Shown: positions 1-64,000 of the stretch, piece after piece
Layout of the letters: every line of letters begins with the position of its first letter
Position numbering within the stretch: position 1 is the first letter of the stretch
Assembly: GCF_007747215.1 (NCBI RefSeq)
Contig: NZ_CP036273.1
Span: 6,122,322 to 6,186,321, forward strand
Length of the DNA: 64,000 bases
Source of the DNA: Urbifossiella limnaea
GTDB lineage: Bacteria; Planctomycetota; Planctomycetia; Gemmatales; Gemmataceae
Direction: 5' to 3'
Notes under the pieces: model-generated
The model's database searches: none
What the model saw: only the letters and a program-made list of their open reading frames with translations
Told to the model about the DNA's origin: nothing
Made by a program: the position numbers and the translations under genes

Positions 1-41
1 CGCTACCCGGTCGGCCACGGATTCGCCCACGGCCGCCTCCG

Positions 42-3000
42 TTACTCCGCGTCGCGGCCGCGGACCATGCGGAACTGCGGGCTGCGCACGATCGTCTGTA
101 CCGCCGCGGTCACGCTGCCGTTGTTGCGGTTCAGCTCGGCCACCATCTCGTCCAGCAGCGACGAGTCGGACAGCGTCACGGCCCTTCCCAGAGCATACCC
201 CAGAAGGCGGCGACAGAATAGCCGCACCACCACGTCGCGCTTCCGCGTCAGCAGGTACGTCCGCAAGCCGTCGATGCCGTCGAACGCGGTGCCGTCGCGG
301 AGCGTGGCGCGCGTGTCCACCGCGAGGCCGCCCAAATCCTTCTCGCGCAGCCGGCCGATGGCGTCGTACTTCTCCAGCGCGAAGCCGAACGGGTCGATGC
401 GGACGTGGCACGTCGCGCAGCTCGCGTCCTTGGCGTGGCGCTCCACCTGCTGCCGCATCGTGAGCTTGTCGGCGCCCTCCGTCTCGGGCAGTTGGGGCAC
501 GTTCGCCGGCGGCCGCGGCAGCTTCTCGCCGAGCAGCGTTTCGACCACCCAGTTGCCGCGGAGCACCGGGCTCGTCCGCGACGCGCCGCTCTGCCGCGCC
601 TGCACGCTGGCGAACCCCAGGATGCCGCCGCGGCCGTACTTCTTCACGCCGTCGATGCGGCGGAACTCGGGGCCGGTCACGCCGGGGATGCCGTAGTGCT
701 TCGCCAGCGTGTCGTTCACGAAGGTGTGGTCCGCGTCCAGGATGCTCGTGACGGGGCGGCCGGCGCGGAAGAAGTCGTCGAAGAAGCGGATCGACTCCTC
801 GTAGATGGCGCCGCGCAGCTTGGCGTCGAACGTCGGGAACAGCGTCTCGTTCTTCTCCTTCAGCTCGTCGAAGCCGCGGACGTGAAGCCACTGCGTGCCG
901 AACTCGATCGCCAGCGCCCGCACGCGGTCGTCTTGCAGCATCCGCTCGGCCGACGCCGCCAGGATTGCGGGGTCGCGCAAGCGGCCGAGGGCGGCGAGTT
1001 CGCGCAACTGCTCGTCAGGCTGGCTGGCCCACAGGAAGTAGCTGAGGCGCGACGCCAGCTCCCAGTCGGACACCGGGCCGGCCGCCTTCCCCGGCGGCGC
1101 CGCCTCGACGCGGAACAGGAACGCCGGCGACACCAGCACCCGCGCCAGCACGCCGCGGAACGCCTCGTCGTGCCCGGCCCCCTTCTCGCGGACGGTGCGG
1201 TAGAGCGTCAGCAGCCCCGCCTTCTCGTTCTCCGCGAGCGGCCGGCGGTAGGCGCGGCCGGCGAACGCCAGCAGCGCGTCGAGTTGCTTCGGCGCGGCCG
1301 CGGCCTCGTCCGCGAGGAAGGCGTCATTCTTGGCCTGAAACGCAGGCTTCAGGCCGACGAAGAACGTCTCCATCGCCTTCGGCTGGTCCTGCGTCACGAA
1401 CCCGATGAACTGCGGCAGGTAGTTGTTCTCCGCGACCGCCTGCCGGCTCACGAAGCGGTGCTCGGTCCACAGGTGGTCGAGCTGCTTCGCCTGCTCGTCG
1501 CTCAGGAACAAGCGCCGCAGAGGCTCGTCCTCGCGGTGGAACATGCGGAGCGACACCACCTCGTCGGTCGGCACCACGTTCGGGAACGCGACGTACAGCG
1601 GGAACACGGCGCGGAAGGCGTCGTTGCCGGCCTTCAACTTCGCGTAGCCGGCGCCGGTCGGCGACGCGAGCACGGGGCCGGTCCAGCTCGTCGGCGGGGC
1701 GGTGCCGGCCTGCACCTGGATCACGCGGTCGCCGAGCGGCCCGTTCGCCTTGGCGTCCACCACGAACTCGCGCCCCGCGAGCAGCGCCGCCGGAAGGCGG
1801 ATGGTGGTGCCGAACGACAGCAGCACGTCGCCCTTGAACGCCGCCCGCGACAGCCCGAACGGCGGCGCGGCGGGCCGCGGCGCCGTGATCCGCGCGAGAT
1901 CGACGCCTACGAACAGCGGGCCTTCGGGCACGACGAGCTTGTCGTACAGAACGCGGTCGGGGCTCTTGGCGTCGGCCGGGCGCGGGCCGGACAGCAGCGC
2001 CTGAACTTTGCCCGCCAGTTCGGTCGCCTCGGCGGCGCGGGCGGGGTCGGCGGCGGCGAGGCGCCAGCGGCCGAGGAGCGAATCGACCGGCACCGTCGGC
2101 GCCGGCCCGCCCTTCCCGCTCGCGCCGCGGGCGAAGCTCCACGTGCCCGCGTGCGGGTTGCCGGCGGTGATGTTCGCGGACACGTCGCGGCCCAAATCCC
2201 ACACCCGCCCGCCGGCGGCGAGCGTGAGCGACACGCCGGTCATGTCGCAGACGTGGTCGCCGTCGCGGGCGTCCACCACCAGCACGAGTTGGTCGCCCTT
2301 TTCGACCGTCGGCGAAGCCGCGGGGAGGCGGGCGCTCTTGCCCAGGTCGATCGGCCCGGCGCCGAGCACGGCCATGCGGCCGCCGCGGCGGTGTTCGAGC
2401 CGCCACGCCACGCCGTTGCCGCACGCCGGGTGGGCGTGCGCCACCGTGCCCTCCACCTTCACCGCCCCGGCCAGCGGGCTCGTCCACGCCACCGCGACGA
2501 ACTCCTGCGGCAGCGGGTGAACGCCGACCCCGTGCGACGCGATGCGGCCCGGAATCAGCGCGTCCTTGTCGCCGCTGTTCGCCACCACCGCGGGCAGGTC
2601 GGTGCCGGCCTTGCGCCAGCCGCTGACGGTCGGGTGACCCGCCGGCGGCGGCGCCTTTTCGCTCAGGAGTTCGAGCGGCGCGGCGGGGAGCGGGAAGGCG
2701 TCGCCAACCTTCCCCGGCCGCGGCACGGCCACGACCTCGGTCCAGCTGCGCAGGTACGTCGGGTCGAGCCCCTTCGCCGCGGCGGCGGGGTCGGCGACGG
2801 CGGCCAAATACTTCGCGGCGTCGGCGAAGGCGGTGCGCAGGTCGGCCTCGAACGCCGGGCCGAAGTCGGCGTAGTCGCGGAGCAGCAGCGGCGCCTTGCC
2901 GGGCGCCTCGAACCGCGGGCGGTGCCACTCCATCACGCCGCCGGCCCCGGCCAGCGACCGCGCGGCCAGCGTGATCTGCACCTCCGATTGCCCCGGCGCC

Positions 3001-4070
3001 GGCGCCACCTTCACCCGCAGCGGCACGCTCTCGACGGCCGGCGGATCGACGGCCAGTTGCCGCGACTCGTTCAGCGCGAAGCCGGCGCCGACCGGCCGCA
3101 TGTAGCTGCCGACGCGCGTCGTCGTCCACAGCGTTGCCTGCCAGCCCGCCACCTCGGCCGCGAGCGCGGGAACGTCCTTCTCCGTCGCCGCGCGCCACGA
3201 CGCCCGCACGGCATCAAGCGGCTGTGACGGCGTCCTGTCACTCAGCGCCCGCACCAGCGCCGCCAGGTACTTGGGGTTCAGCTTCTCGGCCGCGGCGACG
3301 GCTTCCACCGTTGTCGTACCCGCGAGCAGTTTGTCGCGGTGCTTCACGCTCGCGGCCAGGTACGGCGTCGGGTTCAGCTTGCCGCCCGGCGGGGCGACGC
3401 CGGCGTAGAAGCGGCGTAGCGCCGCGGTCGCCTCGTCGGTCCAGTCGCGGCGCGTCGTGGCGGGCGAGAAGCGGAACCCGTCCGGCAGCAGCACCGCGTG
3501 GTCGGCCATCATCTTCGCGGCGTTGAGGTACTTGGCGAACAGCGCCGGCGAGATGTCGGACAGCGCCTCGGCGGCGTTCGTGAACCCTTCGCCGGCGGCG
3601 CCGTCGGCCGGGAACTCGCGAGCCGGCCGCAGATCAACCCCGGTGAGGTCGCGGATCGTGTAGTCGAACTCGGCGTTGCTGAGGCGCCGCAGCGGCACGA
3701 ACCCCGGGTCGCCGGCGCGTGCACGCGCTTCCGCATCCAGGAAGCCGCGCACCCAGGCGACGAGCCGCTTCCGCTCGTCGGCGGTCGGCTGCGGCCGGCC
3801 CGTCGGCGGCATCTCGCCGGCCTCGACCTGCTCCGCGACCTGCTCCCACACTTTGACTTCTTTGCGGATGTCGGCGGGCGTGGCGAACCGTTCGAGGTCG
3901 AGGCTCCCTTTCTTCTTGTCGGCCGAGTGGCAGTTCAGGCAGTACGTCTTGAGAAGCGGCCGGACGGCGTCGAAGTCCGCGGCGGGCGGCTGCGGCTGCG
4001 CGGAGGGCGTGCTGCCGACGGCGAGCACGAGCGCGACAACGACGGCAGCGAGGGGGAGGAGACGGCCCAT
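42..4070 (-). CDS. Planctomycete cytochrome c / DUF1587-DUF1592-DUF1588-DUF1585 protein
   Basis: This 1342-residue exported protein belongs to the very large planctomycete cytochrome-like family. A signal peptide (residues about 1-24, hydrophobic VVVALVLAV core) is followed by a c-type heme motif CLNCH at 44-48 in the usual context of a cysteine pair before KKKGSLDLERF. The C-terminal third carries the DUF1592/DUF1588/DUF1585 signature, including YRRPL, a second CATCH motif followed by IDPFGFALEKYDAIGR, and a C-terminal RSPQFRM. The middle has a carbohydrate-binding-like beta region. The family is periplasmic; its biochemical role is not established, though polymer or sugar breakdown linked to electron transfer is often proposed. 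It lies 256 bp downstream of a same-strand DUF1501 gene, a pairing common in planctomycetes. The ATG at 4070 starts directly at the signal peptide. Confidence 0.93.
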   Translation of the reverse strand: MGRLLPLAAVVVALVLAVGSTPSAQPQPPAADFDAVRPLLKTYCLNCHSADKKKGSLDLERFATPADIRKEVKVWEQVAEQVEAGEMPPTGRPQPTADERKRLVAWVRGFLDAEARARAGDPGFVPLRRLSNAEFDYTIRDLTGVDLRPAREFPADGAAGEGFTNAAEALSDISPALFAKYLNAAKMMADHAVLLPDGFRFSPATTRRDWTDEATAALRRFYAGVAPPGGKLNPTPYLAASVKHRDKLLAGTTTVEAVAAAEKLNPKYLAALVRALSDRTPSQPLDAVRASWRAATEKDVPALAAEVAGWQATLWTTTRVGSYMRPVGAGFALNESRQLAVDPPAVESVPLRVKVAPAPGQSEVQITLAARSLAGAGGVMEWHRPRFEAPGKAPLLLRDYADFGPAFEADLRTAFADAAKYLAAVADPAAAAKGLDPTYLRSWTEVVAVPRPGKVGDAFPLPAAPLELLSEKAPPPAGHPTVSGWRKAGTDLPAVVANSGDKDALIPGRIASHGVGVHPLPQEFVAVAWTSPLAGAVKVEGTVAHAHPACGNGVAWRLEHRRGGRMAVLGAGPIDLGKSARLPAASPTVEKGDQLVLVVDARDGDHVCDMTGVSLTLAAGGRVWDLGRDVSANITAGNPHAGTWSFARGASGKGGPAPTVPVDSLLGRWRLAAADPARAAEATELAGKVQALLSGPRPADAKSPDRVLYDKLVVPEGPLFVGVDLARITAPRPAAPPFGLSRAAFKGDVLLSFGTTIRLPAALLAGREFVVDAKANGPLGDRVIQVQAGTAPPTSWTGPVLASPTGAGYAKLKAGNDAFRAVFPLYVAFPNVVPTDEVVSLRMFHREDEPLRRLFLSDEQAKQLDHLWTEHRFVSRQAVAENNYLPQFIGFVTQDQPKAMETFFVGLKPAFQAKNDAFLADEAAAAPKQLDALLAFAGRAYRRPLAENEKAGLLTLYRTVREKGAGHDEAFRGVLARVLVSPAFLFRVEAAPPGKAAGPVSDWELASRLSYFLWASQPDEQLRELAALGRLRDPAILAASAERMLQDDRVRALAIEFGTQWLHVRGFDELKEKNETLFPTFDAKLRGAIYEESIRFFDDFFRAGRPVTSILDADHTFVNDTLAKHYGIPGVTGPEFRRIDGVKKYGRGGILGFASVQARQSGASRTSPVLRGNWVVETLLGEKLPRPPANVPQLPETEGADKLTMRQQVERHAKDASCATCHVRIDPFGFALEKYDAIGRLREKDLGGLAVDTRATLRDGTAFDGIDGLRTYLLTRKRDVVVRLFCRRLLGYALGRAVTLSDSSLLDEMVAELNRNNGSVTAAVQTIVRSPQFRMVRGRDAE

Positions 4071-4326
4071 GCGGGACCTCGGCGGGGGGAGGCGGGCATT
4101 GTAGGCCGGGCCGCACGCCGTAACGAAGTTGGCATGGGCTACGACTCACGATGCATGACCGAATCGGATCCGCTGCAGAAACCCTCTGCGGGGTAACGGT
4201 TTCGGATCGACACGCGGCGAAATCTTCGCCCGAACGAACTTTTTTATGAGTCGGTGACATGTTTCCGCGACCCGCCCCCCCCCGACCGGAAGAATCATTT
4301 CCGGGCGGCCGCGTCGAGCCGCCGGC
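4071..4326. other. Intergenic region between DUF1501 and DUF1592 genes
   Basis: This 256-bp stretch separates two genes on the minus strand. A short inverted repeat (CCGGAA 4286-4291, TTCCGG 4299-4304) and a run of six T at about 4239-4244 are the only visible structures. No convincing open frame was seen. It may carry a promoter for the downstream gene. Confidence 0.4.
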
Positions 4327-5802
4327 TCACCCGAGCAACTCCGGCCGCACGCGGCCGGGGCCGGCGGCGGGGTACGGCCGGCCGAGGCGGTCGTGCAGTT
4401 CCGTGTCCGGGCCGATGCCGAGGACGTGACACACCGTCGCCACCACGTCCTTCGGCGACACGGGCACCTCGATCACGTCGCCGCCGATCTTGTCGGTGCG
4501 GCCGACCACGCGGCCGCGGGCGAACCCGGCCCCGGCGAACGCCGCCGAGTACGCCCGCGCCCAGTGGTCGCGGCCGCCGCCGGCCACGCTCTGCACCCGC
4601 GGCGTCCGGCCGTGCTCGCTCAGCACCACCACCGCCGTGTCCGCCAGCATGCCGCGCGCTTCGAGGTCGTCCAGCAGCGCGATCAGCGCCGCGTCGAGGC
4701 CCGGCCCGAGCTCGTCCTTTAGCCGCGGCGTCTGGTAGACGTGCGTGTCCCAGCCGGTGTTCACGAGGCCGTACTCGTCCCAGCACACGGTCACGAACGT
4801 GCCGCCGGCCTCCAAAATTCGCCGGGCCGCGAGACAGGACTGCCCGAACAGCGTCATCCCGTAGCGGTCGCGCACGCGGGTCGGCTCGCGCTGCACGTCG
4901 AGCGCGGCGCGCAGCTTCCCGGACGACACGACGGCGCGGGCCAGCGCCCGGTGCCGGTCGAACGCGGCGGCGGCGGGGGCCGCGTCCATCGCGCGGCGGC
5001 CGGCGTCGAGTTGGTCGAGGAGCGAACCGCGGCCGTGGAGGCGGTCGAGCGTCAGCGTGTCGTCGGCCGGGCCGAGGTCGAAGCGGTCCCCCGGGCGGAC
5101 GCCGGCGTAGGGGTCGGCAACTTCCTTTTTCGGCGTATTGGGGTCGCCGGAGTCGCGGAGGACGGTGTGCGTGCCGGGGGCGCGGAACTCGGCCCAGACG
5201 GGGTCGTGGGCGGGGCCGAGGAAGCCGCCGTAGGGGCCGGGCCGCGACGGGCCGCGCTTCGACCCGAACGGGAACGGCAGCCAGTAGTTCCGCGGCACCG
5301 CCGGCGCGGTCGGGTCGGCGCGGGCGGCCAGGTGGTCGACGACGGAGCCGACGAACGGCCAGTGCCGCGGGTCGCGGACGTTCCCTTCGAGTGGCAGGTC
5401 GGTGGCGGGGACGCCGGTGAGGGCGAAGGCGGTGCCGTGGATCGGGCTCTGGTGGCCGAGAGAGCGGAGTACGGTGAGCCGGTGTAGGTTGGCGGCGACC
5501 TTCGGCAGCACCTCGCCGACGCGCACGCCAGGGAGACACGACTGGATCGAGCCGAGGGCGCCGCGGATCTCGGCGGGGGCGTTCGGTTTCGGGTCGAACG
5601 TGTCGATCTGGCTCGGGGAGCCCCACAGGTACAGGAGGATGCAGCGCTTGGCGGAGCCGAAGCCGTTGGCGGCGGGCTCGGACGCGGCGCGGGACCAGTC
5701 CGGCAGCGTCAGGCCGAGCGGGGCGAGGGCGCCGACGTGGAGGAGGTCGCGGCGGGTGAGGCCGTCGCAGAACCGCTTGTGCGAACCGAGGACGCGCAGC
5801 AT
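4327..5802 (-). CDS. DUF1501 family protein
   Basis: This is a 491-residue member of the DUF1501 family, which has a sulfatase/alkaline-phosphatase-like fold and is abundant in planctomycetes. The start was placed at the ATG giving MLRVLGSHKRFCDGLTRRDLL; an earlier in-frame ATG at 5898 would overlap the divergent gene. TRRDLLHVGALAPLGLTLPDW is a twin-arginine-like export signal. Family motifs follow: LYLWGSPSQIDTFDPKP, LGHQSPIHGTAFALTG, WDEYGLVNTGWDTH, VVVLSEHGRTPRV and a metal-ligand-like GGRDHW near the C-terminus. The domain is probably periplasmic. Its substrate is unknown. It is transcribed towards the DUF1592 gene and may act with it. Confidence 0.92.
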   Translation of the reverse strand: MLRVLGSHKRFCDGLTRRDLLHVGALAPLGLTLPDWSRAASEPAANGFGSAKRCILLYLWGSPSQIDTFDPKPNAPAEIRGALGSIQSCLPGVRVGEVLPKVAANLHRLTVLRSLGHQSPIHGTAFALTGVPATDLPLEGNVRDPRHWPFVGSVVDHLAARADPTAPAVPRNYWLPFPFGSKRGPSRPGPYGGFLGPAHDPVWAEFRAPGTHTVLRDSGDPNTPKKEVADPYAGVRPGDRFDLGPADDTLTLDRLHGRGSLLDQLDAGRRAMDAAPAAAAFDRHRALARAVVSSGKLRAALDVQREPTRVRDRYGMTLFGQSCLAARRILEAGGTFVTVCWDEYGLVNTGWDTHVYQTPRLKDELGPGLDAALIALLDDLEARGMLADTAVVVLSEHGRTPRVQSVAGGGRDHWARAYSAAFAGAGFARGRVVGRTDKIGGDVIEVPVSPKDVVATVCHVLGIGPDTELHDRLGRPYPAAGPGRVRPELLG

Positions 5803-5896
5803 GGCGCTCAGGGGAATGGGCGCGGGCGGGTGGGAGAGTGAATCATACCCCGCAGCGGGGGGTGTGTCGAGCCGGCGTGCGGCGCACACTGCTACC

Positions 5897-7045
5897 ATGA
5901 CGCCACCCGTCCGGAGCCGCGCCGTGCCCGCCGACCCGTTCGCCGCCGCCGTCCGCTCCGGCCCCGACGGCGTCGTCCGGGCCGTCGACCTGCTCCTGGC
6001 GGAAGCCGACCGCCACGGCGCAAGCGACGTTCACTTTCAGCCGACGGCCCGCGACCTGACCGTGCGCGTCCGCGTCGACGGCGTGCTGCGACCGCTCACG
6101 GCGCTGCCGCGCGAGGTCGCCCCGAACGTCGTCGCCCGGCTCAAGGTCATGGCCGAGTTGCTGACGTACCGCACCGACATCCCGCAGGAGGGGAGCACGC
6201 GCCCGGCCGGCGGCGGCCCCGACCGCCGCGTCAGCACCTTCCCCACCGTCCACGGCGAGTGCGCCGTCGTCCGCGTGTTCGACCCGTCGGCCGGCCTCCT
6301 CGACCTGGACCAGCTCGGCCTCCCCGCCGACGTGCGCGGCGGGCTCGACGCCCTGCTACGGACGCGCTCCGGGGCGGTGTTCCTGACCGGCCCGAGCGGC
6401 AGCGGCAAGACCACCACCATTTACGCCTGCCTGCGGAAGCTGATCGCCGACGGCCCCGGCCGGCACGTCGTGACGATCGAAGACCCGGTGGAACGGGCGC
6501 TCGACGGCGTGACGCAGTCGCAGGCCCGGCCCGGGAGCGAGTTCGACTTCGCCCGCGGCCTGCGGAGCCTGCTGCGGCAGGACCCCGAGGTCATCATGGT
6601 CGGCGAGGTGCGCGACCGCGAGACGGCGGCCGTGGCGATCGAGGCGGCGCTGACCGGACACCTGCTGTTCACGACGCTGCACGCCGGGTCCGCATGCGGC
6701 GTCGTGGGGCGGCTGCTGGAGATGGGCGTCGAACCGTATCTGCTGACGGCGGGGGTGCGCGGCATCCTGAACCAGCGGCTGCTGCGGCGGGCTTGCGGCG
6801 GGTGCGGCGGCTGCGGTTGTGGCGACTGCGGCGGCACCGGATACCGCGGTCGCCTCCTGGTGGCGGAGTTACTGACGCCGTCGCCCGAGTTCCGGCAGGC
6901 GGTGCTGCGCCGCGCCGACGAGGACGCCCTGGAGGCGGTGGCCCGCGGCGTCGGCTGGCGGACGATCCGGGAAGCCGCGGACGCGGCGGTTGCCGACGGG
7001 CGGACGACCGCGGCGGAGGTCGAGCGCGTACTGGGGCTGGCGTGA
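5897..7045 (+). CDS. GspE/PilB-type secretion ATPase
   Basis: This 382-residue cytoplasmic ATPase powers a type II secretion or type IV pilus-like machine. Seen in the sequence are an N2-type domain (SDVHFQPT, RVRVDGVLR), Walker A GPSGSGKTT at about 166-174, Asp box IEDPVE, Walker B PEVIMVGEVRD and His box GHLLFTTLHAG. A cysteine cluster (RRACGGCGGCGCGDCGG) near residues 295-315 is the zinc-binding loop typical of GspE/PilB. It is much shorter than usual (about 500-560) because it lacks the N1E domain that docks to GspL/PilM. The start at 5897 matches the beginning of similarity; farther upstream in-frame codons would overlap the divergent DUF1501 gene. It is first of six same-strand genes. 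Confidence 0.92.
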   Translation: MTPPVRSRAVPADPFAAAVRSGPDGVVRAVDLLLAEADRHGASDVHFQPTARDLTVRVRVDGVLRPLTALPREVAPNVVARLKVMAELLTYRTDIPQEGSTRPAGGGPDRRVSTFPTVHGECAVVRVFDPSAGLLDLDQLGLPADVRGGLDALLRTRSGAVFLTGPSGSGKTTTIYACLRKLIADGPGRHVVTIEDPVERALDGVTQSQARPGSEFDFARGLRSLLRQDPEVIMVGEVRDRETAAVAIEAALTGHLLFTTLHAGSACGVVGRLLEMGVEPYLLTAGVRGILNQRLLRRACGGCGGCGCGDCGGTGYRGRLLVAELLTPSPEFRQAVLRRADEDALEAVARGVGWRTIREAADAAVADGRTTAAEVERVLGLA

Positions 7046-7118
7046 AATGCCCGGCCGCGGGTGGCGTTGTAGGAGTTACCCGCTAGGCCCCTCGTTCCCC
7101 GACCGTAAGAAGGTGCGG

Positions 7119-8159
7119 ATGACGGCCGACGAGCTGACCGCGCTGAACGACCAGATCGCCGCCCTCGCCCGCGCCGGCCTCCCCCTCGACCAGGGGCTCG
7201 ACAGCCTGGCCCGCGACATGGCCCGCGGTCGGCTGCGCGCCGTCACCGCGGCGCTGGCCGCCGATCTGCGTGCCGGTCACACCCTCCCCGAAGCCCTGGC
7301 CCGGCAAGAAGGCCGCGTCCCGGCGTACTACGCCAACCTCGTCCTCGCCGGAGTGCAGACCGGCCGCCTCCCCGAGGTGCTGGCGACGCTCACCACCTAC
7401 GCCCGGTCCGTGACCGCCACCCGCACCATCGTCACCGAGGCGCTGTTCTACCCGGCCGTGGTGCTGGCCCTCGGCGTGGCCCTGTTCGCTACCCTCGCCG
7501 GCTTCGTGCTGCCGCAGTTCGACCAGATTTTCCGGGAGTTCGGCCTCCAGCTGCCGTGGATCACCGAGGCCGTGCTCGTGTTCGGCCGGCACCCAATCGA
7601 GCTGGTCGTGGTCCCCGCGGCGGTGCTGTTCGTGGGGCCGCTGCTGGCGCGGGCGGTGCTGCGCCGGTCGGCGCGCGGCCGGCGGTTGTGGGCGCGGGCG
7701 GTGTACCTCGTACCGATGGTGGGCAGCCTGATCCGCACGGCCCGGCTGGCAGCGTTCACCGAGTTGCTCGGGCTGCTGGTCGAGTACGGGGTGCCGCTGC
7801 CGTCCGCGGTGCGCCTCGCCGGCGGCGCGTCCAGCGACCCGAACATGGCGGCCGAGGCGGAGACGGTCGAGGCCCGACTGGCGGAAGGGACGGGGCTGGC
7901 GGAGGCGTTCCGCGGGCGCGGCCTGGTGCCCGACTGGGTGGCGTGGCTGGCCGCGGCGGGGGAGCGGCGCGGCGGGCTGGGGCCGGCGCTGCGCGAGGCG
8001 GCGGCGGTGTACCGGCGGCAGGTGGACGCGCGGGCGGCGGTGCTGCGGAGCGTGCTGCCGCCGTTCGTGGTGGTGGTCACGGCCGGCTCGCTGACGGCGT
8101 GCTTCGTGGTGGCGATCATGGCCCCGCTGTTGAAGCTGCTCGAAGGGCTGAGCAAGTAG
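7119..8159 (+). CDS. GspF/PilC-type inner membrane protein (first copy)
   Basis: A 346-residue inner-membrane platform protein of the GspF/PilC family, which anchors the secretion ATPase to the pseudopilus assembly site. Two T2SSF domains are visible: an N-terminal one with LARAGLPLDQGLDSLARD, and a second from about residue 200 with LLVEYGVPLPSAVRLAGG. Three hydrophobic segments lie near residues 110-135, 160-185 and 310-340, the last being the family's C-terminal helix (PPFVVVVTAGSLTACFVVAIMAPLLKLL). The ATG at 7119 gives MTADELTALNDQIAALARAG, matching the family's N-terminus; upstream in-frame sequence reads poorly. It lies 73 bp after the ATPase and 72 bp before a second GspF gene. Confidence 0.9.
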   Translation: MTADELTALNDQIAALARAGLPLDQGLDSLARDMARGRLRAVTAALAADLRAGHTLPEALARQEGRVPAYYANLVLAGVQTGRLPEVLATLTTYARSVTATRTIVTEALFYPAVVLALGVALFATLAGFVLPQFDQIFREFGLQLPWITEAVLVFGRHPIELVVVPAAVLFVGPLLARAVLRRSARGRRLWARAVYLVPMVGSLIRTARLAAFTELLGLLVEYGVPLPSAVRLAGGASSDPNMAAEAETVEARLAEGTGLAEAFRGRGLVPDWVAWLAAAGERRGGLGPALREAAAVYRRQVDARAAVLRSVLPPFVVVVTAGSLTACFVVAIMAPLLKLLEGLSK

Positions 8160-8231
8160 GGCGGTCCGTAACCCGCCCGCCTGGTGTAACGAGGGCCCGA
8201 CCTGAAACCCGATTCGCTCACGCGCCGCCTC

Positions 8232-9464
8232 TTGAGTACCGTCGGCCGGCTCGGCGGCGGCGTACTCCTGTTCGCCCTGCTCGTCGGCGTGCCGGTCGCC
8301 CTCGTCGGCCCCGGCGTGGTCGGCGTGCTGCTGCTGCTCCTGCTCAACGGGTGGGCGTTGTACGCCTTCTTCCACCACCGCCACGGCCAGCAGGACGAGT
8401 TCCTCGCCGTCCTCACCGCGACCGCGGAGGCCGGTCTGCCGCTGGCACCAGCCGTCGACGCCTACCGCGCAGACCGCCGCCCGCGGGCGTTCGCCCCGTT
8501 CTTCCGCTGGGCGTCGTTCGTCGGCCTGCCGCTGTACGCCTACGCCCGCATCTGGGCCGGGTGGAAGCCGTTCGACCGCCTGCTCGACGACCTGTCCGCC
8601 CGCCTCGACGCCGGCCTACCACTGTCCGCGGCGCTGCGGGAGACGCCCGGCGTGGCGGCGCGCGAGGTGCGACTCGCGGCGGCGGTCGGCGAGGCCGCCG
8701 GCGGGCTCGGCGCGGCCCTCCGCAGCGCCGACCGCGAGCGCTGGTCCGCGGCCTGGCTCGAAGTCGCCCCGCGCGTCATCTACCCGCTGCTCGTGCTGGC
8801 CCTCGTGTCGGCCATCACCGCGTTCCTGATGGTATTCATCCTCCCGAAGTTCAAGAAGATTTTCGAAGAGTTCGGCCAGACGCTCCCGCAGTTCACCCGC
8901 ACCCTCTCCGAGGCGTGGGACGCGCTCGGCGACCCCGAAACGCTCGTTCTCGTGGTGCTGCCGGTGCTCGCTGCGGCGGCCGCAGTCGTAATCAACCCCA
9001 CGCTCCGGTGGCACGCGCCACTCCTCGGCGGGCTGTACCGCGGTGGCGTGCAGGCGGAAGTCCTGCGTACCCTCGGCCGACTCCTCGTCGTCGGCCGAAC
9101 CGTGCCCGACGCCCTCGCCTTCCTCGCCGCGTCCGACGACCTCCCGGGCGTGGCACGAAGGAGACTCCGCGCCGCGGCGGCGGACGTAAACCGCGGCCGG
9201 CCGCTCGACGAGGCGCTCGGGGCAGCTGGGCTACTGCCGCCTCACATGACGGCGCTGGTCCGCTCGGCCGAGCGGGTGCGGAACCTGCCGTGGGCGCTTG
9301 CGGAGTTGGGCGACCACCTCGCCGGCCGGGCCGTGCGGCTCGTTCGCCGGGCGTCGCTGGTGGTGTCGCCGCTGCTGGTCGTGCTCGTCGGCGCCGCCGT
9401 CGGGTTCGTCGCGCTGGCCATGTTCCTACCCCTGATCCAACTCATCACGAGCTTGACCGAATGA
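8232..9464 (+). CDS. GspF/PilC-type inner membrane protein (second copy)
   Basis: A second, divergent GspF-family protein of about 410 residues. It opens with a hydrophobic hairpin (VLLFALLVGVPVALVGPGVVGVLLLLLLNGWALYAFF), then has two T2SSF domains (AEAGLPLAPAVDAYRAD; LLVVGRTVPDALAFLAAS) separated by transmembrane segments, including FLMVFILPKFKKIFEEFGQTLP, which is closely parallel to FVLPQFDQIFREFGLQLP in the first copy. No ATG fits; the TTG at 8232 is used here, but a CTG at 8202 (giving KPDSLTRRLL) behind a GAGGG is a reasonable alternative. The stop overlaps the next ATG (ATGA). Two tandem GspF genes per ATPase is unusual. Confidence 0.88.
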   Translation: MSTVGRLGGGVLLFALLVGVPVALVGPGVVGVLLLLLLNGWALYAFFHHRHGQQDEFLAVLTATAEAGLPLAPAVDAYRADRRPRAFAPFFRWASFVGLPLYAYARIWAGWKPFDRLLDDLSARLDAGLPLSAALRETPGVAAREVRLAAAVGEAAGGLGAALRSADRERWSAAWLEVAPRVIYPLLVLALVSAITAFLMVFILPKFKKIFEEFGQTLPQFTRTLSEAWDALGDPETLVLVVLPVLAAAAAVVINPTLRWHAPLLGGLYRGGVQAEVLRTLGRLLVVGRTVPDALAFLAASDDLPGVARRRLRAAAADVNRGRPLDEALGAAGLLPPHMTALVRSAERVRNLPWALAELGDHLAGRAVRLVRRASLVVSPLLVVLVGAAVGFVALAMFLPLIQLITSLTE

Positions 9465-9865
9465 CCCGCCGCGGCTTCACCGTCGGCGAGGTGCTGCTGG
9501 CCCTCGCCCTCCTCGCCGCCGCGGGCGCGCTCGCGGTCACGGCCCTCACCAGTCTGCTGGCCGACCGGTCACGCCTGGACGCGCGGCTGGAGGCCACGGA
9601 GGCGGCGACGAACGCGCTCGAAGAAGCCCGCGCCCGGCCGTGGGACGAGCTGACGCCGGCGTGGGCCGCGGCCCGGCCGACGCCTCCGGCGCTGGCCCGC
9701 TGGCCCGGCGCGAAGCTGACGCTGAAAGTCGAGCCCGAGCCGGACCGGCCGCGGGTGAAGCGGGTGACGGCTGCGGTAACGTGGGACCGCCCGGAGATGG
9801 AGCCGTGGCCGCCGGTGTCGATGACGACTCTGCTGGCGGCGCGGACGACAGGAGGCAAGCCGTGA
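9461..9865 (+). CDS. Pseudopilin-like protein with type IV prepilin signal (GspI/H-like)
   Basis: A 134-residue protein with a class III (type IV prepilin) leader: MTRRG followed by FTVGEVLLALALLAAAGALAVTAL. The short basic leader, Gly before Phe and Glu at position +5 are what prepilin peptidase recognises. After the helix there is a region with LEEARARPWDEL, as in GspI/PilV minor pseudopilins. It starts inside the stop codon of the second gspF gene (ATGA), and its own stop overlaps the next start, so it is translationally coupled on both sides. Its role is probably as a minor pseudopilin capping or priming the pseudopilus. The exact subtype (GspH or GspI) cannot be fixed by eye. Confidence 0.85.
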   Translation: MTRRGFTVGEVLLALALLAAAGALAVTALTSLLADRSRLDARLEATEAATNALEEARARPWDELTPAWAAARPTPPALARWPGAKLTLKVEPEPDRPRVKRVTAAVTWDRPEMEPWPPVSMTTLLAARTTGGKP

Positions 9866-10350
9866 TGGGGCGCCGCACCGGCCGCCGCGCCGGTTTCACC
9901 TTGCTTGAGATGGTGGTGGTGATGTGGGGGATGGGGGTGGCGATGGCCGTCGGCGGGTTCGTGCTGGTGACGGCGTTCCGCGCCACCAAGCTCGGCGAGG
10001 CCGCCGACACGCGCACCGCCTACCGCGCCGAGTTGGGCCGCGTCTTCCGCGCCGACGTGGCCCGCGCCGAGGCCGCGCCGGAGATGCACAACGATCTGAG
10101 CGCCGGGGCCGACCGGCTGTTCCTGCGCCTGCCGGGCGGCGCGGTCGTGACCTACGAGTGGACCGACGAGGGGTTGTTCCGCGCGGAGGGGCAGTCGCGG
10201 ATGCCGCTACCGTTGGGGTCGGCGCAGGAGCGGGTCGAGTTCCCGCGGCCGGCGAACGGCGTGGCGACGCTGCGGCTGGTCCAGACGATCCCGGGCGGCG
10301 TGGTGCGGACGGCCGAGGTGTCGGCGGCGCTCGGGGGGGACGCACGATGA
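9865..10350 (+). CDS. Pseudopilin-like protein (GspJ/PilW-like)
   Basis: A 161-residue protein with a prepilin-type N-terminus: basic MGRRTGRRAG then FTLLEMVVVMWGMGVAMAVGGFVLV, with Glu at +5 of the mature helix. The globular part includes RFFLRLPGGAVVTYEW-like strands (LFLRLPGGAVVTYEWTDEGLFR) resembling GspJ/PilW minor pseudopilins. The ATG at 9865 shares its A with the preceding stop codon (TGATG); a GTG one codon upstream is an alternative. The stop at 10348-10350 overlaps the next gene's ATG. It is probably part of the pseudopilus tip complex with its two neighbours. No prepilin peptidase gene is in the window. Confidence 0.83.
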   Translation: MGRRTGRRAGFTLLEMVVVMWGMGVAMAVGGFVLVTAFRATKLGEAADTRTAYRAELGRVFRADVARAEAAPEMHNDLSAGADRLFLRLPGGAVVTYEWTDEGLFRAEGQSRMPLPLGSAQERVEFPRPANGVATLRLVQTIPGGVVRTAEVSAALGGDAR

Positions 10351-10754
10351 CGGGCGTGAGAGGCCGCCGGGCGGTGGCGTCGGTGTGGGCGCTAGCGGTG
10401 GTGGCGGTGGTATCCGCACTGACTCTGGCGGCGACGGCCCGGTTGGTGGCGTCGCGGAAGCACGCCGACGCGCACCGCAACCGGCTCCAGACCGAGTGGC
10501 TGGCGCGGGCCGGGTACGAACTGGCCGTGGACCGGTTGCTGACCGCCGAGGGCTACACGGGCGAGAAGGCGACGCCGCTGCCGTGGGGCGAGGTGACGGT
10601 GGCGGTGCAGCCGGACGCGGGCGCGAAGGGCGTGTACCGGGTGGTGGTGGAGGCTCGCTACCCGGCGGGGGAGCGGGCGGTGGTGTCGCGGCTGGAGCGT
10701 AGCGTGCGTCGCACCCACGACCCCGACGGCGTGCGGGTAGCGCCGGTGCGTTGA
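10347..10754 (+). CDS. Small GspK/minor-pseudopilin-like membrane protein
   Basis: A 135-residue protein starting at the ATG overlapping the previous stop (ATGA). The N-terminus MTGVRGRRAVASVWALAVVAVVSALTLAATARLV is a basic tail plus a long hydrophobic helix without the Glu at +5. This recalls GspK and PilX-like minor pseudopilins, which lack that residue. Next comes HRNRLQTEWLARAGYELAVDRLL, matching the region after the helix in GspK (QAxxLAxAGxExA). It is far shorter than true GspK (about 330), so the large globular domain is missing. It ends 4 bp before a convergent gene. Confidence 0.72.
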   Translation: MTGVRGRRAVASVWALAVVAVVSALTLAATARLVASRKHADAHRNRLQTEWLARAGYELAVDRLLTAEGYTGEKATPLPWGEVTVAVQPDAGAKGVYRVVVEARYPAGERAVVSRLERSVRRTHDPDGVRVAPVR

Positions 10755-10758
10755 CCTG

Positions 10759-11634
10759 CTACTTTCCCGCTAGCGACGCCCGCCACTTCTCGTACTCGGC
10801 CACGACCGCCGCCCGCGAACAGCGCTCGCGGTACACCACCCGGGCGCGGAAGCCGTACTCGGTCATCACGTCGTACTTCGGCACCAGCAGCTGGAAGTCC
10901 CACGCCGGGTTCGAGGTGTCGGCCTCCTTGTTGAACCCGCCGCCGCTCGGCGAGTGCGCGAAGCGGATGCCGGCGGTGCGGTCGAACATCACCATCAGGA
11001 CGTGGCCGCGGAACAGCCCGTAGAAGAACGGTTCCCGGAACCGCAGCGGCGATAGGCTCTTGTACAGGCAGTCGCGGTGCCCGTCGGCGAACGTGGCGTC
11101 GAAGGCGTCGGCGGCGTGGCGGACGGTGCTGAGCGCGTTGTGCGCCGGCGTGCAGTGCTGCGCCCACCCGGTCGGGCTGCGGAAGTACAAGCTCTTGTCG
11201 TCCGGGGCGTTGATGTAGGAGGCCCAAAACAGGCCGATGTAGCCGCGGCGGAAGACGTGCTGGTGCGCCTTGCACCGGAACGTGATGTCGATGGCGTCGG
11301 GCTCGACGAAGGTGAACCGCGTCCAGCTCTCGAGGTGGAACGTGGGGGTGGGCGGCTGGTGCAGTTCGGCGGCGCGGTCGGAGAGGCGGCGGAGCCGCAT
11401 CGGGGCGTTGCGCGGCTCGAAGAACAGCGTGTTCTGGTCGGGCGGGTCGAGGGTCTGCCCGTCGAAGATGTGTTCGAGGTTGAACCCGGCGACGGCGGGG
11501 ACGAACAGGTTGGTGGGCTCGGTGCGGTGGGTGAGGGACCAGAGGCCGTTGTACCCGGCCCGGTGCTCGCCCGCCGCGGCGTTGTCGCCGACGACGGCGG
11601 TCAGGTCGCCGACGGTGAACCGCTCGCTCGCCAT
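10759..11634 (-). CDS. Conserved hypothetical protein
   Basis: A 291-residue protein of unknown function. The start at 11634 (MASERFTVGDLTAVVGDN) was preferred to the in-frame ATG 36 bp upstream, whose extra residues (MWAPGGPATLRR) look non-coding. There is no signal peptide or membrane helix. The sequence is rich in aromatic residues and predicted strands (SLTHRTEPTNLFVPAVAGFNLEHIFDG, FHLESWTRFTFVEPDAIDITFRCKAHQ), suggesting a beta-sandwich or sugar-binding-like fold; this is a guess from composition. It converges on the secretion operon with a 4-bp gap and is downstream of hemF on the same strand. I do not recognise the family. Confidence 0.72.
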   Translation of the reverse strand: MASERFTVGDLTAVVGDNAAAGEHRAGYNGLWSLTHRTEPTNLFVPAVAGFNLEHIFDGQTLDPPDQNTLFFEPRNAPMRLRRLSDRAAELHQPPTPTFHLESWTRFTFVEPDAIDITFRCKAHQHVFRRGYIGLFWASYINAPDDKSLYFRSPTGWAQHCTPAHNALSTVRHAADAFDATFADGHRDCLYKSLSPLRFREPFFYGLFRGHVLMVMFDRTAGIRFAHSPSGGGFNKEADTSNPAWDFQLLVPKYDVMTEYGFRARVVYRERCSRAAVVAEYEKWRASLAGK

Positions 11635-11689
11635 GCGCCGGAGTGTAGCGGGTCCGCCGGGTGCCCACAAACAGATTCCCGACGCCCGC

Positions 11690-12568
11690 TCAGCCCGCCG
11701 CCCAGTCGTGCGGCTTCAGCCACTCCTCGGTCAGCGCCGCCTCGCGGGAGCCCGGCGCGGGGCGGTAGTCGTACACGTACCGCACCACCGGCGGCAGGCT
11801 CATCAGGATGCTCTCCGTCCGGCCGTCCGTCTTCAGGCCGAAGACCGTGCCGCGGTCGTACACCAGGTTGAACTCCACGTACCGCCCACGCCGGTACTCC
11901 TGGAACGCCCGCTCGTCCGCCGTCCACGCCGCCCCCTTGCGGCGCTCGACGATCGGCACGTACGACGCCACGAAAGTGTCGGCCGCGTCGCGCACGAACG
12001 CCCACGACTCGGGCGTCGCCGGCATGTAGTCGAAGAAGATGCCGCCGACGCCGCGCGGCTCGTTGCGGTGCTTGAGGAAGAAGTAGTCGTCGCACTCGCG
12101 CTTCATCGCCGCGTAGTCGGCCGCGCCGGGGTGGCGGTCGCACGCGGCCTTCCACGTGCGGTGGAAGTGGACCACGTCCTCACGCACCGGGTAGTACGGC
12201 GTCAGGTCGGCGCCGCCGCCGAACCACGCCTTCGACCCGTGCGTCAAGTAGCGGAAGTTCGCGTGAACTGTCGGCACGTGCGGGCTGCGCGGGTGGAGTA
12301 CCAGCGACACGCCGGTGGCCGTGAACGTGAGGCCGTCGCCGGGCATCTGCCTGGAGAACTCGGGGGTCAACTCGCCGAACACCTCTGAGAAGTTGACGCC
12401 ACCCTTCTCGATGACACCCGCGTCGGCGAGGACGCGGGTGCGGCCGCCGCCGCCGCCGGGGCGCTGCCACGTGTCCTCGCGAAACGTGCCGCCACCGTCG
12501 ACACGCTCGAGTGCGGCGCAAATGCGGTCCTGGAGCCCGCGGAAGAAGGTGACGGCCTCGGTGTGCAT
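11690..12568 (-). CDS. hemF: Oxygen-dependent coproporphyrinogen III oxidase
   Basis: HemF (292 residues, the usual length being about 300) decarboxylates coproporphyrinogen III to protoporphyrinogen IX using O2, in cytoplasmic heme synthesis. Hallmarks are the glycine-rich GGGGGRTRVLADAGVIEKGGVNFSEVFGEL (residues about 38-67), the HANFRYLTHGSKAWFGGGADLTPYY segment (about 100-128), a DYFFLKHRNEPRGVGGIFFDY region and the C-terminal YVEFNLVYDRGTVFGLKTDGRTESILMSLPP. The ATG at 12568 starts at the family's N-terminus. It lies 54 bp downstream of the acyltransferase operon on the same strand, with a weak hairpin between them, so it could be read through or have its own promoter. Use of O2 fits an aerobic organism. 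Confidence 0.95.
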   Translation of the reverse strand: MHTEAVTFFRGLQDRICAALERVDGGGTFREDTWQRPGGGGGRTRVLADAGVIEKGGVNFSEVFGELTPEFSRQMPGDGLTFTATGVSLVLHPRSPHVPTVHANFRYLTHGSKAWFGGGADLTPYYPVREDVVHFHRTWKAACDRHPGAADYAAMKRECDDYFFLKHRNEPRGVGGIFFDYMPATPESWAFVRDAADTFVASYVPIVERRKGAAWTADERAFQEYRRGRYVEFNLVYDRGTVFGLKTDGRTESILMSLPPVVRYVYDYRPAPGSREAALTEEWLKPHDWAAG

Positions 12569-12583
12569 GCGGCCCCCAGCGTG

Positions 12584-12606
12584 AAACGGGACAACGGGGT
12601 CCGTTT
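12584..12606. terminator. Weak hairpin between SGNH-1 and hemF
   Basis: AAACGGGAC (12584-12592) pairs with GTCCGTTT (12599-12606) apart from one bulged base, around a short loop. On the minus strand it lies just after the SGNH-1 stop and before hemF. It could be a partial terminator or simply a chance palindrome. Confidence 0.35.
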
Positions 12607-12622
12607 TACGACGTTGCGGGCC

Positions 12623-13684
12623 TCAAGGCCGCACCGCCGCGCCGAGTTGCCGGCTGAACCGCTCCGCGGCCGGCCGCAGCGGGTGGTGACCGTCGGCGAA
12701 ATCGGCCTCCGCGTAGTCGCCGTCCGGCTCGATCAGCGGCACGCCGACGCCGGCCAGGAACGCCCGCGCCGCCGGCTCCGCGCCCGCCGCCAGCGCGCGG
12801 AACGACGGCCCCTCGGGCGTGCGGAACAGCACCACGCGAACACCGCGCGCCCGGCACCGCTCCAGCAGGTCGCGGAACACGCGGTCGGACGCCGCGCCGA
12901 TCCTGTAGTCGGACAGCAGCCAGGCGTATTGGTCGCGTACGCGCCGGATCGATTGCTCGCGGTCCGGCTCGGAAATCGACTCGTGCGGGTGCGGGGAGAA
13001 GCCGTAGGGGTCGAGCATGTCCCACTGGTGCGTCAGCCGGTCGCGCCACGGCAGCCAGTCGGGCCGGGCGTGGTTCATCAGCACCAGCCGCAGCGAGTGC
13101 CACGAGTTCGCGCGCGCCGCGGCCCAGCGGCGGTGCAGCAGAGCGGCGTCGGCGGTGAACGGTTCGAGGCGGCGCACGTCGGCCAACGACAGGCGGGCCG
13201 TCATGCCCTTCAGTTGCTCCTCGGCGGGCCCGTCGTGGGCGAACGCGGCGGGGAAGAACTCCACGAGCAGCACGTCGGGGACGATCCCCTCCGCGGCGAG
13301 ACGCTCGACGGTGAGGTGAATGCGGAGCGGACCGGCGGCGGACTGGCCGAAGTTGTAGGCGAGCGCGTCGCGGAGGCCCATCGCCGCGGGGCTGACGCCC
13401 ATCTGCGTCCGCGAGCTGCCGACGGCGAGTACGAGCGGCCGGCCGGGGTGGGCGGCACGCAGGGCACGGAGTTGGCGGAGGCGGTGGCCGTACTCGGGGT
13501 CGCGCCATTCGGGCTTCACCGTCTCGACGGCGCCGGCGAGGCCGATCACGGCAACGACGAACATGACGGCGCCGGAGTAAAGCGCGGCGCGGGCGCGGCT
13601 GTGGGGCCGGCTTCTTACCGGCCGTGCATGGAGGCCGGTTGGAAACCGGCCCCACGCGAGCGGCCGCACCAGTTGCGGCGTCAC
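12623..13684 (-). CDS. SGNH-type acyltransferase/hydrolase-like protein 1
   Basis: A 353-residue membrane-anchored SGNH-like protein, last of four paralogs behind an MBOAT gene. It has one N-terminal membrane helix (AALYSGAVMFVVAVIGLAGAVETV), then the conserved DPEYGHRLRQLRALRAAHPGRPLVLAVGSSRT, where the Ser near residue 88 is the presumed nucleophile, followed by YNFGQSAAGPLRIHL (Asn/Gly blocks) and a C-terminal ADFADGHHPLRP with the Asp-x-x-His dyad. The GTG start overlaps the stop of SGNH-2 (GTGA), like the coupled starts of its neighbours. Residues about 10-28, before the helix, are encoded by a hairpin repeat (13601-13655); if the GTG is wrong, the next start is ATG at 13564. By analogy with AlgJ/AlgX it may transfer acyl groups to an exported polymer. 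Confidence 0.83.
   Translation of the reverse strand: MTPQLVRPLAWGRFPTGLHARPVRSRPHSRARAALYSGAVMFVVAVIGLAGAVETVKPEWRDPEYGHRLRQLRALRAAHPGRPLVLAVGSSRTQMGVSPAAMGLRDALAYNFGQSAAGPLRIHLTVERLAAEGIVPDVLLVEFFPAAFAHDGPAEEQLKGMTARLSLADVRRLEPFTADAALLHRRWAAARANSWHSLRLVLMNHARPDWLPWRDRLTHQWDMLDPYGFSPHPHESISEPDREQSIRRVRDQYAWLLSDYRIGAASDRVFRDLLERCRARGVRVVLFRTPEGPSFRALAAGAEPAARAFLAGVGVPLIEPDGDYAEADFADGHHPLRPAAERFSRQLGAAVRP
13601..13655. repeat. Hairpin repeat inside the 5' end of SGNH-1
   Basis: GTGGGGCCGG (13601-13610) pairs with CCGGCCCCAC (13646-13655). Inside it ACCGGCC (13617-13623) pairs with GGCCGGT (13633-13639). The two-stem structure is 55 bp long and lies entirely in the predicted N-terminal cytoplasmic tail of SGNH-1. 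It looks like an inserted intergenic-type repeat that has become coding. Confidence 0.65.
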
Positions 13685-14805
13685 TTCCGCTCCCCCGCCA
13701 GCAGGGCGGCGGCGACCGGGCCGAACTTCCGCGTGAACTCGCCGGCCCCGTGCTTCGACAGGTGGAAGCCGTCCACCAGCAGATCGTCCGGCATCCAGGT
13801 CCGCGCGTCGATCAGCGGCAGGTCCAACTCGCGGCGCAGCGTCGCCAAGTACTCCTGCGCCCGCCGCTCGGCGTCGGCCGGCATCCAGCCGCGGAACTCC
13901 GTCGCCTCCGGGAAGTACGCCAGGGCCACCTTCGAGCCCTTCGCCCGCGCCAGTGCCACCGACTCGCGTAGCGCCCGGTCGGCGAGCGGGTGGACCGAAT
14001 ACCCCTCGAACTGGCCGCGGTAGATCGGCTCGCAGTGGGCCAGCCGCTTCACGCGTTCGTCGGGCCGCGGCGGGTGTTCGTCGAGGCCCGGCAGCCAGCC
14101 CCAGCCGTCGAGGTTCCCCCACGCCAGGTCCATCCGCCGGTCCCACGGCTGCCACCGCGGGGCGATCTGGGCGAGCAGCCGGTGTCGCGTTTCGTACAGC
14201 GGGAAGAAGCGGTCGCGCCGCATCTTCGCTTCCGTTTCTTCCGGCTTCGGGAAGTAGGCCTGCACGAGCGGCTCGTCGGCCGGGAACAGGCGGGCGTGGT
14301 CGATGCGGTCGGGCTCGTGGAACGGGCCGTCCTCGCGGAGGAACGGCGGCCAGAACTCCAGCACCACCACGTCGGGGCGGAAGCCGTCGGCGTAGGCGCG
14401 GCGCAGCGCCAGTAGCTCGATGACCGGCCCGCCGCCGACGAGGCCCATGTTGAACAGCAGCGGGTCGTCGGCGCCGCCGGGGCGCGACTGTTCCCACGCG
14501 GCAGGGCTCAGGCCCATGCACGTCCGCGAGCTGCCGACCACGAGCACGAGCGGCCGACCGGGGTGCTCGGCGAGCCGGGCACGGAGCGCCGAGGCGCGGC
14601 GGCCGTACTCCGGGTCGCGCAGTTGCGGGAACGCCGTCTCCATCAGCACTAGCGCGGCCGCGTGGATCACCAGCACGCCGACGACGCCGACGAGCAGCGC
14701 CGACGCCGCGGACCGGCGGCGGCGGAACACCGACTCGGCGCGCCGCGGCCGGGGTGGCGCCAGCGCCGGCAGGCGGAACAGCTTCAGCAGCGTGGTGCGC
14801 GTCAT
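13681..14805 (-). CDS. SGNH-type acyltransferase/hydrolase-like protein 2
   Basis: A 374-residue paralog of its neighbours. A basic tail (PPRPRRAESVFRRRR) precedes one membrane helix (SAASALLVGVVGVLVIHAAALVLM). Then come QLRDPEYGRRASALRARLAEHPGRPLVLVVGSSRT (Ser near residue 90), FNMGLVGGGPVIELLALRRAY and the C-terminal LIDARTWMPDDLLVDGFHLSKHG, where DGFH supplies the Asp and His. LIDARTW is shared with SGNH-3 and SGNH-4. The ATG at 14805 overlaps the stop of SGNH-3 (ATGA). The family resembles the periplasmic domain of AlgJ/AlgX and other MBOAT partners; hydrolase activity is an alternative. Specificity unknown. Confidence 0.85.
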   Translation of the reverse strand: MTRTTLLKLFRLPALAPPRPRRAESVFRRRRSAASALLVGVVGVLVIHAAALVLMETAFPQLRDPEYGRRASALRARLAEHPGRPLVLVVGSSRTCMGLSPAAWEQSRPGGADDPLLFNMGLVGGGPVIELLALRRAYADGFRPDVVVLEFWPPFLREDGPFHEPDRIDHARLFPADEPLVQAYFPKPEETEAKMRRDRFFPLYETRHRLLAQIAPRWQPWDRRMDLAWGNLDGWGWLPGLDEHPPRPDERVKRLAHCEPIYRGQFEGYSVHPLADRALRESVALARAKGSKVALAYFPEATEFRGWMPADAERRAQEYLATLRRELDLPLIDARTWMPDDLLVDGFHLSKHGAGEFTRKFGPVAAALLAGERK

Positions 14806-15953
14806 CGGGCGCCCCCGAGCCACGGGGCGAGGGCGTCGCGGGCCAGCACGTCGGTGAACCGGTCGGCGCCGCGGCCGGTCAGGTGGTGGCCGTCCATCGT
14901 TTCCTCGACCGTCACCCACCGCCGGGCGTCGATCAGCGGCGCGCCGAACTCGGCCGACAGGTTCGCCAGCAGCGTGTCGAGTTGCCTCAGCCCCTCGGCG
15001 TCGTACCACGTCTCCCAGCCGCCGCACTCGGGCATCAGCGCCAGCGCCGGGCGGATGCCGCGGGCGCGGCACTGCTCCAGCGTGTCGCGGACGGCGCTCG
15101 CGCCGCAGCCGGTGGGGCGGTAGCCGGGGAAGTACGCGGCGTACTGGAGGTGCGTCAGGCGGGTGAGCGCGGCTCGATCCTTCGGCGTACAGACGTCCGG
15201 CGGGCGACAGAACCCGAAGGCGTCGGGCTCGTGGCCGCCGTTGAGCCGGCGGTTGTCCATCAGCATCCACGGGGCGTAGCGGTCGAGCAGCAGGAAGCGC
15301 TGCTCGTAGACGGACGCGAGGAGCCCGCGCGGGCCGTGCGTCGGCGGCGCGTCCGCGGGGAAGCCCATGCCGCGCACGACGGGGAGTTCCGCGGGCCGGA
15401 GCCGCGTCGGCAGCAGCCAGCGCGCCTCGGGCGTGACCGCGTGCTGGCCCGCGAGAAACACCGGGTGTACCTCGATGAGCGCGAAGTCGGCCCGCACGCC
15501 GGCGTCGGCGAGGCGGCGGAGGTAGACGGCGTTCGTGACCGGGCCGGCGCCGGCCTGGCCGAAGTTGAACACGCTCACGGGCCGGCCGAGGTGCTGCGTC
15601 AGGGCGTCGGTGGCACGGCGAGCGTTGACGGCGTTCAGCGTGCGTGAGCTGCCGACGAGTAAGACCGTCGTGGGGCGGTCGGCGGCGGCGAAGAATGCGG
15701 GGTGCGTGCGGAGCAGCGCGAGCTTGTCGAAGTAGAGCGGGTCGCGGAGCGGCGACACTTCCGTGTTTACGGCAACGCCGAGGGCTACCTGCGCGGCCAG
15801 GGCGACGACGGCGCCGGTGACGACGGCGACGGCGGCCCGGCGGGCGCGGTCGCGGCGGCCCGGCCGGGCGGGCACGACGACGACCGCCACCCGGCCGACG
15901 CGCGGCCGCGGCGCGGTCGTCTTAAGGCGGCGAAGGATCGTGGTAGGCGTCAT
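14802..15953 (-). CDS. SGNH-type acyltransferase/hydrolase-like protein 3
   Basis: A 383-residue paralog. After a long basic tail, a membrane helix (AAVAVVTGAVVALAAQVALGVAV) leads to PLRDPLYFDKLALLRTHPAFFAAADRPTTVLLVGSSRT (Ser near residue 100). FNFGQAGAGPVTNAVYLRRL and LIEVHPVFLAGQ follow, and the protein ends with LIDARRWVTVEETMDGHHLTGRGADRF containing the DGHH dyad. The ATG at 15953 overlaps the stop of SGNH-4 (ATGA). The helix-anchored C-terminal domain should be periplasmic, where it could receive acyl groups moved across the membrane by the MBOAT protein. Same family and caveats as its neighbours, from which it is clearly diverged. Confidence 0.85.
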   Translation of the reverse strand: MTPTTILRRLKTTAPRPRVGRVAVVVVPARPGRRDRARRAAVAVVTGAVVALAAQVALGVAVNTEVSPLRDPLYFDKLALLRTHPAFFAAADRPTTVLLVGSSRTLNAVNARRATDALTQHLGRPVSVFNFGQAGAGPVTNAVYLRRLADAGVRADFALIEVHPVFLAGQHAVTPEARWLLPTRLRPAELPVVRGMGFPADAPPTHGPRGLLASVYEQRFLLLDRYAPWMLMDNRRLNGGHEPDAFGFCRPPDVCTPKDRAALTRLTHLQYAAYFPGYRPTGCGASAVRDTLEQCRARGIRPALALMPECGGWETWYDAEGLRQLDTLLANLSAEFGAPLIDARRWVTVEETMDGHHLTGRGADRFTDVLARDALAPWLGGAR

Positions 15954-17065
15954 CGGGATTCGTTCCGCCCGCGGAAGAACGGCAGCACCGCCTCGCGTAC
16001 GAGCCGGTCGGAGAACGCCTCCGCGCCGGGCCGCAGCATGTGGTGGCCGTCGGTGAACGCCGCCGCCGACAGCCAGGTCCGGGCGTCGATCAGCGGCGCG
16101 CCGTACTCGGCTTCCAACGCCGCGAGGAAGGCGTACAGCCGCTCCGTCGTCGCCGGCGGGTAGAGGGCGCGGAAGCCTTCGGACTCGGGCATCAGCACCA
16201 GCCGCACGGGCAGCTTCTGCTCGCGGCACAGTGCCAGCAGGTCGGCCAGCGCCCGCGCCCCGCCGCCGGTCGGGTGCATGTCGGCGAGAATCGCGCCGTA
16301 CTCGCCGGCCGCGCGCTTCAGGCCTTCTTCCTGCTTCTCGGGCGTCAGGTCGGTGACCACCGGCGTCGACCACCCGGCTGGGTCTTCGGTGCGGCTCCAG
16401 TCGTAGCGGAGGTGCCACGGCAGGGCGCTCGGGTGGACGCGGCCCATGATCGGGAAGCGGAGCTGGTGCCACGGCAGCGTCACGGAACGCCGCCAGTCGC
16501 GCCGCGTCTTCTCGGCGGGAAAGCCGTAGCCGACCGCGGGTTCGACTTCGCCGTGCTTCAACCGGTCGCCGAACAGGAATCGCGCCTCCAGCGGCCCGTC
16601 GTCGAGCGCGGCGATGCTCGGCGGGAGCACCTCGACCAGTAGCAGGTCGGGCCGCAGGCCGGCGTCGAGCAGCCGGCGGAGGTACGTCAGGTGCGTGACC
16701 GGGCCGGACGCGGGGATGCCGTAGTTGAAGGCCATCGCGTCGCCGCCGAGCTCGGCGGCCAGCTGCTCGCGGATGCGGGCCGAATAGAAGCCGTAGCCGG
16801 TGCGCGAGGTGCCGAGCATGACGACGCTCGGCGCCCCGGGGTGCGCCGCGAACTGCTTCCGCAGGCGGACTTCCTTGTCGGCGTAGCCGGGGTCGCGGAC
16901 GAACAGCGACAGCTCCGCGGCGACGCCGAGGCCGAGTTGCAGCAGCACCGCGAGCGCGGCGCCCACGCCGACGGCGACCGCGGCGCGCCGGCGGCGCGGC
17001 ACGCGCCGCCGCGGCGGGGGCGCGAGCCGGGGTAGGAGAGCGGCGAATCGGGGGGTGAGCTTCAA
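15950..17065 (-). CDS. SGNH-type acyltransferase/hydrolase-like protein 4
   Basis: A 371-residue paralog, the first SGNH gene after the MBOAT gene (9-bp gap). It has a basic N-terminus (RLAPPPRRRVPRRRR), a membrane helix (AAVAVGVGAALAVLLQLGLGVAAEL), FVRDPGYADKEVRLRKQFAAHPGAPSVVMLGTSRT (Ser near residue 84), FNYGIPASGPVTHLTYLRRLLDAGLRPDLLLVEVLPP and a C-terminal LIDARTWLSAAAFTDGHHMLRPGA with the catalytic-type DGHH. Its stop overlaps the next start. The position directly after the MBOAT gene makes it the best candidate for the primary partner. Confidence 0.86.
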   Translation of the reverse strand: MKLTPRFAALLPRLAPPPRRRVPRRRRAAVAVGVGAALAVLLQLGLGVAAELSLFVRDPGYADKEVRLRKQFAAHPGAPSVVMLGTSRTGYGFYSARIREQLAAELGGDAMAFNYGIPASGPVTHLTYLRRLLDAGLRPDLLLVEVLPPSIAALDDGPLEARFLFGDRLKHGEVEPAVGYGFPAEKTRRDWRRSVTLPWHQLRFPIMGRVHPSALPWHLRYDWSRTEDPAGWSTPVVTDLTPEKQEEGLKRAAGEYGAILADMHPTGGGARALADLLALCREQKLPVRLVLMPESEGFRALYPPATTERLYAFLAALEAEYGAPLIDARTWLSAAAFTDGHHMLRPGAEAFSDRLVREAVLPFFRGRNESR

Positions 17066-17074
17066 GGGCCGGGT

Positions 17075-18646
17075 TCAGAAGTTGAAGTAGATGAAGCTGC
17101 TCCCGCTATCCGGCGCCAGCACCATCGCGGCGCACAGGCACACCGCGTAGCCGGCGCCCAGCACCGGGGCCGGCAGCCGGTCGTACACCCGCTGCCACCA
17201 CCCGCGCGACACCAGCAGGTGGCACAGCAGCACGAACGCCGCCGTGTACCACAGGCTCCGGTTGTGCAGCGGCAGCGGCAGCCCCATCTGCAGGCTGAAC
17301 ATCTTGCCGAACATCGCCGTCGCCCGCTCCAGCCCCGTAATCACGTACTCCGGCCGCTTCGGGTCGGGGTAGAAGTCCGGCTGGAACAGCACCCAGCACA
17401 GGCTCACGCTCAGGAACGTCAGCCCCACCCGGCCGCAGGTGCCGAGCGTCGTCTTCAGCGCCGCGTCGAGCGCCGGCCGGGCCTGCGCGAACGCCGCGAA
17501 CTGGCGGTGAATGATCAGCAGCAGCCCGTGCGCCACGCCCCACAGCACGAAGCTCCACGCGGCCCCGTGCCACAGGCCGCCGAGCGTCATCGTGATCATC
17601 AGGTTTCGGTTCGTGGCGAAGCTGCTACCGCGGCTGCCGCCGAGCGGGATGAACAGGTAGTCGCGCAGCCACGTCGACAGGCTGATGTGCCAGCGGCGCC
17701 AGAACTCCGACACGTTCGCCGCGAGGTACGGCATGTTAAAATTGTTCGTCAGCTTGTACCCGAGCAGGTGGGCCAGGCCCACGGCCATGTCGGAGTAGCC
17801 GCTGAAGTCGGCGTAGATGCGGAGGCTGTACGCCAGCACCGCCATCCACACCGCGCCGGTGTTGTACTTGTCCGGGTCGGCGAAGATCGGGTCGCAGAAC
17901 ACCGCCATTCGGTCGGCGATGGCCATCTTCTTGAACGCGCCCATCAGCAGGAACTGCACGCCCACCTGCATCCGCACCCAGTTCCACCGCTTCGGCCGCC
18001 GCGTCTGCTGGAGGAAGTCGCCGGCGCGGACGATCGGGCCGGACACGAGGTGCGGCAGGAACAGGATGAACAGCAGGAACCGCGGCAGGCTCGTCTCGGC
18101 CTTGATCTTCCGGCGGTACACGTCGACGGCGTAGCTCACCGCCTCGAACGTGTAGAAGCTGATGCCGAACGGCACGAACAGCGCCAGTGCCCGCATGTCG
18201 TACTTCGCGTACCCGGGGTCGCGGCCGGCGCTCACCAGCAGGTTGTGCAGCTCGTTCAGGAAGAACCCGCGGTACTTGAAGTAGCACAGGATCGACAGGT
18301 TCATGCCGATGCTGGTGATCATGATCGCGCGGCGCAGCTTCTGGCGCTCGGTGGCGTCCATGAGCCGGCCGAACACGTAGTCGGCGAGCGTGGTGGCGGT
18401 GACGAGGAACGCGAGTTCGGCGCTCCACGCGGCGTAAAAGTGGAAGCTGGCGGCGACCAGCACCCAGATGCGCGTCATCTGCCACTTGCGCGGGATGCTC
18501 CAGTAGACGGCGAGCACCGCGGCGAAGAACAGCAGGAAGTTCGACGTGTGGAAGAACGGTTCCGGCAGCAGCTCGGCGAGCTTCTGGAAGTACGGCCAGT
18601 CCGTCTTCGGAGGGGCAGCGGCGGTGGCGAACAAGCTGAGCGGCAT
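17075..18646 (-). CDS. MBOAT O-acyltransferase (AlgI/DltB-like)
   Basis: A 523-residue polytopic membrane protein of the MBOAT family, which moves acyl (often acetyl) groups from a cytoplasmic donor across the membrane for O-acylation of exported polysaccharides or teichoic acids. AlgI-type features are NFLLFFAAVLAVYWSIPRKWQ near the start, YFKYRGFF, PFGISFYTFEAVSYAVDVYR, LFLPHLVSGPIVRAGDFLQQ, YSDMAVGLAHLLGY, NFNMPYLAANVSEFWRRWHISLSTWLRDYLFIPLGGSR, and the invariant catalytic His in GGLWHGAAWSFVLWG near residue 357. It heads a tightly packed operon with four SGNH genes. Divergent purM lies 119 bp away, so the operon promoter should be in 18647-18765. Confidence 0.95.
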   Translation of the reverse strand: MPLSLFATAAAPPKTDWPYFQKLAELLPEPFFHTSNFLLFFAAVLAVYWSIPRKWQMTRIWVLVAASFHFYAAWSAELAFLVTATTLADYVFGRLMDATERQKLRRAIMITSIGMNLSILCYFKYRGFFLNELHNLLVSAGRDPGYAKYDMRALALFVPFGISFYTFEAVSYAVDVYRRKIKAETSLPRFLLFILFLPHLVSGPIVRAGDFLQQTRRPKRWNWVRMQVGVQFLLMGAFKKMAIADRMAVFCDPIFADPDKYNTGAVWMAVLAYSLRIYADFSGYSDMAVGLAHLLGYKLTNNFNMPYLAANVSEFWRRWHISLSTWLRDYLFIPLGGSRGSSFATNRNLMITMTLGGLWHGAAWSFVLWGVAHGLLLIIHRQFAAFAQARPALDAALKTTLGTCGRVGLTFLSVSLCWVLFQPDFYPDPKRPEYVITGLERATAMFGKMFSLQMGLPLPLHNRSLWYTAAFVLLCHLLVSRGWWQRVYDRLPAPVLGAGYAVCLCAAMVLAPDSGSSFIYFNF

Positions 18647-18765
18647 TCGGCCGTCCCGTCCGTGGGAGGGGCGTAGGTCGCGGACTATAGCGAGGGGGGG
18701 AAAACGCGGTCAACCCCGTATCCTAACCGCCTCACACGACACCGCCGCCGCCCCGGGACGACCAG

Positions 18766-19866
18766 ATGGCCGAGCAGTGGGACTACAAGAAGGCCGGCCT
18801 CGACCTCGGCAAGTACGAGGACACGATCCACCGCATCCAGTCGCACCTCGCCCGCACCCAGGACCGGACGCGCGTGCTGCCGCCGCCGTTCCCACCGCGG
18901 AAGGGTGGCAAGGGCGTCGGCGGCTTCGCCAGCCTGTTCGACCTCGACCCCAGCGGCCTGTTCAGCAAGAAGTACGAGCACCCGGTCCTCGTCACCTGCA
19001 CCGACGGCGTCGGCAGCAAGCTCAAGGTCGCGGCGCTGGCCCGGAAGTTCGACACCGTCGGCATCGACCTCGTCGGCATGTCGGTGAACGACCTGATCTG
19101 CACCGGCGGCGAACCGCTCGTGTTCCTCGACTACATCGCCATGCCGGCCGACGACCCGCCGATGACCGAGCAACTCGTGAAGGGCATCGCCGACGGGTGC
19201 GTCGAGGCCGAGTGCTCGCTCGTCGGCGGGGAGACGGCCATCCTGCCGGACTTCTACCAGCCCGGCGACTTCGACATGGCCGGGTTCTGCACCGGCGTCG
19301 TGGACAAGCCCGAGGTGATCGACGGCAGCCGCATCGAGGTCGGCGACGCGGTCATCGGCCTGGCCTCCAGCGGGCTCCACTCGAACGGGTACAGCCTGGT
19401 CCGCAAGATCGTCTTCGACGCCGCCGGCCTGTCGGTGACGGACCACGTCCCCGAGTTGGGCAAGACCGTGGGCGAGGAGTTGCTGACGCCGACGCGGCTG
19501 TACGTGAAGCCGGTGCGGCGGGTGCTGGCGCACTACCCGGTGAAGAAGAAAGGCGTGATCCACGGGCTTGCTAACATCACCGGCGGCGGCCTGCCGGACA
19601 ACCTGGGCCGCATCATGCCGCCGGGCTGCCGGGTGCAGGTGAAGGCGGGGTCGTGGCCGGTGCCGCCGGTGTTCGGGTGGTTGCAACGGCTCGGCAACGT
19701 GGCCGACGCGGAGATGCGGCGGGTGTTCAACGGCGGGGTGGGCTTCTGCGTGGTGGCGGCGCCGTTCTTCGCCGCGAGCATCGTGGAGCAGTTCGAGAAG
19801 CTCGGCGTGCCGGCGTGGGTGATCGGCGAGGTCGTGGCGGGCGAGCCGGGCGTGGACGTGGGGTAG
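18766..19866 (+). CDS. purM: Phosphoribosylformylglycinamidine cyclo-ligase
   Basis: PurM (366 residues, slightly longer than the usual 345) converts FGAM to aminoimidazole ribonucleotide with ATP, the fifth step of purine synthesis, in the cytoplasm. Key stretches are CTDGVGSKLKVA near residues 77-88, GIDLVGMSVNDLICTGGEPLVFLDYIA, AECSLVGGETAILPDFY, DAVIGLASSGLHSNGYSLVRKI, HGLANITGGGLPDNLGRIMP and RVFNGGVGFCVVA. A proline/lysine-rich loop (PPPFPPRKGGKGVGGF) near residue 45 is longer than usual. Divergent from the MBOAT operon and convergent with the DUF1559 gene, so it is probably transcribed alone. Confidence 0.96.
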   Translation: MAEQWDYKKAGLDLGKYEDTIHRIQSHLARTQDRTRVLPPPFPPRKGGKGVGGFASLFDLDPSGLFSKKYEHPVLVTCTDGVGSKLKVAALARKFDTVGIDLVGMSVNDLICTGGEPLVFLDYIAMPADDPPMTEQLVKGIADGCVEAECSLVGGETAILPDFYQPGDFDMAGFCTGVVDKPEVIDGSRIEVGDAVIGLASSGLHSNGYSLVRKIVFDAAGLSVTDHVPELGKTVGEELLTPTRLYVKPVRRVLAHYPVKKKGVIHGLANITGGGLPDNLGRIMPPGCRVQVKAGSWPVPPVFGWLQRLGNVADAEMRRVFNGGVGFCVVAAPFFAASIVEQFEKLGVPAWVIGEVVAGEPGVDVG

Positions 19867-19876
19867 TGGTCGGTCG

Positions 19877-19907
19877 CGGCGGGTCCGGCGAGACGCCGGA
19901 CCCGCCG
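19877..19907. terminator. Strong bidirectional hairpin between purM and DUF1559 gene
   Basis: A perfect 14-bp stem, CGGCGGGTCCGGCG (19877-19890) with its complement at 19894-19907, around a 3-nt loop. It lies between two convergent stop codons, where a shared terminator is expected. No T-tract follows on either strand, so termination would rely on the stem alone or on Rho. Confidence 0.6.
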
Positions 19908-19920
19908 GACTGGGCCGCGC

Positions 19921-21741
19921 CTACGGCGTGTTCGGGATGCCGTCGTTGGCCCCGATCCAGACCCGCAGCGCCGCCGGCGCCGTCGACACCGGGAAGAACC
20001 GCACCGACCCGTCGCCCAGCGCCGCGTTGAAGCCGCTGGCCCCCGGCAGCCCGAGGAGTGGCGGGTCGGCGTCCGCGTCGAAGTCCAGGTCTTCCGGCTT
20101 CGTCCAGTCCACCGCCTCCGCCCCCTCCGCGATCATGATCGTGTTCGACGTGCCGTCCGGCACCAGCAGGCTGCGGCCCGTCGACCGGCCGAACATCGAC
20201 CGGACCGCGGCGTTGTCCGGCGACACGAACACCTGGTAGTGCGTCTTCCCCGGCGGGGCCGTCGCCCCGGGCGCGGCGAACAGCTTCGGCATCCGCGGCA
20301 GCAGCCGGATGTTGTGCGGGCTGTCCCACGCCTCGTTCAGCTTGAACTCGCGGTACAGCGCGTCCTCCCCGACGTAAGGCAGGATCGCCACCCGCCAGCT
20401 CAACAGCGGCCGGCCACGCGTCGTGCCCGGGGCCGGCAGCCCGGCCGGCGGCAGCTTGCCAGTCGCGTCGTGGTGGGAGTGCATTCCCAGGGCCATCACC
20501 TTCAGGTTGTTCTGCCCCTGCGCGCGGCCGGCGGCGTCGCGCACCTTCTGCACCGCCGGCAGCATGAACCCCGCCCCCACCGCCGCGACCGTGCCGTACG
20601 CCCCGGCGATCGAGTCGACCGTCACGGCCGCCGACAGTTCCGACCCGGCCCGCTCCAGCGGCGGGTTGGCGAGCCACTCGTCGGCCATTTCCAGGGCGCC
20701 GAGCGCGAACAGCCCGCCGACGGCCTGCGGCAACTCCGCCGCCGGCCGCGGCTTCTTGTTGTCGGGGCCGCCGGCGATCGCCTCCCGCAGTTTCTTCTTG
20801 GCGTCGGACAGCGACTTCCGCCCGGACTCGGCCGACATCCGCAGCTCCTTCTCGGCCGTCGCCGCGGTGGCGTCGTCCCGGTACGCCGCCCGCAGGTCCA
20901 CGCGCAGGCCGCGGCCAACGACCACGCCGGCGGTCAGGGCGTCGGCCCGCAGCAGCGGCGACGCCTCGCCGGGCAGGTCGCGGGTCATGTCGGGCGGCAG
21001 CTTGTTCGCCTTCAGGTTCAGCGCGCCGACGACGTGCCGGCTGCCGCCGGCGGCCAGCTTCAGTGCCGGGGCCAGCGGGCCGTCGGGCGTCTTGCTCCGC
21101 ATCAGGAAGGTCCGCATCGCCGGCTCCGGGCCGACGACCAGCGTCTTGTCGCCGTGGAACGACACCGCCAGCCCTTCGCCGGCCCACATCTCGTGGTCGC
21201 CGACCATCTGCTTGTTCGCCACCGGCGCGTACGCGGCCCGCACCTTGGCCGCGTCGAACGGGGCGGTAAAGCAGAGGAGGTACACCGTCTGGAGTTCCGG
21301 CGGGGCGTCGGCCGGGGGCGGCGCCGGGGCGCCGCCCTTGCCCGGCGTCAGGGTCATGCGGCCGCCAGCCTTCGTCGGCGGCTTCACGAGCGACACCAGG
21401 GTCACCCGGTCGAGCGTGGACGGGGCGGGGGTAAACCCCTCGTCGAGCGCCTTGAGGGCGTCGTCGCCGGCCTTGCCGACGACACGGCGGTACTCGGCCA
21501 GGGCCTCGGTCCGCCACAGGTCGGCGGCGCGGACGTGGACGAACCCGGCGGCGTCGGCGGGGACGAGGCTGAACTCGTCGGCCGCAGCCAGCGACACGGC
21601 CGCGACCTGGCCGGAGCCCTCGCTCATCTTGGTGCGGTTGAACACCCAGACGAGGCCGCCGCCGACCCACACGCCGGCCAGGAGGCCGCCGAGGAGCGCC
21701 AGCACCGCCCGCGCGGCCCGCCGATTCGTGCCGACCCGCAT
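19921..21741 (-). CDS. DUF1559-containing membrane-anchored protein
   Basis: A 606-residue protein with one N-terminal membrane helix (AVLALLGGLLAGVWVGGGLVWVF) and a large extracytoplasmic part. The C-terminal 200 residues match the planctomycete DUF1559 pattern: NNLKVMALGMHSHHDATGKLPPAG, LLSWRVAILPYVGEDALYREFKLNEAWDSPHN, TSNTIMIAEGAEAVDWTKP and the terminal GFNAALGDGSVRFFP. Most DUF1559 proteins begin with a type IV prepilin signal; here that is replaced by a plain helix plus a roughly 350-residue N-terminal domain. The ATG at 21741 (MRVGTNRRAARA) begins at the helix; a longer start at 21882 adds unlikely sequence and would approach the divergent gene. The role is unknown, probably at the cell surface. 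Confidence 0.85.
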   Translation of the reverse strand: MRVGTNRRAARAVLALLGGLLAGVWVGGGLVWVFNRTKMSEGSGQVAAVSLAAADEFSLVPADAAGFVHVRAADLWRTEALAEYRRVVGKAGDDALKALDEGFTPAPSTLDRVTLVSLVKPPTKAGGRMTLTPGKGGAPAPPPADAPPELQTVYLLCFTAPFDAAKVRAAYAPVANKQMVGDHEMWAGEGLAVSFHGDKTLVVGPEPAMRTFLMRSKTPDGPLAPALKLAAGGSRHVVGALNLKANKLPPDMTRDLPGEASPLLRADALTAGVVVGRGLRVDLRAAYRDDATAATAEKELRMSAESGRKSLSDAKKKLREAIAGGPDNKKPRPAAELPQAVGGLFALGALEMADEWLANPPLERAGSELSAAVTVDSIAGAYGTVAAVGAGFMLPAVQKVRDAAGRAQGQNNLKVMALGMHSHHDATGKLPPAGLPAPGTTRGRPLLSWRVAILPYVGEDALYREFKLNEAWDSPHNIRLLPRMPKLFAAPGATAPPGKTHYQVFVSPDNAAVRSMFGRSTGRSLLVPDGTSNTIMIAEGAEAVDWTKPEDLDFDADADPPLLGLPGASGFNAALGDGSVRFFPVSTAPAALRVWIGANDGIPNTP

Positions 21742-21897
21742 GACCCGTCCTCCGGTGGGGAACGGAGCGAGTGTACCGCGGGGCGGCGCCGGCGGGAAGG
21801 GGCTGGTGCATCCGGCACGACCCGCACGCACCGCCAAGGTTCGCGCCACTTCCCGACCCGATTCGGTGCCGCGGCGGCGCAACCCGAGGGGGCCGGG

Positions 21898-21903
21898 TAC
21901 GCT
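21898..21903 (+). promoter_or_regulatory. Possible -10 hexamer TACGCT
   Basis: TACGCT 31 nt before the ATG at 21934 in the context GGGTACGCT. The same GGTACGCT string sits 30 nt before the leucine-rich-repeat gene at 39558. No -35 element is obvious. Confidence 0.35.
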
Positions 21904-21933
21904 TCACCAGTACACCCGTGGACGAACCTCGCC

Positions 21934-22614
21934 ATGAGCCGCTTCCTCTACGCCGCCCTCGCGCTCGCCCTGGCCGCCGGCCCCGCCGCGGCCCAAGACC
22001 CGCCCGGCACCCGCTACTACTTCCTGCTGTTCGGCGGGCAGTCGGTGCCGTTCAAGCCGCGGACCGGGCACACCTGGGCGACGTGGGTGAAGGCCACGCC
22101 CACCGGCGCCGGCCCGGTCATGGTGGACAGCTTCACCATCAGCTGGCTCCCACCGGACGGCCGCGTACACCCGTGGCGGCTCCGCTGCGGCCCGGGTCAC
22201 AACTTCACGCTCGACGAGACGCTGGCGATCATGGCCCGCGAGCACTCGCAGGTCTCCGTGTGGGGGCCGTTCGAGGTGGACGCGAGTCGATACGCCCTGG
22301 CGTGTCAGCAGGTAGCGACGTTGGAGGCCGGCGGCGTGCGGTTCCGCACGCTCGACTCGCTCGGCCGCAACCGCGAGGTGATGCACTGCGTCCACGCGGT
22401 GACGTACGCCGACCCGGCCGTGAGCCGCTACCGCCAGCCGGTGCTTCGCGTCGGCGAGCCCGGCACGAGCAACCTGGCGGAGAAGTACCTCCGCAACGGC
22501 GCCTTCGTCGGCGGCGCGCAGACGCACGACTGGCTGATCCCGGCGCTGGGCCTGGACCGGGCCGGGGTGATCCGCCGGGCGCCGGGCGAGCACATCCCGC
22601 GCGAGTGGCGGTGA
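21934..22614 (+). CDS. Secreted hypothetical protein
   Basis: A 226-residue protein with a clear signal peptide (MSRFLYAALALALAAGPAAAQ, cleavage likely after AAA-Q region). The mature part (YYFLLFGGQSVPFKPRTGHTWATWVKATPTG, LAIMAREHSQVSVWGPFEVDASRYALACQQVATLEAGGVRFRTLD, MHCVHAVTYAD) has no motif I can assign; the start recalls planctomycete proteins of unknown function described only as hypothetical. It contains two Cys that could pair (CQQV, CVHAV). A good hairpin terminator follows 32 bp after the stop. It is divergent from the DUF1559 gene. Confidence 0.78.
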   Translation: MSRFLYAALALALAAGPAAAQDPPGTRYYFLLFGGQSVPFKPRTGHTWATWVKATPTGAGPVMVDSFTISWLPPDGRVHPWRLRCGPGHNFTLDETLAIMAREHSQVSVWGPFEVDASRYALACQQVATLEAGGVRFRTLDSLGRNREVMHCVHAVTYADPAVSRYRQPVLRVGEPGTSNLAEKYLRNGAFVGGAQTHDWLIPALGLDRAGVIRRAPGEHIPREWR

Positions 22615-22645
22615 GTCGGGTCGTGCCGACGGGCGCGGTTGCGCG

Positions 22646-22673
22646 AAGCCCACCCGTCGCAACGGGTGGGCTT
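22646..22673 (+). terminator. Rho-independent-type terminator
   Basis: AAGCCCACCCG (22646-22656) and its complement (22663-22673) form a perfect 11-bp stem with a 6-nt loop, followed by TCTTTGTT. It directly follows the 21934-22614 gene. The stem core GCCCACCCG also makes up the palindrome at 56026-56049. Confidence 0.75.
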
Positions 22674-22812
22674 TCTTTGTTCCCACCCTCCGCAGGTTGC
22701 GCCCGCGGGGCGGCAGCTTCGGAAAGCGCCGACGCCGGCGCCGACCGATGCATACGATGGGGCACCCGGCGGCCGGAGCTGCCGCCGGTCGCACCGCACG
22801 GAGGCTGCACGG

Positions 22813-23880
22813 ATGAGGCGCGCACTCGGGCTCGTGGCCGCGGCGATCGGGCTGGCGGCTCCTGCCGGCGGGCAACCGACGGCCCCCGGCTCTCCCCCCG
22901 CCGCCCCGGCCCCGTGGGCCAACAAGTTCTTCCTCCCCGACATCGGCGAGAAGCGCGACCAGGCCGCGCCCCCGGTCATCACCCACAACTTCGGCGACGT
23001 GCCGCACGGCACCGTCTGCACGCACACGTTTACGGTCACCAACATCTACGACACGCCGATGCAGGTCGTGGACATCCGGAAGAGCTGCCATTGTCTCAAC
23101 TTCGTGCCGTTCTCGAAGGTGCTCCAGCCGAACGAGAGTGGGCCGCTTACGGTGACCATGGACGCCGGCAAGTTCGTGGGCGCCAACTCGCAGACCTTCT
23201 ACGTCACGTTCGGGCCGAAATTCGTGTCCACCGCCGTGGTGCGGGTGAGTGCCGTGAGCAAGACGGACGTGTCGGTGAACCCCGGGGCGGTGGCGTTCGG
23301 CACGGTCAGCCCGGGGGCGAAGGCGGCGCAGGCGGTGAAGGTGGAGTACAAGGGCCGGATGCGCGACTGGCGGATCACCGAGGCCGTGACGCCACACGGG
23401 CCGTTCGACGTGCAGTTCAACGAGACGAGCCGCGGCGGCCCGCTCCGCGGCGGCGCCGAGTACACGGTAACGGTGGCGCTGAAGCCGAACGCCCCGTCCG
23501 GCTCGCTGGCCGACACGCTGACGCTGAAGACAAACGACCCGGCGAACCCGGTGGTGACGCTGGCCGTGACGGGGGCCGTGGCGGTGCCGCTGGAGGTGGC
23601 CCCGGCCCGGGTGCGGTTCGAGCCGGTGGCGGTGGGCCAGTCGGCGACGCAGCGGGTGCTGGTGCGGGCCGGCCGGCCGTTCCGCGTGCTCGGCGTGGAC
23701 TGCCCGGCCGGTGACATCTCCGCGGAGGTCCCGGCGACGATGACGCCGCTGCCGCTGCACGCGATCACGGTGAAGTTCGACCCGACGCGGCTCGGGGCGG
23801 TGGCGGCGGAGTTGCGCATCCGCACCGACCTGGACGGCGGGGCTACGGTGACGGTGCCGGTGGAGGCGGAGGCCCGGTAA
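22813..23880 (+). CDS. DUF1573 domain protein, exported
   Basis: A 355-residue protein with a signal peptide (MRRALGLVAAAIGLAAPAGG). Residues about 55-150 form a DUF1573 domain: HNFGDVPHGTVCTHTFTVTNIYDTPMQVVDIRKSCHC, where the SCHC replaces the family's usual SCGC, then LQPNESGPLTVTMDAGKFVG. Two or three more immunoglobulin-like repeats follow (VNPGAVAFGTVSPGAKAAQAVKVEY; LEVAPARVRFEPVAVGQSATQRVLVRAG), each with the F-G/P-V start. The fold is ASPM/SPD-2/hydin-like and probably protein-binding in the periplasm. The ATG at 22813 follows GGAGGCTGCACGG, a usable ribosome site. It is convergent with the ilvN group, separated by the 81-bp repeat. Confidence 0.88.
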   Translation: MRRALGLVAAAIGLAAPAGGQPTAPGSPPAAPAPWANKFFLPDIGEKRDQAAPPVITHNFGDVPHGTVCTHTFTVTNIYDTPMQVVDIRKSCHCLNFVPFSKVLQPNESGPLTVTMDAGKFVGANSQTFYVTFGPKFVSTAVVRVSAVSKTDVSVNPGAVAFGTVSPGAKAAQAVKVEYKGRMRDWRITEAVTPHGPFDVQFNETSRGGPLRGGAEYTVTVALKPNAPSGSLADTLTLKTNDPANPVVTLAVTGAVAVPLEVAPARVRFEPVAVGQSATQRVLVRAGRPFRVLGVDCPAGDISAEVPATMTPLPLHAITVKFDPTRLGAVAAELRIRTDLDGGATVTVPVEAEAR

Positions 23881-23883
23881 CGG

Positions 23884-23964
23884 GGCGAGCGGCCCGCGTC
23901 AGCGGGCTGTTCCTCAGCGCGTGTGGTGCGCTCAGGAACAGCCCGCTGACGCGGGCCGCTCGCC
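23884..23964. repeat. 81-bp palindromic repeat element, intergenic copy
   Basis: Perfect 31-bp inverted arms (23884-23914 and 23934-23964) around a 19-nt loop that itself contains AGCGC/GCGCT. It lies between two convergent genes and could act as a bidirectional terminator. A second copy with the same 31-19-31 layout and nearly identical arms lies inside the RNase R gene (42422-42502). Confidence 0.92.
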
Positions 23965-23975
23965 TGCACACCCCA

Positions 23976-24272
23976 CTACAGCTTCGTCACCTTCGTCCGC
24001 TCGTCGATCGAGATGCTGGTCAGCTCGCCGTTCGGCTTGGTGAACCGCACCACCGGCACCACCAGGTCGTCGTCCTTCACCCGCTCGGTGGTCACGCCCG
24101 TCGCCAGGTACGCGAGGCCGCGGAACTCCCCCTCGGCGACCGCCGGCCACTCCCGCTTGCCGACGCGGACCGTCTGCTCGACCCGCACCTTGTCGCCCGG
24201 CTTCAGCGCCCGCAGCAGTTCGACCACGGCCGGGTCGAGCCGGCGCGTCGGGAGCACGATGGTGTCGCTCAC
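23976..24272 (-). CDS. Small hypothetical protein coupled to ilvN
   Basis: A 98-residue soluble protein (MSDTIVLPTRRLDPAVVELLRALKPGDKVRVEQTVRVGKREWPAVAEGEFRG...). The GTG start overlaps the ilvN stop (GTGA), so translation is coupled. KPGDKVRVEQTVRVG suggests a small beta-barrel, as in SH3/OB-like proteins, and similar KPGD(K/R)VRV stretches occur in planctomycete hypothetical proteins. It has no signal or membrane helix. Function is not known, and a link with IlvN is suggested only by position. Confidence 0.78.
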   Translation of the reverse strand: MSDTIVLPTRRLDPAVVELLRALKPGDKVRVEQTVRVGKREWPAVAEGEFRGLAYLATGVTTERVKDDDLVVPVVRFTKPNGELTSISIDERTKVTKL

Positions 24273-24775
24273 GTCCCCTCCTCCGCCGTCTGCGGGCGGG
24301 CGTCGCCGCGGACCAGCGCGATCCGGCCGGTGCGGGTCAGTTCCAGGATGCCGTACGGGCGCATCAGCTCGATGAACGCCTCCACCTTCCCCTCGGTGCC
24401 GCTGATCTCGATCATCACGTTGGCGTGCTGGATGTCCACGACCCGGCCGCGGAAGCTCTCCGTGAGCTGGAACACCTCCGGCCGCTTGTCCGACGGGCAC
24501 TGCACCTTGATGAGCATCAGGTCGCGCTCGACGAAGTCCTCGGCGCTGATGTCGTCCACCCGGATGACGGGGACGAGCTTGTCCAGCTGCTTGCGGACCT
24601 GGTCCACCACGGTGTCGTCGCCGTTGACGACGAAGACCATGCGGGAGACGTTGTGCCGCTCGGTCTCGCCGACGGCGAGGCTCTCGATGTTGAACCCGCG
24701 GGACGCGAGCATGCCGGAGACGGTGGCCAGGACGCCGGGCTGGTTGTGGACCAGGGCGGAGAGCACGTGCCGCAT
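24269..24775 (-). CDS. ilvN: Acetolactate synthase small (regulatory) subunit
   Basis: IlvN/IlvH (168 residues, typical length) is the regulatory subunit that activates acetolactate synthase and confers feedback inhibition by valine in branched-chain amino acid synthesis. The N-terminal ACT domain is clear: HVLSALVHNQPGVLATVSGMLASRGFNIESLAVGETE, then the SRMVFVVNGDDTVVDQVRKQLDKLVPVIRVDD and the C-terminal domain RDLMLIKVQC, FRGRVVDI, MIEISGTEGKVEAFIELMRPYGILELTRTGRIAL. The catalytic subunit (IlvB) is not in the window. The stop overlaps the start of the small gene downstream; a membrane protein gene ends 39 bp upstream. Confidence 0.96.
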   Translation of the reverse strand: MRHVLSALVHNQPGVLATVSGMLASRGFNIESLAVGETERHNVSRMVFVVNGDDTVVDQVRKQLDKLVPVIRVDDISAEDFVERDLMLIKVQCPSDKRPEVFQLTESFRGRVVDIQHANVMIEISGTEGKVEAFIELMRPYGILELTRTGRIALVRGDARPQTAEEGT

Positions 24776-24814
24776 GCGCGGGCCTTTCGGGGGCGGGACC
24801 GGGACGGAGGAATC

Positions 24815-26296
24815 TTATGGGGTTCCGCCGCCCGCGGCTTCGCGCCGCACCCGCCGCAGCACGCGGAACGTCTCGCCGCGCAGCCCCGGCACCTCGGCGA
24901 ACGCCGCCAACTCGGCGACGAACGGCGGCCACCGCTCGAACAGCGGCCCCGTCACGTCGTGGATCACCACCACGTCCGCCGCCTTCAGCCGCGCCAACAA
25001 GTCGTCCACCTCCGCGGCCGGCGCCACCACCGGCAGCAGCGCCGACGACCGCACGCTGTCCACCCCCGGGAACACCACCCGCCCCGCGCCGGACGGCGTG
25101 AGCACCAGCACGCGCTCCGTCGCCGCCAGCCGCCGCACCTCCGCCCACGCGGCCGCGTCCGCCGGCGGGGCGAACAGGCGGCCGGTCGCCTCGGTCTGCA
25201 CGCGGTCGCGCCACAGGGCCGCGCCGTGGAACGCGAACCCGACCCACCCGCACACCCCGATCACCGGCAACCCCACGACCACCCACCGCGGCGCCCCGCG
25301 GCCGACCACACCGGCGGCGGCGAGCACCGGCAAGAACGAGTAGTACAGCCACGACAGTTCGTTGCCGAACAGCAGGCACACGAACGCGACGTGCAGCGCC
25401 ACGCACGTCAGCACCGCGACGGCGCGCGGGTCGCGGCGGTCGCGCAGCAGTCCCGGCACGCCCGCCAAACCCACGGCCGAGGTCAGTAGCCAGAACCCGG
25501 CCGGGCCGAACAGGTAGTACAGCACGCTCGGGCTCTCCGGCAGCCAGAACCGCCGGCCGACGCCGCCGAAGAAGCCGAAGCCCTCGCCCGCGTAGGTCTT
25601 CGCCCCCGCCACCGGGAACAGCGTCTTCACGACCGGCTCGACGCCGAACCACGACACCAGCAGCGCCAGTACGGCCGACCCCAGCATGGCTCCCGGAATC
25701 AACTCGCGGAGGCGGGCACGCAGATTCGTCGGGGCCGGCCGCGGGCCGATCAGAATGAGGACGAGCAGCCCCGTGGCGTAGACGGACACCAGGGCCGACT
25801 TGACGAACACGCCGGCGACCGCGGCGGCGAACGCGCCTCGGAGGTTGCCGCGGGCCTGCCACGCCAGGGCGTGCGCCAGGATCACCGCGTCGAGGGCGTG
25901 GGTCGGGCTGGTGTAGCGGAGCGGCATCACCGCCACGGGTACGCCCACGACCAGCACCCACCGCGCCGCCGGCGGCAGGGCCGCGGCGCGGCCGAAGCGC
26001 AGCATTCCCCACGCGAGGAGCCCGTTGCAGGCGAACAGGAACAGCGTGTCGGCGAATGCGGTGCGGCCGAGGGCGGCGTACCACGCCCGGTCGACGGCGA
26101 CGCCGAGGAGGCCGTAGAAGTAGGCGAAGTCCCGGGTGGGGACGCGGCCGTCGTCGAGCAGCGCGTCCACGGCGAGACCGAGGCCGGGGTCGCCGAACAC
26201 GACGGCCCCGAGGGAATGGACCTCCGGCAGCTGCCGGGCCACGTTCAGCCCCGCGAGCAGGAACACCGCCGCACCGACCGTCGCCCAGTGGTTCAT
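24815..26296 (-). CDS. Polytopic membrane protein, possibly GT-C-like
   Basis: A 493-residue integral membrane protein. Around nine hydrophobic segments span residues 1-370 (for example TVGAAVFLLAGLNVARQL, WVLVVGVPVAVMPL, FAAAVAGVFVKSALVSVYATGLLVLILIG). A periplasmic-like loop has DDGRVPTRDFAYFYGLLG, close to the RD(F/Y)xxxYGP loop of membrane glycosyltransferase-like (GT-C/Dol-P-Man-type) planctomycete proteins. The C-terminal 110 residues are soluble and include VLVLTPSGAGRVVFPG and VVVIHDVTGPLFERWPPFVAELAAF. Probably transcribed with ilvN (39-bp gap). A glycosyltransferase role is only an inference from topology and the DF-Y motif. Confidence 0.8.
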   Translation of the reverse strand: MNHWATVGAAVFLLAGLNVARQLPEVHSLGAVVFGDPGLGLAVDALLDDGRVPTRDFAYFYGLLGVAVDRAWYAALGRTAFADTLFLFACNGLLAWGMLRFGRAAALPPAARWVLVVGVPVAVMPLRYTSPTHALDAVILAHALAWQARGNLRGAFAAAVAGVFVKSALVSVYATGLLVLILIGPRPAPTNLRARLRELIPGAMLGSAVLALLVSWFGVEPVVKTLFPVAGAKTYAGEGFGFFGGVGRRFWLPESPSVLYYLFGPAGFWLLTSAVGLAGVPGLLRDRRDPRAVAVLTCVALHVAFVCLLFGNELSWLYYSFLPVLAAAGVVGRGAPRWVVVGLPVIGVCGWVGFAFHGAALWRDRVQTEATGRLFAPPADAAAWAEVRRLAATERVLVLTPSGAGRVVFPGVDSVRSSALLPVVAPAAEVDDLLARLKAADVVVIHDVTGPLFERWPPFVAELAAFAEVPGLRGETFRVLRRVRREAAGGGTP

Positions 26297-26725
26297 CGTG
26301 CCCCGCCGGCGGGAACTGCGGAAACGCCAACCGGCGGCCGTCGGTCGCGCGGTGAAGCGCGGTTCGACGGCCGCCGGCGGCGGGGTGTCGAGTTCGGCAC
26401 AAACGCGCCCTCCGGACCGCGCCTGTCGGCCAGGGGGATTACAGGCTCGTCACCTGCTGCCGGTCGCCCGGACGACCGGCTCCCCCCGGCGCCCCATTAC
26501 GGGGACGGACCGCGCGGCACGCGGTTGGGGACTCACGGGTCGAGTGCGGTTGACCAACCCATCCGGTCGCGCTGTCCGGGTCGCAACGTCGTGGGTCTGA
26601 ACCGCCCCGACACCTCACCAGGCAGCATACGGAACATCTGTCCACTAATCAAGGCCGGCGGCGCGGAATCCGGATCGTGCCGATGTCTGATAGCCGCAGG
26701 CTACCAACCAAAACCGCTGCGCGGC
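26297..26725. other. 429-bp intergenic region with two hairpins
   Basis: No convincing gene. It holds two inverted repeats: CCGGCGGCCGTCG (26331-26343) with its complement at 26365-26377, enclosing a CGCGC/GCGCG inner stem; and GCCGGTCG/CGACCGGC (26459-26466, 26473-26480). The first lies 35-81 bp upstream of the membrane protein gene start and could form in its leader RNA. The part 26481-26725 shows no structure I can name. Confidence 0.5.
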
Positions 26726-27847
26726 TCAAATCCCCCACGGGCGGCGGTTCCGTACCCTGGCCCGGTCGCCGGCCGTCGTCTCCTTCGGCCGGCCCATCAG
26801 CCACGTGAAGAACCGCCGGGCGCGGATCGAGTACACGGCGAACTGCCGCATGTAGTTCAGCGAGTTGTAGTCCTGCATCGACTTCGCGGGGAGCAGCGCC
26901 ATACACGGCGGCAGGTTCGTCACCTCGAACGCCATGTAGTCCTGGTCCGCGTAGCTCAGCGGCTCGGTGATCTCGACTTCCGCCAGATCGACCCACGGGT
27001 GCGTCGCCTCGTCCCACGGCTCCAGCGGGTTGCGGATCACGTCGGGGTCGTCGGGCTTCACGTCGTGCCACTGGATTTGCAGCACGTGCCGCACCGGGCC
27101 GGCCTTCAGCCGGGCGTACCACTCCTCGCGCAGGTAGTCCACCGGCCGCGGCTCGCCCTGCGCCGCGTGCTGGTCGGCGGCCGTCTCGGCGAGCTTCACG
27201 TCGGCCGCCACCTGGGCCACCCACTCGGGGTTCGGCGGGAACGGGTCGAACTCCGGGGCGCGGTCGCCGGGGATGAGGCGGAACCGCACGTACCGCGGCA
27301 CGCCGTCCTTCGCCCGCCAGTCGAACGGCGTCTGGCTGTGGTAGTACATGGTGGCGTTCGACTGCGGCGTGCGGAACTGCGCGTCCGCCGCCGACTTCCG
27401 CCCGTCGCCGTACTTGCGGTGGTAGGAGCGGTAGTGGATGAGGTTGTCGGTGCTGCGGAACATCGACTCCTTGATGCGGGTGCCGACGAACTCCAGGAAG
27501 CTGCTGGCGTTCCAGAAGAAGCAGTGGCGGCCGGTGTTCATCTGCAGGTCGAGCGGGCTCTTGAACGGCGTGTCGGCGAACTTCAGGCTGCCGCTGCGGA
27601 CCTGGCTCATGGCCTCGTCGAGGTAGCCGGCGGCGCCGTGGCGGATGCGGCACGGGAACTCGCGGCCGGGCTCGAAGAAGTCGGACGCCGGAAACTTCGG
27701 GTCGCTCACGATACGCAGCTTGCCGCGGCCGCCGCACCCGGCGTTGTGCGACATGCGGCGGCGGAAGACGTTGATCCACAGGATGACGGTGACGATGAAG
27801 AACCGGGCGGCGAGCCACAGCTTCATCCGCTCCCAGAACGCACGCAT
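26726..27847 (-). CDS. Catalase-like heme-domain protein
   Basis: A 373-residue protein with one N-terminal hydrophobic segment (LWLAARFFIVTVILWINVF). The rest resembles the distant catalase-like (y4iL/SrpA-like) group: FPCRIRHGAAGYLDEAMSQVRSGSLKFADTP places a His where catalase has its active-site His (R-x-x-H), followed by MNTGRHCFFWNASSFLEFV, the YYHSQTPFDW...VPRYVRFRLIPGD core, and a C-terminal NPLEPWDEATHPWVDLAEVEITEPL...NLPPC...SLNYMRQFAVYSIRARR, which parallels the end of such proteins. A heme-binding peroxidase or lipid-peroxide function is plausible but unproven. ATG at 27847 was preferred over one 45 bp upstream. It follows the large kinase gene by 55 bp on the same strand. Confidence 0.68.
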   Translation of the reverse strand: MRAFWERMKLWLAARFFIVTVILWINVFRRRMSHNAGCGGRGKLRIVSDPKFPASDFFEPGREFPCRIRHGAAGYLDEAMSQVRSGSLKFADTPFKSPLDLQMNTGRHCFFWNASSFLEFVGTRIKESMFRSTDNLIHYRSYHRKYGDGRKSAADAQFRTPQSNATMYYHSQTPFDWRAKDGVPRYVRFRLIPGDRAPEFDPFPPNPEWVAQVAADVKLAETAADQHAAQGEPRPVDYLREEWYARLKAGPVRHVLQIQWHDVKPDDPDVIRNPLEPWDEATHPWVDLAEVEITEPLSYADQDYMAFEVTNLPPCMALLPAKSMQDYNSLNYMRQFAVYSIRARRFFTWLMGRPKETTAGDRARVRNRRPWGI

Positions 27848-27902
27848 GGGCGACGGTCTCCGGTGTGATCGTTGCTCGGGGCTTCGCCGCAACCGGCGGC
27901 AC

Positions 27903-30900
27903 TCAGGTGCTTCTCAACCGCTCCAGCGCCAGCGCCGCGCGCCGCTCGAACAGCGTGGCCCCCTGCGCCGCCGCGACCGCCCGCGCCGCCTCCAGCCCCG
28001 CGGCGGCGCCGGCCGTGTCCCCCTCGTCGGCGAGAAAGAGGGCCTCGCGCCGCAGCAGTTCGCTCTCGAACGCCCGCTGGCCGAGGCGGTCGTTGTGCTC
28101 GCGGCCGCGCGCCAGCGCCGCCCGCGCCTCGTCGCGGCTTCCCGCGCGCCACAGCGCCTCGGCCAGCTCGCCGAGGAAGCACGTGTGGAGAATCCCCGAT
28201 CCGATGGCGTCGCACCCGGCGACGGCGTCGCGGAGGCACGGCACCGCCTCGGCCGGCTTCCCCTCCTGCGCCAACAGCATCCCGCGGACGCCGAGCCCGA
28301 GCGCCACCCAGAAGGCGTACGACTCCTCGGTCGAGACCGCGAGTACCTCTTCACATAGCGCCCGGCTCTCCGCCGTCCAGCCGCCGAGGGCGTAGAAGAA
28401 CGCCACGTGCCAGCGCGTCGCCGTCCGCAGGAACTTGTCGTTGAGCTCGTCGGCGAGGTCGAGCGCCCGTTGCAGCCAGCGGCGCCCCTCGTCCGGCCGG
28501 CCGAGCACCAGGTGCCCCCACGCCACGTAGCACGTCATCAGCGGGCCGCAGTTCTGCCCGTGCGCCGCGGCGTGCGGCCGGCTCGGCTCGATCTGGTAAA
28601 GGCCGACGCCGCGCGTGGACAGGTGCAGCGACCGCTCGAAGTTCCCCGCCCACCACTCGCACGAGCCGCGCGCCCAGTGCGCCTCGGTCTTGAAGCTGTC
28701 GTCGCGGTCCGCGGCCAGGGCCAGAATCTCCTGGCTCGCCGCCACCGCCGCGTCGGACTGGCCGCGGATGAAGCGGACGGCCCACGAGATCATCAGGACG
28801 TGGAACAGCGGCGACGTCGGGCCGAGCCGCTCGCACAGGGCGCGGGCGCGGGCGATCTGCTCCTCCACCTCCGGGGCCGCGTACCCGCGCACCGCGAGGA
28901 AGCTCGCCGCCAACGGCAGCCGGAACTGCAACTCCTCGCCGTCGCGCTCCGCGCCCTCGGGCCGCGTCGCCAGGAGCGCCAACCCACGGCTCAAATGCCG
29001 GATCGCTTCCGGGTACGCCGACCGCCCCCGCGCGCGCTCGCCGGCCGTCCGCCAGTACCCGACCGACCGCGCCGTCTCGCCGGCTTCCGACAAGTGGTGC
29101 GCCAGCAGTTCCGGCTGCGTCCCGACCACCTCGGGGAACGACGCCTCGAGCGCCCCCGCGACGCGCCGGTGGAGCTGCTGCCGCGTCTTCTTCACGAGGG
29201 ACTGGTACGCCGCGTCCTGGATCAGGGCGTGCTTGAACGTGTACGTCGCCCGCGGGATCGTGCCCTTCGGGAACAGCAGCCCGGCGTCCACCAGCTTCCG
29301 CAGCTCGGCCCGCAACACGGCCTCGTCGCGGTCGGTCGCGGCGCGGATCAGGTCGTACCCGAAGGTGCGGCCGATCGTCGCCCCGAGTTGCACCACCTCC
29401 CGGTCGCTGGCCATGCGGTCGAGCCGCGCCAGCAGCAAGTCTTGAAGGCTCGCCGGGATCGCCGCCTGAAGCCCGTCCTTCCCACCCTCGGCGACGAGCC
29501 GCGTGAACTCCTCGACGAACAGCGGCACGCCGTCGGTGCGCTCGGCGATCTTTTCCACCACGTCGGCCGGCACGTCGGGACCGGCCTGGGCGCGGATCAG
29601 CTCGCCGACCTGCGCCCGCGTCAGGCGGTTGAGCGCCACCTGCGTCTGAACGGCCTTCCCCTTCCACGGCGGGTCGTACTCGGGGCGGAAGGTGAAGACG
29701 CCGAGCACCCGCGCCTCGCCGCCGTCCTCCACGAACCGCGCCAGGAGCGCCTCGGTGGACGGGTCGATCCAGTGCAGGTCTTCGACGACGAACAGCACCG
29801 GCGCCGCCTCGGCGCGGGCCGCGAGCCAGCCGAGGAGCGCGTCGAGGGTGCGCTCGCGCTGGCGGTCGGGGCTGAGGGCGAGCGCCGGCAGGCGGGCGCC
29901 GGCGGGCACCGACAGCATCGCGGCGAACAGGGCCAACTCCTCGGCGTCGTGGACGCCGTCGCCGCGGAGGCGCGACACGAGGAGGTCGAGGCGGCGGGCC
30001 GGGTCCGGTTCGCGGCCGAGGCCGTAGGCGCGGTCGAAGTAGTCGGTGACGGGGTAGAACGGGCTGCCGGCGTGGTACGGCGAGCAGTACCACTCGACGG
30101 CCGCGGCCGGGCCGCCGGCCTGTGTCGAGTCGGCCACGTGCGAGTCGCCGCGGCCGAGGGCGAAGTCCTTCAGCGTGCGCACGAGCCGCGACTTGCCGAG
30201 GCCGGGGTCGGCGACCAGCAGCAGCACGTTCCGCACGCCGTCGGCCGCCTGCTGCCACCGCTCGCGGAGGAGTTCGACCTCGCGGTCGCGGCCGACGAGC
30301 GGGGTCAGCCGGGCCGGGTCGGCGGCGTCCACCCGGGAGCGCGTGTCGCGCTCGGCGGTGACGCGGAACACCGGCACCGCGGCGGTCGCGCCGCGCGGCT
30401 TCACCTCGCCCGCGGGCTCGGTGTCGAAGTAGTCCGCGGTCAGCCGGTGCGTGCCGTCGGTGAGCGTGACGCCCGCCGCGCCCGCGGCCGTCACCGCGGC
30501 GACCGCGGAGGTCACGTCGCCGACGACGGTCGGCGTCGCGCCCGGCGTTTCGGTCACGACGGCGGTACCGGTGCCGACCGCGGCCGCGGCGCCGGGGGCC
30601 TTCGCGCACGCGGCCAGCGCCGCGCGAACGGCCTGGCGCGGGGCGTCCTCGTGGGCGATCGGGTAGCCGAACACGGCGAGTAGCCCGCTGCCGCCGGCCT
30701 GGAGCGTGAGGCCGCCGTGGTCGGTCGTCGCGGCGGCGCAGGCGGCCTGGAACGCGGCGAGCACCTCCGTCGGGTCGTCGTCCTCACCGGTCGCCGGCTC
30801 GCAGGCGAACTGCACGAGGGTGACGGGCCGGCGCTCGGTGCGCGGGCCGCGCGGCGCCGTCGGTGTCGTGGGGCGAACCGGCGCCGCGGCGGGCGCCGCG

Positions 30901-31937
30901 TCCAGGGATGGGAGCAGGCCGACGGCCCGGCGGAGCGCCTCGGCGAAGTCCGCGGCCGTCGTGAATCGGTCGGCGGGGAGCTTGGCCAGCCCCTTCAGAC
31001 ACGCCGCCTCCAGCGCCGCGGGCAGGTCCGGCCGCAGCTGCCGCGGCGGCGCCGGGTCGTCCTCGCGCACCTGCCGGATAACCTCGCCGGTGGTCGCGCC
31101 GCGGAACGGCGCCCGGCCGCACAACACGCTGTACAGCGTCGCCGCGAGGCCGTACACGTCGGTGCGGCCGTCCGGCCGGTGGGCGCGGCCGGCGGCCTGC
31201 TCCGGGCTCATGTACGCCGGCGTGCCCGACACCACGCCGCGCTCCGCCGCCGCGTCCTGGTCCGAGAGGGCGAGCCCGAAGTCGACCAGCACCGGCCGGC
31301 GGCCGTCGCCGAAGACGACGTTCGACGGCTTCAGGTCGCGGTGGACGATGCTGCGGGCGTGGGCGTGGGCGAGGGCGTCGGCCACCTCGGCGGTGACGCG
31401 CGCGGCTTCGACCGGCGTCGGCGGAGTGGTTCGTGCCCACTCGGCGAGGCTCGGGCCGGGCAGCAACTCGGACACGACGAAGCAGTGCCCGCCGGCCACG
31501 GCCACGTCGTACACCGCGACGATGCCGGGGTGCCGCAGTTGGGCGAGGGCACGGGCCTCGCGCAGCAGCTGGTCGGGGTTGCCGGAGCGCGTGCGGGTGG
31601 CCTTGATGGCGACGCGGCGACTCAGGCGGCGGTCGAACGCGTCATACACCGTGCCGAACCCGCCCTGCCCCAGCGCCTTCTCCAGCGAGAAGCGGTCGCC
31701 GAAGGCGGCGTCCAGGTCGTCGGCGAGGTCGGGGGATCGGGGCGCCGACTCGCTGCCGGTGTAGTCGAGGGTGGCCCCCGCGGCGCCCTCCGGCGCGCCG
31801 GTCAGGGAATTGACGGGGGTCTGGTTGTCGGCGGCCGGGGGCGGGTGGATCGGGGGCGGCGGGACCACGGGGGCAGCAACTGTTGGAGGGCATCCGGTCG
31901 ATGCGTTGAGCCTAGTCGCCGGCCGCCGTGGTTCCAA
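27903..31937 (-). CDS. Ser/Thr kinase - cyclase-like - AAA ATPase - TPR regulator
   Basis: A 1344-residue multidomain signalling protein. A Pro-rich N-terminus (1-75) precedes a Hanks-type kinase (about 82-340): GQGGFGTVY, VAIKATR, VHRDLKPSNVVF near residue 199, DFGLA, GTPAYMSPEQ. Residues about 365-540 resemble a class III cyclase homology domain (GGLTLQAGGSGLLAVFGYP, QAVRAALAAC) but the metal-binding Asp at the first strand is missing (VTLVQFACEP), so it is probably not a cyclase. An AAA_16-type ATPase follows (LVGRDREVELL, Walker A ADPGLGKSR near 576-584, LFVVEDLHWIDPSTEALL), then about 400 residues of TPR-like helices. This architecture matches the bacterial kinase/cyclase/AAA/TPR family that acts as a stress or nutrient sensor; its targets are unknown. 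Confidence 0.9.
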   Translation of the reverse strand: MEPRRPATRLNASTGCPPTVAAPVVPPPPIHPPPAADNQTPVNSLTGAPEGAAGATLDYTGSESAPRSPDLADDLDAAFGDRFSLEKALGQGGFGTVYDAFDRRLSRRVAIKATRTRSGNPDQLLREARALAQLRHPGIVAVYDVAVAGGHCFVVSELLPGPSLAEWARTTPPTPVEAARVTAEVADALAHAHARSIVHRDLKPSNVVFGDGRRPVLVDFGLALSDQDAAAERGVVSGTPAYMSPEQAAGRAHRPDGRTDVYGLAATLYSVLCGRAPFRGATTGEVIRQVREDDPAPPRQLRPDLPAALEAACLKGLAKLPADRFTTAADFAEALRRAVGLLPSLDAAPAAAPVRPTTPTAPRGPRTERRPVTLVQFACEPATGEDDDPTEVLAAFQAACAAATTDHGGLTLQAGGSGLLAVFGYPIAHEDAPRQAVRAALAACAKAPGAAAAVGTGTAVVTETPGATPTVVGDVTSAVAAVTAAGAAGVTLTDGTHRLTADYFDTEPAGEVKPRGATAAVPVFRVTAERDTRSRVDAADPARLTPLVGRDREVELLRERWQQAADGVRNVLLLVADPGLGKSRLVRTLKDFALGRGDSHVADSTQAGGPAAAVEWYCSPYHAGSPFYPVTDYFDRAYGLGREPDPARRLDLLVSRLRGDGVHDAEELALFAAMLSVPAGARLPALALSPDRQRERTLDALLGWLAARAEAAPVLFVVEDLHWIDPSTEALLARFVEDGGEARVLGVFTFRPEYDPPWKGKAVQTQVALNRLTRAQVGELIRAQAGPDVPADVVEKIAERTDGVPLFVEEFTRLVAEGGKDGLQAAIPASLQDLLLARLDRMASDREVVQLGATIGRTFGYDLIRAATDRDEAVLRAELRKLVDAGLLFPKGTIPRATYTFKHALIQDAAYQSLVKKTRQQLHRRVAGALEASFPEVVGTQPELLAHHLSEAGETARSVGYWRTAGERARGRSAYPEAIRHLSRGLALLATRPEGAERDGEELQFRLPLAASFLAVRGYAAPEVEEQIARARALCERLGPTSPLFHVLMISWAVRFIRGQSDAAVAASQEILALAADRDDSFKTEAHWARGSCEWWAGNFERSLHLSTRGVGLYQIEPSRPHAAAHGQNCGPLMTCYVAWGHLVLGRPDEGRRWLQRALDLADELNDKFLRTATRWHVAFFYALGGWTAESRALCEEVLAVSTEESYAFWVALGLGVRGMLLAQEGKPAEAVPCLRDAVAGCDAIGSGILHTCFLGELAEALWRAGSRDEARAALARGREHNDRLGQRAFESELLRREALFLADEGDTAGAAAGLEAARAVAAAQGATLFERRAALALERLRST

Positions 31938-32010
31938 GACTATTCCGCGAATCCGACCGGCCGCCGCGTTCGTCCGAGGGCACGGCGGCGTCCGTCGAAC
32001 GCGGCTTCGC

Positions 32011-32199
32011 TCACGCGGAGCGGTCGACGTCCGACGGGGCCGGGTTCCGCTCGTCGGGGTCGCCCTGGCCGCGCTCCGGGACCGGCTTCGGGTCGGCCGG
32101 AAGGCCGCGGGCCGCGGGGCCGCTCGGGTCCAGGGGCGTCGGCAGCGGTTCGGCCGCCGGACGGGTCAGCAGTTGGTCGCGCGGGTTGGGTTCGGTCAT
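32011..32199 (-). CDS. Small hypothetical protein with strong ribosome site
   Basis: A 62-residue ORF (MTEPNPRDQLLTRPAAEPLPTP ... GDPDERNPAPSDVDRSA), Pro-, Asp- and Arg-rich, with no helix or signal. AGGAGGT (32205-32211) lies 5 nt before the ATG, one of the best Shine-Dalgarno matches in the window, which argues for real translation. It sits divergently 73 bp from glnE and 73 bp upstream of the kinase gene on the same strand. Likely disordered; function unknown. A chance ORF cannot be excluded in such GC-rich DNA. Confidence 0.5.
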   Translation of the reverse strand: MTEPNPRDQLLTRPAAEPLPTPLDPSGPAARGLPADPKPVPERGQGDPDERNPAPSDVDRSA

Positions 32200-32260
32200 G
32201 GTGCACCTCCTACGGGTGTCGGGAGCATCCGGCGTGCCGCTTCCGCCCGGGTTCGCGCGG

Positions 32261-32266
32261 TAAGAT
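32261..32266 (+). promoter_or_regulatory. Possible -10 hexamer of glnE, leaderless spacing
   Basis: TAAGAT ends 6 nt before the glnE ATG (32273). If used, transcription would start at or next to the start codon, and no ribosome site is visible ahead of that ATG. Confidence 0.4.
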
Positions 32267-32272
32267 GCCGGC

Positions 32273-35200
32273 ATGGCCACCCCCGACGAACCCGTGCTGA
32301 AGGCGCTCCGCGACGCCGACCGGGGCCGCCGCAACCTCGCCGCCCTCGCCGCGCACGTCGGCCCCGCCCCCGAGCTCGTCGCCGCCCTCGGCCGGCTGCT
32401 GCCCCGCGCCGCCGACCCGGACATGGCGCTGAACAACCTCGAACGGCTGTTCGCGCAGCCGGCCGCGCGCCCGTTCCTCCCCGGCCTCCTCGAATCGCGC
32501 GCCCGCGGGCTCGACGCCGCCCTCACGCTCCTGGCCGCGTCGCAGTTCTTCGCCGACACCCTCGCCCTCTACCCCGACTTCCTCGAATCCGTCCGCACGC
32601 CGCCGCGCCGCAACCCCACCACCGCCGAGCTCGTCGCCCAGCTGCGGGCCGACGTGGACGCCGCGGCCGACGACCCCGGGGTGCTCCGGGCCCTCCGCCG
32701 GTTCCGCGCCCGCCACGCCCTCCGCATCGGCGTCAACGACATCCTCCGCGACCGGCCGCTCGAAGAGGTCACGCGCGAGCTCGCCCGCCTGGCCGACGCC
32801 TCGGTCGAGGTCGCGCTCGCGCACGCCACCCGGCTCGTGACGCACCGGTTCGGCTCGCCCGCGGCGGCGGGCGGCGGCCCGTCCCGCGCCGCGGTGCTGG
32901 GCTTCGGCAAGCTCGGCGGCGACGAGTTGAACTACAGCAGCGACGTGGACCTGATGGTCGTGTACGACGCCGAGGGCGAGACGACCGGCCGGCGGACGAC
33001 GATCCCCACGGCGGAGTTCTACGCCCGCGTGGTGCAGGAGGTGGTGCGGCTCCTGTCGGCCGTCACGGACCGCGGGTTCGCGTACCGCGTGGACCTGCGG
33101 CTGCGGCCGGAGGGCGCCCGCGGGCCACTCGCGCGGTCGCTCGCCGGCACCCTCAGCTACTACGACACCCGCGGCCGCACGTGGGAGCGGCAGGCGCTCA
33201 TCAAGCTCCGCCCGGTCGCCGGCGACATCGACCTCGGCCGCGAGTTCCTCGCGGCGGTGGAGCCGTTCGTGTACCGGAAGTACTTCAGCTTCGCCGAGAT
33301 CAACGAGGTGAAGGCGCTGAAGCGGCAGATGGAGCGGCAGGCGGGCCGGCCGAAGGGCGGGTCGGGCGGCGAGGGCGAGGCGGCGAGCCGGTGGACGACG
33401 CCGGCCGACGTGAAGACCGGCCGCGGCGGCATCCGCGACATCGAGTACACGGTGCAGTTCCTGCAGTTGCTCAACGGCGGCGACCTGCCCGCGGTCCGCC
33501 AGCGGAACACGCTGCTGGCGCTGGAGGCGCTCGAGATCGCCGGCTGCCTCACCCCGCACGAGACGTACACGCTCGCCGACGCGTACCGCTTCCTCCGCAA
33601 GACCGAGCACCGGCTGCAACTCCTGTTCGACCTGCAGACGCACAAACTCCCCACGAGCGACGACGAGCTACGCACCCTGGCCCGGCGGATGGGGTATACC
33701 GAGCGCGAAGAGGCAGGAGGCAAGAGGCAGGAGACGGAAGACGACGGTGGGGCGGACCAGTCTCCTGTCTCCCGCCTCCGGTCTCCTCAGAGGCGAAGCC
33801 CCCTCGACGAGCTCCCCGCCCCGCCGGGCGTCCGCCACCTGCTCGTGGACCCGCTCGACCAGTTCCTCAAGGACCTGCACGACAAGACGGAGGTGGACCG
33901 GGCCGTCCTCAACCACCTGCTCCACCAATCGTTCCCCGACGCCGGGGAGGGCGACGAACCCGAGACGGACCTGATCCTCGACCCCGACCCGGACGACGCC
34001 ACCGTGCGCGCCGTGCTCGGCCGCTACCCGTTCCGCGACGTGCCGAAGGCGTACCACAACCTGCTCGGCCTGGCCCGCGAGTCGGTGCCGTTCCTGTCCG
34101 ACCGCCGCTGCCGCCACTTCCTCGCGTCGATCGCCCCGCGGCTGTTGCAGGCCGTGGCCGACACGCCCGACCCCGACGAGGCGCTGACGCAACTGGAGCG
34201 CGTGAGCGCGTCGCTCGGCGCGAAGGCGGTGCTGTGGGAGCTGTTCAGCGCCAACCCGGCGACGCTGCGGTTGTACGTGGACCTGTGCGCCGGCAGCCCG
34301 TTCCTGTCGGGCATCCTGATCAACAACCCCGGCATGGCCGACGAGCTGCTCGACTCGCTGGTGCTGAACCAGCCGCGGACGGCCGACGAGTTGCGGGCCG
34401 AGCTGGCCGAGTTGTGCCGCGGCGCGAGCGACCCCGATCCCATCCTGCACAGCTTCCAGGACAAGGAGCTGCTCCGCATCGGCGTCGCCGACCTGCTGGG
34501 CATGGCCGCGATCCGCGACACCACCGCGGCGCTGTCCGACCTGGCCGACACGCTGCTGAACCAGATGTGCGAGCTGGTGGAAGCCGACCTGGCGGCGAAG
34601 GGCGGGTGTGCGGCCTGCTACAGCCTCCTGGGTCTGGGCAAGCTCGGCGGCCGCGAGATCAGTTATCACAGCGACCTGGACTTGCTCCTCGTGTACGAGG
34701 CCGACAGCCGCGAGGCGGCGGCCGCGGCGGGGCCGTACTTCACCGAGCTGGCGCAGCGGCTCATCAAGGCGGCGAGCACGCACGGGCCGATGGGCCGGCT
34801 GTACGCCGTGGACATGCGGCTGCGGCCGACCGGGAAGTCGGGCACGCTGGTGCTGCCGCTGTGCGAGCTCGACCGCTACTACGCCGGCGGCGGGGCGCAG
34901 CTGTGGGAGCGGCAGGCGCTCACCCGCGCCCGCGTGGTCCGCGGCGACGCCGCGTTCGGCGACCGGGTGATGGCGCGCGTCCGCGCCGCGGCGGCGGGCG
35001 CGCCGTGGACGCCGGCCGCGGCCGACGAGGTGCGGCGGATGCGCGAGAAGCTGGAGGCGGGGACGACGGCGCGGAACCTGAAGCGCGGCCCCGGCGGGCT
35101 GAATGACGTGGAATTCCTGGTTCAGCTGCTGCAACTGAAGCACGGGGCGGCGCGGCCGGCGGTGCTGGTGCCGAACGTGTGGGCGGCGCTGGACGCGCTG

Positions 35201-35458
35201 GAGGCGGCGCGGCTGCTGCCGGCGGCGGAGGCGTCGGCGCTGCGGGCGGGCTACTCGTTCTTGCGGCTGGTGGAGGCCCGGCTGCGGGTGGTGACCAACC
35301 GCCCCTTGACCGAACTGCCGGACACCGCCGACGACCTGGCAAAGCTGGCGCGGCGACTGGGGTTCGAGTCGGCGGCGGCGTTCCTGGCGGAGCACCGCCG
35401 CGTGACGGGCGAGATTCGCAAAGTCTACACCGCGGCGACGGGGCGGGAGCGCGGCTGA
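32273..35458 (+). CDS. glnE: Glutamine synthetase adenylyltransferase/deadenylase
   Basis: GlnE (1061 residues; E. coli protein 946) adenylylates and deadenylylates glutamine synthetase according to nitrogen status, under PII control. It has the duplicated nucleotidyltransferase layout: LGFGKLGGDELNYSSDVDLMVVYD near residues 208-231 (deadenylase half) and LGLGKLGGREISYHSDLDLLLVYE near 785-808 (adenylylase half), each followed by RVDLRLRPEG and DMRLRPTGKSG and by a GLNDVEFLVQLLQL or GIRDIEYTVQFLQL motif. Residues about 481-503, in the central linker, are encoded by a hairpin repeat (33715-33780) and read as Glu/Lys/Arg/Ser-rich sequence. No glnA or glnB is in the window. Confidence 0.96.
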   Translation: MATPDEPVLKALRDADRGRRNLAALAAHVGPAPELVAALGRLLPRAADPDMALNNLERLFAQPAARPFLPGLLESRARGLDAALTLLAASQFFADTLALYPDFLESVRTPPRRNPTTAELVAQLRADVDAAADDPGVLRALRRFRARHALRIGVNDILRDRPLEEVTRELARLADASVEVALAHATRLVTHRFGSPAAAGGGPSRAAVLGFGKLGGDELNYSSDVDLMVVYDAEGETTGRRTTIPTAEFYARVVQEVVRLLSAVTDRGFAYRVDLRLRPEGARGPLARSLAGTLSYYDTRGRTWERQALIKLRPVAGDIDLGREFLAAVEPFVYRKYFSFAEINEVKALKRQMERQAGRPKGGSGGEGEAASRWTTPADVKTGRGGIRDIEYTVQFLQLLNGGDLPAVRQRNTLLALEALEIAGCLTPHETYTLADAYRFLRKTEHRLQLLFDLQTHKLPTSDDELRTLARRMGYTEREEAGGKRQETEDDGGADQSPVSRLRSPQRRSPLDELPAPPGVRHLLVDPLDQFLKDLHDKTEVDRAVLNHLLHQSFPDAGEGDEPETDLILDPDPDDATVRAVLGRYPFRDVPKAYHNLLGLARESVPFLSDRRCRHFLASIAPRLLQAVADTPDPDEALTQLERVSASLGAKAVLWELFSANPATLRLYVDLCAGSPFLSGILINNPGMADELLDSLVLNQPRTADELRAELAELCRGASDPDPILHSFQDKELLRIGVADLLGMAAIRDTTAALSDLADTLLNQMCELVEADLAAKGGCAACYSLLGLGKLGGREISYHSDLDLLLVYEADSREAAAAAGPYFTELAQRLIKAASTHGPMGRLYAVDMRLRPTGKSGTLVLPLCELDRYYAGGGAQLWERQALTRARVVRGDAAFGDRVMARVRAAAAGAPWTPAAADEVRRMREKLEAGTTARNLKRGPGGLNDVEFLVQLLQLKHGAARPAVLVPNVWAALDALEAARLLPAAEASALRAGYSFLRLVEARLRVVTNRPLTELPDTADDLAKLARRLGFESAAAFLAEHRRVTGEIRKVYTAATGRERG
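33715..33780. repeat. 66-bp imperfect inverted repeat inside glnE
   Basis: Arms at 33715-33735 and 33760-33780 match as inverted repeats at 17 of 21 positions, around a 24-nt loop. The purine-rich arm (AGGAGGCAAGAGGCAGGAGA) is quite unlike neighbouring codons. It encodes a polar stretch between the N- and C-terminal halves of GlnE, starting after RMGYTERE, and its 66-bp length keeps the frame. Confidence 0.7.
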
Positions 35459-35460
35459 CC

Positions 35461-37335
35461 TTACTTCCGCTCCACCTCCGGCGGACGCTGGCGGTCGCCG
35501 TCGCGCTTCGGCACCCCGGCCACGATCGTCAGCGCGGCAGTGCCGTCGCTGGTCAGCGTCACGATCACCCGGTCGCCGGTCTGGAGGTCGAACAGTTTCG
35601 CGTCCTTGCCGTCGAGCGTCACCTTCGCGGCCGGGGCGAGGGCGAGCTTCCGCTCCGCCAGCGCCCGCCCGTCCCTGCGGAACCCGACGGTCACCGAGTC
35701 CTTGTCGAACGCCATCAGCACCCCCGGCACCTTCTCGCCGCTGACGGTCACCTTCGTCGCCGGCTGGCGCTCCCCGGGGAGCTCGACGTCGGCACTCGCC
35801 TTCACCATCACGTCCGCGAGCTTCGCCGCCTTGCCGTCCACGATGATCGTCGCGTCCTTCGCCACCGGGATGGTGTCGCGGCGCTCGCCGCCGTCGCCCT
35901 TGCGGACGAGGGTGATCGTGCCGGCCGCCGCGTCCACCGCCCCGACCGTACCGGTCTGGCGGGCCACCCGGGCCGGCCGCTTCTCGCCGTCCTGCGCGGC
36001 GACGAACTCGGCCTCGTCCGCCTCGCCGCCGTCGGGCTTCCGCTTCGCCGCGCCGTGGCTCACGCCCAGCACGGCGGTGCCGTCCACGCTCAGCTGCACC
36101 GTCACCGGCTCGCCGACGGGCAACTCCTTCAGCCTCACGTCCTTGCCGTCGCGGGTCACCTTCGCGCCGGCGGCCAGGGTGTACTCCTGGTCGTTCGGCT
36201 TCGCCTTCAGTGACAGCGTGTTGTCACCGACGCCGACGAGCAGGCTGGTGACGCGGCGGCCGGTCGCGGCGATCCTCGTCGCCGGCCCCTTCTCGGACGC
36301 CCGCTCCACCTCGACGGTCGCCCCCGCCTTCAGGTCGCCGAGCCGCGCCGCCTTGCCGTCGGCGGTGACGGCCACGTCTTTCGCAAGCGGCACGATCAGG
36401 TCGGCCTCGTTCTTCCGCGCCAGCGTGATGGTGCCGGCCCCGGCGTCGACGGCCCCGAGCGTGCCGGCGACGCGGGCGCCGGCCGGGCGGGCGGGCTTGT
36501 CCTTCTGCTTGGCGGCAGGCGCCTTGTCGGCGGGGTTGGGCGGCTGGGCGCCGGTCAGGCCGACGGCCCCGGCGGACACGGCGAACGCGGCCACGACGGC
36601 GGCGGGGAGCTTCCAGGCGGGTGCGGACATGGCGGCGAGAACCTCCTGAGATAGGGCGAGGACCGGGGCCGGCACCGGCGCGGCCCAGACGGCAGAATCG
36701 ATCGTTGCGGCCGACAGCGCGGGCGGGACGACGGCCGGGAGCAGCAGCGCGGGGACGACGACGACGCGCCGTTCGAGCCGGCCGCGGAGCAGGTCGCGGG
36801 CGCGGGCCAGGCGGCTCGACACGGTGCCTTCCGGGAGGCCGAGGCGGTCGGCGGCTTCCGCCTTGCCGAGCCCCTGCACGCCGCACAGCACCAGCGGCAG
36901 TCGGTACTTCTCCGGCAGTTCCGCCACCTGGGCGTCGATGAGGCGGAGCAGTTCGGTGTCGGCAGCGGGCGGCGCCGGGAGCGGCCGCGCGGCGTAGTCA
37001 GCTTCGACTTCCCGACGGCGAAGGTCGCGGCCGCGCGCCTTCAGCGCGGTGCGGACGGCGACGCCGTACAGCCACGCCCCGAGCAGGTCCGGCGCCCGGC
37101 CGGCGTGCTTCGCCAGCACGAGGAACGTGACCTGGAAGGCGTCGGCGGCGGCGTGCGGGTCGCGGAGCACGCGGCGGCAAACCCCGAGCACCATCGGCCC
37201 GTGCCGGCGGACGATCGCGCCGAAGGCGTCGTCGTCGCGGCCGGCCCGGTAGCGGGCGAGGAGCGCGTCGTCGCCGGCGTCGTCACGGACGCGGTCGAAC
37301 ACCCGGCGGACCGCCCCGAGCTGGGCCGTACCCAT
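35461..37335 (-). CDS. ECF sigma factor with C-terminal membrane and extracytoplasmic extension
   Basis: A 624-residue fusion. The first 190 residues are an ECF sigma factor: region 2 (LLARYRAGRDDDAFGAIVRRHGPMVLGVCRRVLRDPHAAADAFQVTFLVLAKHA, GAWLYGVAVRTALKARGR), and region 4 (ELPEKYRLPLVLCGVQGLGKAEAADRLGLPEGTVSSRLARARDLLRGRL). Then come a hydrophobic segment (WKLPAAVVAAFAVSAGAVGLTG near 250-270), a linker, and an outer part of about 350 residues made of duplicated units (GTLGAVDAGAGTITLARK; GTVGAVDAAAGTITLVRK; each followed by VAKDATIIVDGKAAKLADV or similar). This is a known planctomycete ECF architecture in which the extension may sense or sequester. No separate anti-sigma gene is adjacent. 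Convergent with glnE (2-bp gap). Confidence 0.9.
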   Translation of the reverse strand: MGTAQLGAVRRVFDRVRDDAGDDALLARYRAGRDDDAFGAIVRRHGPMVLGVCRRVLRDPHAAADAFQVTFLVLAKHAGRAPDLLGAWLYGVAVRTALKARGRDLRRREVEADYAARPLPAPPAADTELLRLIDAQVAELPEKYRLPLVLCGVQGLGKAEAADRLGLPEGTVSSRLARARDLLRGRLERRVVVVPALLLPAVVPPALSAATIDSAVWAAPVPAPVLALSQEVLAAMSAPAWKLPAAVVAAFAVSAGAVGLTGAQPPNPADKAPAAKQKDKPARPAGARVAGTLGAVDAGAGTITLARKNEADLIVPLAKDVAVTADGKAARLGDLKAGATVEVERASEKGPATRIAATGRRVTSLLVGVGDNTLSLKAKPNDQEYTLAAGAKVTRDGKDVRLKELPVGEPVTVQLSVDGTAVLGVSHGAAKRKPDGGEADEAEFVAAQDGEKRPARVARQTGTVGAVDAAAGTITLVRKGDGGERRDTIPVAKDATIIVDGKAAKLADVMVKASADVELPGERQPATKVTVSGEKVPGVLMAFDKDSVTVGFRRDGRALAERKLALAPAAKVTLDGKDAKLFDLQTGDRVIVTLTSDGTAALTIVAGVPKRDGDRQRPPEVERK

Positions 37336-37451
37336 CGCCCCCTCCGCTGCTGTCGCCGTACTGTGCCGCGGCGTCCGCCGGGCGGTCCGCGATTTTTCCG
37401 GAATCCGGACGTTGAGTGTACCCGAACCCCGCCGCCCGCGGGGCGCGGCGG

Positions 37452-37457
37452 TACAAT
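37452..37457 (+). promoter_or_regulatory. Possible -10 hexamer of apgM, leaderless spacing
   Basis: TACAAT ends 7 nt before the apgM ATG (37465), nearly the same distance as TAAGAT before glnE. A transcript from it would begin at about the start codon. The region 37336-37464 also has to hold the divergent sigma-factor promoter. Confidence 0.45.
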
Positions 37458-37464
37458 CCCCGGC

Positions 37465-38679
37465 ATGAAGTACGCCATCGTCATCCCCGACGGCTGCGCC
37501 GACGAGCCGCTCGACGCCCTCGGCGGCAAAACGCCCCTGCAAGCGGCCCGCCTCCCGAACATGGACCGCATCGCCCGCACCGGCGTCGTCGGCCGCGCCA
37601 ACAACGTGCCGCCGACGCTGACGCCCGCGTCGGACGTCGCCACGCTGTCGCTGTTCGGGTACGACCCGCTGGCCGTGTACACCGGCCGCGCCCCGCTCGA
37701 AACCGCCGCGATGGGCATCCACCTCGGCCCGAACGACTACGCCATCCGCTGCAACCTCGTCCACACGCCCGACGGCCACATGCGGGACTTCACCGCCGGC
37801 CACATCAGCAGCGAGGACGGCGGCCCGCTGATCCGCGAGTTGCAGAAGCAGCTCGGCGGCCGCGAGGTGCTCGGCGGCGTCATCGAGTTCCATCCCGGCG
37901 TGCAGTACCGCAATATCCTCGTGTGGCGCGGCAGGACGGACAGCGAACCGTTCAAGCACACCAAGTGTCAGCCCCCGCACGACATCCCCGACCGGCCGGT
38001 CGCCGACTACCTGCCGAGCGGGCCGGGCGGCGAGGTATTCCGCGAGCTGATGGAGCTGAGCAAGCCGATCCTGGCGGCGCACCCGGTGAACGCGAAGCGC
38101 GTCGCCGCGGGGGAGAAGTCGGCCACGCAGGTGTGGCTGTGGGGCCAGGGGAAGGCGCCGCGGATCACGCCGTTCGAGGAGAGCTACGGCCCGCGCGGGG
38201 CGATCATCTCGGCCGTCGATCTGGTCCGCGGCGTCGGCGTGCTCCTCGGCTGGCACCGCATCGACGTGCCCGGGGCGACCGGGTATCTGGACACGGACTA
38301 CGCCGCGAAGGGCCGCTACGGGGTGGAGGCGCTGGGGGCGTTCGACCTGGTGTGCGTCCACGTCGAGGCGCCGGACGAGGCCAGCCACGAGGGCCGCGCC
38401 GACGAGAAGGTGAAGGCGCTGGAGCGGATCGACGCCGACATCGTCGGCCCGCTGCTGGACGCGCTGCCGGGGTTCGGCGACTGGCGCATCCTGGTGTCGC
38501 CGGACCACCGCACGACGATCCGCACCCGGGCGCACGCCCACGGGGCGGTGCCGTTCGCGGTGGCGGGAGCGGGCGTCGCCGCGGCGGGGCAGGCGAGTTA
38601 CGACGAGCCGACGGCCGCCGCGGCGGCGCTGGCGTTCGACCCGGGCTGGCACCTGATGCGGTGGTTTTTGGGCCGCTAG
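37465..38679 (+). CDS. apgM: Cofactor-independent phosphoglycerate mutase (ApgM type)
   Basis: A 404-residue enzyme of the archaeal-type, 2,3-bisphosphoglycerate-independent phosphoglycerate mutase family (alkaline phosphatase superfamily), which interconverts 3- and 2-phosphoglycerate in glycolysis. Motifs seen: IVIPDGCADEPLDALGGKTPLQAARLPNMDRIA (metal Asp at the start), TPASDVATLSLFGYDPLAVYTGRAPLE with the nucleophilic Ser in SDVA, NLVHTPDGHMRDFTAGHISSEDGGPLI, and LVCVHVEAPDEASHEGRADEKVKALERID with DHRTTIRTRAHAHGAVPFAV. Metal ligands are thus present. Length and motifs match ApgM rather than GpmI. dapB follows 31 bp later on the same strand. Confidence 0.94.
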   Translation: MKYAIVIPDGCADEPLDALGGKTPLQAARLPNMDRIARTGVVGRANNVPPTLTPASDVATLSLFGYDPLAVYTGRAPLETAAMGIHLGPNDYAIRCNLVHTPDGHMRDFTAGHISSEDGGPLIRELQKQLGGREVLGGVIEFHPGVQYRNILVWRGRTDSEPFKHTKCQPPHDIPDRPVADYLPSGPGGEVFRELMELSKPILAAHPVNAKRVAAGEKSATQVWLWGQGKAPRITPFEESYGPRGAIISAVDLVRGVGVLLGWHRIDVPGATGYLDTDYAAKGRYGVEALGAFDLVCVHVEAPDEASHEGRADEKVKALERIDADIVGPLLDALPGFGDWRILVSPDHRTTIRTRAHAHGAVPFAVAGAGVAAAGQASYDEPTAAAAALAFDPGWHLMRWFLGR

Positions 38680-38710
38680 ACCAGCACTCTGAGCACACGG
38701 GGATTCGCGC

Positions 38711-39502
38711 GTGAAGACCACGATCGCCATCAACGGCGCCGGCGGGCGGATGGGGCAGCGGCTCGTCGCCCTTGCCAACGAGGACGCATCCCTGAAGGTC
38801 GTCGCCGCTCTCGACGCGCCCGGCTCACCTGCCCTCGGCCGCGACGCCGGCGAGGTCGCGGGCGTCGGCCGCATCGGCGTGCCGATCACCAGCGAGCTGC
38901 CGCTCGAACCGCGGCCGGCGTGCGTCATCGACTTCTCCGCCCCCGCGGGAACGATGGCGGTGCTGCCGGTGTGCGTGGCGCGCCGCATCCCGCTGGTCGT
39001 GTCCACCACCGGCCACACCGACGCGCAGAAGGCCGAGATCGAGGCCGCGGCGCACGAAACGGCCATCCTGTTCGCCCCGAACATGAGCCTGGTCGTGAAC
39101 CTGCTGTTTAAGCTGGTGCGGCTGACGGCCGAGGCGCTGAACGGGAAGGGGTTCGATGCCGAGATCATCGAGCGACACCACCGGTTCAAGAAGGACTCGC
39201 CGAGCGGCACCGCGATGCACTTCGCCGAGGTCATCCGCGAGGTGCAGGGCGGCCGGTTCGTCCACGGCCGCGAGGGGATCGTCGGCGAGCGGCAGGCCGA
39301 CGAGATCGGGGTACACGCGGTCCGCGCCGGCGACAACGTCGGCGAGCACACGATCGTGTTCAGCACGCTCGGCGAGACGCTGGAGTTGGTGCACAAGGGG
39401 CACAGCCGCGACAGCTACGCCCGCGGGGCGCTGCTGGCGGCGGCGTTCCTGGCGACGAAGACGGCCGGCCGGTACTCGATGGCCGACGTGCTCGGGCTGT
39501 AG
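38711..39502 (+). CDS. dapB: 4-hydroxy-tetrahydrodipicolinate reductase
   Basis: DapB (263 residues, normal length) reduces 4-hydroxy-tetrahydrodipicolinate with NAD(P)H in lysine and meso-diaminopimelate synthesis. It has the N-terminal nucleotide-binding INGAGGRMGQRL, the FSAPAGT and STTGHT segments, and the catalytic/substrate motif ERHHRFKKDSPSGTA near residues 154-168, with the active-site His pair and Lys. ADEIGVHAVRAGDNVGEHTIVF and SRDSYARGALLAA complete the family pattern. The start is GTG, giving MKTTIAINGAGG. Located 31 bp after apgM, so the two may be cotranscribed although the pathways differ. Confidence 0.96.
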   Translation: MKTTIAINGAGGRMGQRLVALANEDASLKVVAALDAPGSPALGRDAGEVAGVGRIGVPITSELPLEPRPACVIDFSAPAGTMAVLPVCVARRIPLVVSTTGHTDAQKAEIEAAAHETAILFAPNMSLVVNLLFKLVRLTAEALNGKGFDAEIIERHHRFKKDSPSGTAMHFAEVIREVQGGRFVHGREGIVGERQADEIGVHAVRAGDNVGEHTIVFSTLGETLELVHKGHSRDSYARGALLAAAFLATKTAGRYSMADVLGL

Positions 39503-39522
39503 ACACCGCACCGCCATTCGGG

Positions 39523-39528
39523 TACGCT
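39523..39528 (+). promoter_or_regulatory. Possible -10 hexamer TACGCT
   Basis: GGTACGCT with TACGCT 30 nt before the ATG at 39558. The same string is placed 31 nt before the gene at 21934, suggesting a shared promoter type. Confidence 0.35.
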
Positions 39529-39557
39529 GGTGCGATCGCCCCCGGGAGACTCGCCCG

Positions 39558-41219
39558 ATGCTCGCCCGCGTCGCCCTGCTCGCAGGTCTGTTCGCCCTGG
39601 CCGCTTCCGCCGTGCCGGCCGCCGGTCAGGTGAAAAAGGCGCCCACGCCGAAGTACAACGTGCAGAAGGCCCAGGCGGCGTTCTACGCACTGCAGAAAAC
39701 CGGCTGCCGGTTCGGGATGGAGAAGGACAACAAGGACGTCTGGTTCGGGCACGTCCGGCTGGTGACGTTTCCGGCCAACACCACCGACGCCGACCTGGCC
39801 AAGGCGGTGCCGCACCTCGCCAACCTGCCGGCGCTCACCGGCCTCGACATCGGCAGCACCAAGGTCACCGACGCCGGCACCGCGCACCTCACGGCGCTCC
39901 CGAAACTGGAGGCGCTATACCTGGACAACCTGGAGGTGACCGGCGAGACGTTCGGCCGGCTCGCCGAGTTGCCCGAGTTGCAGTACCTCGTGCTGCACCA
40001 GCACGACGAGTGGCGGCGCTTCGGCCGCTGGGGCGGTCGGGCCGTCGTGAACCAGTCGCCGCGCCTCACTGCCGCCGACCTGAAGATGCTCGGCGCGTGT
40101 ACCGGCCTCACGCACCTGGAGATCGACCTGCCCGCCGGGAGCCTGGCCCCGCTCGCCCGGCTGACCGACCTGGCGTACCTGTCCGCCCACGTCCCCGCCG
40201 CGGCGTCGGACGCCGACCTGGCCCCGTTCGCCGGCGCCACCCGCCTCCAGGAGTTACACCTGTTCGGCGGCTCGGGGCTCACCGGCGCCGCGCTCGCCCA
40301 CTTCGCCGGCGCCGCCAACCTCGAGGTGATTACCGTCGGGGAAGTGGCCGTCGGCGACGTCGGGGCGAAGCACCTGGGCGGGTTCACCCGGCTCACGAAG
40401 TTGGACCTCGGCAACTACCCGTACTACGCCCGCCCGGCCTACACCGCCGCCTACCGCTGGAACTCCCGCGGCCGGTTCGGCGGGGCGCAAGCGCGGGGCG
40501 CCGTCGTCGACCGCGGGAAGATCACCGACGCCGGGGTGAAACACCTGACCAACATCGTCGGGCTGAAGGAGCTCAGCCTGAGCGGCCACCCGGTCACCCT
40601 CGCCGGCGTCCCCGAGGCGGCGAGCTGGGTCGTGATGACGCACCTCGACCTGGACTACACCCGGGTCACGGACGACGGCGCGGCGGCGCTGGCGAGACTC
40701 CCGGTGCTGGGCGAGTTGAAGCTTACCGGCTCCGCCGTGACCGGCGCCGGGTTCGCCGGCGGCGCGCTCCCGAAGTTGCAGTACCTGCACCTGGCGGGCG
40801 CGCCGGTCACCGCCGACGGCCTCGGGGCGATCGCCAAGGCCGCCCCGGCGCTGGCCTTTCTCGACGTCAACGACACGCCCGCCGACGACTCCGGCCTCCG
40901 GCCGTTCGCACGCACGCCCGCGATCCGCGACATTCACGCCGTGAAGTCGGGCGTCACCGCCGCCGGGAAGGGCGTCGTGGAGCGGGGGACTCCGGGGTCG
41001 GTCGTGTGGCTCGAATACCCGGAGGTCAAGGCGGCGGCGGCCGCCGCCGCCGCGGCCGAGAAGGCGATGCGCACGCCGGTCACCCGCCCCCGCACCAGCC
41101 CGGCGCCCGCCTCGGGGGCGACGACGAAGGCCGCGCCACCGCCCGCACCGGCGGTGCAGCCACGCAACGTGCGCCCGACGACCCCGGCCCGCCCGACAAC
41201 CAGTCCCGGCCGCCCCTGA
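39558..41219 (+). CDS. Secreted leucine-rich-repeat protein
   Basis: A 553-residue protein with a signal peptide (MLARVALLAGLFALAASAVPAAG). The body consists of about 12 ribonuclease-inhibitor-like leucine-rich repeats: LPALTGLDIGSTKVTDAGTAHLTALPKLEALYLDNLEVTGE, LTDLAYLSAHVPAAASDADLAPFAGATRLQELHLFGGSGLTGAALAHF, LKELSLSGHPVTLAGVPEA, LPKLQYLHLAGAPVTADGLGAIAK. The last 60 residues are Ala/Pro/Thr-rich. Gemmata-type genomes carry many such proteins; they are thought to bind other proteins or surfaces outside the cell. An LRR-to-LRR insertion (NYPYYARPAYTAAYRWNSRGRFGGAQARGAV, Tyr/Arg-rich) interrupts the series. Follows dapB by 55 bp, with a possible promoter between. Confidence 0.88.
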   Translation: MLARVALLAGLFALAASAVPAAGQVKKAPTPKYNVQKAQAAFYALQKTGCRFGMEKDNKDVWFGHVRLVTFPANTTDADLAKAVPHLANLPALTGLDIGSTKVTDAGTAHLTALPKLEALYLDNLEVTGETFGRLAELPELQYLVLHQHDEWRRFGRWGGRAVVNQSPRLTAADLKMLGACTGLTHLEIDLPAGSLAPLARLTDLAYLSAHVPAAASDADLAPFAGATRLQELHLFGGSGLTGAALAHFAGAANLEVITVGEVAVGDVGAKHLGGFTRLTKLDLGNYPYYARPAYTAAYRWNSRGRFGGAQARGAVVDRGKITDAGVKHLTNIVGLKELSLSGHPVTLAGVPEAASWVVMTHLDLDYTRVTDDGAAALARLPVLGELKLTGSAVTGAGFAGGALPKLQYLHLAGAPVTADGLGAIAKAAPALAFLDVNDTPADDSGLRPFARTPAIRDIHAVKSGVTAAGKGVVERGTPGSVVWLEYPEVKAAAAAAAAAEKAMRTPVTRPRTSPAPASGATTKAAPPPAPAVQPRNVRPTTPARPTTSPGRP

Positions 41220-41231
41220 CCGCCGGGCGGG

Positions 41232-47820: not shown

Positions 47821-49750
47821 TCGCGGACTCGTCCAGAAGGTACCGTTGCACGAATAAGGCGGTCGCGGCCGTCTGGAACTCGCGGTTCTTCTGCTTGGCG
47901 AAGCCGTGGCCCTCGTCCTTGGCGTTGAGGTACCACACCGGGGTGCCGCGGGCCTTCAGCGCCTTCACCATCTGCTCGGCCTCGCTCGCCGGCACCCGCG
48001 GGTCGTTCTGGCCCTGCACGATGAACAGCGGCTTGCTCACCTTCGCCACGTTCGTCAGCGGGGCGGTGCGCTCCATGAACTCGCGCGTCTTCGGGTCGCG
48101 CTCGTCGCCGTACTCGGCCCGCCGCAGGTCGCGGCGGTACGGCTCGGTGTTCTCCAGGAACGTCCGCAGGTTCGACATGCCGACCACGTCCACGGCGCAG
48201 CGGATGCGGTCCGGGTAGTACGTGGCGATCGCCAGCGTCATGTGCCCGCCGTAGCTGCCGCCGGTGACCATGACGCGGTCGGCGTCCAGGTCGGGGCGGC
48301 CCTTGATCCAGTCCAGCAGCGCGGCGATGTCCTTGTAGCTGTCCTCGCGCTTCACGCCGTTGTCGAGGGTCAGGAACGTCTTGCCGAACCCCTCCGACCC
48401 GCGGACGTTCGGGAACAGCACGGCCACGCCGAGCTCGTTGGTGTAGTAGTTGCCGGCGCCGAGGAACCCCGGCCGGGCCTGCCCCTCGGGGCCGCCGTGG
48501 ATGTTGATGATGACCGGCCGCTTCCCCGTGAACTTCTTCGCCGGCGGGTAGAGGAAGCCGCTGATCTCGCGGTCGTCGAACGACTTCCACTTCACCAGCT
48601 GCGGCTCGGCGAACGATGCGGCGTTCAGCCCGCCCGTCTCACTCTCCGTCCACCGCTCTGTCTTTCCAGTGGTGGGGTCGAAGGAGAACACGTCCGTCGG
48701 CACCTTTGCCGACGCCACGCTAAACGCTAGCTCGCCGGTCTTCGGGTGAAACTTCAGGCCGCTCACCGAGCCCGTGATCTCGGGCCGGGCGTGCGTCTTG
48801 CCCCATTCGGCCTCGATCAGCCGCAACGTGCCGACTCCGGCCTCGTTCACCACAAACGCCACCGTCTTGCCGTCCGGAGACAGCTCGAACTCCTCCACGT
48901 CCCAATTTACGTCGGCAGTAAACTGGCTCACCGCGTGGGTCGCCACGTCGATGCGGGTGAGGCGCTTGAACTCACTCCCGCGGTCGGTCGTGGTCCAGAT
49001 GTATTTACCGTCCGGACTGTACTGACCGCCCGAGTACGCGACCTTCTCCGGCACGATCGGCACGAGTTCCTTCTTCGCCCCTGTCTTCACGTCCACCAGC
49101 CACAGGTAGCTCTGGTTGATCGACATGTACTCACTGGCGAGAATCGTCGCGTCACCCGGCGCCCAATCCAATACAGCCCAGCCGACGCCGAGCTCGGCCA
49201 CCTTCGCGTCACTCTTCGGGTCGGTCGGGTCGACCACGTACAGGTCGGCGTCGGTGCCGTTGCGGCGGGTGCTGGTGTACGCCAGCTTCGTTCCCGAGCG
49301 CGACCACACGCCCAAACTGTTCCGCGCCTTGCCGTCGGTCAAGAGCGTCGCGCTACCCGTCTCGGGGTCGAAGCGGAACGACTGGTAGCGCTCGTTGCCG
49401 CCCACGTCGCGGCCGAACACGAAACTCTCGCCGCCGGCCGGGCGGAAGCGGGCGCCGCTCACCTTCTCGGGGAAGAATGTCAGCTGCGTGCGGGCCCCGC
49501 CCGGCATCTTCACCCGGTGGACCTGCGCCGTCTGCCCGAACCGCGTGCTGACGAGCATCTCGCGGCGGGTCGGGTGCCAGTCCAGCAGCGTGGCGCTGCG
49601 CGATTCGGTGTAGCGCTTCACCTGTTCGGCGAGCGCCGCCGGGATGGGCGGGATGCCGTCCACGATGAGGTTGTCGCCGGGGGCAAGCACCTGAGCCGGG
49701 GCGGGCAGCGCGAGTACGAGCAACGGCAGCGGCAGGAGGACGCGGCGCAT
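47816..49750 (-). CDS. S9 family (prolyl oligopeptidase-type) serine peptidase
   Basis: A 644-residue exported peptidase. Signal peptide MRRVLLPLPLLVLALPAPAQ, then a beta-propeller (repeats such as SGTKLAYTSTRRNGTDADLYVVDP, YSPDGKYIWTTTDRGSEFKRLTRIDV, LSPDGKTVAFVVNEAGVGTLRLIE), and a C-terminal alpha/beta hydrolase with catalytic Ser in VTGGSYGGHMTLA near residue 499, Asp in IVQGQNDPRVP and His in AKDEGHGFAK. It resembles acylaminoacyl peptidase/dipeptidyl peptidase relatives, which cleave short peptides. The ATG at 49750 follows GGAGGCTCCG. The final codons run into the inverted repeat at 47753-47820. It is divergent from a membrane protein gene. Confidence 0.92.
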   Translation of the reverse strand: MRRVLLPLPLLVLALPAPAQVLAPGDNLIVDGIPPIPAALAEQVKRYTESRSATLLDWHPTRREMLVSTRFGQTAQVHRVKMPGGARTQLTFFPEKVSGARFRPAGGESFVFGRDVGGNERYQSFRFDPETGSATLLTDGKARNSLGVWSRSGTKLAYTSTRRNGTDADLYVVDPTDPKSDAKVAELGVGWAVLDWAPGDATILASEYMSINQSYLWLVDVKTGAKKELVPIVPEKVAYSGGQYSPDGKYIWTTTDRGSEFKRLTRIDVATHAVSQFTADVNWDVEEFELSPDGKTVAFVVNEAGVGTLRLIEAEWGKTHARPEITGSVSGLKFHPKTGELAFSVASAKVPTDVFSFDPTTGKTERWTESETGGLNAASFAEPQLVKWKSFDDREISGFLYPPAKKFTGKRPVIINIHGGPEGQARPGFLGAGNYYTNELGVAVLFPNVRGSEGFGKTFLTLDNGVKREDSYKDIAALLDWIKGRPDLDADRVMVTGGSYGGHMTLAIATYYPDRIRCAVDVVGMSNLRTFLENTEPYRRDLRRAEYGDERDPKTREFMERTAPLTNVAKVSKPLFIVQGQNDPRVPASEAEQMVKALKARGTPVWYLNAKDEGHGFAKQKNREFQTAATALFVQRYLLDESAK

Positions 49751-50001
49751 CGGAGCCTCCGGGGCCTGGACGGGGTGATTCTCGCGGCCGCGGGCGCCGC
49801 GGGCAAGCGGCAACAGCGGACGGCGTCGCTCCAACGATGATTCTTCCAGTTGAGTCAATGCTTCTGGGAAGGGGGTCTCTCTCTCCGCTGGAAACAATCA
49901 TCCGGGCTTGAACGACCCGCCCGCTTGGGCAGCGGTTGAGATGGCCCGCGGCGGCCGGCGTCGGGTAGGATGGTCCCCATCCGCTTGCCCGAAGAGTGCT
50001 T
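49751..50001. other. Divergent intergenic region
   Basis: About 250 bp between the S9 peptidase start and a membrane protein start. TAGGAT (49967-49972) lies 30 nt before the right-hand gene and may be its -10 element. No repeat or structured RNA was recognised. Confidence 0.35.
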
Positions 50002-51075
50002 ATGGCCGGAGCGATCATCTTTGTCCCGGCGCTGGCCGCGTCGGCCGTCATGGGGTTCGTCTTCGCCCTGTTCGCGGCCAACCACTATCTGACAGTTCTC
50101 CAGAGCACCGCGGCCGGGGCGCGGCACGTCACCTGGGGCGACGAGGGCGTGTTCGACGGATTCTGGAAGCCGTTCTACCTGCTGTGGCTGGCCGGGCTGT
50201 GGGCCGGACCCGCGATGTTCGTCGCCCGCGCCGGGGGCGGCGGTTGGCTGACGACCGCCGCACCGCTGCTGGTGGTGTGGCTGTGCTACCCGGTCAGTCA
50301 GCTGTCGTCGCTGAGCGCGTCGAGCGTGTGGCTGCCGCTGCACCCCGGCGTGTTCGACCGGCTGGCGCAGAAGCCGCGCGTGGTGCTCGGGTTCCTGGCG
50401 CTGAGCCTGCTCCCCCTCGCCGGCGTCGGCTTCGCCGCGAACACCGTGCTCCGCCTCGACGGGCTGCCGTGGCTGCTGTTCGGCTGCGGGCTGCTGGTGC
50501 TGAGCCTGTACCTGTACGCCCGGCTGCTCGGCCGGCTGGCGTTCGTGCTGCGGTACACGAAGTCGCGGCTGACGCCGAAGAAGAAGCCGGAGCCGCGCGA
50601 CGAGCTGCCGCCGGTGCAACCGCCGCCGCCGCCGGAGGAGGAGGCCGAGGGCTTCCGCCAGCCGAGCGAACTGCCGCCGATCGACACGCCCGACGAGGGG
50701 CCGCTCAGCGGTTATAACGTGGCCTTCGCCGACGAGCCGAAGCCGGCGAAGCCGCGGGTGCGGGCCGAGGCGGAGCACCCGCGGCAGCGCGACCCGGACG
50801 ACGACGGCACGTACGTGGTGAACGAGCCGGACGGCGCGGCGCCGCCGGAGGAGCGGCTGCCGGCGTCGGTGGTGAAGCCGCGCGAGGACGAGATGAAGCT
50901 GCTGGACCGGTCGGACGCGCCGAAGAAGCCGAAGGTGGCGTGGTCGGCGGAGGTGCTGGCGTTCCTGGGCCAGCCCGAGACGTGGGCGGCGGCCGGCGTG
51001 CTGACGTTCTTCGCGGTAGTGTTCGGCGGGCTGGTGCGCGTATGCCGCGACTTCAACCCGACGAAGCTGGGGTGA
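50002..51075 (+). CDS. Membrane protein of unknown function
   Basis: A 357-residue protein (two residues longer if the GTG at 49996 is used). Five or so N-terminal hydrophobic segments: AGAIIFVPALAASAVMGFVFALFAANHYLTVL, FYLLWLAGLWAGPAMFVARAG, WLTTAAPLLVVWLCYPVSQL, VVLGFLALSLLPLAGVGFAANTVL, LPWLLFGCGLLVLSLYLYARLLGRLAFVL. A 150-residue soluble, charged and Pro-rich linker (about 185-320: RLTPKKKPEPRDELPPVQPPPPPEEEAEGF, RQRDPDDDGTYVVNEPDGAAPPEERLPASVVKPREDE) follows, and a last helix (WAAAGVLTFFAVVFGGLVRV) ends it. DPDDDGTYVVNEPD-like strings occur in planctomycete membrane proteins, but I cannot assign a role. Confidence 0.8.
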   Translation: MAGAIIFVPALAASAVMGFVFALFAANHYLTVLQSTAAGARHVTWGDEGVFDGFWKPFYLLWLAGLWAGPAMFVARAGGGGWLTTAAPLLVVWLCYPVSQLSSLSASSVWLPLHPGVFDRLAQKPRVVLGFLALSLLPLAGVGFAANTVLRLDGLPWLLFGCGLLVLSLYLYARLLGRLAFVLRYTKSRLTPKKKPEPRDELPPVQPPPPPEEEAEGFRQPSELPPIDTPDEGPLSGYNVAFADEPKPAKPRVRAEAEHPRQRDPDDDGTYVVNEPDGAAPPEERLPASVVKPREDEMKLLDRSDAPKKPKVAWSAEVLAFLGQPETWAAAGVLTFFAVVFGGLVRVCRDFNPTKLG

Positions 51076-51085
51076 GTGGAGTTGC

Positions 51086-51123
51086 CGCTCGCGGCGTCGC
51101 ACCGCGGTGCGACGCCGCGAGCG
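51086..51123. terminator. 38-bp perfect palindrome between convergent genes
   Basis: A perfect palindrome with 19-bp arms (51086-51104 and 51105-51123) and no loop. It falls 10 bp after the membrane gene stop and 4 bp before the DUF4340 gene stop, so it would end both transcripts. The arm includes GCGGCGTCGCACCG; no T-tract follows. Confidence 0.6.
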
Positions 51124-51127
51124 ACGG

Positions 51128-53632
51128 TCAGCGGGCGAACGACTTCGCGCTCTCGCGGAACGACTTCAGGGCGTCCGGCAGCACGGTCATGATCTGCGTC
51201 CGCGGCGGCGTGCCCGCGGTGATCACCCGCGCGATCCGCGCCGCACCGCCCTCCACCTCCGCCCCGATCGACACCACCAGCGTCGGCGCGCCGTCGAACT
51301 CCAGCGTCACCTCGAACCCGTTCGCCTCCGGGTTCACCCGGTGGTCGGGGTGCTCGCCGCCCTCGCGGAAGTCCTTCACCCGCAGCCCCTGCACCGCCCG
51401 CACCAGGTCGTCCACCTTCGGCGGGTCGACGCTGAACCCCGGCGGCTGCTTCGCCACCCAGGTGCCGCCCTCCTTGCGGAACTCGCGGACCAGCATCTCG
51501 CCGCCGGTCACGTCCTTCCACCCGCGGACCTGCACCCGCTTCAGCTTCGAGGCGTCGAACCGCACCAGCGTCCGGTCGCGCAGGTCGGCCCCGGCCAGCC
51601 GGTCGGCCACGATCCCCTTCGGCACCGTGAACACCACCGGCCGCCCCTCCACCCGGGCGAACACCGACTGCTTGTCGTCCGTCTCGTTGCCCAGGTAGTA
51701 CACCCGCTCGTTCCCCGGGGCCGGGGCGTCCAGCCCCACCACCACCTTCAGCCGCGGCGCCTCGGCGGCCAGGCCGTAGCCCAGGTAGATGTCCTTCTCC
51801 TTCCCCTTGTCCGCGTCGCCGAGCTCGCGGACGAACCGGCCCGCCTGCTGCGTCGCCAGCAGGTTCAGCAGGTCGCCCACGCTACCGGCGTCGGCCGTCT
51901 GCCCCTTCATCGCGTCCGGCTTCAGGTACTTCCACGCCGGCTCCGCGACGCCCGTCGTCTTCTCCTTCTCGACCTCGTTCTTGACGGTCGGCCCGTCGCT
52001 GATCGTCAGCTTCGTCGCCTGGAACTGCGAGAAGCCGGGGAGTGCCGGGTCGAGGTAGTCGAACCGCGTCTTCGTCACGGCCGCGAGCACGTCCGACTCC
52101 GTGGGGGCGGCGCCGACCTTGATCTTGTCCGGGACGACGAAGTCGGTCTTGCTGCCGTCCGGCCGGATCCGGCGGACCCACACGCCGGCGGCGTCCTTCT
52201 TGCCGAACACGAGCACCGTCGGCACGACGCCGGCCTTGAGCTTCGGCGCCGCCTTCGGGTCGGCGTTGGCTTCGAGCGCGTCGGCGTACAGCTTCACCTC
52301 GGCGGCGGGGGCGGCGAACGCGGCGTCGGTCGTCGCCGGGAACTCCTTCACGAGCCGGGCCTGCGACACCAGGTCGAGCAGCGCCTTGGCGACCGTCTGG
52401 TTGGCGGCCTGCGGGTCGTTCGGGCCGCCGGCCAGCTTCCAGTCGGCGCCGCCCTTGCGGAGCTGCACCGTCTGCCCGCTGGTGGTCACGTCCACGGCGT
52501 CGATGCGGGTCTTCGTGTCGTCGCGGAGCAGGTCGCGGTCGCGGAGCGGGGTCGGGTTGTCGATGACCGCGGCGAGCCCGTCGAGGCCGACGGCGGCGGC
52601 GCGGACGACGCCCGGCGTGCCTTCGAGCTGCACGTACAGCTTGCCGCCCGCCGGGGCGAAGGCGTCCTTCTTCTCGTCCTTCTTGACGTCGGCCTTCTTG
52701 CCGATGAACACCACTTCCGTCTTGCCGTCGCGGAGCTTGAGCTCGACGCGGACGCGCTCCGGGTTGCCGGGGTTCAGGCCGTACTGCGCGAGGTCGGCGG
52801 GGGCGTCGAGGAAGTCGTCGGCCGCGCCGGCGGCGAGGCCGGTGAGGCCGGCGAGGATGGGGCGGACGCCGGTGAGCGAGCCGGGGGCGGCGGCGGTGTC
52901 GGGGGAGCCGGCGGCGTCGCCCCAGCCGGCGGGGGCGGCGAACTCCCAGGTGCCGGCCTTGTTGCGGGTCAGCGCCAATTCCTTGCCGCCGCGGGTGAGC
53001 TTGAGGGCGGTCACGTCGTCGCCGCTGGCGCGGCTGTCGGCGGCGAACACGGCCTTCGTGCGGTAGTCGGCGGTCCACCGGGCCAGGTCGGCGGCGTGGC
53101 CGACGCCCTTGCCGGCGTCCTTCAGCAGGGCGTCGACGGACGCCTTGGCCACGGCCATCGGCCGCGGGCGGTCGGCGGTGGACACGAACGCGACGGCCTT
53201 GCTGCCGCCGACGGTCACGTCGCCGACGCTGACCGTCTCGCTCTTGCCGTCGCCGGTGCGGAGCGTGACCTTGAGGGGCTTGTCGAGCCCGTGGATGGCC
53301 GGGTTGTCGCGCAGCTCGCCGTACTGGACGGCCCGCAGGCCGAGGACCGCGGTCACGACGCCCTCGACGGCGGCCTTGTCGGCGCGGGCCTTGACCGGCG
53401 GCGCCTCGACCGTCCAGTCGTCCTTGCCGGCCCGGCGCAACACGACCTTGCTCCCGTCGGGCTTCTCGACCTCGACCTCGGCCACGGCGTCGGCCTTCTC
53501 GCCGGCCAGGGCCTTCAGGATGAGGTCGCCGGACTTGGTGGGGTCTTCCGGCTCGGTGAACGACTGCCAGAGGAGGAGCAGGCCGACGACCGCGACGATC
53601 CCGAACAGGATGGCGGGGAAGCGGAAGTTCAT
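51128..53632 (-). CDS. DUF4340 protein of the ABC (Gld-like) operon
   Basis: An 834-residue protein with one N-terminal membrane helix (NFRFPAILFGIVAVVGLLLLWQSF). The rest has DUF4340-like units: GDLILKALAGEKADAVAEVEVEKPDGSKVVLRRAGKDDWTVEAPP, then AGTWEFAAPAGWGDAA and LKLTRGGKELALTRNKAGTW, and further strand-rich repeats to the C-terminus. DUF4340 proteins are typically encoded last in GldA/GldF/GldG-like operons. I start at the ATG 53632 because MNFRFPAIL begins like family members and GGAG lies 12 nt before it; ATG at 53692 would add 20 residues. Function is unknown; presumably periplasmic and acting with the ABC components. Confidence 0.88.
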   Translation of the reverse strand: MNFRFPAILFGIVAVVGLLLLWQSFTEPEDPTKSGDLILKALAGEKADAVAEVEVEKPDGSKVVLRRAGKDDWTVEAPPVKARADKAAVEGVVTAVLGLRAVQYGELRDNPAIHGLDKPLKVTLRTGDGKSETVSVGDVTVGGSKAVAFVSTADRPRPMAVAKASVDALLKDAGKGVGHAADLARWTADYRTKAVFAADSRASGDDVTALKLTRGGKELALTRNKAGTWEFAAPAGWGDAAGSPDTAAAPGSLTGVRPILAGLTGLAAGAADDFLDAPADLAQYGLNPGNPERVRVELKLRDGKTEVVFIGKKADVKKDEKKDAFAPAGGKLYVQLEGTPGVVRAAAVGLDGLAAVIDNPTPLRDRDLLRDDTKTRIDAVDVTTSGQTVQLRKGGADWKLAGGPNDPQAANQTVAKALLDLVSQARLVKEFPATTDAAFAAPAAEVKLYADALEANADPKAAPKLKAGVVPTVLVFGKKDAAGVWVRRIRPDGSKTDFVVPDKIKVGAAPTESDVLAAVTKTRFDYLDPALPGFSQFQATKLTISDGPTVKNEVEKEKTTGVAEPAWKYLKPDAMKGQTADAGSVGDLLNLLATQQAGRFVRELGDADKGKEKDIYLGYGLAAEAPRLKVVVGLDAPAPGNERVYYLGNETDDKQSVFARVEGRPVVFTVPKGIVADRLAGADLRDRTLVRFDASKLKRVQVRGWKDVTGGEMLVREFRKEGGTWVAKQPPGFSVDPPKVDDLVRAVQGLRVKDFREGGEHPDHRVNPEANGFEVTLEFDGAPTLVVSIGAEVEGGAARIARVITAGTPPRTQIMTVLPDALKSFRESAKSFAR

Positions 53633-53714
53633 CGGGGCATGGCTCCGGTGGTCGGCCCGCGGGGCGTCCGGCTGGTTCGGGTCGGTCGGCATGGCGGCAA
53701 CGGGGGTCTGGTTA

Positions 53715-53763
53715 CGCCGCCCGCGGGGTCGCAGGGCACGGCCCTGGAACGCCGCGGGCGGCG
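53715..53763. repeat. Two-stem hairpin in the ABC operon
   Basis: CGCCGCCCGCGG (53715-53726) pairs with 53752-53763, enclosing AGGGC/GCCCT (53733-53737 and 53741-53745). It sits between the GldG-like and DUF4340 genes. It could attenuate the last gene or stabilise the upstream RNA. Confidence 0.6.
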
Positions 53764-53773
53764 AGAACGTGTG

Positions 53774-55990
53774 CTACTTCCGGCGGATCACCCACACGCC
53801 GGCGCCGAGGCCGGCGATGGACAGCAGGGCCAGCCCGATCGGCAGCAGGTACAGCCGCGTCGAGTTCAGCGTCTCGCCCGGCGGCAGCTCGAACGTCTGG
53901 TAAACCTTCTCCGTGCCGGGGGCGATCGGCGGCTTGCCGCGGAGCCAGTCCAGCGACGCCGACATCAGCTCGTGCGTCGCCGGGGTGCCGCCGCCGCGCG
54001 GCCGCTGGGCGGCGTTCGAGAACATCTCGGAGTTGGCGAACACCACCGCCCGCGGCGTCTGCTCGCCGCCGCCGCCGTGCGGGTTCATCGGGTTCGGCGG
54101 GGCGCCGCCCTCGGCCACGGCCACGGCCACCGTCCGCGGGCTGCCGGTCAGCCGCTTCCGGGCGCGGAGGGCGTCGTTCTCGACCATGTCCTGGAGCGCC
54201 TGGTTCGGGCTGTCCAGCTGCTCGTCCTCCAGCCACGTCGGCCGCTGCGGCAGCGTCACCATCAGCGGGGTTACGGTGAACGGCCCGCCCGGCGCGGCCG
54301 ACAGCGGCGCCACCTCGCGCGGCACGTTCCAGATCAGCGCCGCCGTCCGGGCGAACGGGGCGACGATCGGGTGCCCGCCGTCGCGGCCGCCGGCGAACAG
54401 CACGGTCGCCTCGCGCGGCCCGATCTGGTACTGCGGGATCGGCACGCTGTAGACGAACTGCTCGCCGAGGCGGACGTTGAACTCGGTGAGCAGCCCTTCG
54501 AGGCCGGTCTTGGCCATCTTTCGGTCCTTGGCCCCGGGCCGGGCCTCGGCCAGTACCACGAGGCCGGTCTTCTTCCCGTCCGGGCCGGGGCGGCCCATGA
54601 AGTCCTTCAGCGCCTTGGCGGCCGCGTCCGACAGCGGGGTCATCGGGTCGGCCACGACCACCAGCTTGGCGTCGGCGGGCACCGCGGCCTTGGCCCCGGT
54701 CCCCAGTTCGAGCGGCTTCACGTCCAGGCTGTACGACTCGAGGTGCGTCTTCAGCTGGCTCGCCTCGCGCTCGGCCTTGCTGAACCCCGCCCCGGCGTCG
54801 GCGGCGAGCGCCAGCTCGCCGTTACCCTGGGTGAAGTAGACCACCGGCCGGGCGTCGGCGTCGCTGAGGAACCGCAACTTCTGCACCAGCATGGCCTCGC
54901 CGACGAACGACGCCTTCTGCGCGCCGCCCGGCTGGAAGTCGCTCTTGAACAGGTCGGTGGCCGGGATGAACTCGTGCCGCTTGCCGTCCTCGCCGACGGC
55001 CAGGAGGACGCCGACGCCGGTCTTGTCCAGCTTCGTGAACTTCTCCTGCAGCTTCTGCAACTCGGCCTTGTCGGTCACCGGGCTCACGAACTTCGGCGTG
55101 AACTTGCCGCCGCCGATCTCCTGGGCCGAGTACATCAGGGTGCGGACGTCGTTGATCTCGCGGCTGTTGTCGTCCGGCAGGATGACGTAGGCCGTGACCG
55201 GCTCGGCCAGGCTGCCGACCGTCTTCTTGGTCGCGTCCGACAGCGTGTAGAACCCGCTGTCGGTGGTGTCGAGCATGTTCGGCACCTTCAGCGCGAACAC
55301 GACGTTCAGCACGAGCAGCGAGCCGAACAGCAGCAGCGTGGTGAGGACGAGGTTGCCGCCGTACACGAGGCGGCGGAGCGTCTGGTTGTTCCGCTCCTCG
55401 GCGCGGGCCGGCTGGATGGCGAGGAACACCACGCCGATGGCGATGATCATGCCGATGACGAGCATCACCAGCCAGCGGGCGCCGGCGCGGGCCGTTGCCG
55501 TGCCGCCGGTGTCGTAGGCCTGGACGGCCGCCACCACCCCCTCGTTCCACTTGAGCAGCAGGGCCATCCCGAGGAGAAACCCGGTGAGGCCGAGGAGCCC
55601 GCCGACGACGAGGACGAACCCGCGCGTCCAGCTCCGCTGCTCGGCGACGCCGGTCGGTGGGACGCGGGCCAGCAGAGTGGTGCCGGCGCCCGCGGCGATC
55701 AGGCAGCCGACGCCGAGGCCGATGCAGCCGAACCAGTAGTCGCCCTTCTTCGGGTTGTCGACCTCGGGCGGCGGCGGCGGCGGGGCGTCGGGGTTGAGCG
55801 GGTCCACCGCCGGGGTTTCCGGCGCGGCGCCGGCCTTGGTCGCCTGGGTGGCGTAGTACACGGCCCCGGCCAGGAACGCGGCCGCCAGCACGAGCAGCGC
55901 GTACGCCGAGTTGGCCCGCTCGGTGCGGACGAACTCGACGAGCACTCCGGGGCGGGCGGCGGCGGGCGGCAGGGTCGGGTCGGCGCTCAT
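53774..55990 (-). CDS. GldG-type ABC transporter auxiliary membrane protein
   Basis: A 738-residue protein. Four to five N-terminal helices (AYALLVLAAAFLAGAVYYATQA, YWFGCIGLGVGCLIAAGAGTTLLA, TRGFVLVVGGLLGLTGFLLGMALL, WLVMLVIGMIIAIGVVFLAIQP, LVLTTLLLFGSLLVLNVVFAL) lead to a long extracytoplasmic region: GFYTLSDATKKTVGSLAEPVTAYVILPDDNSREINDVRTLMYSAQEIGGGKFTPKFVSPVTDK and PVVYFTQGNGELAL, typical of GldG (gliding-motility ABC auxiliary, DUF7088/ABC_transp_aux family). The last helix is LYLLPIGLALLSIAGLGAGVWVI. Usual GldG lacks the extra N-terminal helices. The operon order ATPase, permease, GldG, DUF4340 fits the known family cluster. Confidence 0.92.
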   Translation of the reverse strand: MSADPTLPPAAARPGVLVEFVRTERANSAYALLVLAAAFLAGAVYYATQATKAGAAPETPAVDPLNPDAPPPPPPEVDNPKKGDYWFGCIGLGVGCLIAAGAGTTLLARVPPTGVAEQRSWTRGFVLVVGGLLGLTGFLLGMALLLKWNEGVVAAVQAYDTGGTATARAGARWLVMLVIGMIIAIGVVFLAIQPARAEERNNQTLRRLVYGGNLVLTTLLLFGSLLVLNVVFALKVPNMLDTTDSGFYTLSDATKKTVGSLAEPVTAYVILPDDNSREINDVRTLMYSAQEIGGGKFTPKFVSPVTDKAELQKLQEKFTKLDKTGVGVLLAVGEDGKRHEFIPATDLFKSDFQPGGAQKASFVGEAMLVQKLRFLSDADARPVVYFTQGNGELALAADAGAGFSKAEREASQLKTHLESYSLDVKPLELGTGAKAAVPADAKLVVVADPMTPLSDAAAKALKDFMGRPGPDGKKTGLVVLAEARPGAKDRKMAKTGLEGLLTEFNVRLGEQFVYSVPIPQYQIGPREATVLFAGGRDGGHPIVAPFARTAALIWNVPREVAPLSAAPGGPFTVTPLMVTLPQRPTWLEDEQLDSPNQALQDMVENDALRARKRLTGSPRTVAVAVAEGGAPPNPMNPHGGGGEQTPRAVVFANSEMFSNAAQRPRGGGTPATHELMSASLDWLRGKPPIAPGTEKVYQTFELPPGETLNSTRLYLLPIGLALLSIAGLGAGVWVIRRK

Positions 55991-56025
55991 GGGGTCCGCT
56001 CGTGCGTTGGGTCGTCCGGGGCGAT

Positions 56026-56049
56026 GCCCACCCGCCGCGGCGGGTGGGC
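56026..56049. repeat. 24-bp perfect palindrome
   Basis: GCCCACCCGCCG plus its complement, a 12-bp-armed perfect palindrome, between the permease stop and the GldG-like start. Its GCCCACCCG half recurs in the terminator at 22646-22673, so the two may be one repeat type. Confidence 0.7.
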
Positions 56050-56059
56050 CGTCAGGCCG

Positions 56060-57865
56060 CTAGTTCCACTTCCGGGCTTCCAGCACCTTCACCGACAGGA
56101 ACAGGCTGAACACGCCGATCGACGCGAAGACCAGCACGTCCCGCAGCGGCAGCCGGCCGCCGAGCGACTCCTGCCACATGTGGATGAACGACAGCTTGCC
56201 GAGCAGCGTCTGGAGCAGCGGCGGGAGGAACGGCAGGGCCGAGAACTTCACCAGGTAGGTCGCCAGGAACAGGATCATCACGGCGAACGTCAGCACCGCG
56301 GCGATGATCTGGTTCCGCGTCAGCGTCGAGAAGAACAGCCCCAACCCGACGAACGCCAGCCCCTGCGCCCCCAGCGCGATGTAGAAGCTGAGCAGCGGCC
56401 GGTAGTCGAACGGCACCCCGCCCTCGGCCCGCAGGGCGATCAGGTACAGCCCCATCGGCACCCACGTGAGCATGAAGAACAGCCACGCCGCCAGGAACTT
56501 GCTGGCCACCACCGGCCACTCGTTCACCGGGGCCGTCAGCAGCACCTCCAGGCTCCCCGTCTTCTTCTCCTCGGCGATCAGCCGCATGGTGATGGCCGGC
56601 ACCTCCAGCAGCAGCCCGATCACCGGGATGAGGGCGACGAACAGTTGCGACACGATCGGCTCGTCGAGCCCGCCGCGGCGGCTGGCCGACTGCACCTGCT
56701 CGACGAAGAACGCGTACCCCACCCACTCGATCGCCGCCATCCCGGCCAGCACCAGGAAGCCGACCGGCGACAGGAAGAACGCCGCCAGCTCGCGGCGGGT
56801 GAGGGTGACGAACGGGTTGTCCGAGCAGATGGCCAGCGCGACCGCCAGGTACAGCAGGCCGAGGCCGATCAGGATGACGCCGGTCGGCACCAGGTACGGG
56901 GCCGGGCTGGTGGTCAGCAGGTTGGCCTTCACCGACGCCATGACGAACACGCCGGCGGCGGCGAGGCCGGCGGCGCCGATCACGCCCCGCAGCCAGCCCG
57001 GCAGCGACTTCGCCCGGTAACCGAGGTACGCCACGCCGAGGAAGATGCCGATGCTGACGAGCCGCGGGATCAACTTCCACATGTCGATCTCGCCGGTCAC
57101 CCGGCGGATGGCGTTCGGCCCCTCGACCAGCACCGGCGGGAAGGCCGACCGGGCGAACGCCCCCGCCGCCACGCACGCGCCGACGGCCCCGAGCAGAAAC
57201 GCCACCTGGAACCCGATCCCTTCCGAGGTGTCCACCTGCGTCATGTAGGCGCAGAGGAAGGCGAGCCCGAGCAGGGCCAGCGCCACCCCGGGGCCCACGA
57301 GAGTGTCCGGCTTCATCACGCCGACGACGATGCTGCCGACGGCCAGCAGCGCCCCGATGGCGAGTATGGCGAGGATGGCGGCGTCGCGGTAGCGGCGGTC
57401 GGTCTCGTGGCGGACGAACGGGATGGCGAAGACGAGGCTCAGCGCCCCGAACGTCACGCCCCACGGGAGCAGGTTGTAGCCGAACGTCTTGGTGGCGGTG
57501 GTGCTGAAGATCGGCCCCTTGAGGACCGAGGCACCGACACCCAGCACGAGGAACGCGGCGGCGAGGAGGCCGTACAGCCGGCGCACCTCCTGTTCGCCGT
57601 CGCGGCTGGCGTGGTACAACATCAGGACGATGCCGGCGGCGGCGGCGAGGTAGCCGAACCCGCTGCCGAACAGCCGCGGCGTCATCGCCTGGTTGGTGAT
57701 GATGACGACGCTGCCGAGGACGAGGCCGAACAGGCCGACGAAGCCGACCAGCCGGCCGAACGACTGCCCCTCGTCGTAACTCTGCGACGGGGCCGTCTCG
57801 GCGGGGCGGGCGACGGCGTCGGCGGCCGGCGGCGGCGCGATCGGGTCGGTCGTACTGGTGCTCAT
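56060..57865 (-). CDS. ABC-2 type permease (GldF-like)
   Basis: A 601-residue permease of the ABC-2/GldF family with an unusual extra N-terminal bundle. Residues about 40-330 hold up to seven hydrophobic segments (LVGFVGLFGLVLGSVVIITN, YLAAAAGIVLMLYHASRDG, AAILAILAIGALLAVGSIVVGVM, FQVAFLLGAVGACVAAGAFA). The conserved ABC-2 part (about 350-600) has LTRRELAAFFLSPVGFLVLAGMAAIEWVGYAFF, IAEEKKTGSLEVLLTAPVNEWPVVASKFLAAWLFFMLTWVPMGLYLI and FVGLGLFFSTLTRNQIIAAVLTFAVMILFLATYLV, matching GldF. It passes the substrate or drives conformational change for the GldA ATPase. The gene lies 33 bp after the ATPase gene. Confidence 0.93.
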   Translation of the reverse strand: MSTSTTDPIAPPPAADAVARPAETAPSQSYDEGQSFGRLVGFVGLFGLVLGSVVIITNQAMTPRLFGSGFGYLAAAAGIVLMLYHASRDGEQEVRRLYGLLAAAFLVLGVGASVLKGPIFSTTATKTFGYNLLPWGVTFGALSLVFAIPFVRHETDRRYRDAAILAILAIGALLAVGSIVVGVMKPDTLVGPGVALALLGLAFLCAYMTQVDTSEGIGFQVAFLLGAVGACVAAGAFARSAFPPVLVEGPNAIRRVTGEIDMWKLIPRLVSIGIFLGVAYLGYRAKSLPGWLRGVIGAAGLAAAGVFVMASVKANLLTTSPAPYLVPTGVILIGLGLLYLAVALAICSDNPFVTLTRRELAAFFLSPVGFLVLAGMAAIEWVGYAFFVEQVQSASRRGGLDEPIVSQLFVALIPVIGLLLEVPAITMRLIAEEKKTGSLEVLLTAPVNEWPVVASKFLAAWLFFMLTWVPMGLYLIALRAEGGVPFDYRPLLSFYIALGAQGLAFVGLGLFFSTLTRNQIIAAVLTFAVMILFLATYLVKFSALPFLPPLLQTLLGKLSFIHMWQESLGGRLPLRDVLVFASIGVFSLFLSVKVLEARKWN

Positions 57866-57898
57866 CGGTGGCCCGTTCGGGGTGGCTCGGGGGTCGTG

Positions 57899-58915
57899 TT
57901 ACGCCGCGGGGGGCGCGGCCGGCTCCGGCTCCGGAGTCGGCTCCGGCTCGGGGGCCGGCGTGGCCGCCGCCTCCTGCCGCAACACGACCTGCGTGTACTG
58001 GTCTTCCAGGCTGGCCCGCTTCAGCCCGAGGTGGCGCAGGCCCCACCCCTTGCCGGTCAGCCGGGCCGCCATCGCCTCGCGGACGTCCTTGCCGCCCTTC
58101 GACTTCAGTTCGAACCCGGCCACGCCGTCGGCCCCGACCGGCACCGGGTGCGCCACCACGGCCACCACCTCCGGCTGGGCCTTCAGGAACTCGCCGACCT
58201 CGCCGGCCGGCCCGCGGACCTCAAACTCGTAGGTCGGCTCCTGCTCGTTGATCGACGCCAGCGTGTTGTCGAACTTCACCCGCCCCTTGTTGATGATGAT
58301 GACCCGCTCGCACACCTTCTCGACCTCGGACAGGATGTGCGTCGAGAGCAGCACCGTGTGCCGACCGCCGAGTTCCTTGATGGTTTCGAGCGTCTGCTGA
58401 ATCTGGATCGGGTCGAGGCCGCTGGTCGGCTCGTCGAGGATGAGCACGGGCGGGGCGGCGAGCATGGCGTCGGCCAGCCCGACGCGCTGGCGGTAGCCCT
58501 TGGACAGCGTGCCGAGGAGGCGGTTGCGGACCTCCTTGATGCGGCAGCGGACCATGAGGTCGTCGAGCCGGGCGAGCCGGCCGGCGCGGGGGACGCTCTT
58601 GAGGCGGGCGCGGTAGCTGAGGTACTCGCTGACGCGCATCTCGGGGTACAGCGGCACGCTCTCGGGGAGGTAGCCGATCCGCTCGCGGACCTCCATCGAC
58701 TGGTACATCACGTCGTACCCGGCGACGCGGGCGTAGCCGCTGGACGCGGGGAGGAACGTGGTGAGGATGCGCATCGTCGTGGACTTGCCGGCGCCGTTCG
58801 GCCCGAGGAAGCCGACCAGCTCGCCGGGCTTCACCTCGAACGACACGTCGTTCACGGCCAGGACGGGGCCGTAGTTCTTCGACAGGTGCTCGACCTGGAT
58901 CGCGGGCGTCGGCAT
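57899..58915 (-). CDS. ABC transporter ATP-binding protein (GldA-like)
   Basis: A 338-residue ATPase, first gene of the operon. Walker A GFLGPNGAGKSTTMRIL near residues 35-50, Q-loop region YLPESVPLYPEM, signature LSKGYRQRVGLADAML, Walker B LILDEPTSGLDP, and switch His in LLSTHILSEVEKVCERVIIINKGRVKF. The C-terminal 110 residues form a GldA-type domain (EFEVRGPAGEVGEFLKAQPEVVAVVAHP...GWGLRHLGLKRASLEDQYTQVVLRQE) and end in a Glu/Pro repeat tail. It drives a transporter of unknown cargo. In Bacteroidetes the homologs are needed for gliding, which is not expected here. The divergent metal ATPase gene is 186 bp away. Confidence 0.95.
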   Translation of the reverse strand: MPTPAIQVEHLSKNYGPVLAVNDVSFEVKPGELVGFLGPNGAGKSTTMRILTTFLPASSGYARVAGYDVMYQSMEVRERIGYLPESVPLYPEMRVSEYLSYRARLKSVPRAGRLARLDDLMVRCRIKEVRNRLLGTLSKGYRQRVGLADAMLAAPPVLILDEPTSGLDPIQIQQTLETIKELGGRHTVLLSTHILSEVEKVCERVIIINKGRVKFDNTLASINEQEPTYEFEVRGPAGEVGEFLKAQPEVVAVVAHPVPVGADGVAGFELKSKGGKDVREAMAARLTGKGWGLRHLGLKRASLEDQYTQVVLRQEAAATPAPEPEPTPEPEPAAPPAA

Positions 58916-59076
58916 TGGTGTCGGTCTCGGCCCGCCGGGGGTGGCCCCCGCGGCGGGAACTGGTGCGGAACGCCGTGTTGACGGTGGGTGATGATATGAC
59001 GGCGCGCGGCGCCGGCAAGCGGGGAACCTGGGCGAACGGTAACGACTGCGCCTGTAACCCTGTGGGCGGCCACGTG

Positions 59077-59093
59077 TACAGTGGGGTAGGAGG
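59077..59093 (+). promoter_or_regulatory. Possible -10 hexamer and strong ribosome site of metal ATPase gene
   Basis: TACAGT (59077-59082) followed by AGGAGG (59088-59093), 8 nt before the ATG at 59102. The ribosome site fixes this start. The -10 assignment leaves a very short leader, so the true promoter may lie further upstream. Confidence 0.5.
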
Positions 59094-59101
59094 ACCGTCC
59101 G

Positions 59102-61465
<2,364 letters not shown>

Positions 61466-61550
61466 CCACTTCCGCCGCAACGGACCTCGCGGGCCGCGCT
61501 CGGGTGGGGTACACCCAAACTACTCTCCCACCATTCCCACGAGGTCCACC

Positions 61551-62006
61551 ATGCCCGGGTTCGACCTGACGCACACCGTCGCCGCGCCGCTGCCGGTCGT
61601 GTTCGACGCGTTCACCGACTTCGCGAGCGCCCCGAAGCGCATCCCCGAGATCCTCCGCGTCGAGATGTTGACGCCCGGCCCAGTCGGCGTCGGCACGGCG
61701 TTCAAGGAGACGCGCAAAATGTTCGGCAAGGAGTGTACCGAGACGATGACGGTGTCGGCGTTCGAGGCGGGGAAGCTGGTCGAGTTGTCGGCGACGAGTT
61801 GCGGGGCGGTGTTCACGACGCGGTTCACGTTCGAGCCGGACGGCGGCAAGACGCGGGTGTCGGTGGCGTTCCGGACGAAGGCGGTGTCCGTGTACGCGAA
61901 GCTGTTCACGCCGCTGTCGTACCTGATGATGGGGACGATGAAGAAGTGCGTGGCCGGCGACGTGGCGAAGCTCGGCGCCGCGGTCGAGGCGGCGCCGGCG
62001 GCGTGA
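61551..62006 (+). CDS. SRPBCC (START/Bet v1-like) family protein
   Basis: A 151-residue soluble protein with the SRPBCC ligand-binding pattern: DLTHTVAAPLPVVFDAFTDFASAPKRIPEILRVEMLTPGPVGVGTAFKETRKMFGKECTETMTVSAFEAGKLVELSATSCGAVFTTRFTFEPDGGKTRVSVAFRTKAVSVYAKLFTPLSYLMMGTMKKCVAGDVAKLGAAVE. These are polyketide cyclase/START-like folds that bind hydrophobic molecules; no substrate can be inferred. GAGG 10 nt before the ATG supports the start. It lies 85 bp after the metal ATPase gene on the same strand and converges on the Uma2 gene (3-bp gap). Confidence 0.88.
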   Translation: MPGFDLTHTVAAPLPVVFDAFTDFASAPKRIPEILRVEMLTPGPVGVGTAFKETRKMFGKECTETMTVSAFEAGKLVELSATSCGAVFTTRFTFEPDGGKTRVSVAFRTKAVSVYAKLFTPLSYLMMGTMKKCVAGDVAKLGAAVEAAPAA

Positions 62007-62009
62007 CGG

Positions 62010-62600
62010 TCACTCGTCCGACTCGAACGCCGCCGGCGTCGGATCCCAGAGCAACTCGGCGAGTGGCAGCGTGAATCCGGGCAGCACGGTGCCGCCGTCG
62101 AGCGTGTCGGCGCGCGTGAGCCGGCGGGCGGCGCTGCTGGGTTCGTAGACGTCTACCACCGCCGTTTCCGGGTACACGACCCACACCTGTCGCACGCCGG
62201 CTTCCAGGTACTCCTCGATCTTGTTGTTGAGGTCGCCGGCCCGGTCGGTCGGGCTCACCACCTCGACGCACAGGTCGGGGACGATGTCCCAGGCGGCGGT
62301 GTCGGGCAGCCGCCGGCCACGCGCCCAGGTGGTGAACGGGACGAAGATCACGTCCGGCTTGCGGCTCCGGTCGCGGTTGATCGGGAGCTTGATGAGCATC
62401 TCCGTGTACGGCATCCCTACGTTCCGACCCATTCCGTAGTTGCCGAGGGCGAGTGTCAAAATGGTGGCGATGCCGGTCGATTCCGTACTTATGGGCGGGA
62501 GTTCCACGCGTACGCCGTCGACGATCTCGTACCAATCGTGGTCGTAGGGGTCTTTCGGCAACGCCTTCGGCGGCGGGGTCTGCACCTCGGCCGTGCTCAT
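62010..62600 (-). CDS. Uma2 family nuclease-fold protein
   Basis: A 196-residue protein of the Uma2 family (PD-(D/E)xK fold), strongly expanded in planctomycetes and cyanobacteria. The core motif is SRKPDVIFVPFTTWARG...AAWDIVPDLCVEVVSPTDRAGDLNNKIEEYLEAGVRQVWVVYPETAVVDVYEP, with PD, the E-V-x-S-P and the N/K-x-x-E-Y segment of the family. Nuclease activity is predicted but rarely shown. The start codon ATG at 62600 gives MSTAEVQTPPPKALPKDPYDHDW. ThiS-ThiG is 14 bp upstream on the same strand, so the two may be cotranscribed. Confidence 0.92.
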   Translation of the reverse strand: MSTAEVQTPPPKALPKDPYDHDWYEIVDGVRVELPPISTESTGIATILTLALGNYGMGRNVGMPYTEMLIKLPINRDRSRKPDVIFVPFTTWARGRRLPDTAAWDIVPDLCVEVVSPTDRAGDLNNKIEEYLEAGVRQVWVVYPETAVVDVYEPSSAARRLTRADTLDGGTVLPGFTLPLAELLWDPTPAAFESDE

Positions 62601-62614
62601 GGCTCACCCATCGG

Positions 62615-63634
62615 TTAGCGAATCAGGCCGTCCATCGGGCTGCTGGCGTTCGCGTACAGTTTACGCGGGATGCGGCCGGCCAGGAACGCCAACCGGCCCG
62701 CCTCGCAGGCGTAGCGCATCGCCCACGCCATCCGCTCCGGGTCCTGCGCGCTGGCGATGGCCGTGTTCAGCAGCACCCCGTCGCAGCCCAACTCCATCGC
62801 CACCGCCACGTCCGACGCGGTGCCGACGCCGGCGTCCACGATCACCGGGTAGTCGGGGTCGCCGTCCTTCAGGTACTCCAGGATGATGCGGATGTTCGTC
62901 GGGTTCTGAATCCCCTGCCCGCTGCCGATCGGGCTCCCGGCCGGCATCACGCTCGCCGCCCCCGCCGCCTTCAGCCGCCGCGCCAGCATCGGGTCGTCCG
63001 TCGTGTACACCAGCACCTGGAAGCCTTCCTTCACCAGCACCTCCGTCGCCCGCAGCGTGTCGATGGGGTCGGGCAGCAGCGTCTTCTTGTCGCCGAGGCA
63101 CTCGAGCTTCACCCACCCGGCGCCGGGGTTGCCGAGGTTCCCCAACAGCTCCCGCGCCAGCCGGGCGTGACGGACGGCATCTTCGGCGCTGAAGCAGCCG
63201 GCGGTGTTCGGTAGGATGGTGAGCTTCGACAGATCGAGGCTGTCGAGGAGGCTCTTGCCGGTGGCGTCGATCAGCCGCTCGCGGCGGACGGCGACCGTCG
63301 TCACTTCGCAGCCGCTGGCGACCATGCAGCGTTGCATCAGGTCGTGGGTCGCGTACTTCCCGGTGCCGGTGAAAAGCCGGCTGCTGAAGGTGAACGGGCC
63401 GACCTTCAGGGGTTTGTCGGCCGGCGGCCCCGAACCTCCCCCCACCAGCGTGACGATCTCGACCGCGTCGCCGTCGGCGAGGCGGCGGGCCGGGTGGTCG
63501 GCGCGCGGCACGACCTCGCGGTTCACTTCCACCGCGAGCTTGCCGGGGTCCTTGCCGAGCGCCCGGAGCAGGTCGGCGACGGTGGCCGGGTCGGGGAGCG
63601 TCCGCGGCTGGTCGTTCACGGTGACGGTCGGCAT
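62615..63634 (-). CDS. thiG: ThiS-ThiG fusion (sulfur carrier / thiazole synthase)
   Basis: A 339-residue fusion of the sulfur carrier ThiS (residues 1-69) and thiazole synthase ThiG (about 75-330), for the thiazole ring of thiamine. Thi[61 protein letters not shown], where the diglycine normally at the C-terminus is internal. Thi[66 protein letters not shown], the Schiff-base Lys in [17 protein letters not shown] near residue 175, [13 protein letters not shown] and [20 protein letters not shown]. No thiO/thiE/thiF is adjacent. No TPP riboswitch was recognised upstream. Confidence 0.95.
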
Positions 63635-63653
63635 GGCACACCCCGGCGAGCCC

Positions 63654-63667
63654 GGGGCGTACGCCCC
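63654..63667. repeat. 14-bp palindrome upstream of thiS-thiG
   Basis: GGGGCGTACGCCCC, a perfect palindrome 20 bp upstream of the fusion start and within a longer imperfect inverted repeat (CCCGGGGCGT with ACGCCCCCCGG, 63651-63671). It lies in the 106-bp divergent promoter region shared with the kinase gene. It may be an operator or one of the repeat-type palindromes of this genome. Confidence 0.55.
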
Positions 63668-63740
63668 CCGGTTTCTGGAATGCGTTCAGCATACCCGGTA
63701 CAACAAGCCGCGTCCCCCGCCCCCCGAGACGCGCCGCCCG

Positions 63741-64000
63741 ATGAGCCCTGCCGCCGACCCGACGGCCGCGTTCCTCTCCTCCCTCCGCGGGTCCGGGCTC
63801 CTCACTCCCGCACAGGCCGACGACCTCGCCGCCTGGGCCACCCAGACCAAGCCCGACCCCACCACCCTGGCGAAGGAAGTCGCCCGCCGCGGCTGGCTCA
63901 CCAACTACCAGATCAAGGAAGTGTTCCGCGGCCGCGGCAAGGACTTACTCGTGGACCGCTACGTCCTCCTCGACCTGCTCGGCGAGGGCGGCATGGGGCG
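63741..64000 (+). CDS. Ser/Thr protein kinase, N-terminal fragment (cut by window end)
   Basis: Only the first 86 codons are in the window. MSPAADPTAAFLSSLRGSGLLTPAQADDLAAWATQTKPDPTTLAKEVARRGWLTNYQIKEVFRGRGKDLLVDRYVLLDLLGEGGMG starts with the helical pre-kinase segment common in planctomycete Hanks-type kinases (R-G-W-L-T-x-Y-Q), then the first kinase strand and the start of the Gly-rich loop LGEGGMG. Start chosen at the ATG 63741; the rest of the protein is outside. Divergent from thiS-thiG. Confidence 0.9.
   Translation, partial: MSPAADPTAAFLSSLRGSGLLTPAQADDLAAWATQTKPDPTTLAKEVARRGWLTNYQIKEVFRGRGKDLLVDRYVLLDLLGEGGMG

Follow-up and report, generated by a model that had tools for sequence, protein, structure and literature searches.

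In the published MBOAT-SGNH systems that we found, each MBOAT (membrane O-acyltransferase) works with one or two SGNH partners. Passages of one recent account describe FXYXXF as the acyl-shuttle motif of PatA and DltX, report that PatA auto-acetylates the tyrosine within it and feeds PatB, and show that a synthetic acetylated hexapeptide donates acetyl to PatB (PMC12148441). Our literature search, which covered few subscription papers, found no description of an MBOAT followed by an array of SGNH genes such as those reported here. We regard these arrays as a new variant form of MBOAT-SGNH acylation, which is itself known.

The locus lies in a stretch of 64,000 nucleotides (hereafter the window) from the Urbifossiella limnaea genome, which comprises 7.8 Mb on a single contig. 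All five genes are on the minus strand: an MBOAT of 523 aa (17075-18646; PF03062, 106 bits against a cut-off of 27) is followed by S1 (15950-17065; 371 aa, TTG start), S2 (14802-15953; 383 aa), S3 (13681-14805; 374 aa) and S4 (12623-13684; 353 aa, GTG start), assigned to ortholog groups A, B, C and D, respectively. A 9-bp gap separates the MBOAT gene from S1, and the remaining junctions are 4-bp overlaps (ATGA at S1/S2 and S2/S3, GTGA at S3/S4). An earlier note, made from the letters alone, had described an MBOAT with four coupled SGNH genes, and both coordinates and junctions bear this out, as do the motifs, present as GTSRT in S1 and GSSRT in S2-S4; FNYG, FNFG and FNMG, with YNFG in S4; and DGHH in S1, S2 and S4, with the variant DGFH in S3. 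Pairwise comparison puts the identity of the four proteins at about 34-38%. In every one, the stretch from residue 27 to residue 66 includes an N-terminal hydrophobic segment; S3 has a second, weak segment at 116-134. When compared with the same-genus genome G001 by a simple Nei-Gojobori calculation, dN/dS was 0.30 for S1, 0.42 for S2, 0.27 for S3 and 0.34 for S4, alongside 0.34 for the operon MBOAT and 0.21 for purM. Purifying selection thus acts on each of the four SGNH genes. These values (0.27-0.42), together with the orthologous arrays in other genera described below, rule out an open reading frame artefact of the 73% GC window.

A sigma-70-like, promoter-like site (TTGACC-18-TATAGT; 18684-18713, minus strand) lies 37 bp before the MBOAT start and is the only such site in the interval 10500-19000, where 0.2 would be expected. 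Both hexamers and their spacing are identical in all five same-genus genomes (5/5), while the spacer and most of the intergenic stretch are poorly conserved. Three terminator-like sites were found in the same interval, all on the other strand and equal in number to chance. Among 72 loci searched, a number that includes second copies of one contig, 19 have the purM gene divergently beside the MBOAT gene. The hemF gene, 54 bp downstream on the same strand, was considered as a partner and rejected, being found in 0/72 loci, many of which have little sequence behind the array. A Pfam scan of 32 window ORFs, the operon's five included, detected no glycan-synthesis, carrier-protein, AlgF, AlgX or alginate family, and over this set the earlier statement that no polymer biosynthesis gene lies nearby holds. 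Elsewhere in the window we observed a type II secretion protein F gene (6990-8156) followed by small ORFs resembling pseudopilins by eye, a 1344-aa protein (27906-31937) in which a protein kinase domain is joined to an AAA_16 ATPase domain with a weak TPR match, and a 1311-aa ORF (35464-39396) whose residues 728-871 match sigma-70 region 2 and 4 domains, which makes it a large protein for an ECF-like sigma factor.

The operon MBOAT combines the PF03062 domain and the conserved His of bacterial MBOAT-SGNH systems with their C-terminal FXYXXF. Its sequence matched two solved structures, both of them DltB (6bug and 8jem), and the DltB equivalog TIGR04091 scored 167.8 bits, far under its cut-off of 375. 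His360, within GGLWHGAAW, is invariant across 8 aligned orthologs and is likely the catalytic His of the enzyme. The protein ends in FIYFNF (residues 518-523; 17078-17095, minus strand), which places Tyr520 at the shuttle position. FXYXXF terminates 37 of 40 MBOAT ORFs and, in a larger locus set, 75 of 78, the remaining 3 in each case being cut at contig ends. Since the motif is general to bacterial MBOATs, it backs a shuttle mechanism and does not by itself indicate service to four partners. We conclude that the MBOAT probably carries acyl groups across the membrane. The same genome contains a second MBOAT (L040:9580-12409; contig G000:C1, about 4.855 Mb), which ends in FIYFVF and has just upstream a distant SGNH-like gene with no Pfam match at E up to 0.001.

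We interpret the locus as an MBOAT-SGNH O-acylation operon of a hub type, in which one donor would serve several acceptor enzymes, and assign this reading a probability of roughly 0.6. The MBOAT would take an acyl group on the cytoplasmic side, probably acetyl from acetyl-CoA, and attach it to Tyr520 within the FIYFNF motif at the C-terminus of the same protein. The acyl-tyrosine would move to the outside, where the catalytic Ser of any of the membrane-anchored S1-S4 could pick the group up, and each SGNH protein would then acylate a separate acceptor, the acceptors most likely being hydroxyls or envelope glycans that differ from one enzyme to the next. Within this scheme, we infer the acyl donor, the loading of all four SGNH proteins, transferase rather than hydrolase activity, and the difference between acceptors.

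Among 102 genomes, 36 MBOAT matches reached at least 812 bits, the next match scoring 724, and these 36 make up what we call the orthologous clade. We counted a locus as uncut when more than 1200 bp were present behind the array, which left 27 uncut and nine cut orthologous loci. Five SGNH genes were found in 7 of the uncut loci, four in 8, three in 8, two in 3 and none in 1; two to five SGNH genes therefore follow 26 of 27 uncut orthologous MBOATs, as in Gemmata sp. IIL30 (five) and Limnoglobus roseus PX52 (three). Such arrays occur in other genera of the taxonomic family, and at least one SGNH of this type was present in 60 of the 95 genomes searched in that family. Of the 31 other MBOAT loci, 27 were uncut, and in these there was one SGNH gene in 18, including one partial match (L078), none detectable by the profile used in 5, two in 2 and three in 2. 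A phylum-wide search gave matches in 5 of 392 genomes, a weak negative because only five candidates per genome were scored. In Isosphaera sp. isolate PR.3.33 (L181/L099; genome G453), the orthologous MBOAT is not followed by an SGNH array, and the one SGNH match of the genome lies on a contig other than that of the MBOAT. These counts show that the block recurs in relatives, in support of the earlier note, but not as a fixed set of four, since the uncut orthologous loci hold anywhere from 0 to 5 SGNH genes. Homologous loci reduced to a single SGNH gene with the remaining genes unrelated, the case that note had set against its own proposal, were not seen.

A tree of 93 SGNH proteins was drawn from 32 selected loci, leaving out eight loci that repeat included contigs as well as hits shorter than 250 aa; one selected locus, L087, had no hit of sufficient length. 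The tree supported group B at 97/88 (12 rows), group C at 100/89 (22 rows) and group D at 99/97 (25 rows). Group A was weaker, at 81/57 for 21 rows and 99/98 for the 14 rows that include S1. Two or more typed genes were present in 22 arrays, and by domain coordinates all 22 kept the order A-B-C-D, related arrays in this count not being independent; in the other nine of the 31 loci, most genes were ungrouped or a single gene was present. On this tree, the four groups are older than the genera compared, and the age of the lineages and their low identity argue for different roles of the SGNH copies. Conserved differences between the groups were few: only 4 columns separated them at 85% conservation, three of these dividing A/B from C/D, so that no clear signature residues point to distinct acceptors, and we dropped such residues as proof of different acceptors.

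The content of the arrays varies within this order. The window carries A, B, C and one D, whereas the same-genus genomes G001-G003 carry two D genes; the window has no ortholog of their fourth gene, and S4 is the ortholog of the fifth gene in these sister genomes. Several arrays contain two or three D genes, some lineages lack A, B or D, and uncut arrays include the compositions CD, ACD, ABC, ABCD, ACDD and ABCDD. Of the 22 arrays tested for order, 21 contain group C or, in L045 and L092, a sister lineage of it, and the one without, L095, is cut. Beyond these 22, the tree shows no C-type gene for some uncut arrays, L051, L054 and L058 among them. This near constancy of C bears on an alternative that we consider unlikely, namely a serial relay of the kind proposed for alginate, in which the MBOAT would hand the acyl group to one or more SGNH proteins and these to a single terminal transferase, a place that C could fill. 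Parts of a study of the alginate system propose that AlgI, AlgJ and AlgX work in this way with AlgF, and report that AlgJ failed to acetylate mannuronate oligomers in vitro (PMC10641220). A chain, however, should not survive the loss of as many links as the variable compositions imply, and all members keep the triad residues. Parallel spokes around one hub are easier to square with the absence of A, B or D in some lineages than are the links of one chain.

Conservation of these residues extends through the homologs, although the sets were gathered by profile and the counts are hence biased toward conserved members: Ser87, Asp339 and His342 (S1 numbering) are present in 65/65 homologs and Asn at 114 in 60/65, and in a larger SGNH set Ser is present in 145/145, while Asp and His are found in every one of the 139 rows that have a letter at those positions. 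The six rows without one are short (112-275 aa): five are fragments at contig ends, and the sixth (L078) matches the profile in part. In S4 the corresponding residues are Ser91, Asp331 and His334, and the triad residues of S2 and S3 align with them. All four MBOAT-linked proteins accordingly combine Ser, Asp and His in sequence with an N-terminal hydrophobic segment, and at this level the loss of the triad residues from three of them, which would have spoken against a four-enzyme module, was not seen.

The structure models of S1 and S4 had mean pLDDT values of 94.6 and 93.2, respectively. Foldseek placed DltD first for both, with modest similarity (S1, E 1.1e-4 and TM by query 0.41; S4, E 6.0e-5 and TM by query 0.47), and the top eight matches of S4 were all DltD. 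In VIA comparisons, the S1 model aligned with DltD (7dxm_A) at Z 14.1, 4.6 A and 249 aligned residues, and with E. coli TesA (1ivn) at Z 15.6, 2.3 A and 167 aligned residues; plain esterases such as TesA thus equal or exceed DltD by Z. The TesA row begins with model residue 78 facing TesA residue 1, and if it is ungapped, Ser87 corresponds to TesA residue 10, which we take to be the TesA nucleophile. PatB was absent from the VIA table for S1, an absence that excludes nothing, and a sequence search of solved structures with the SGNH proteins gave no convincing relative (best E 0.18 and 0.026). Acetylxylan esterases and sialate O-acetylesterases also appear among the VIA rows for S1, showing that one fold serves both activities. 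They lend something to the idea of a mixed set, in which acyl transfer falls to one or two of the SGNH proteins and the rest act as esterases, editing or removing the acyl groups, as does the deviation of S3 at the DGFH position. We nevertheless think a mixed set improbable: anchor, triad residues and the MBOAT operon are common to all four, and we saw no mark of an esterase subset among them. It is probable that the SGNH proteins attach acyl groups to cell-surface sugars.

By profile score, the four SGNH proteins lie near DUF1574 (PF07611), an SGNH clan family for which a 2022 review, in the passages treating it, lists no known activity and no structure (PMC9487903). S1 scored 26.3, S2 23.9, S3 13.1 and S4 22.5 bits against a cut-off of 29.1, and GDSL_2 also remained under its cut-off (S1 23.2, S3 20.1 bits). 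DUF1574 matches 51 of 69 aligned SGNH members at E up to 0.001, and a match above the cut-off was found in 13 of 41 genomes scanned. Array members above the cut-off occur in G006 (51.1 bits), G011 and G017 and, within the orthologous clade, in G021 (36.3 bits with neighbours in frame). When ten relatives were scanned, two passed, four were below the cut-off and the remaining four gave nothing at E up to 0.01; the two that passed are single MBOAT partners in Phycisphaerales records (L110, 37.7 bits; L113, 32.2 bits). Neither the DltD family (PF04914) nor the PatB family (DUF459) matched any of S1-S4 at E up to 1; the fold predicted for S1 and S4 resembles that of DltD. The genome also holds a fifth, solo SGNH paralog (L041:8498-9544; G000:C1, about 4.93 Mb), which exceeds the Pfam cut-off for DUF1574 with 33.8 bits and is flanked on both sides by GFO/IDH/MocA oxidoreductases, the two MBOATs of the genome lying elsewhere.

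Redundant amplification that raises dosage, all copies sharing a single function without division of labour, would agree with the variable copy number and the repeated D genes and is very unlikely, because the copies are so dissimilar and their old, separate lineages predate the genera compared and keep their order. The hub reading draws instead on the presence of FXYXXF at every uncut MBOAT C-terminus and the auto-acetylation of the same motif in PatA, which feeds PatB; on the conserved Ser/Asp/His, the N-terminal hydrophobic segments and the first place in Foldseek of DltD, which is the SGNH protein paired with the MBOAT DltB; and on the conserved gene order, purifying selection on each gene and one conserved promoter-like site. 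Against it we count the modest DltD matches, the esterases that score as high or higher by Z, the weak support for group A, the small number of columns that separate the groups and the absence of glycan-synthesis families from the 32 ORFs scanned. A more specific form, in which one acyl-tyrosine shuttle supplies several DUF1574-like SGNH transferases that differ in acceptor, while lineages add or drop members at fixed positions around C as the core, is put forward tentatively, at somewhat less than even odds. A one-to-many hub, if correct, would for the first time assign a function to the DUF1574 group, and it would show that envelope acylation patterns can diversify without new donors. An order-conserved set of up to five SGNH genes offers a direct route to assigning DUF1574, and the arrays allow one to ask how several enzymes share one acyl donor.

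When set beside known families and systems, the window operon shares features with each. The link to DUF1574 (PF07611) lies in the matches of most aligned members and in array members elsewhere that exceed the cut-off, whereas S1-S4 themselves, at 13-26 bits, stay below 29.1. AlgI-AlgJ-AlgX-AlgF, which carries out alginate O-acetylation, likewise joins a single MBOAT to two or more SGNH-like proteins, but no AlgF, AlgX or alginate family was found among the window ORFs scanned. The earlier comparison of the SGNH proteins with AlgJ and AlgX was mistaken: a description of these proteins, in the portion available, has them circularly permuted, with DxH before Ser (PMC4148444), while the window proteins have Ser first and DxxH last, and the residue order of S1 (Ser87, then Asp339-x-x-His342) rules out membership. 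DltB-DltX-DltD, the system for D-alanylation of teichoic acid, resembles the operon in that its MBOAT is related to DltB and in that DltD came first in Foldseek for the S1 and S4 models; it differs in that the window operon has the shuttle motif fused to the MBOAT and no carrier-protein family among the ORFs scanned. PatA-PatB, which O-acetylates Gram-negative peptidoglycan, shares an MBOAT with a C-terminal FXYXXF tyrosine shuttle and a separate extracytoplasmic SGNH transferase, with no DltX microprotein in the sections of the source that describe it (PMC12148441). PatB belongs to DUF459 according to passages of the 2022 review (PMC9487903), a family without a match among S1-S4 at E up to 1, and PatA serves one SGNH protein where the window operon provides four.
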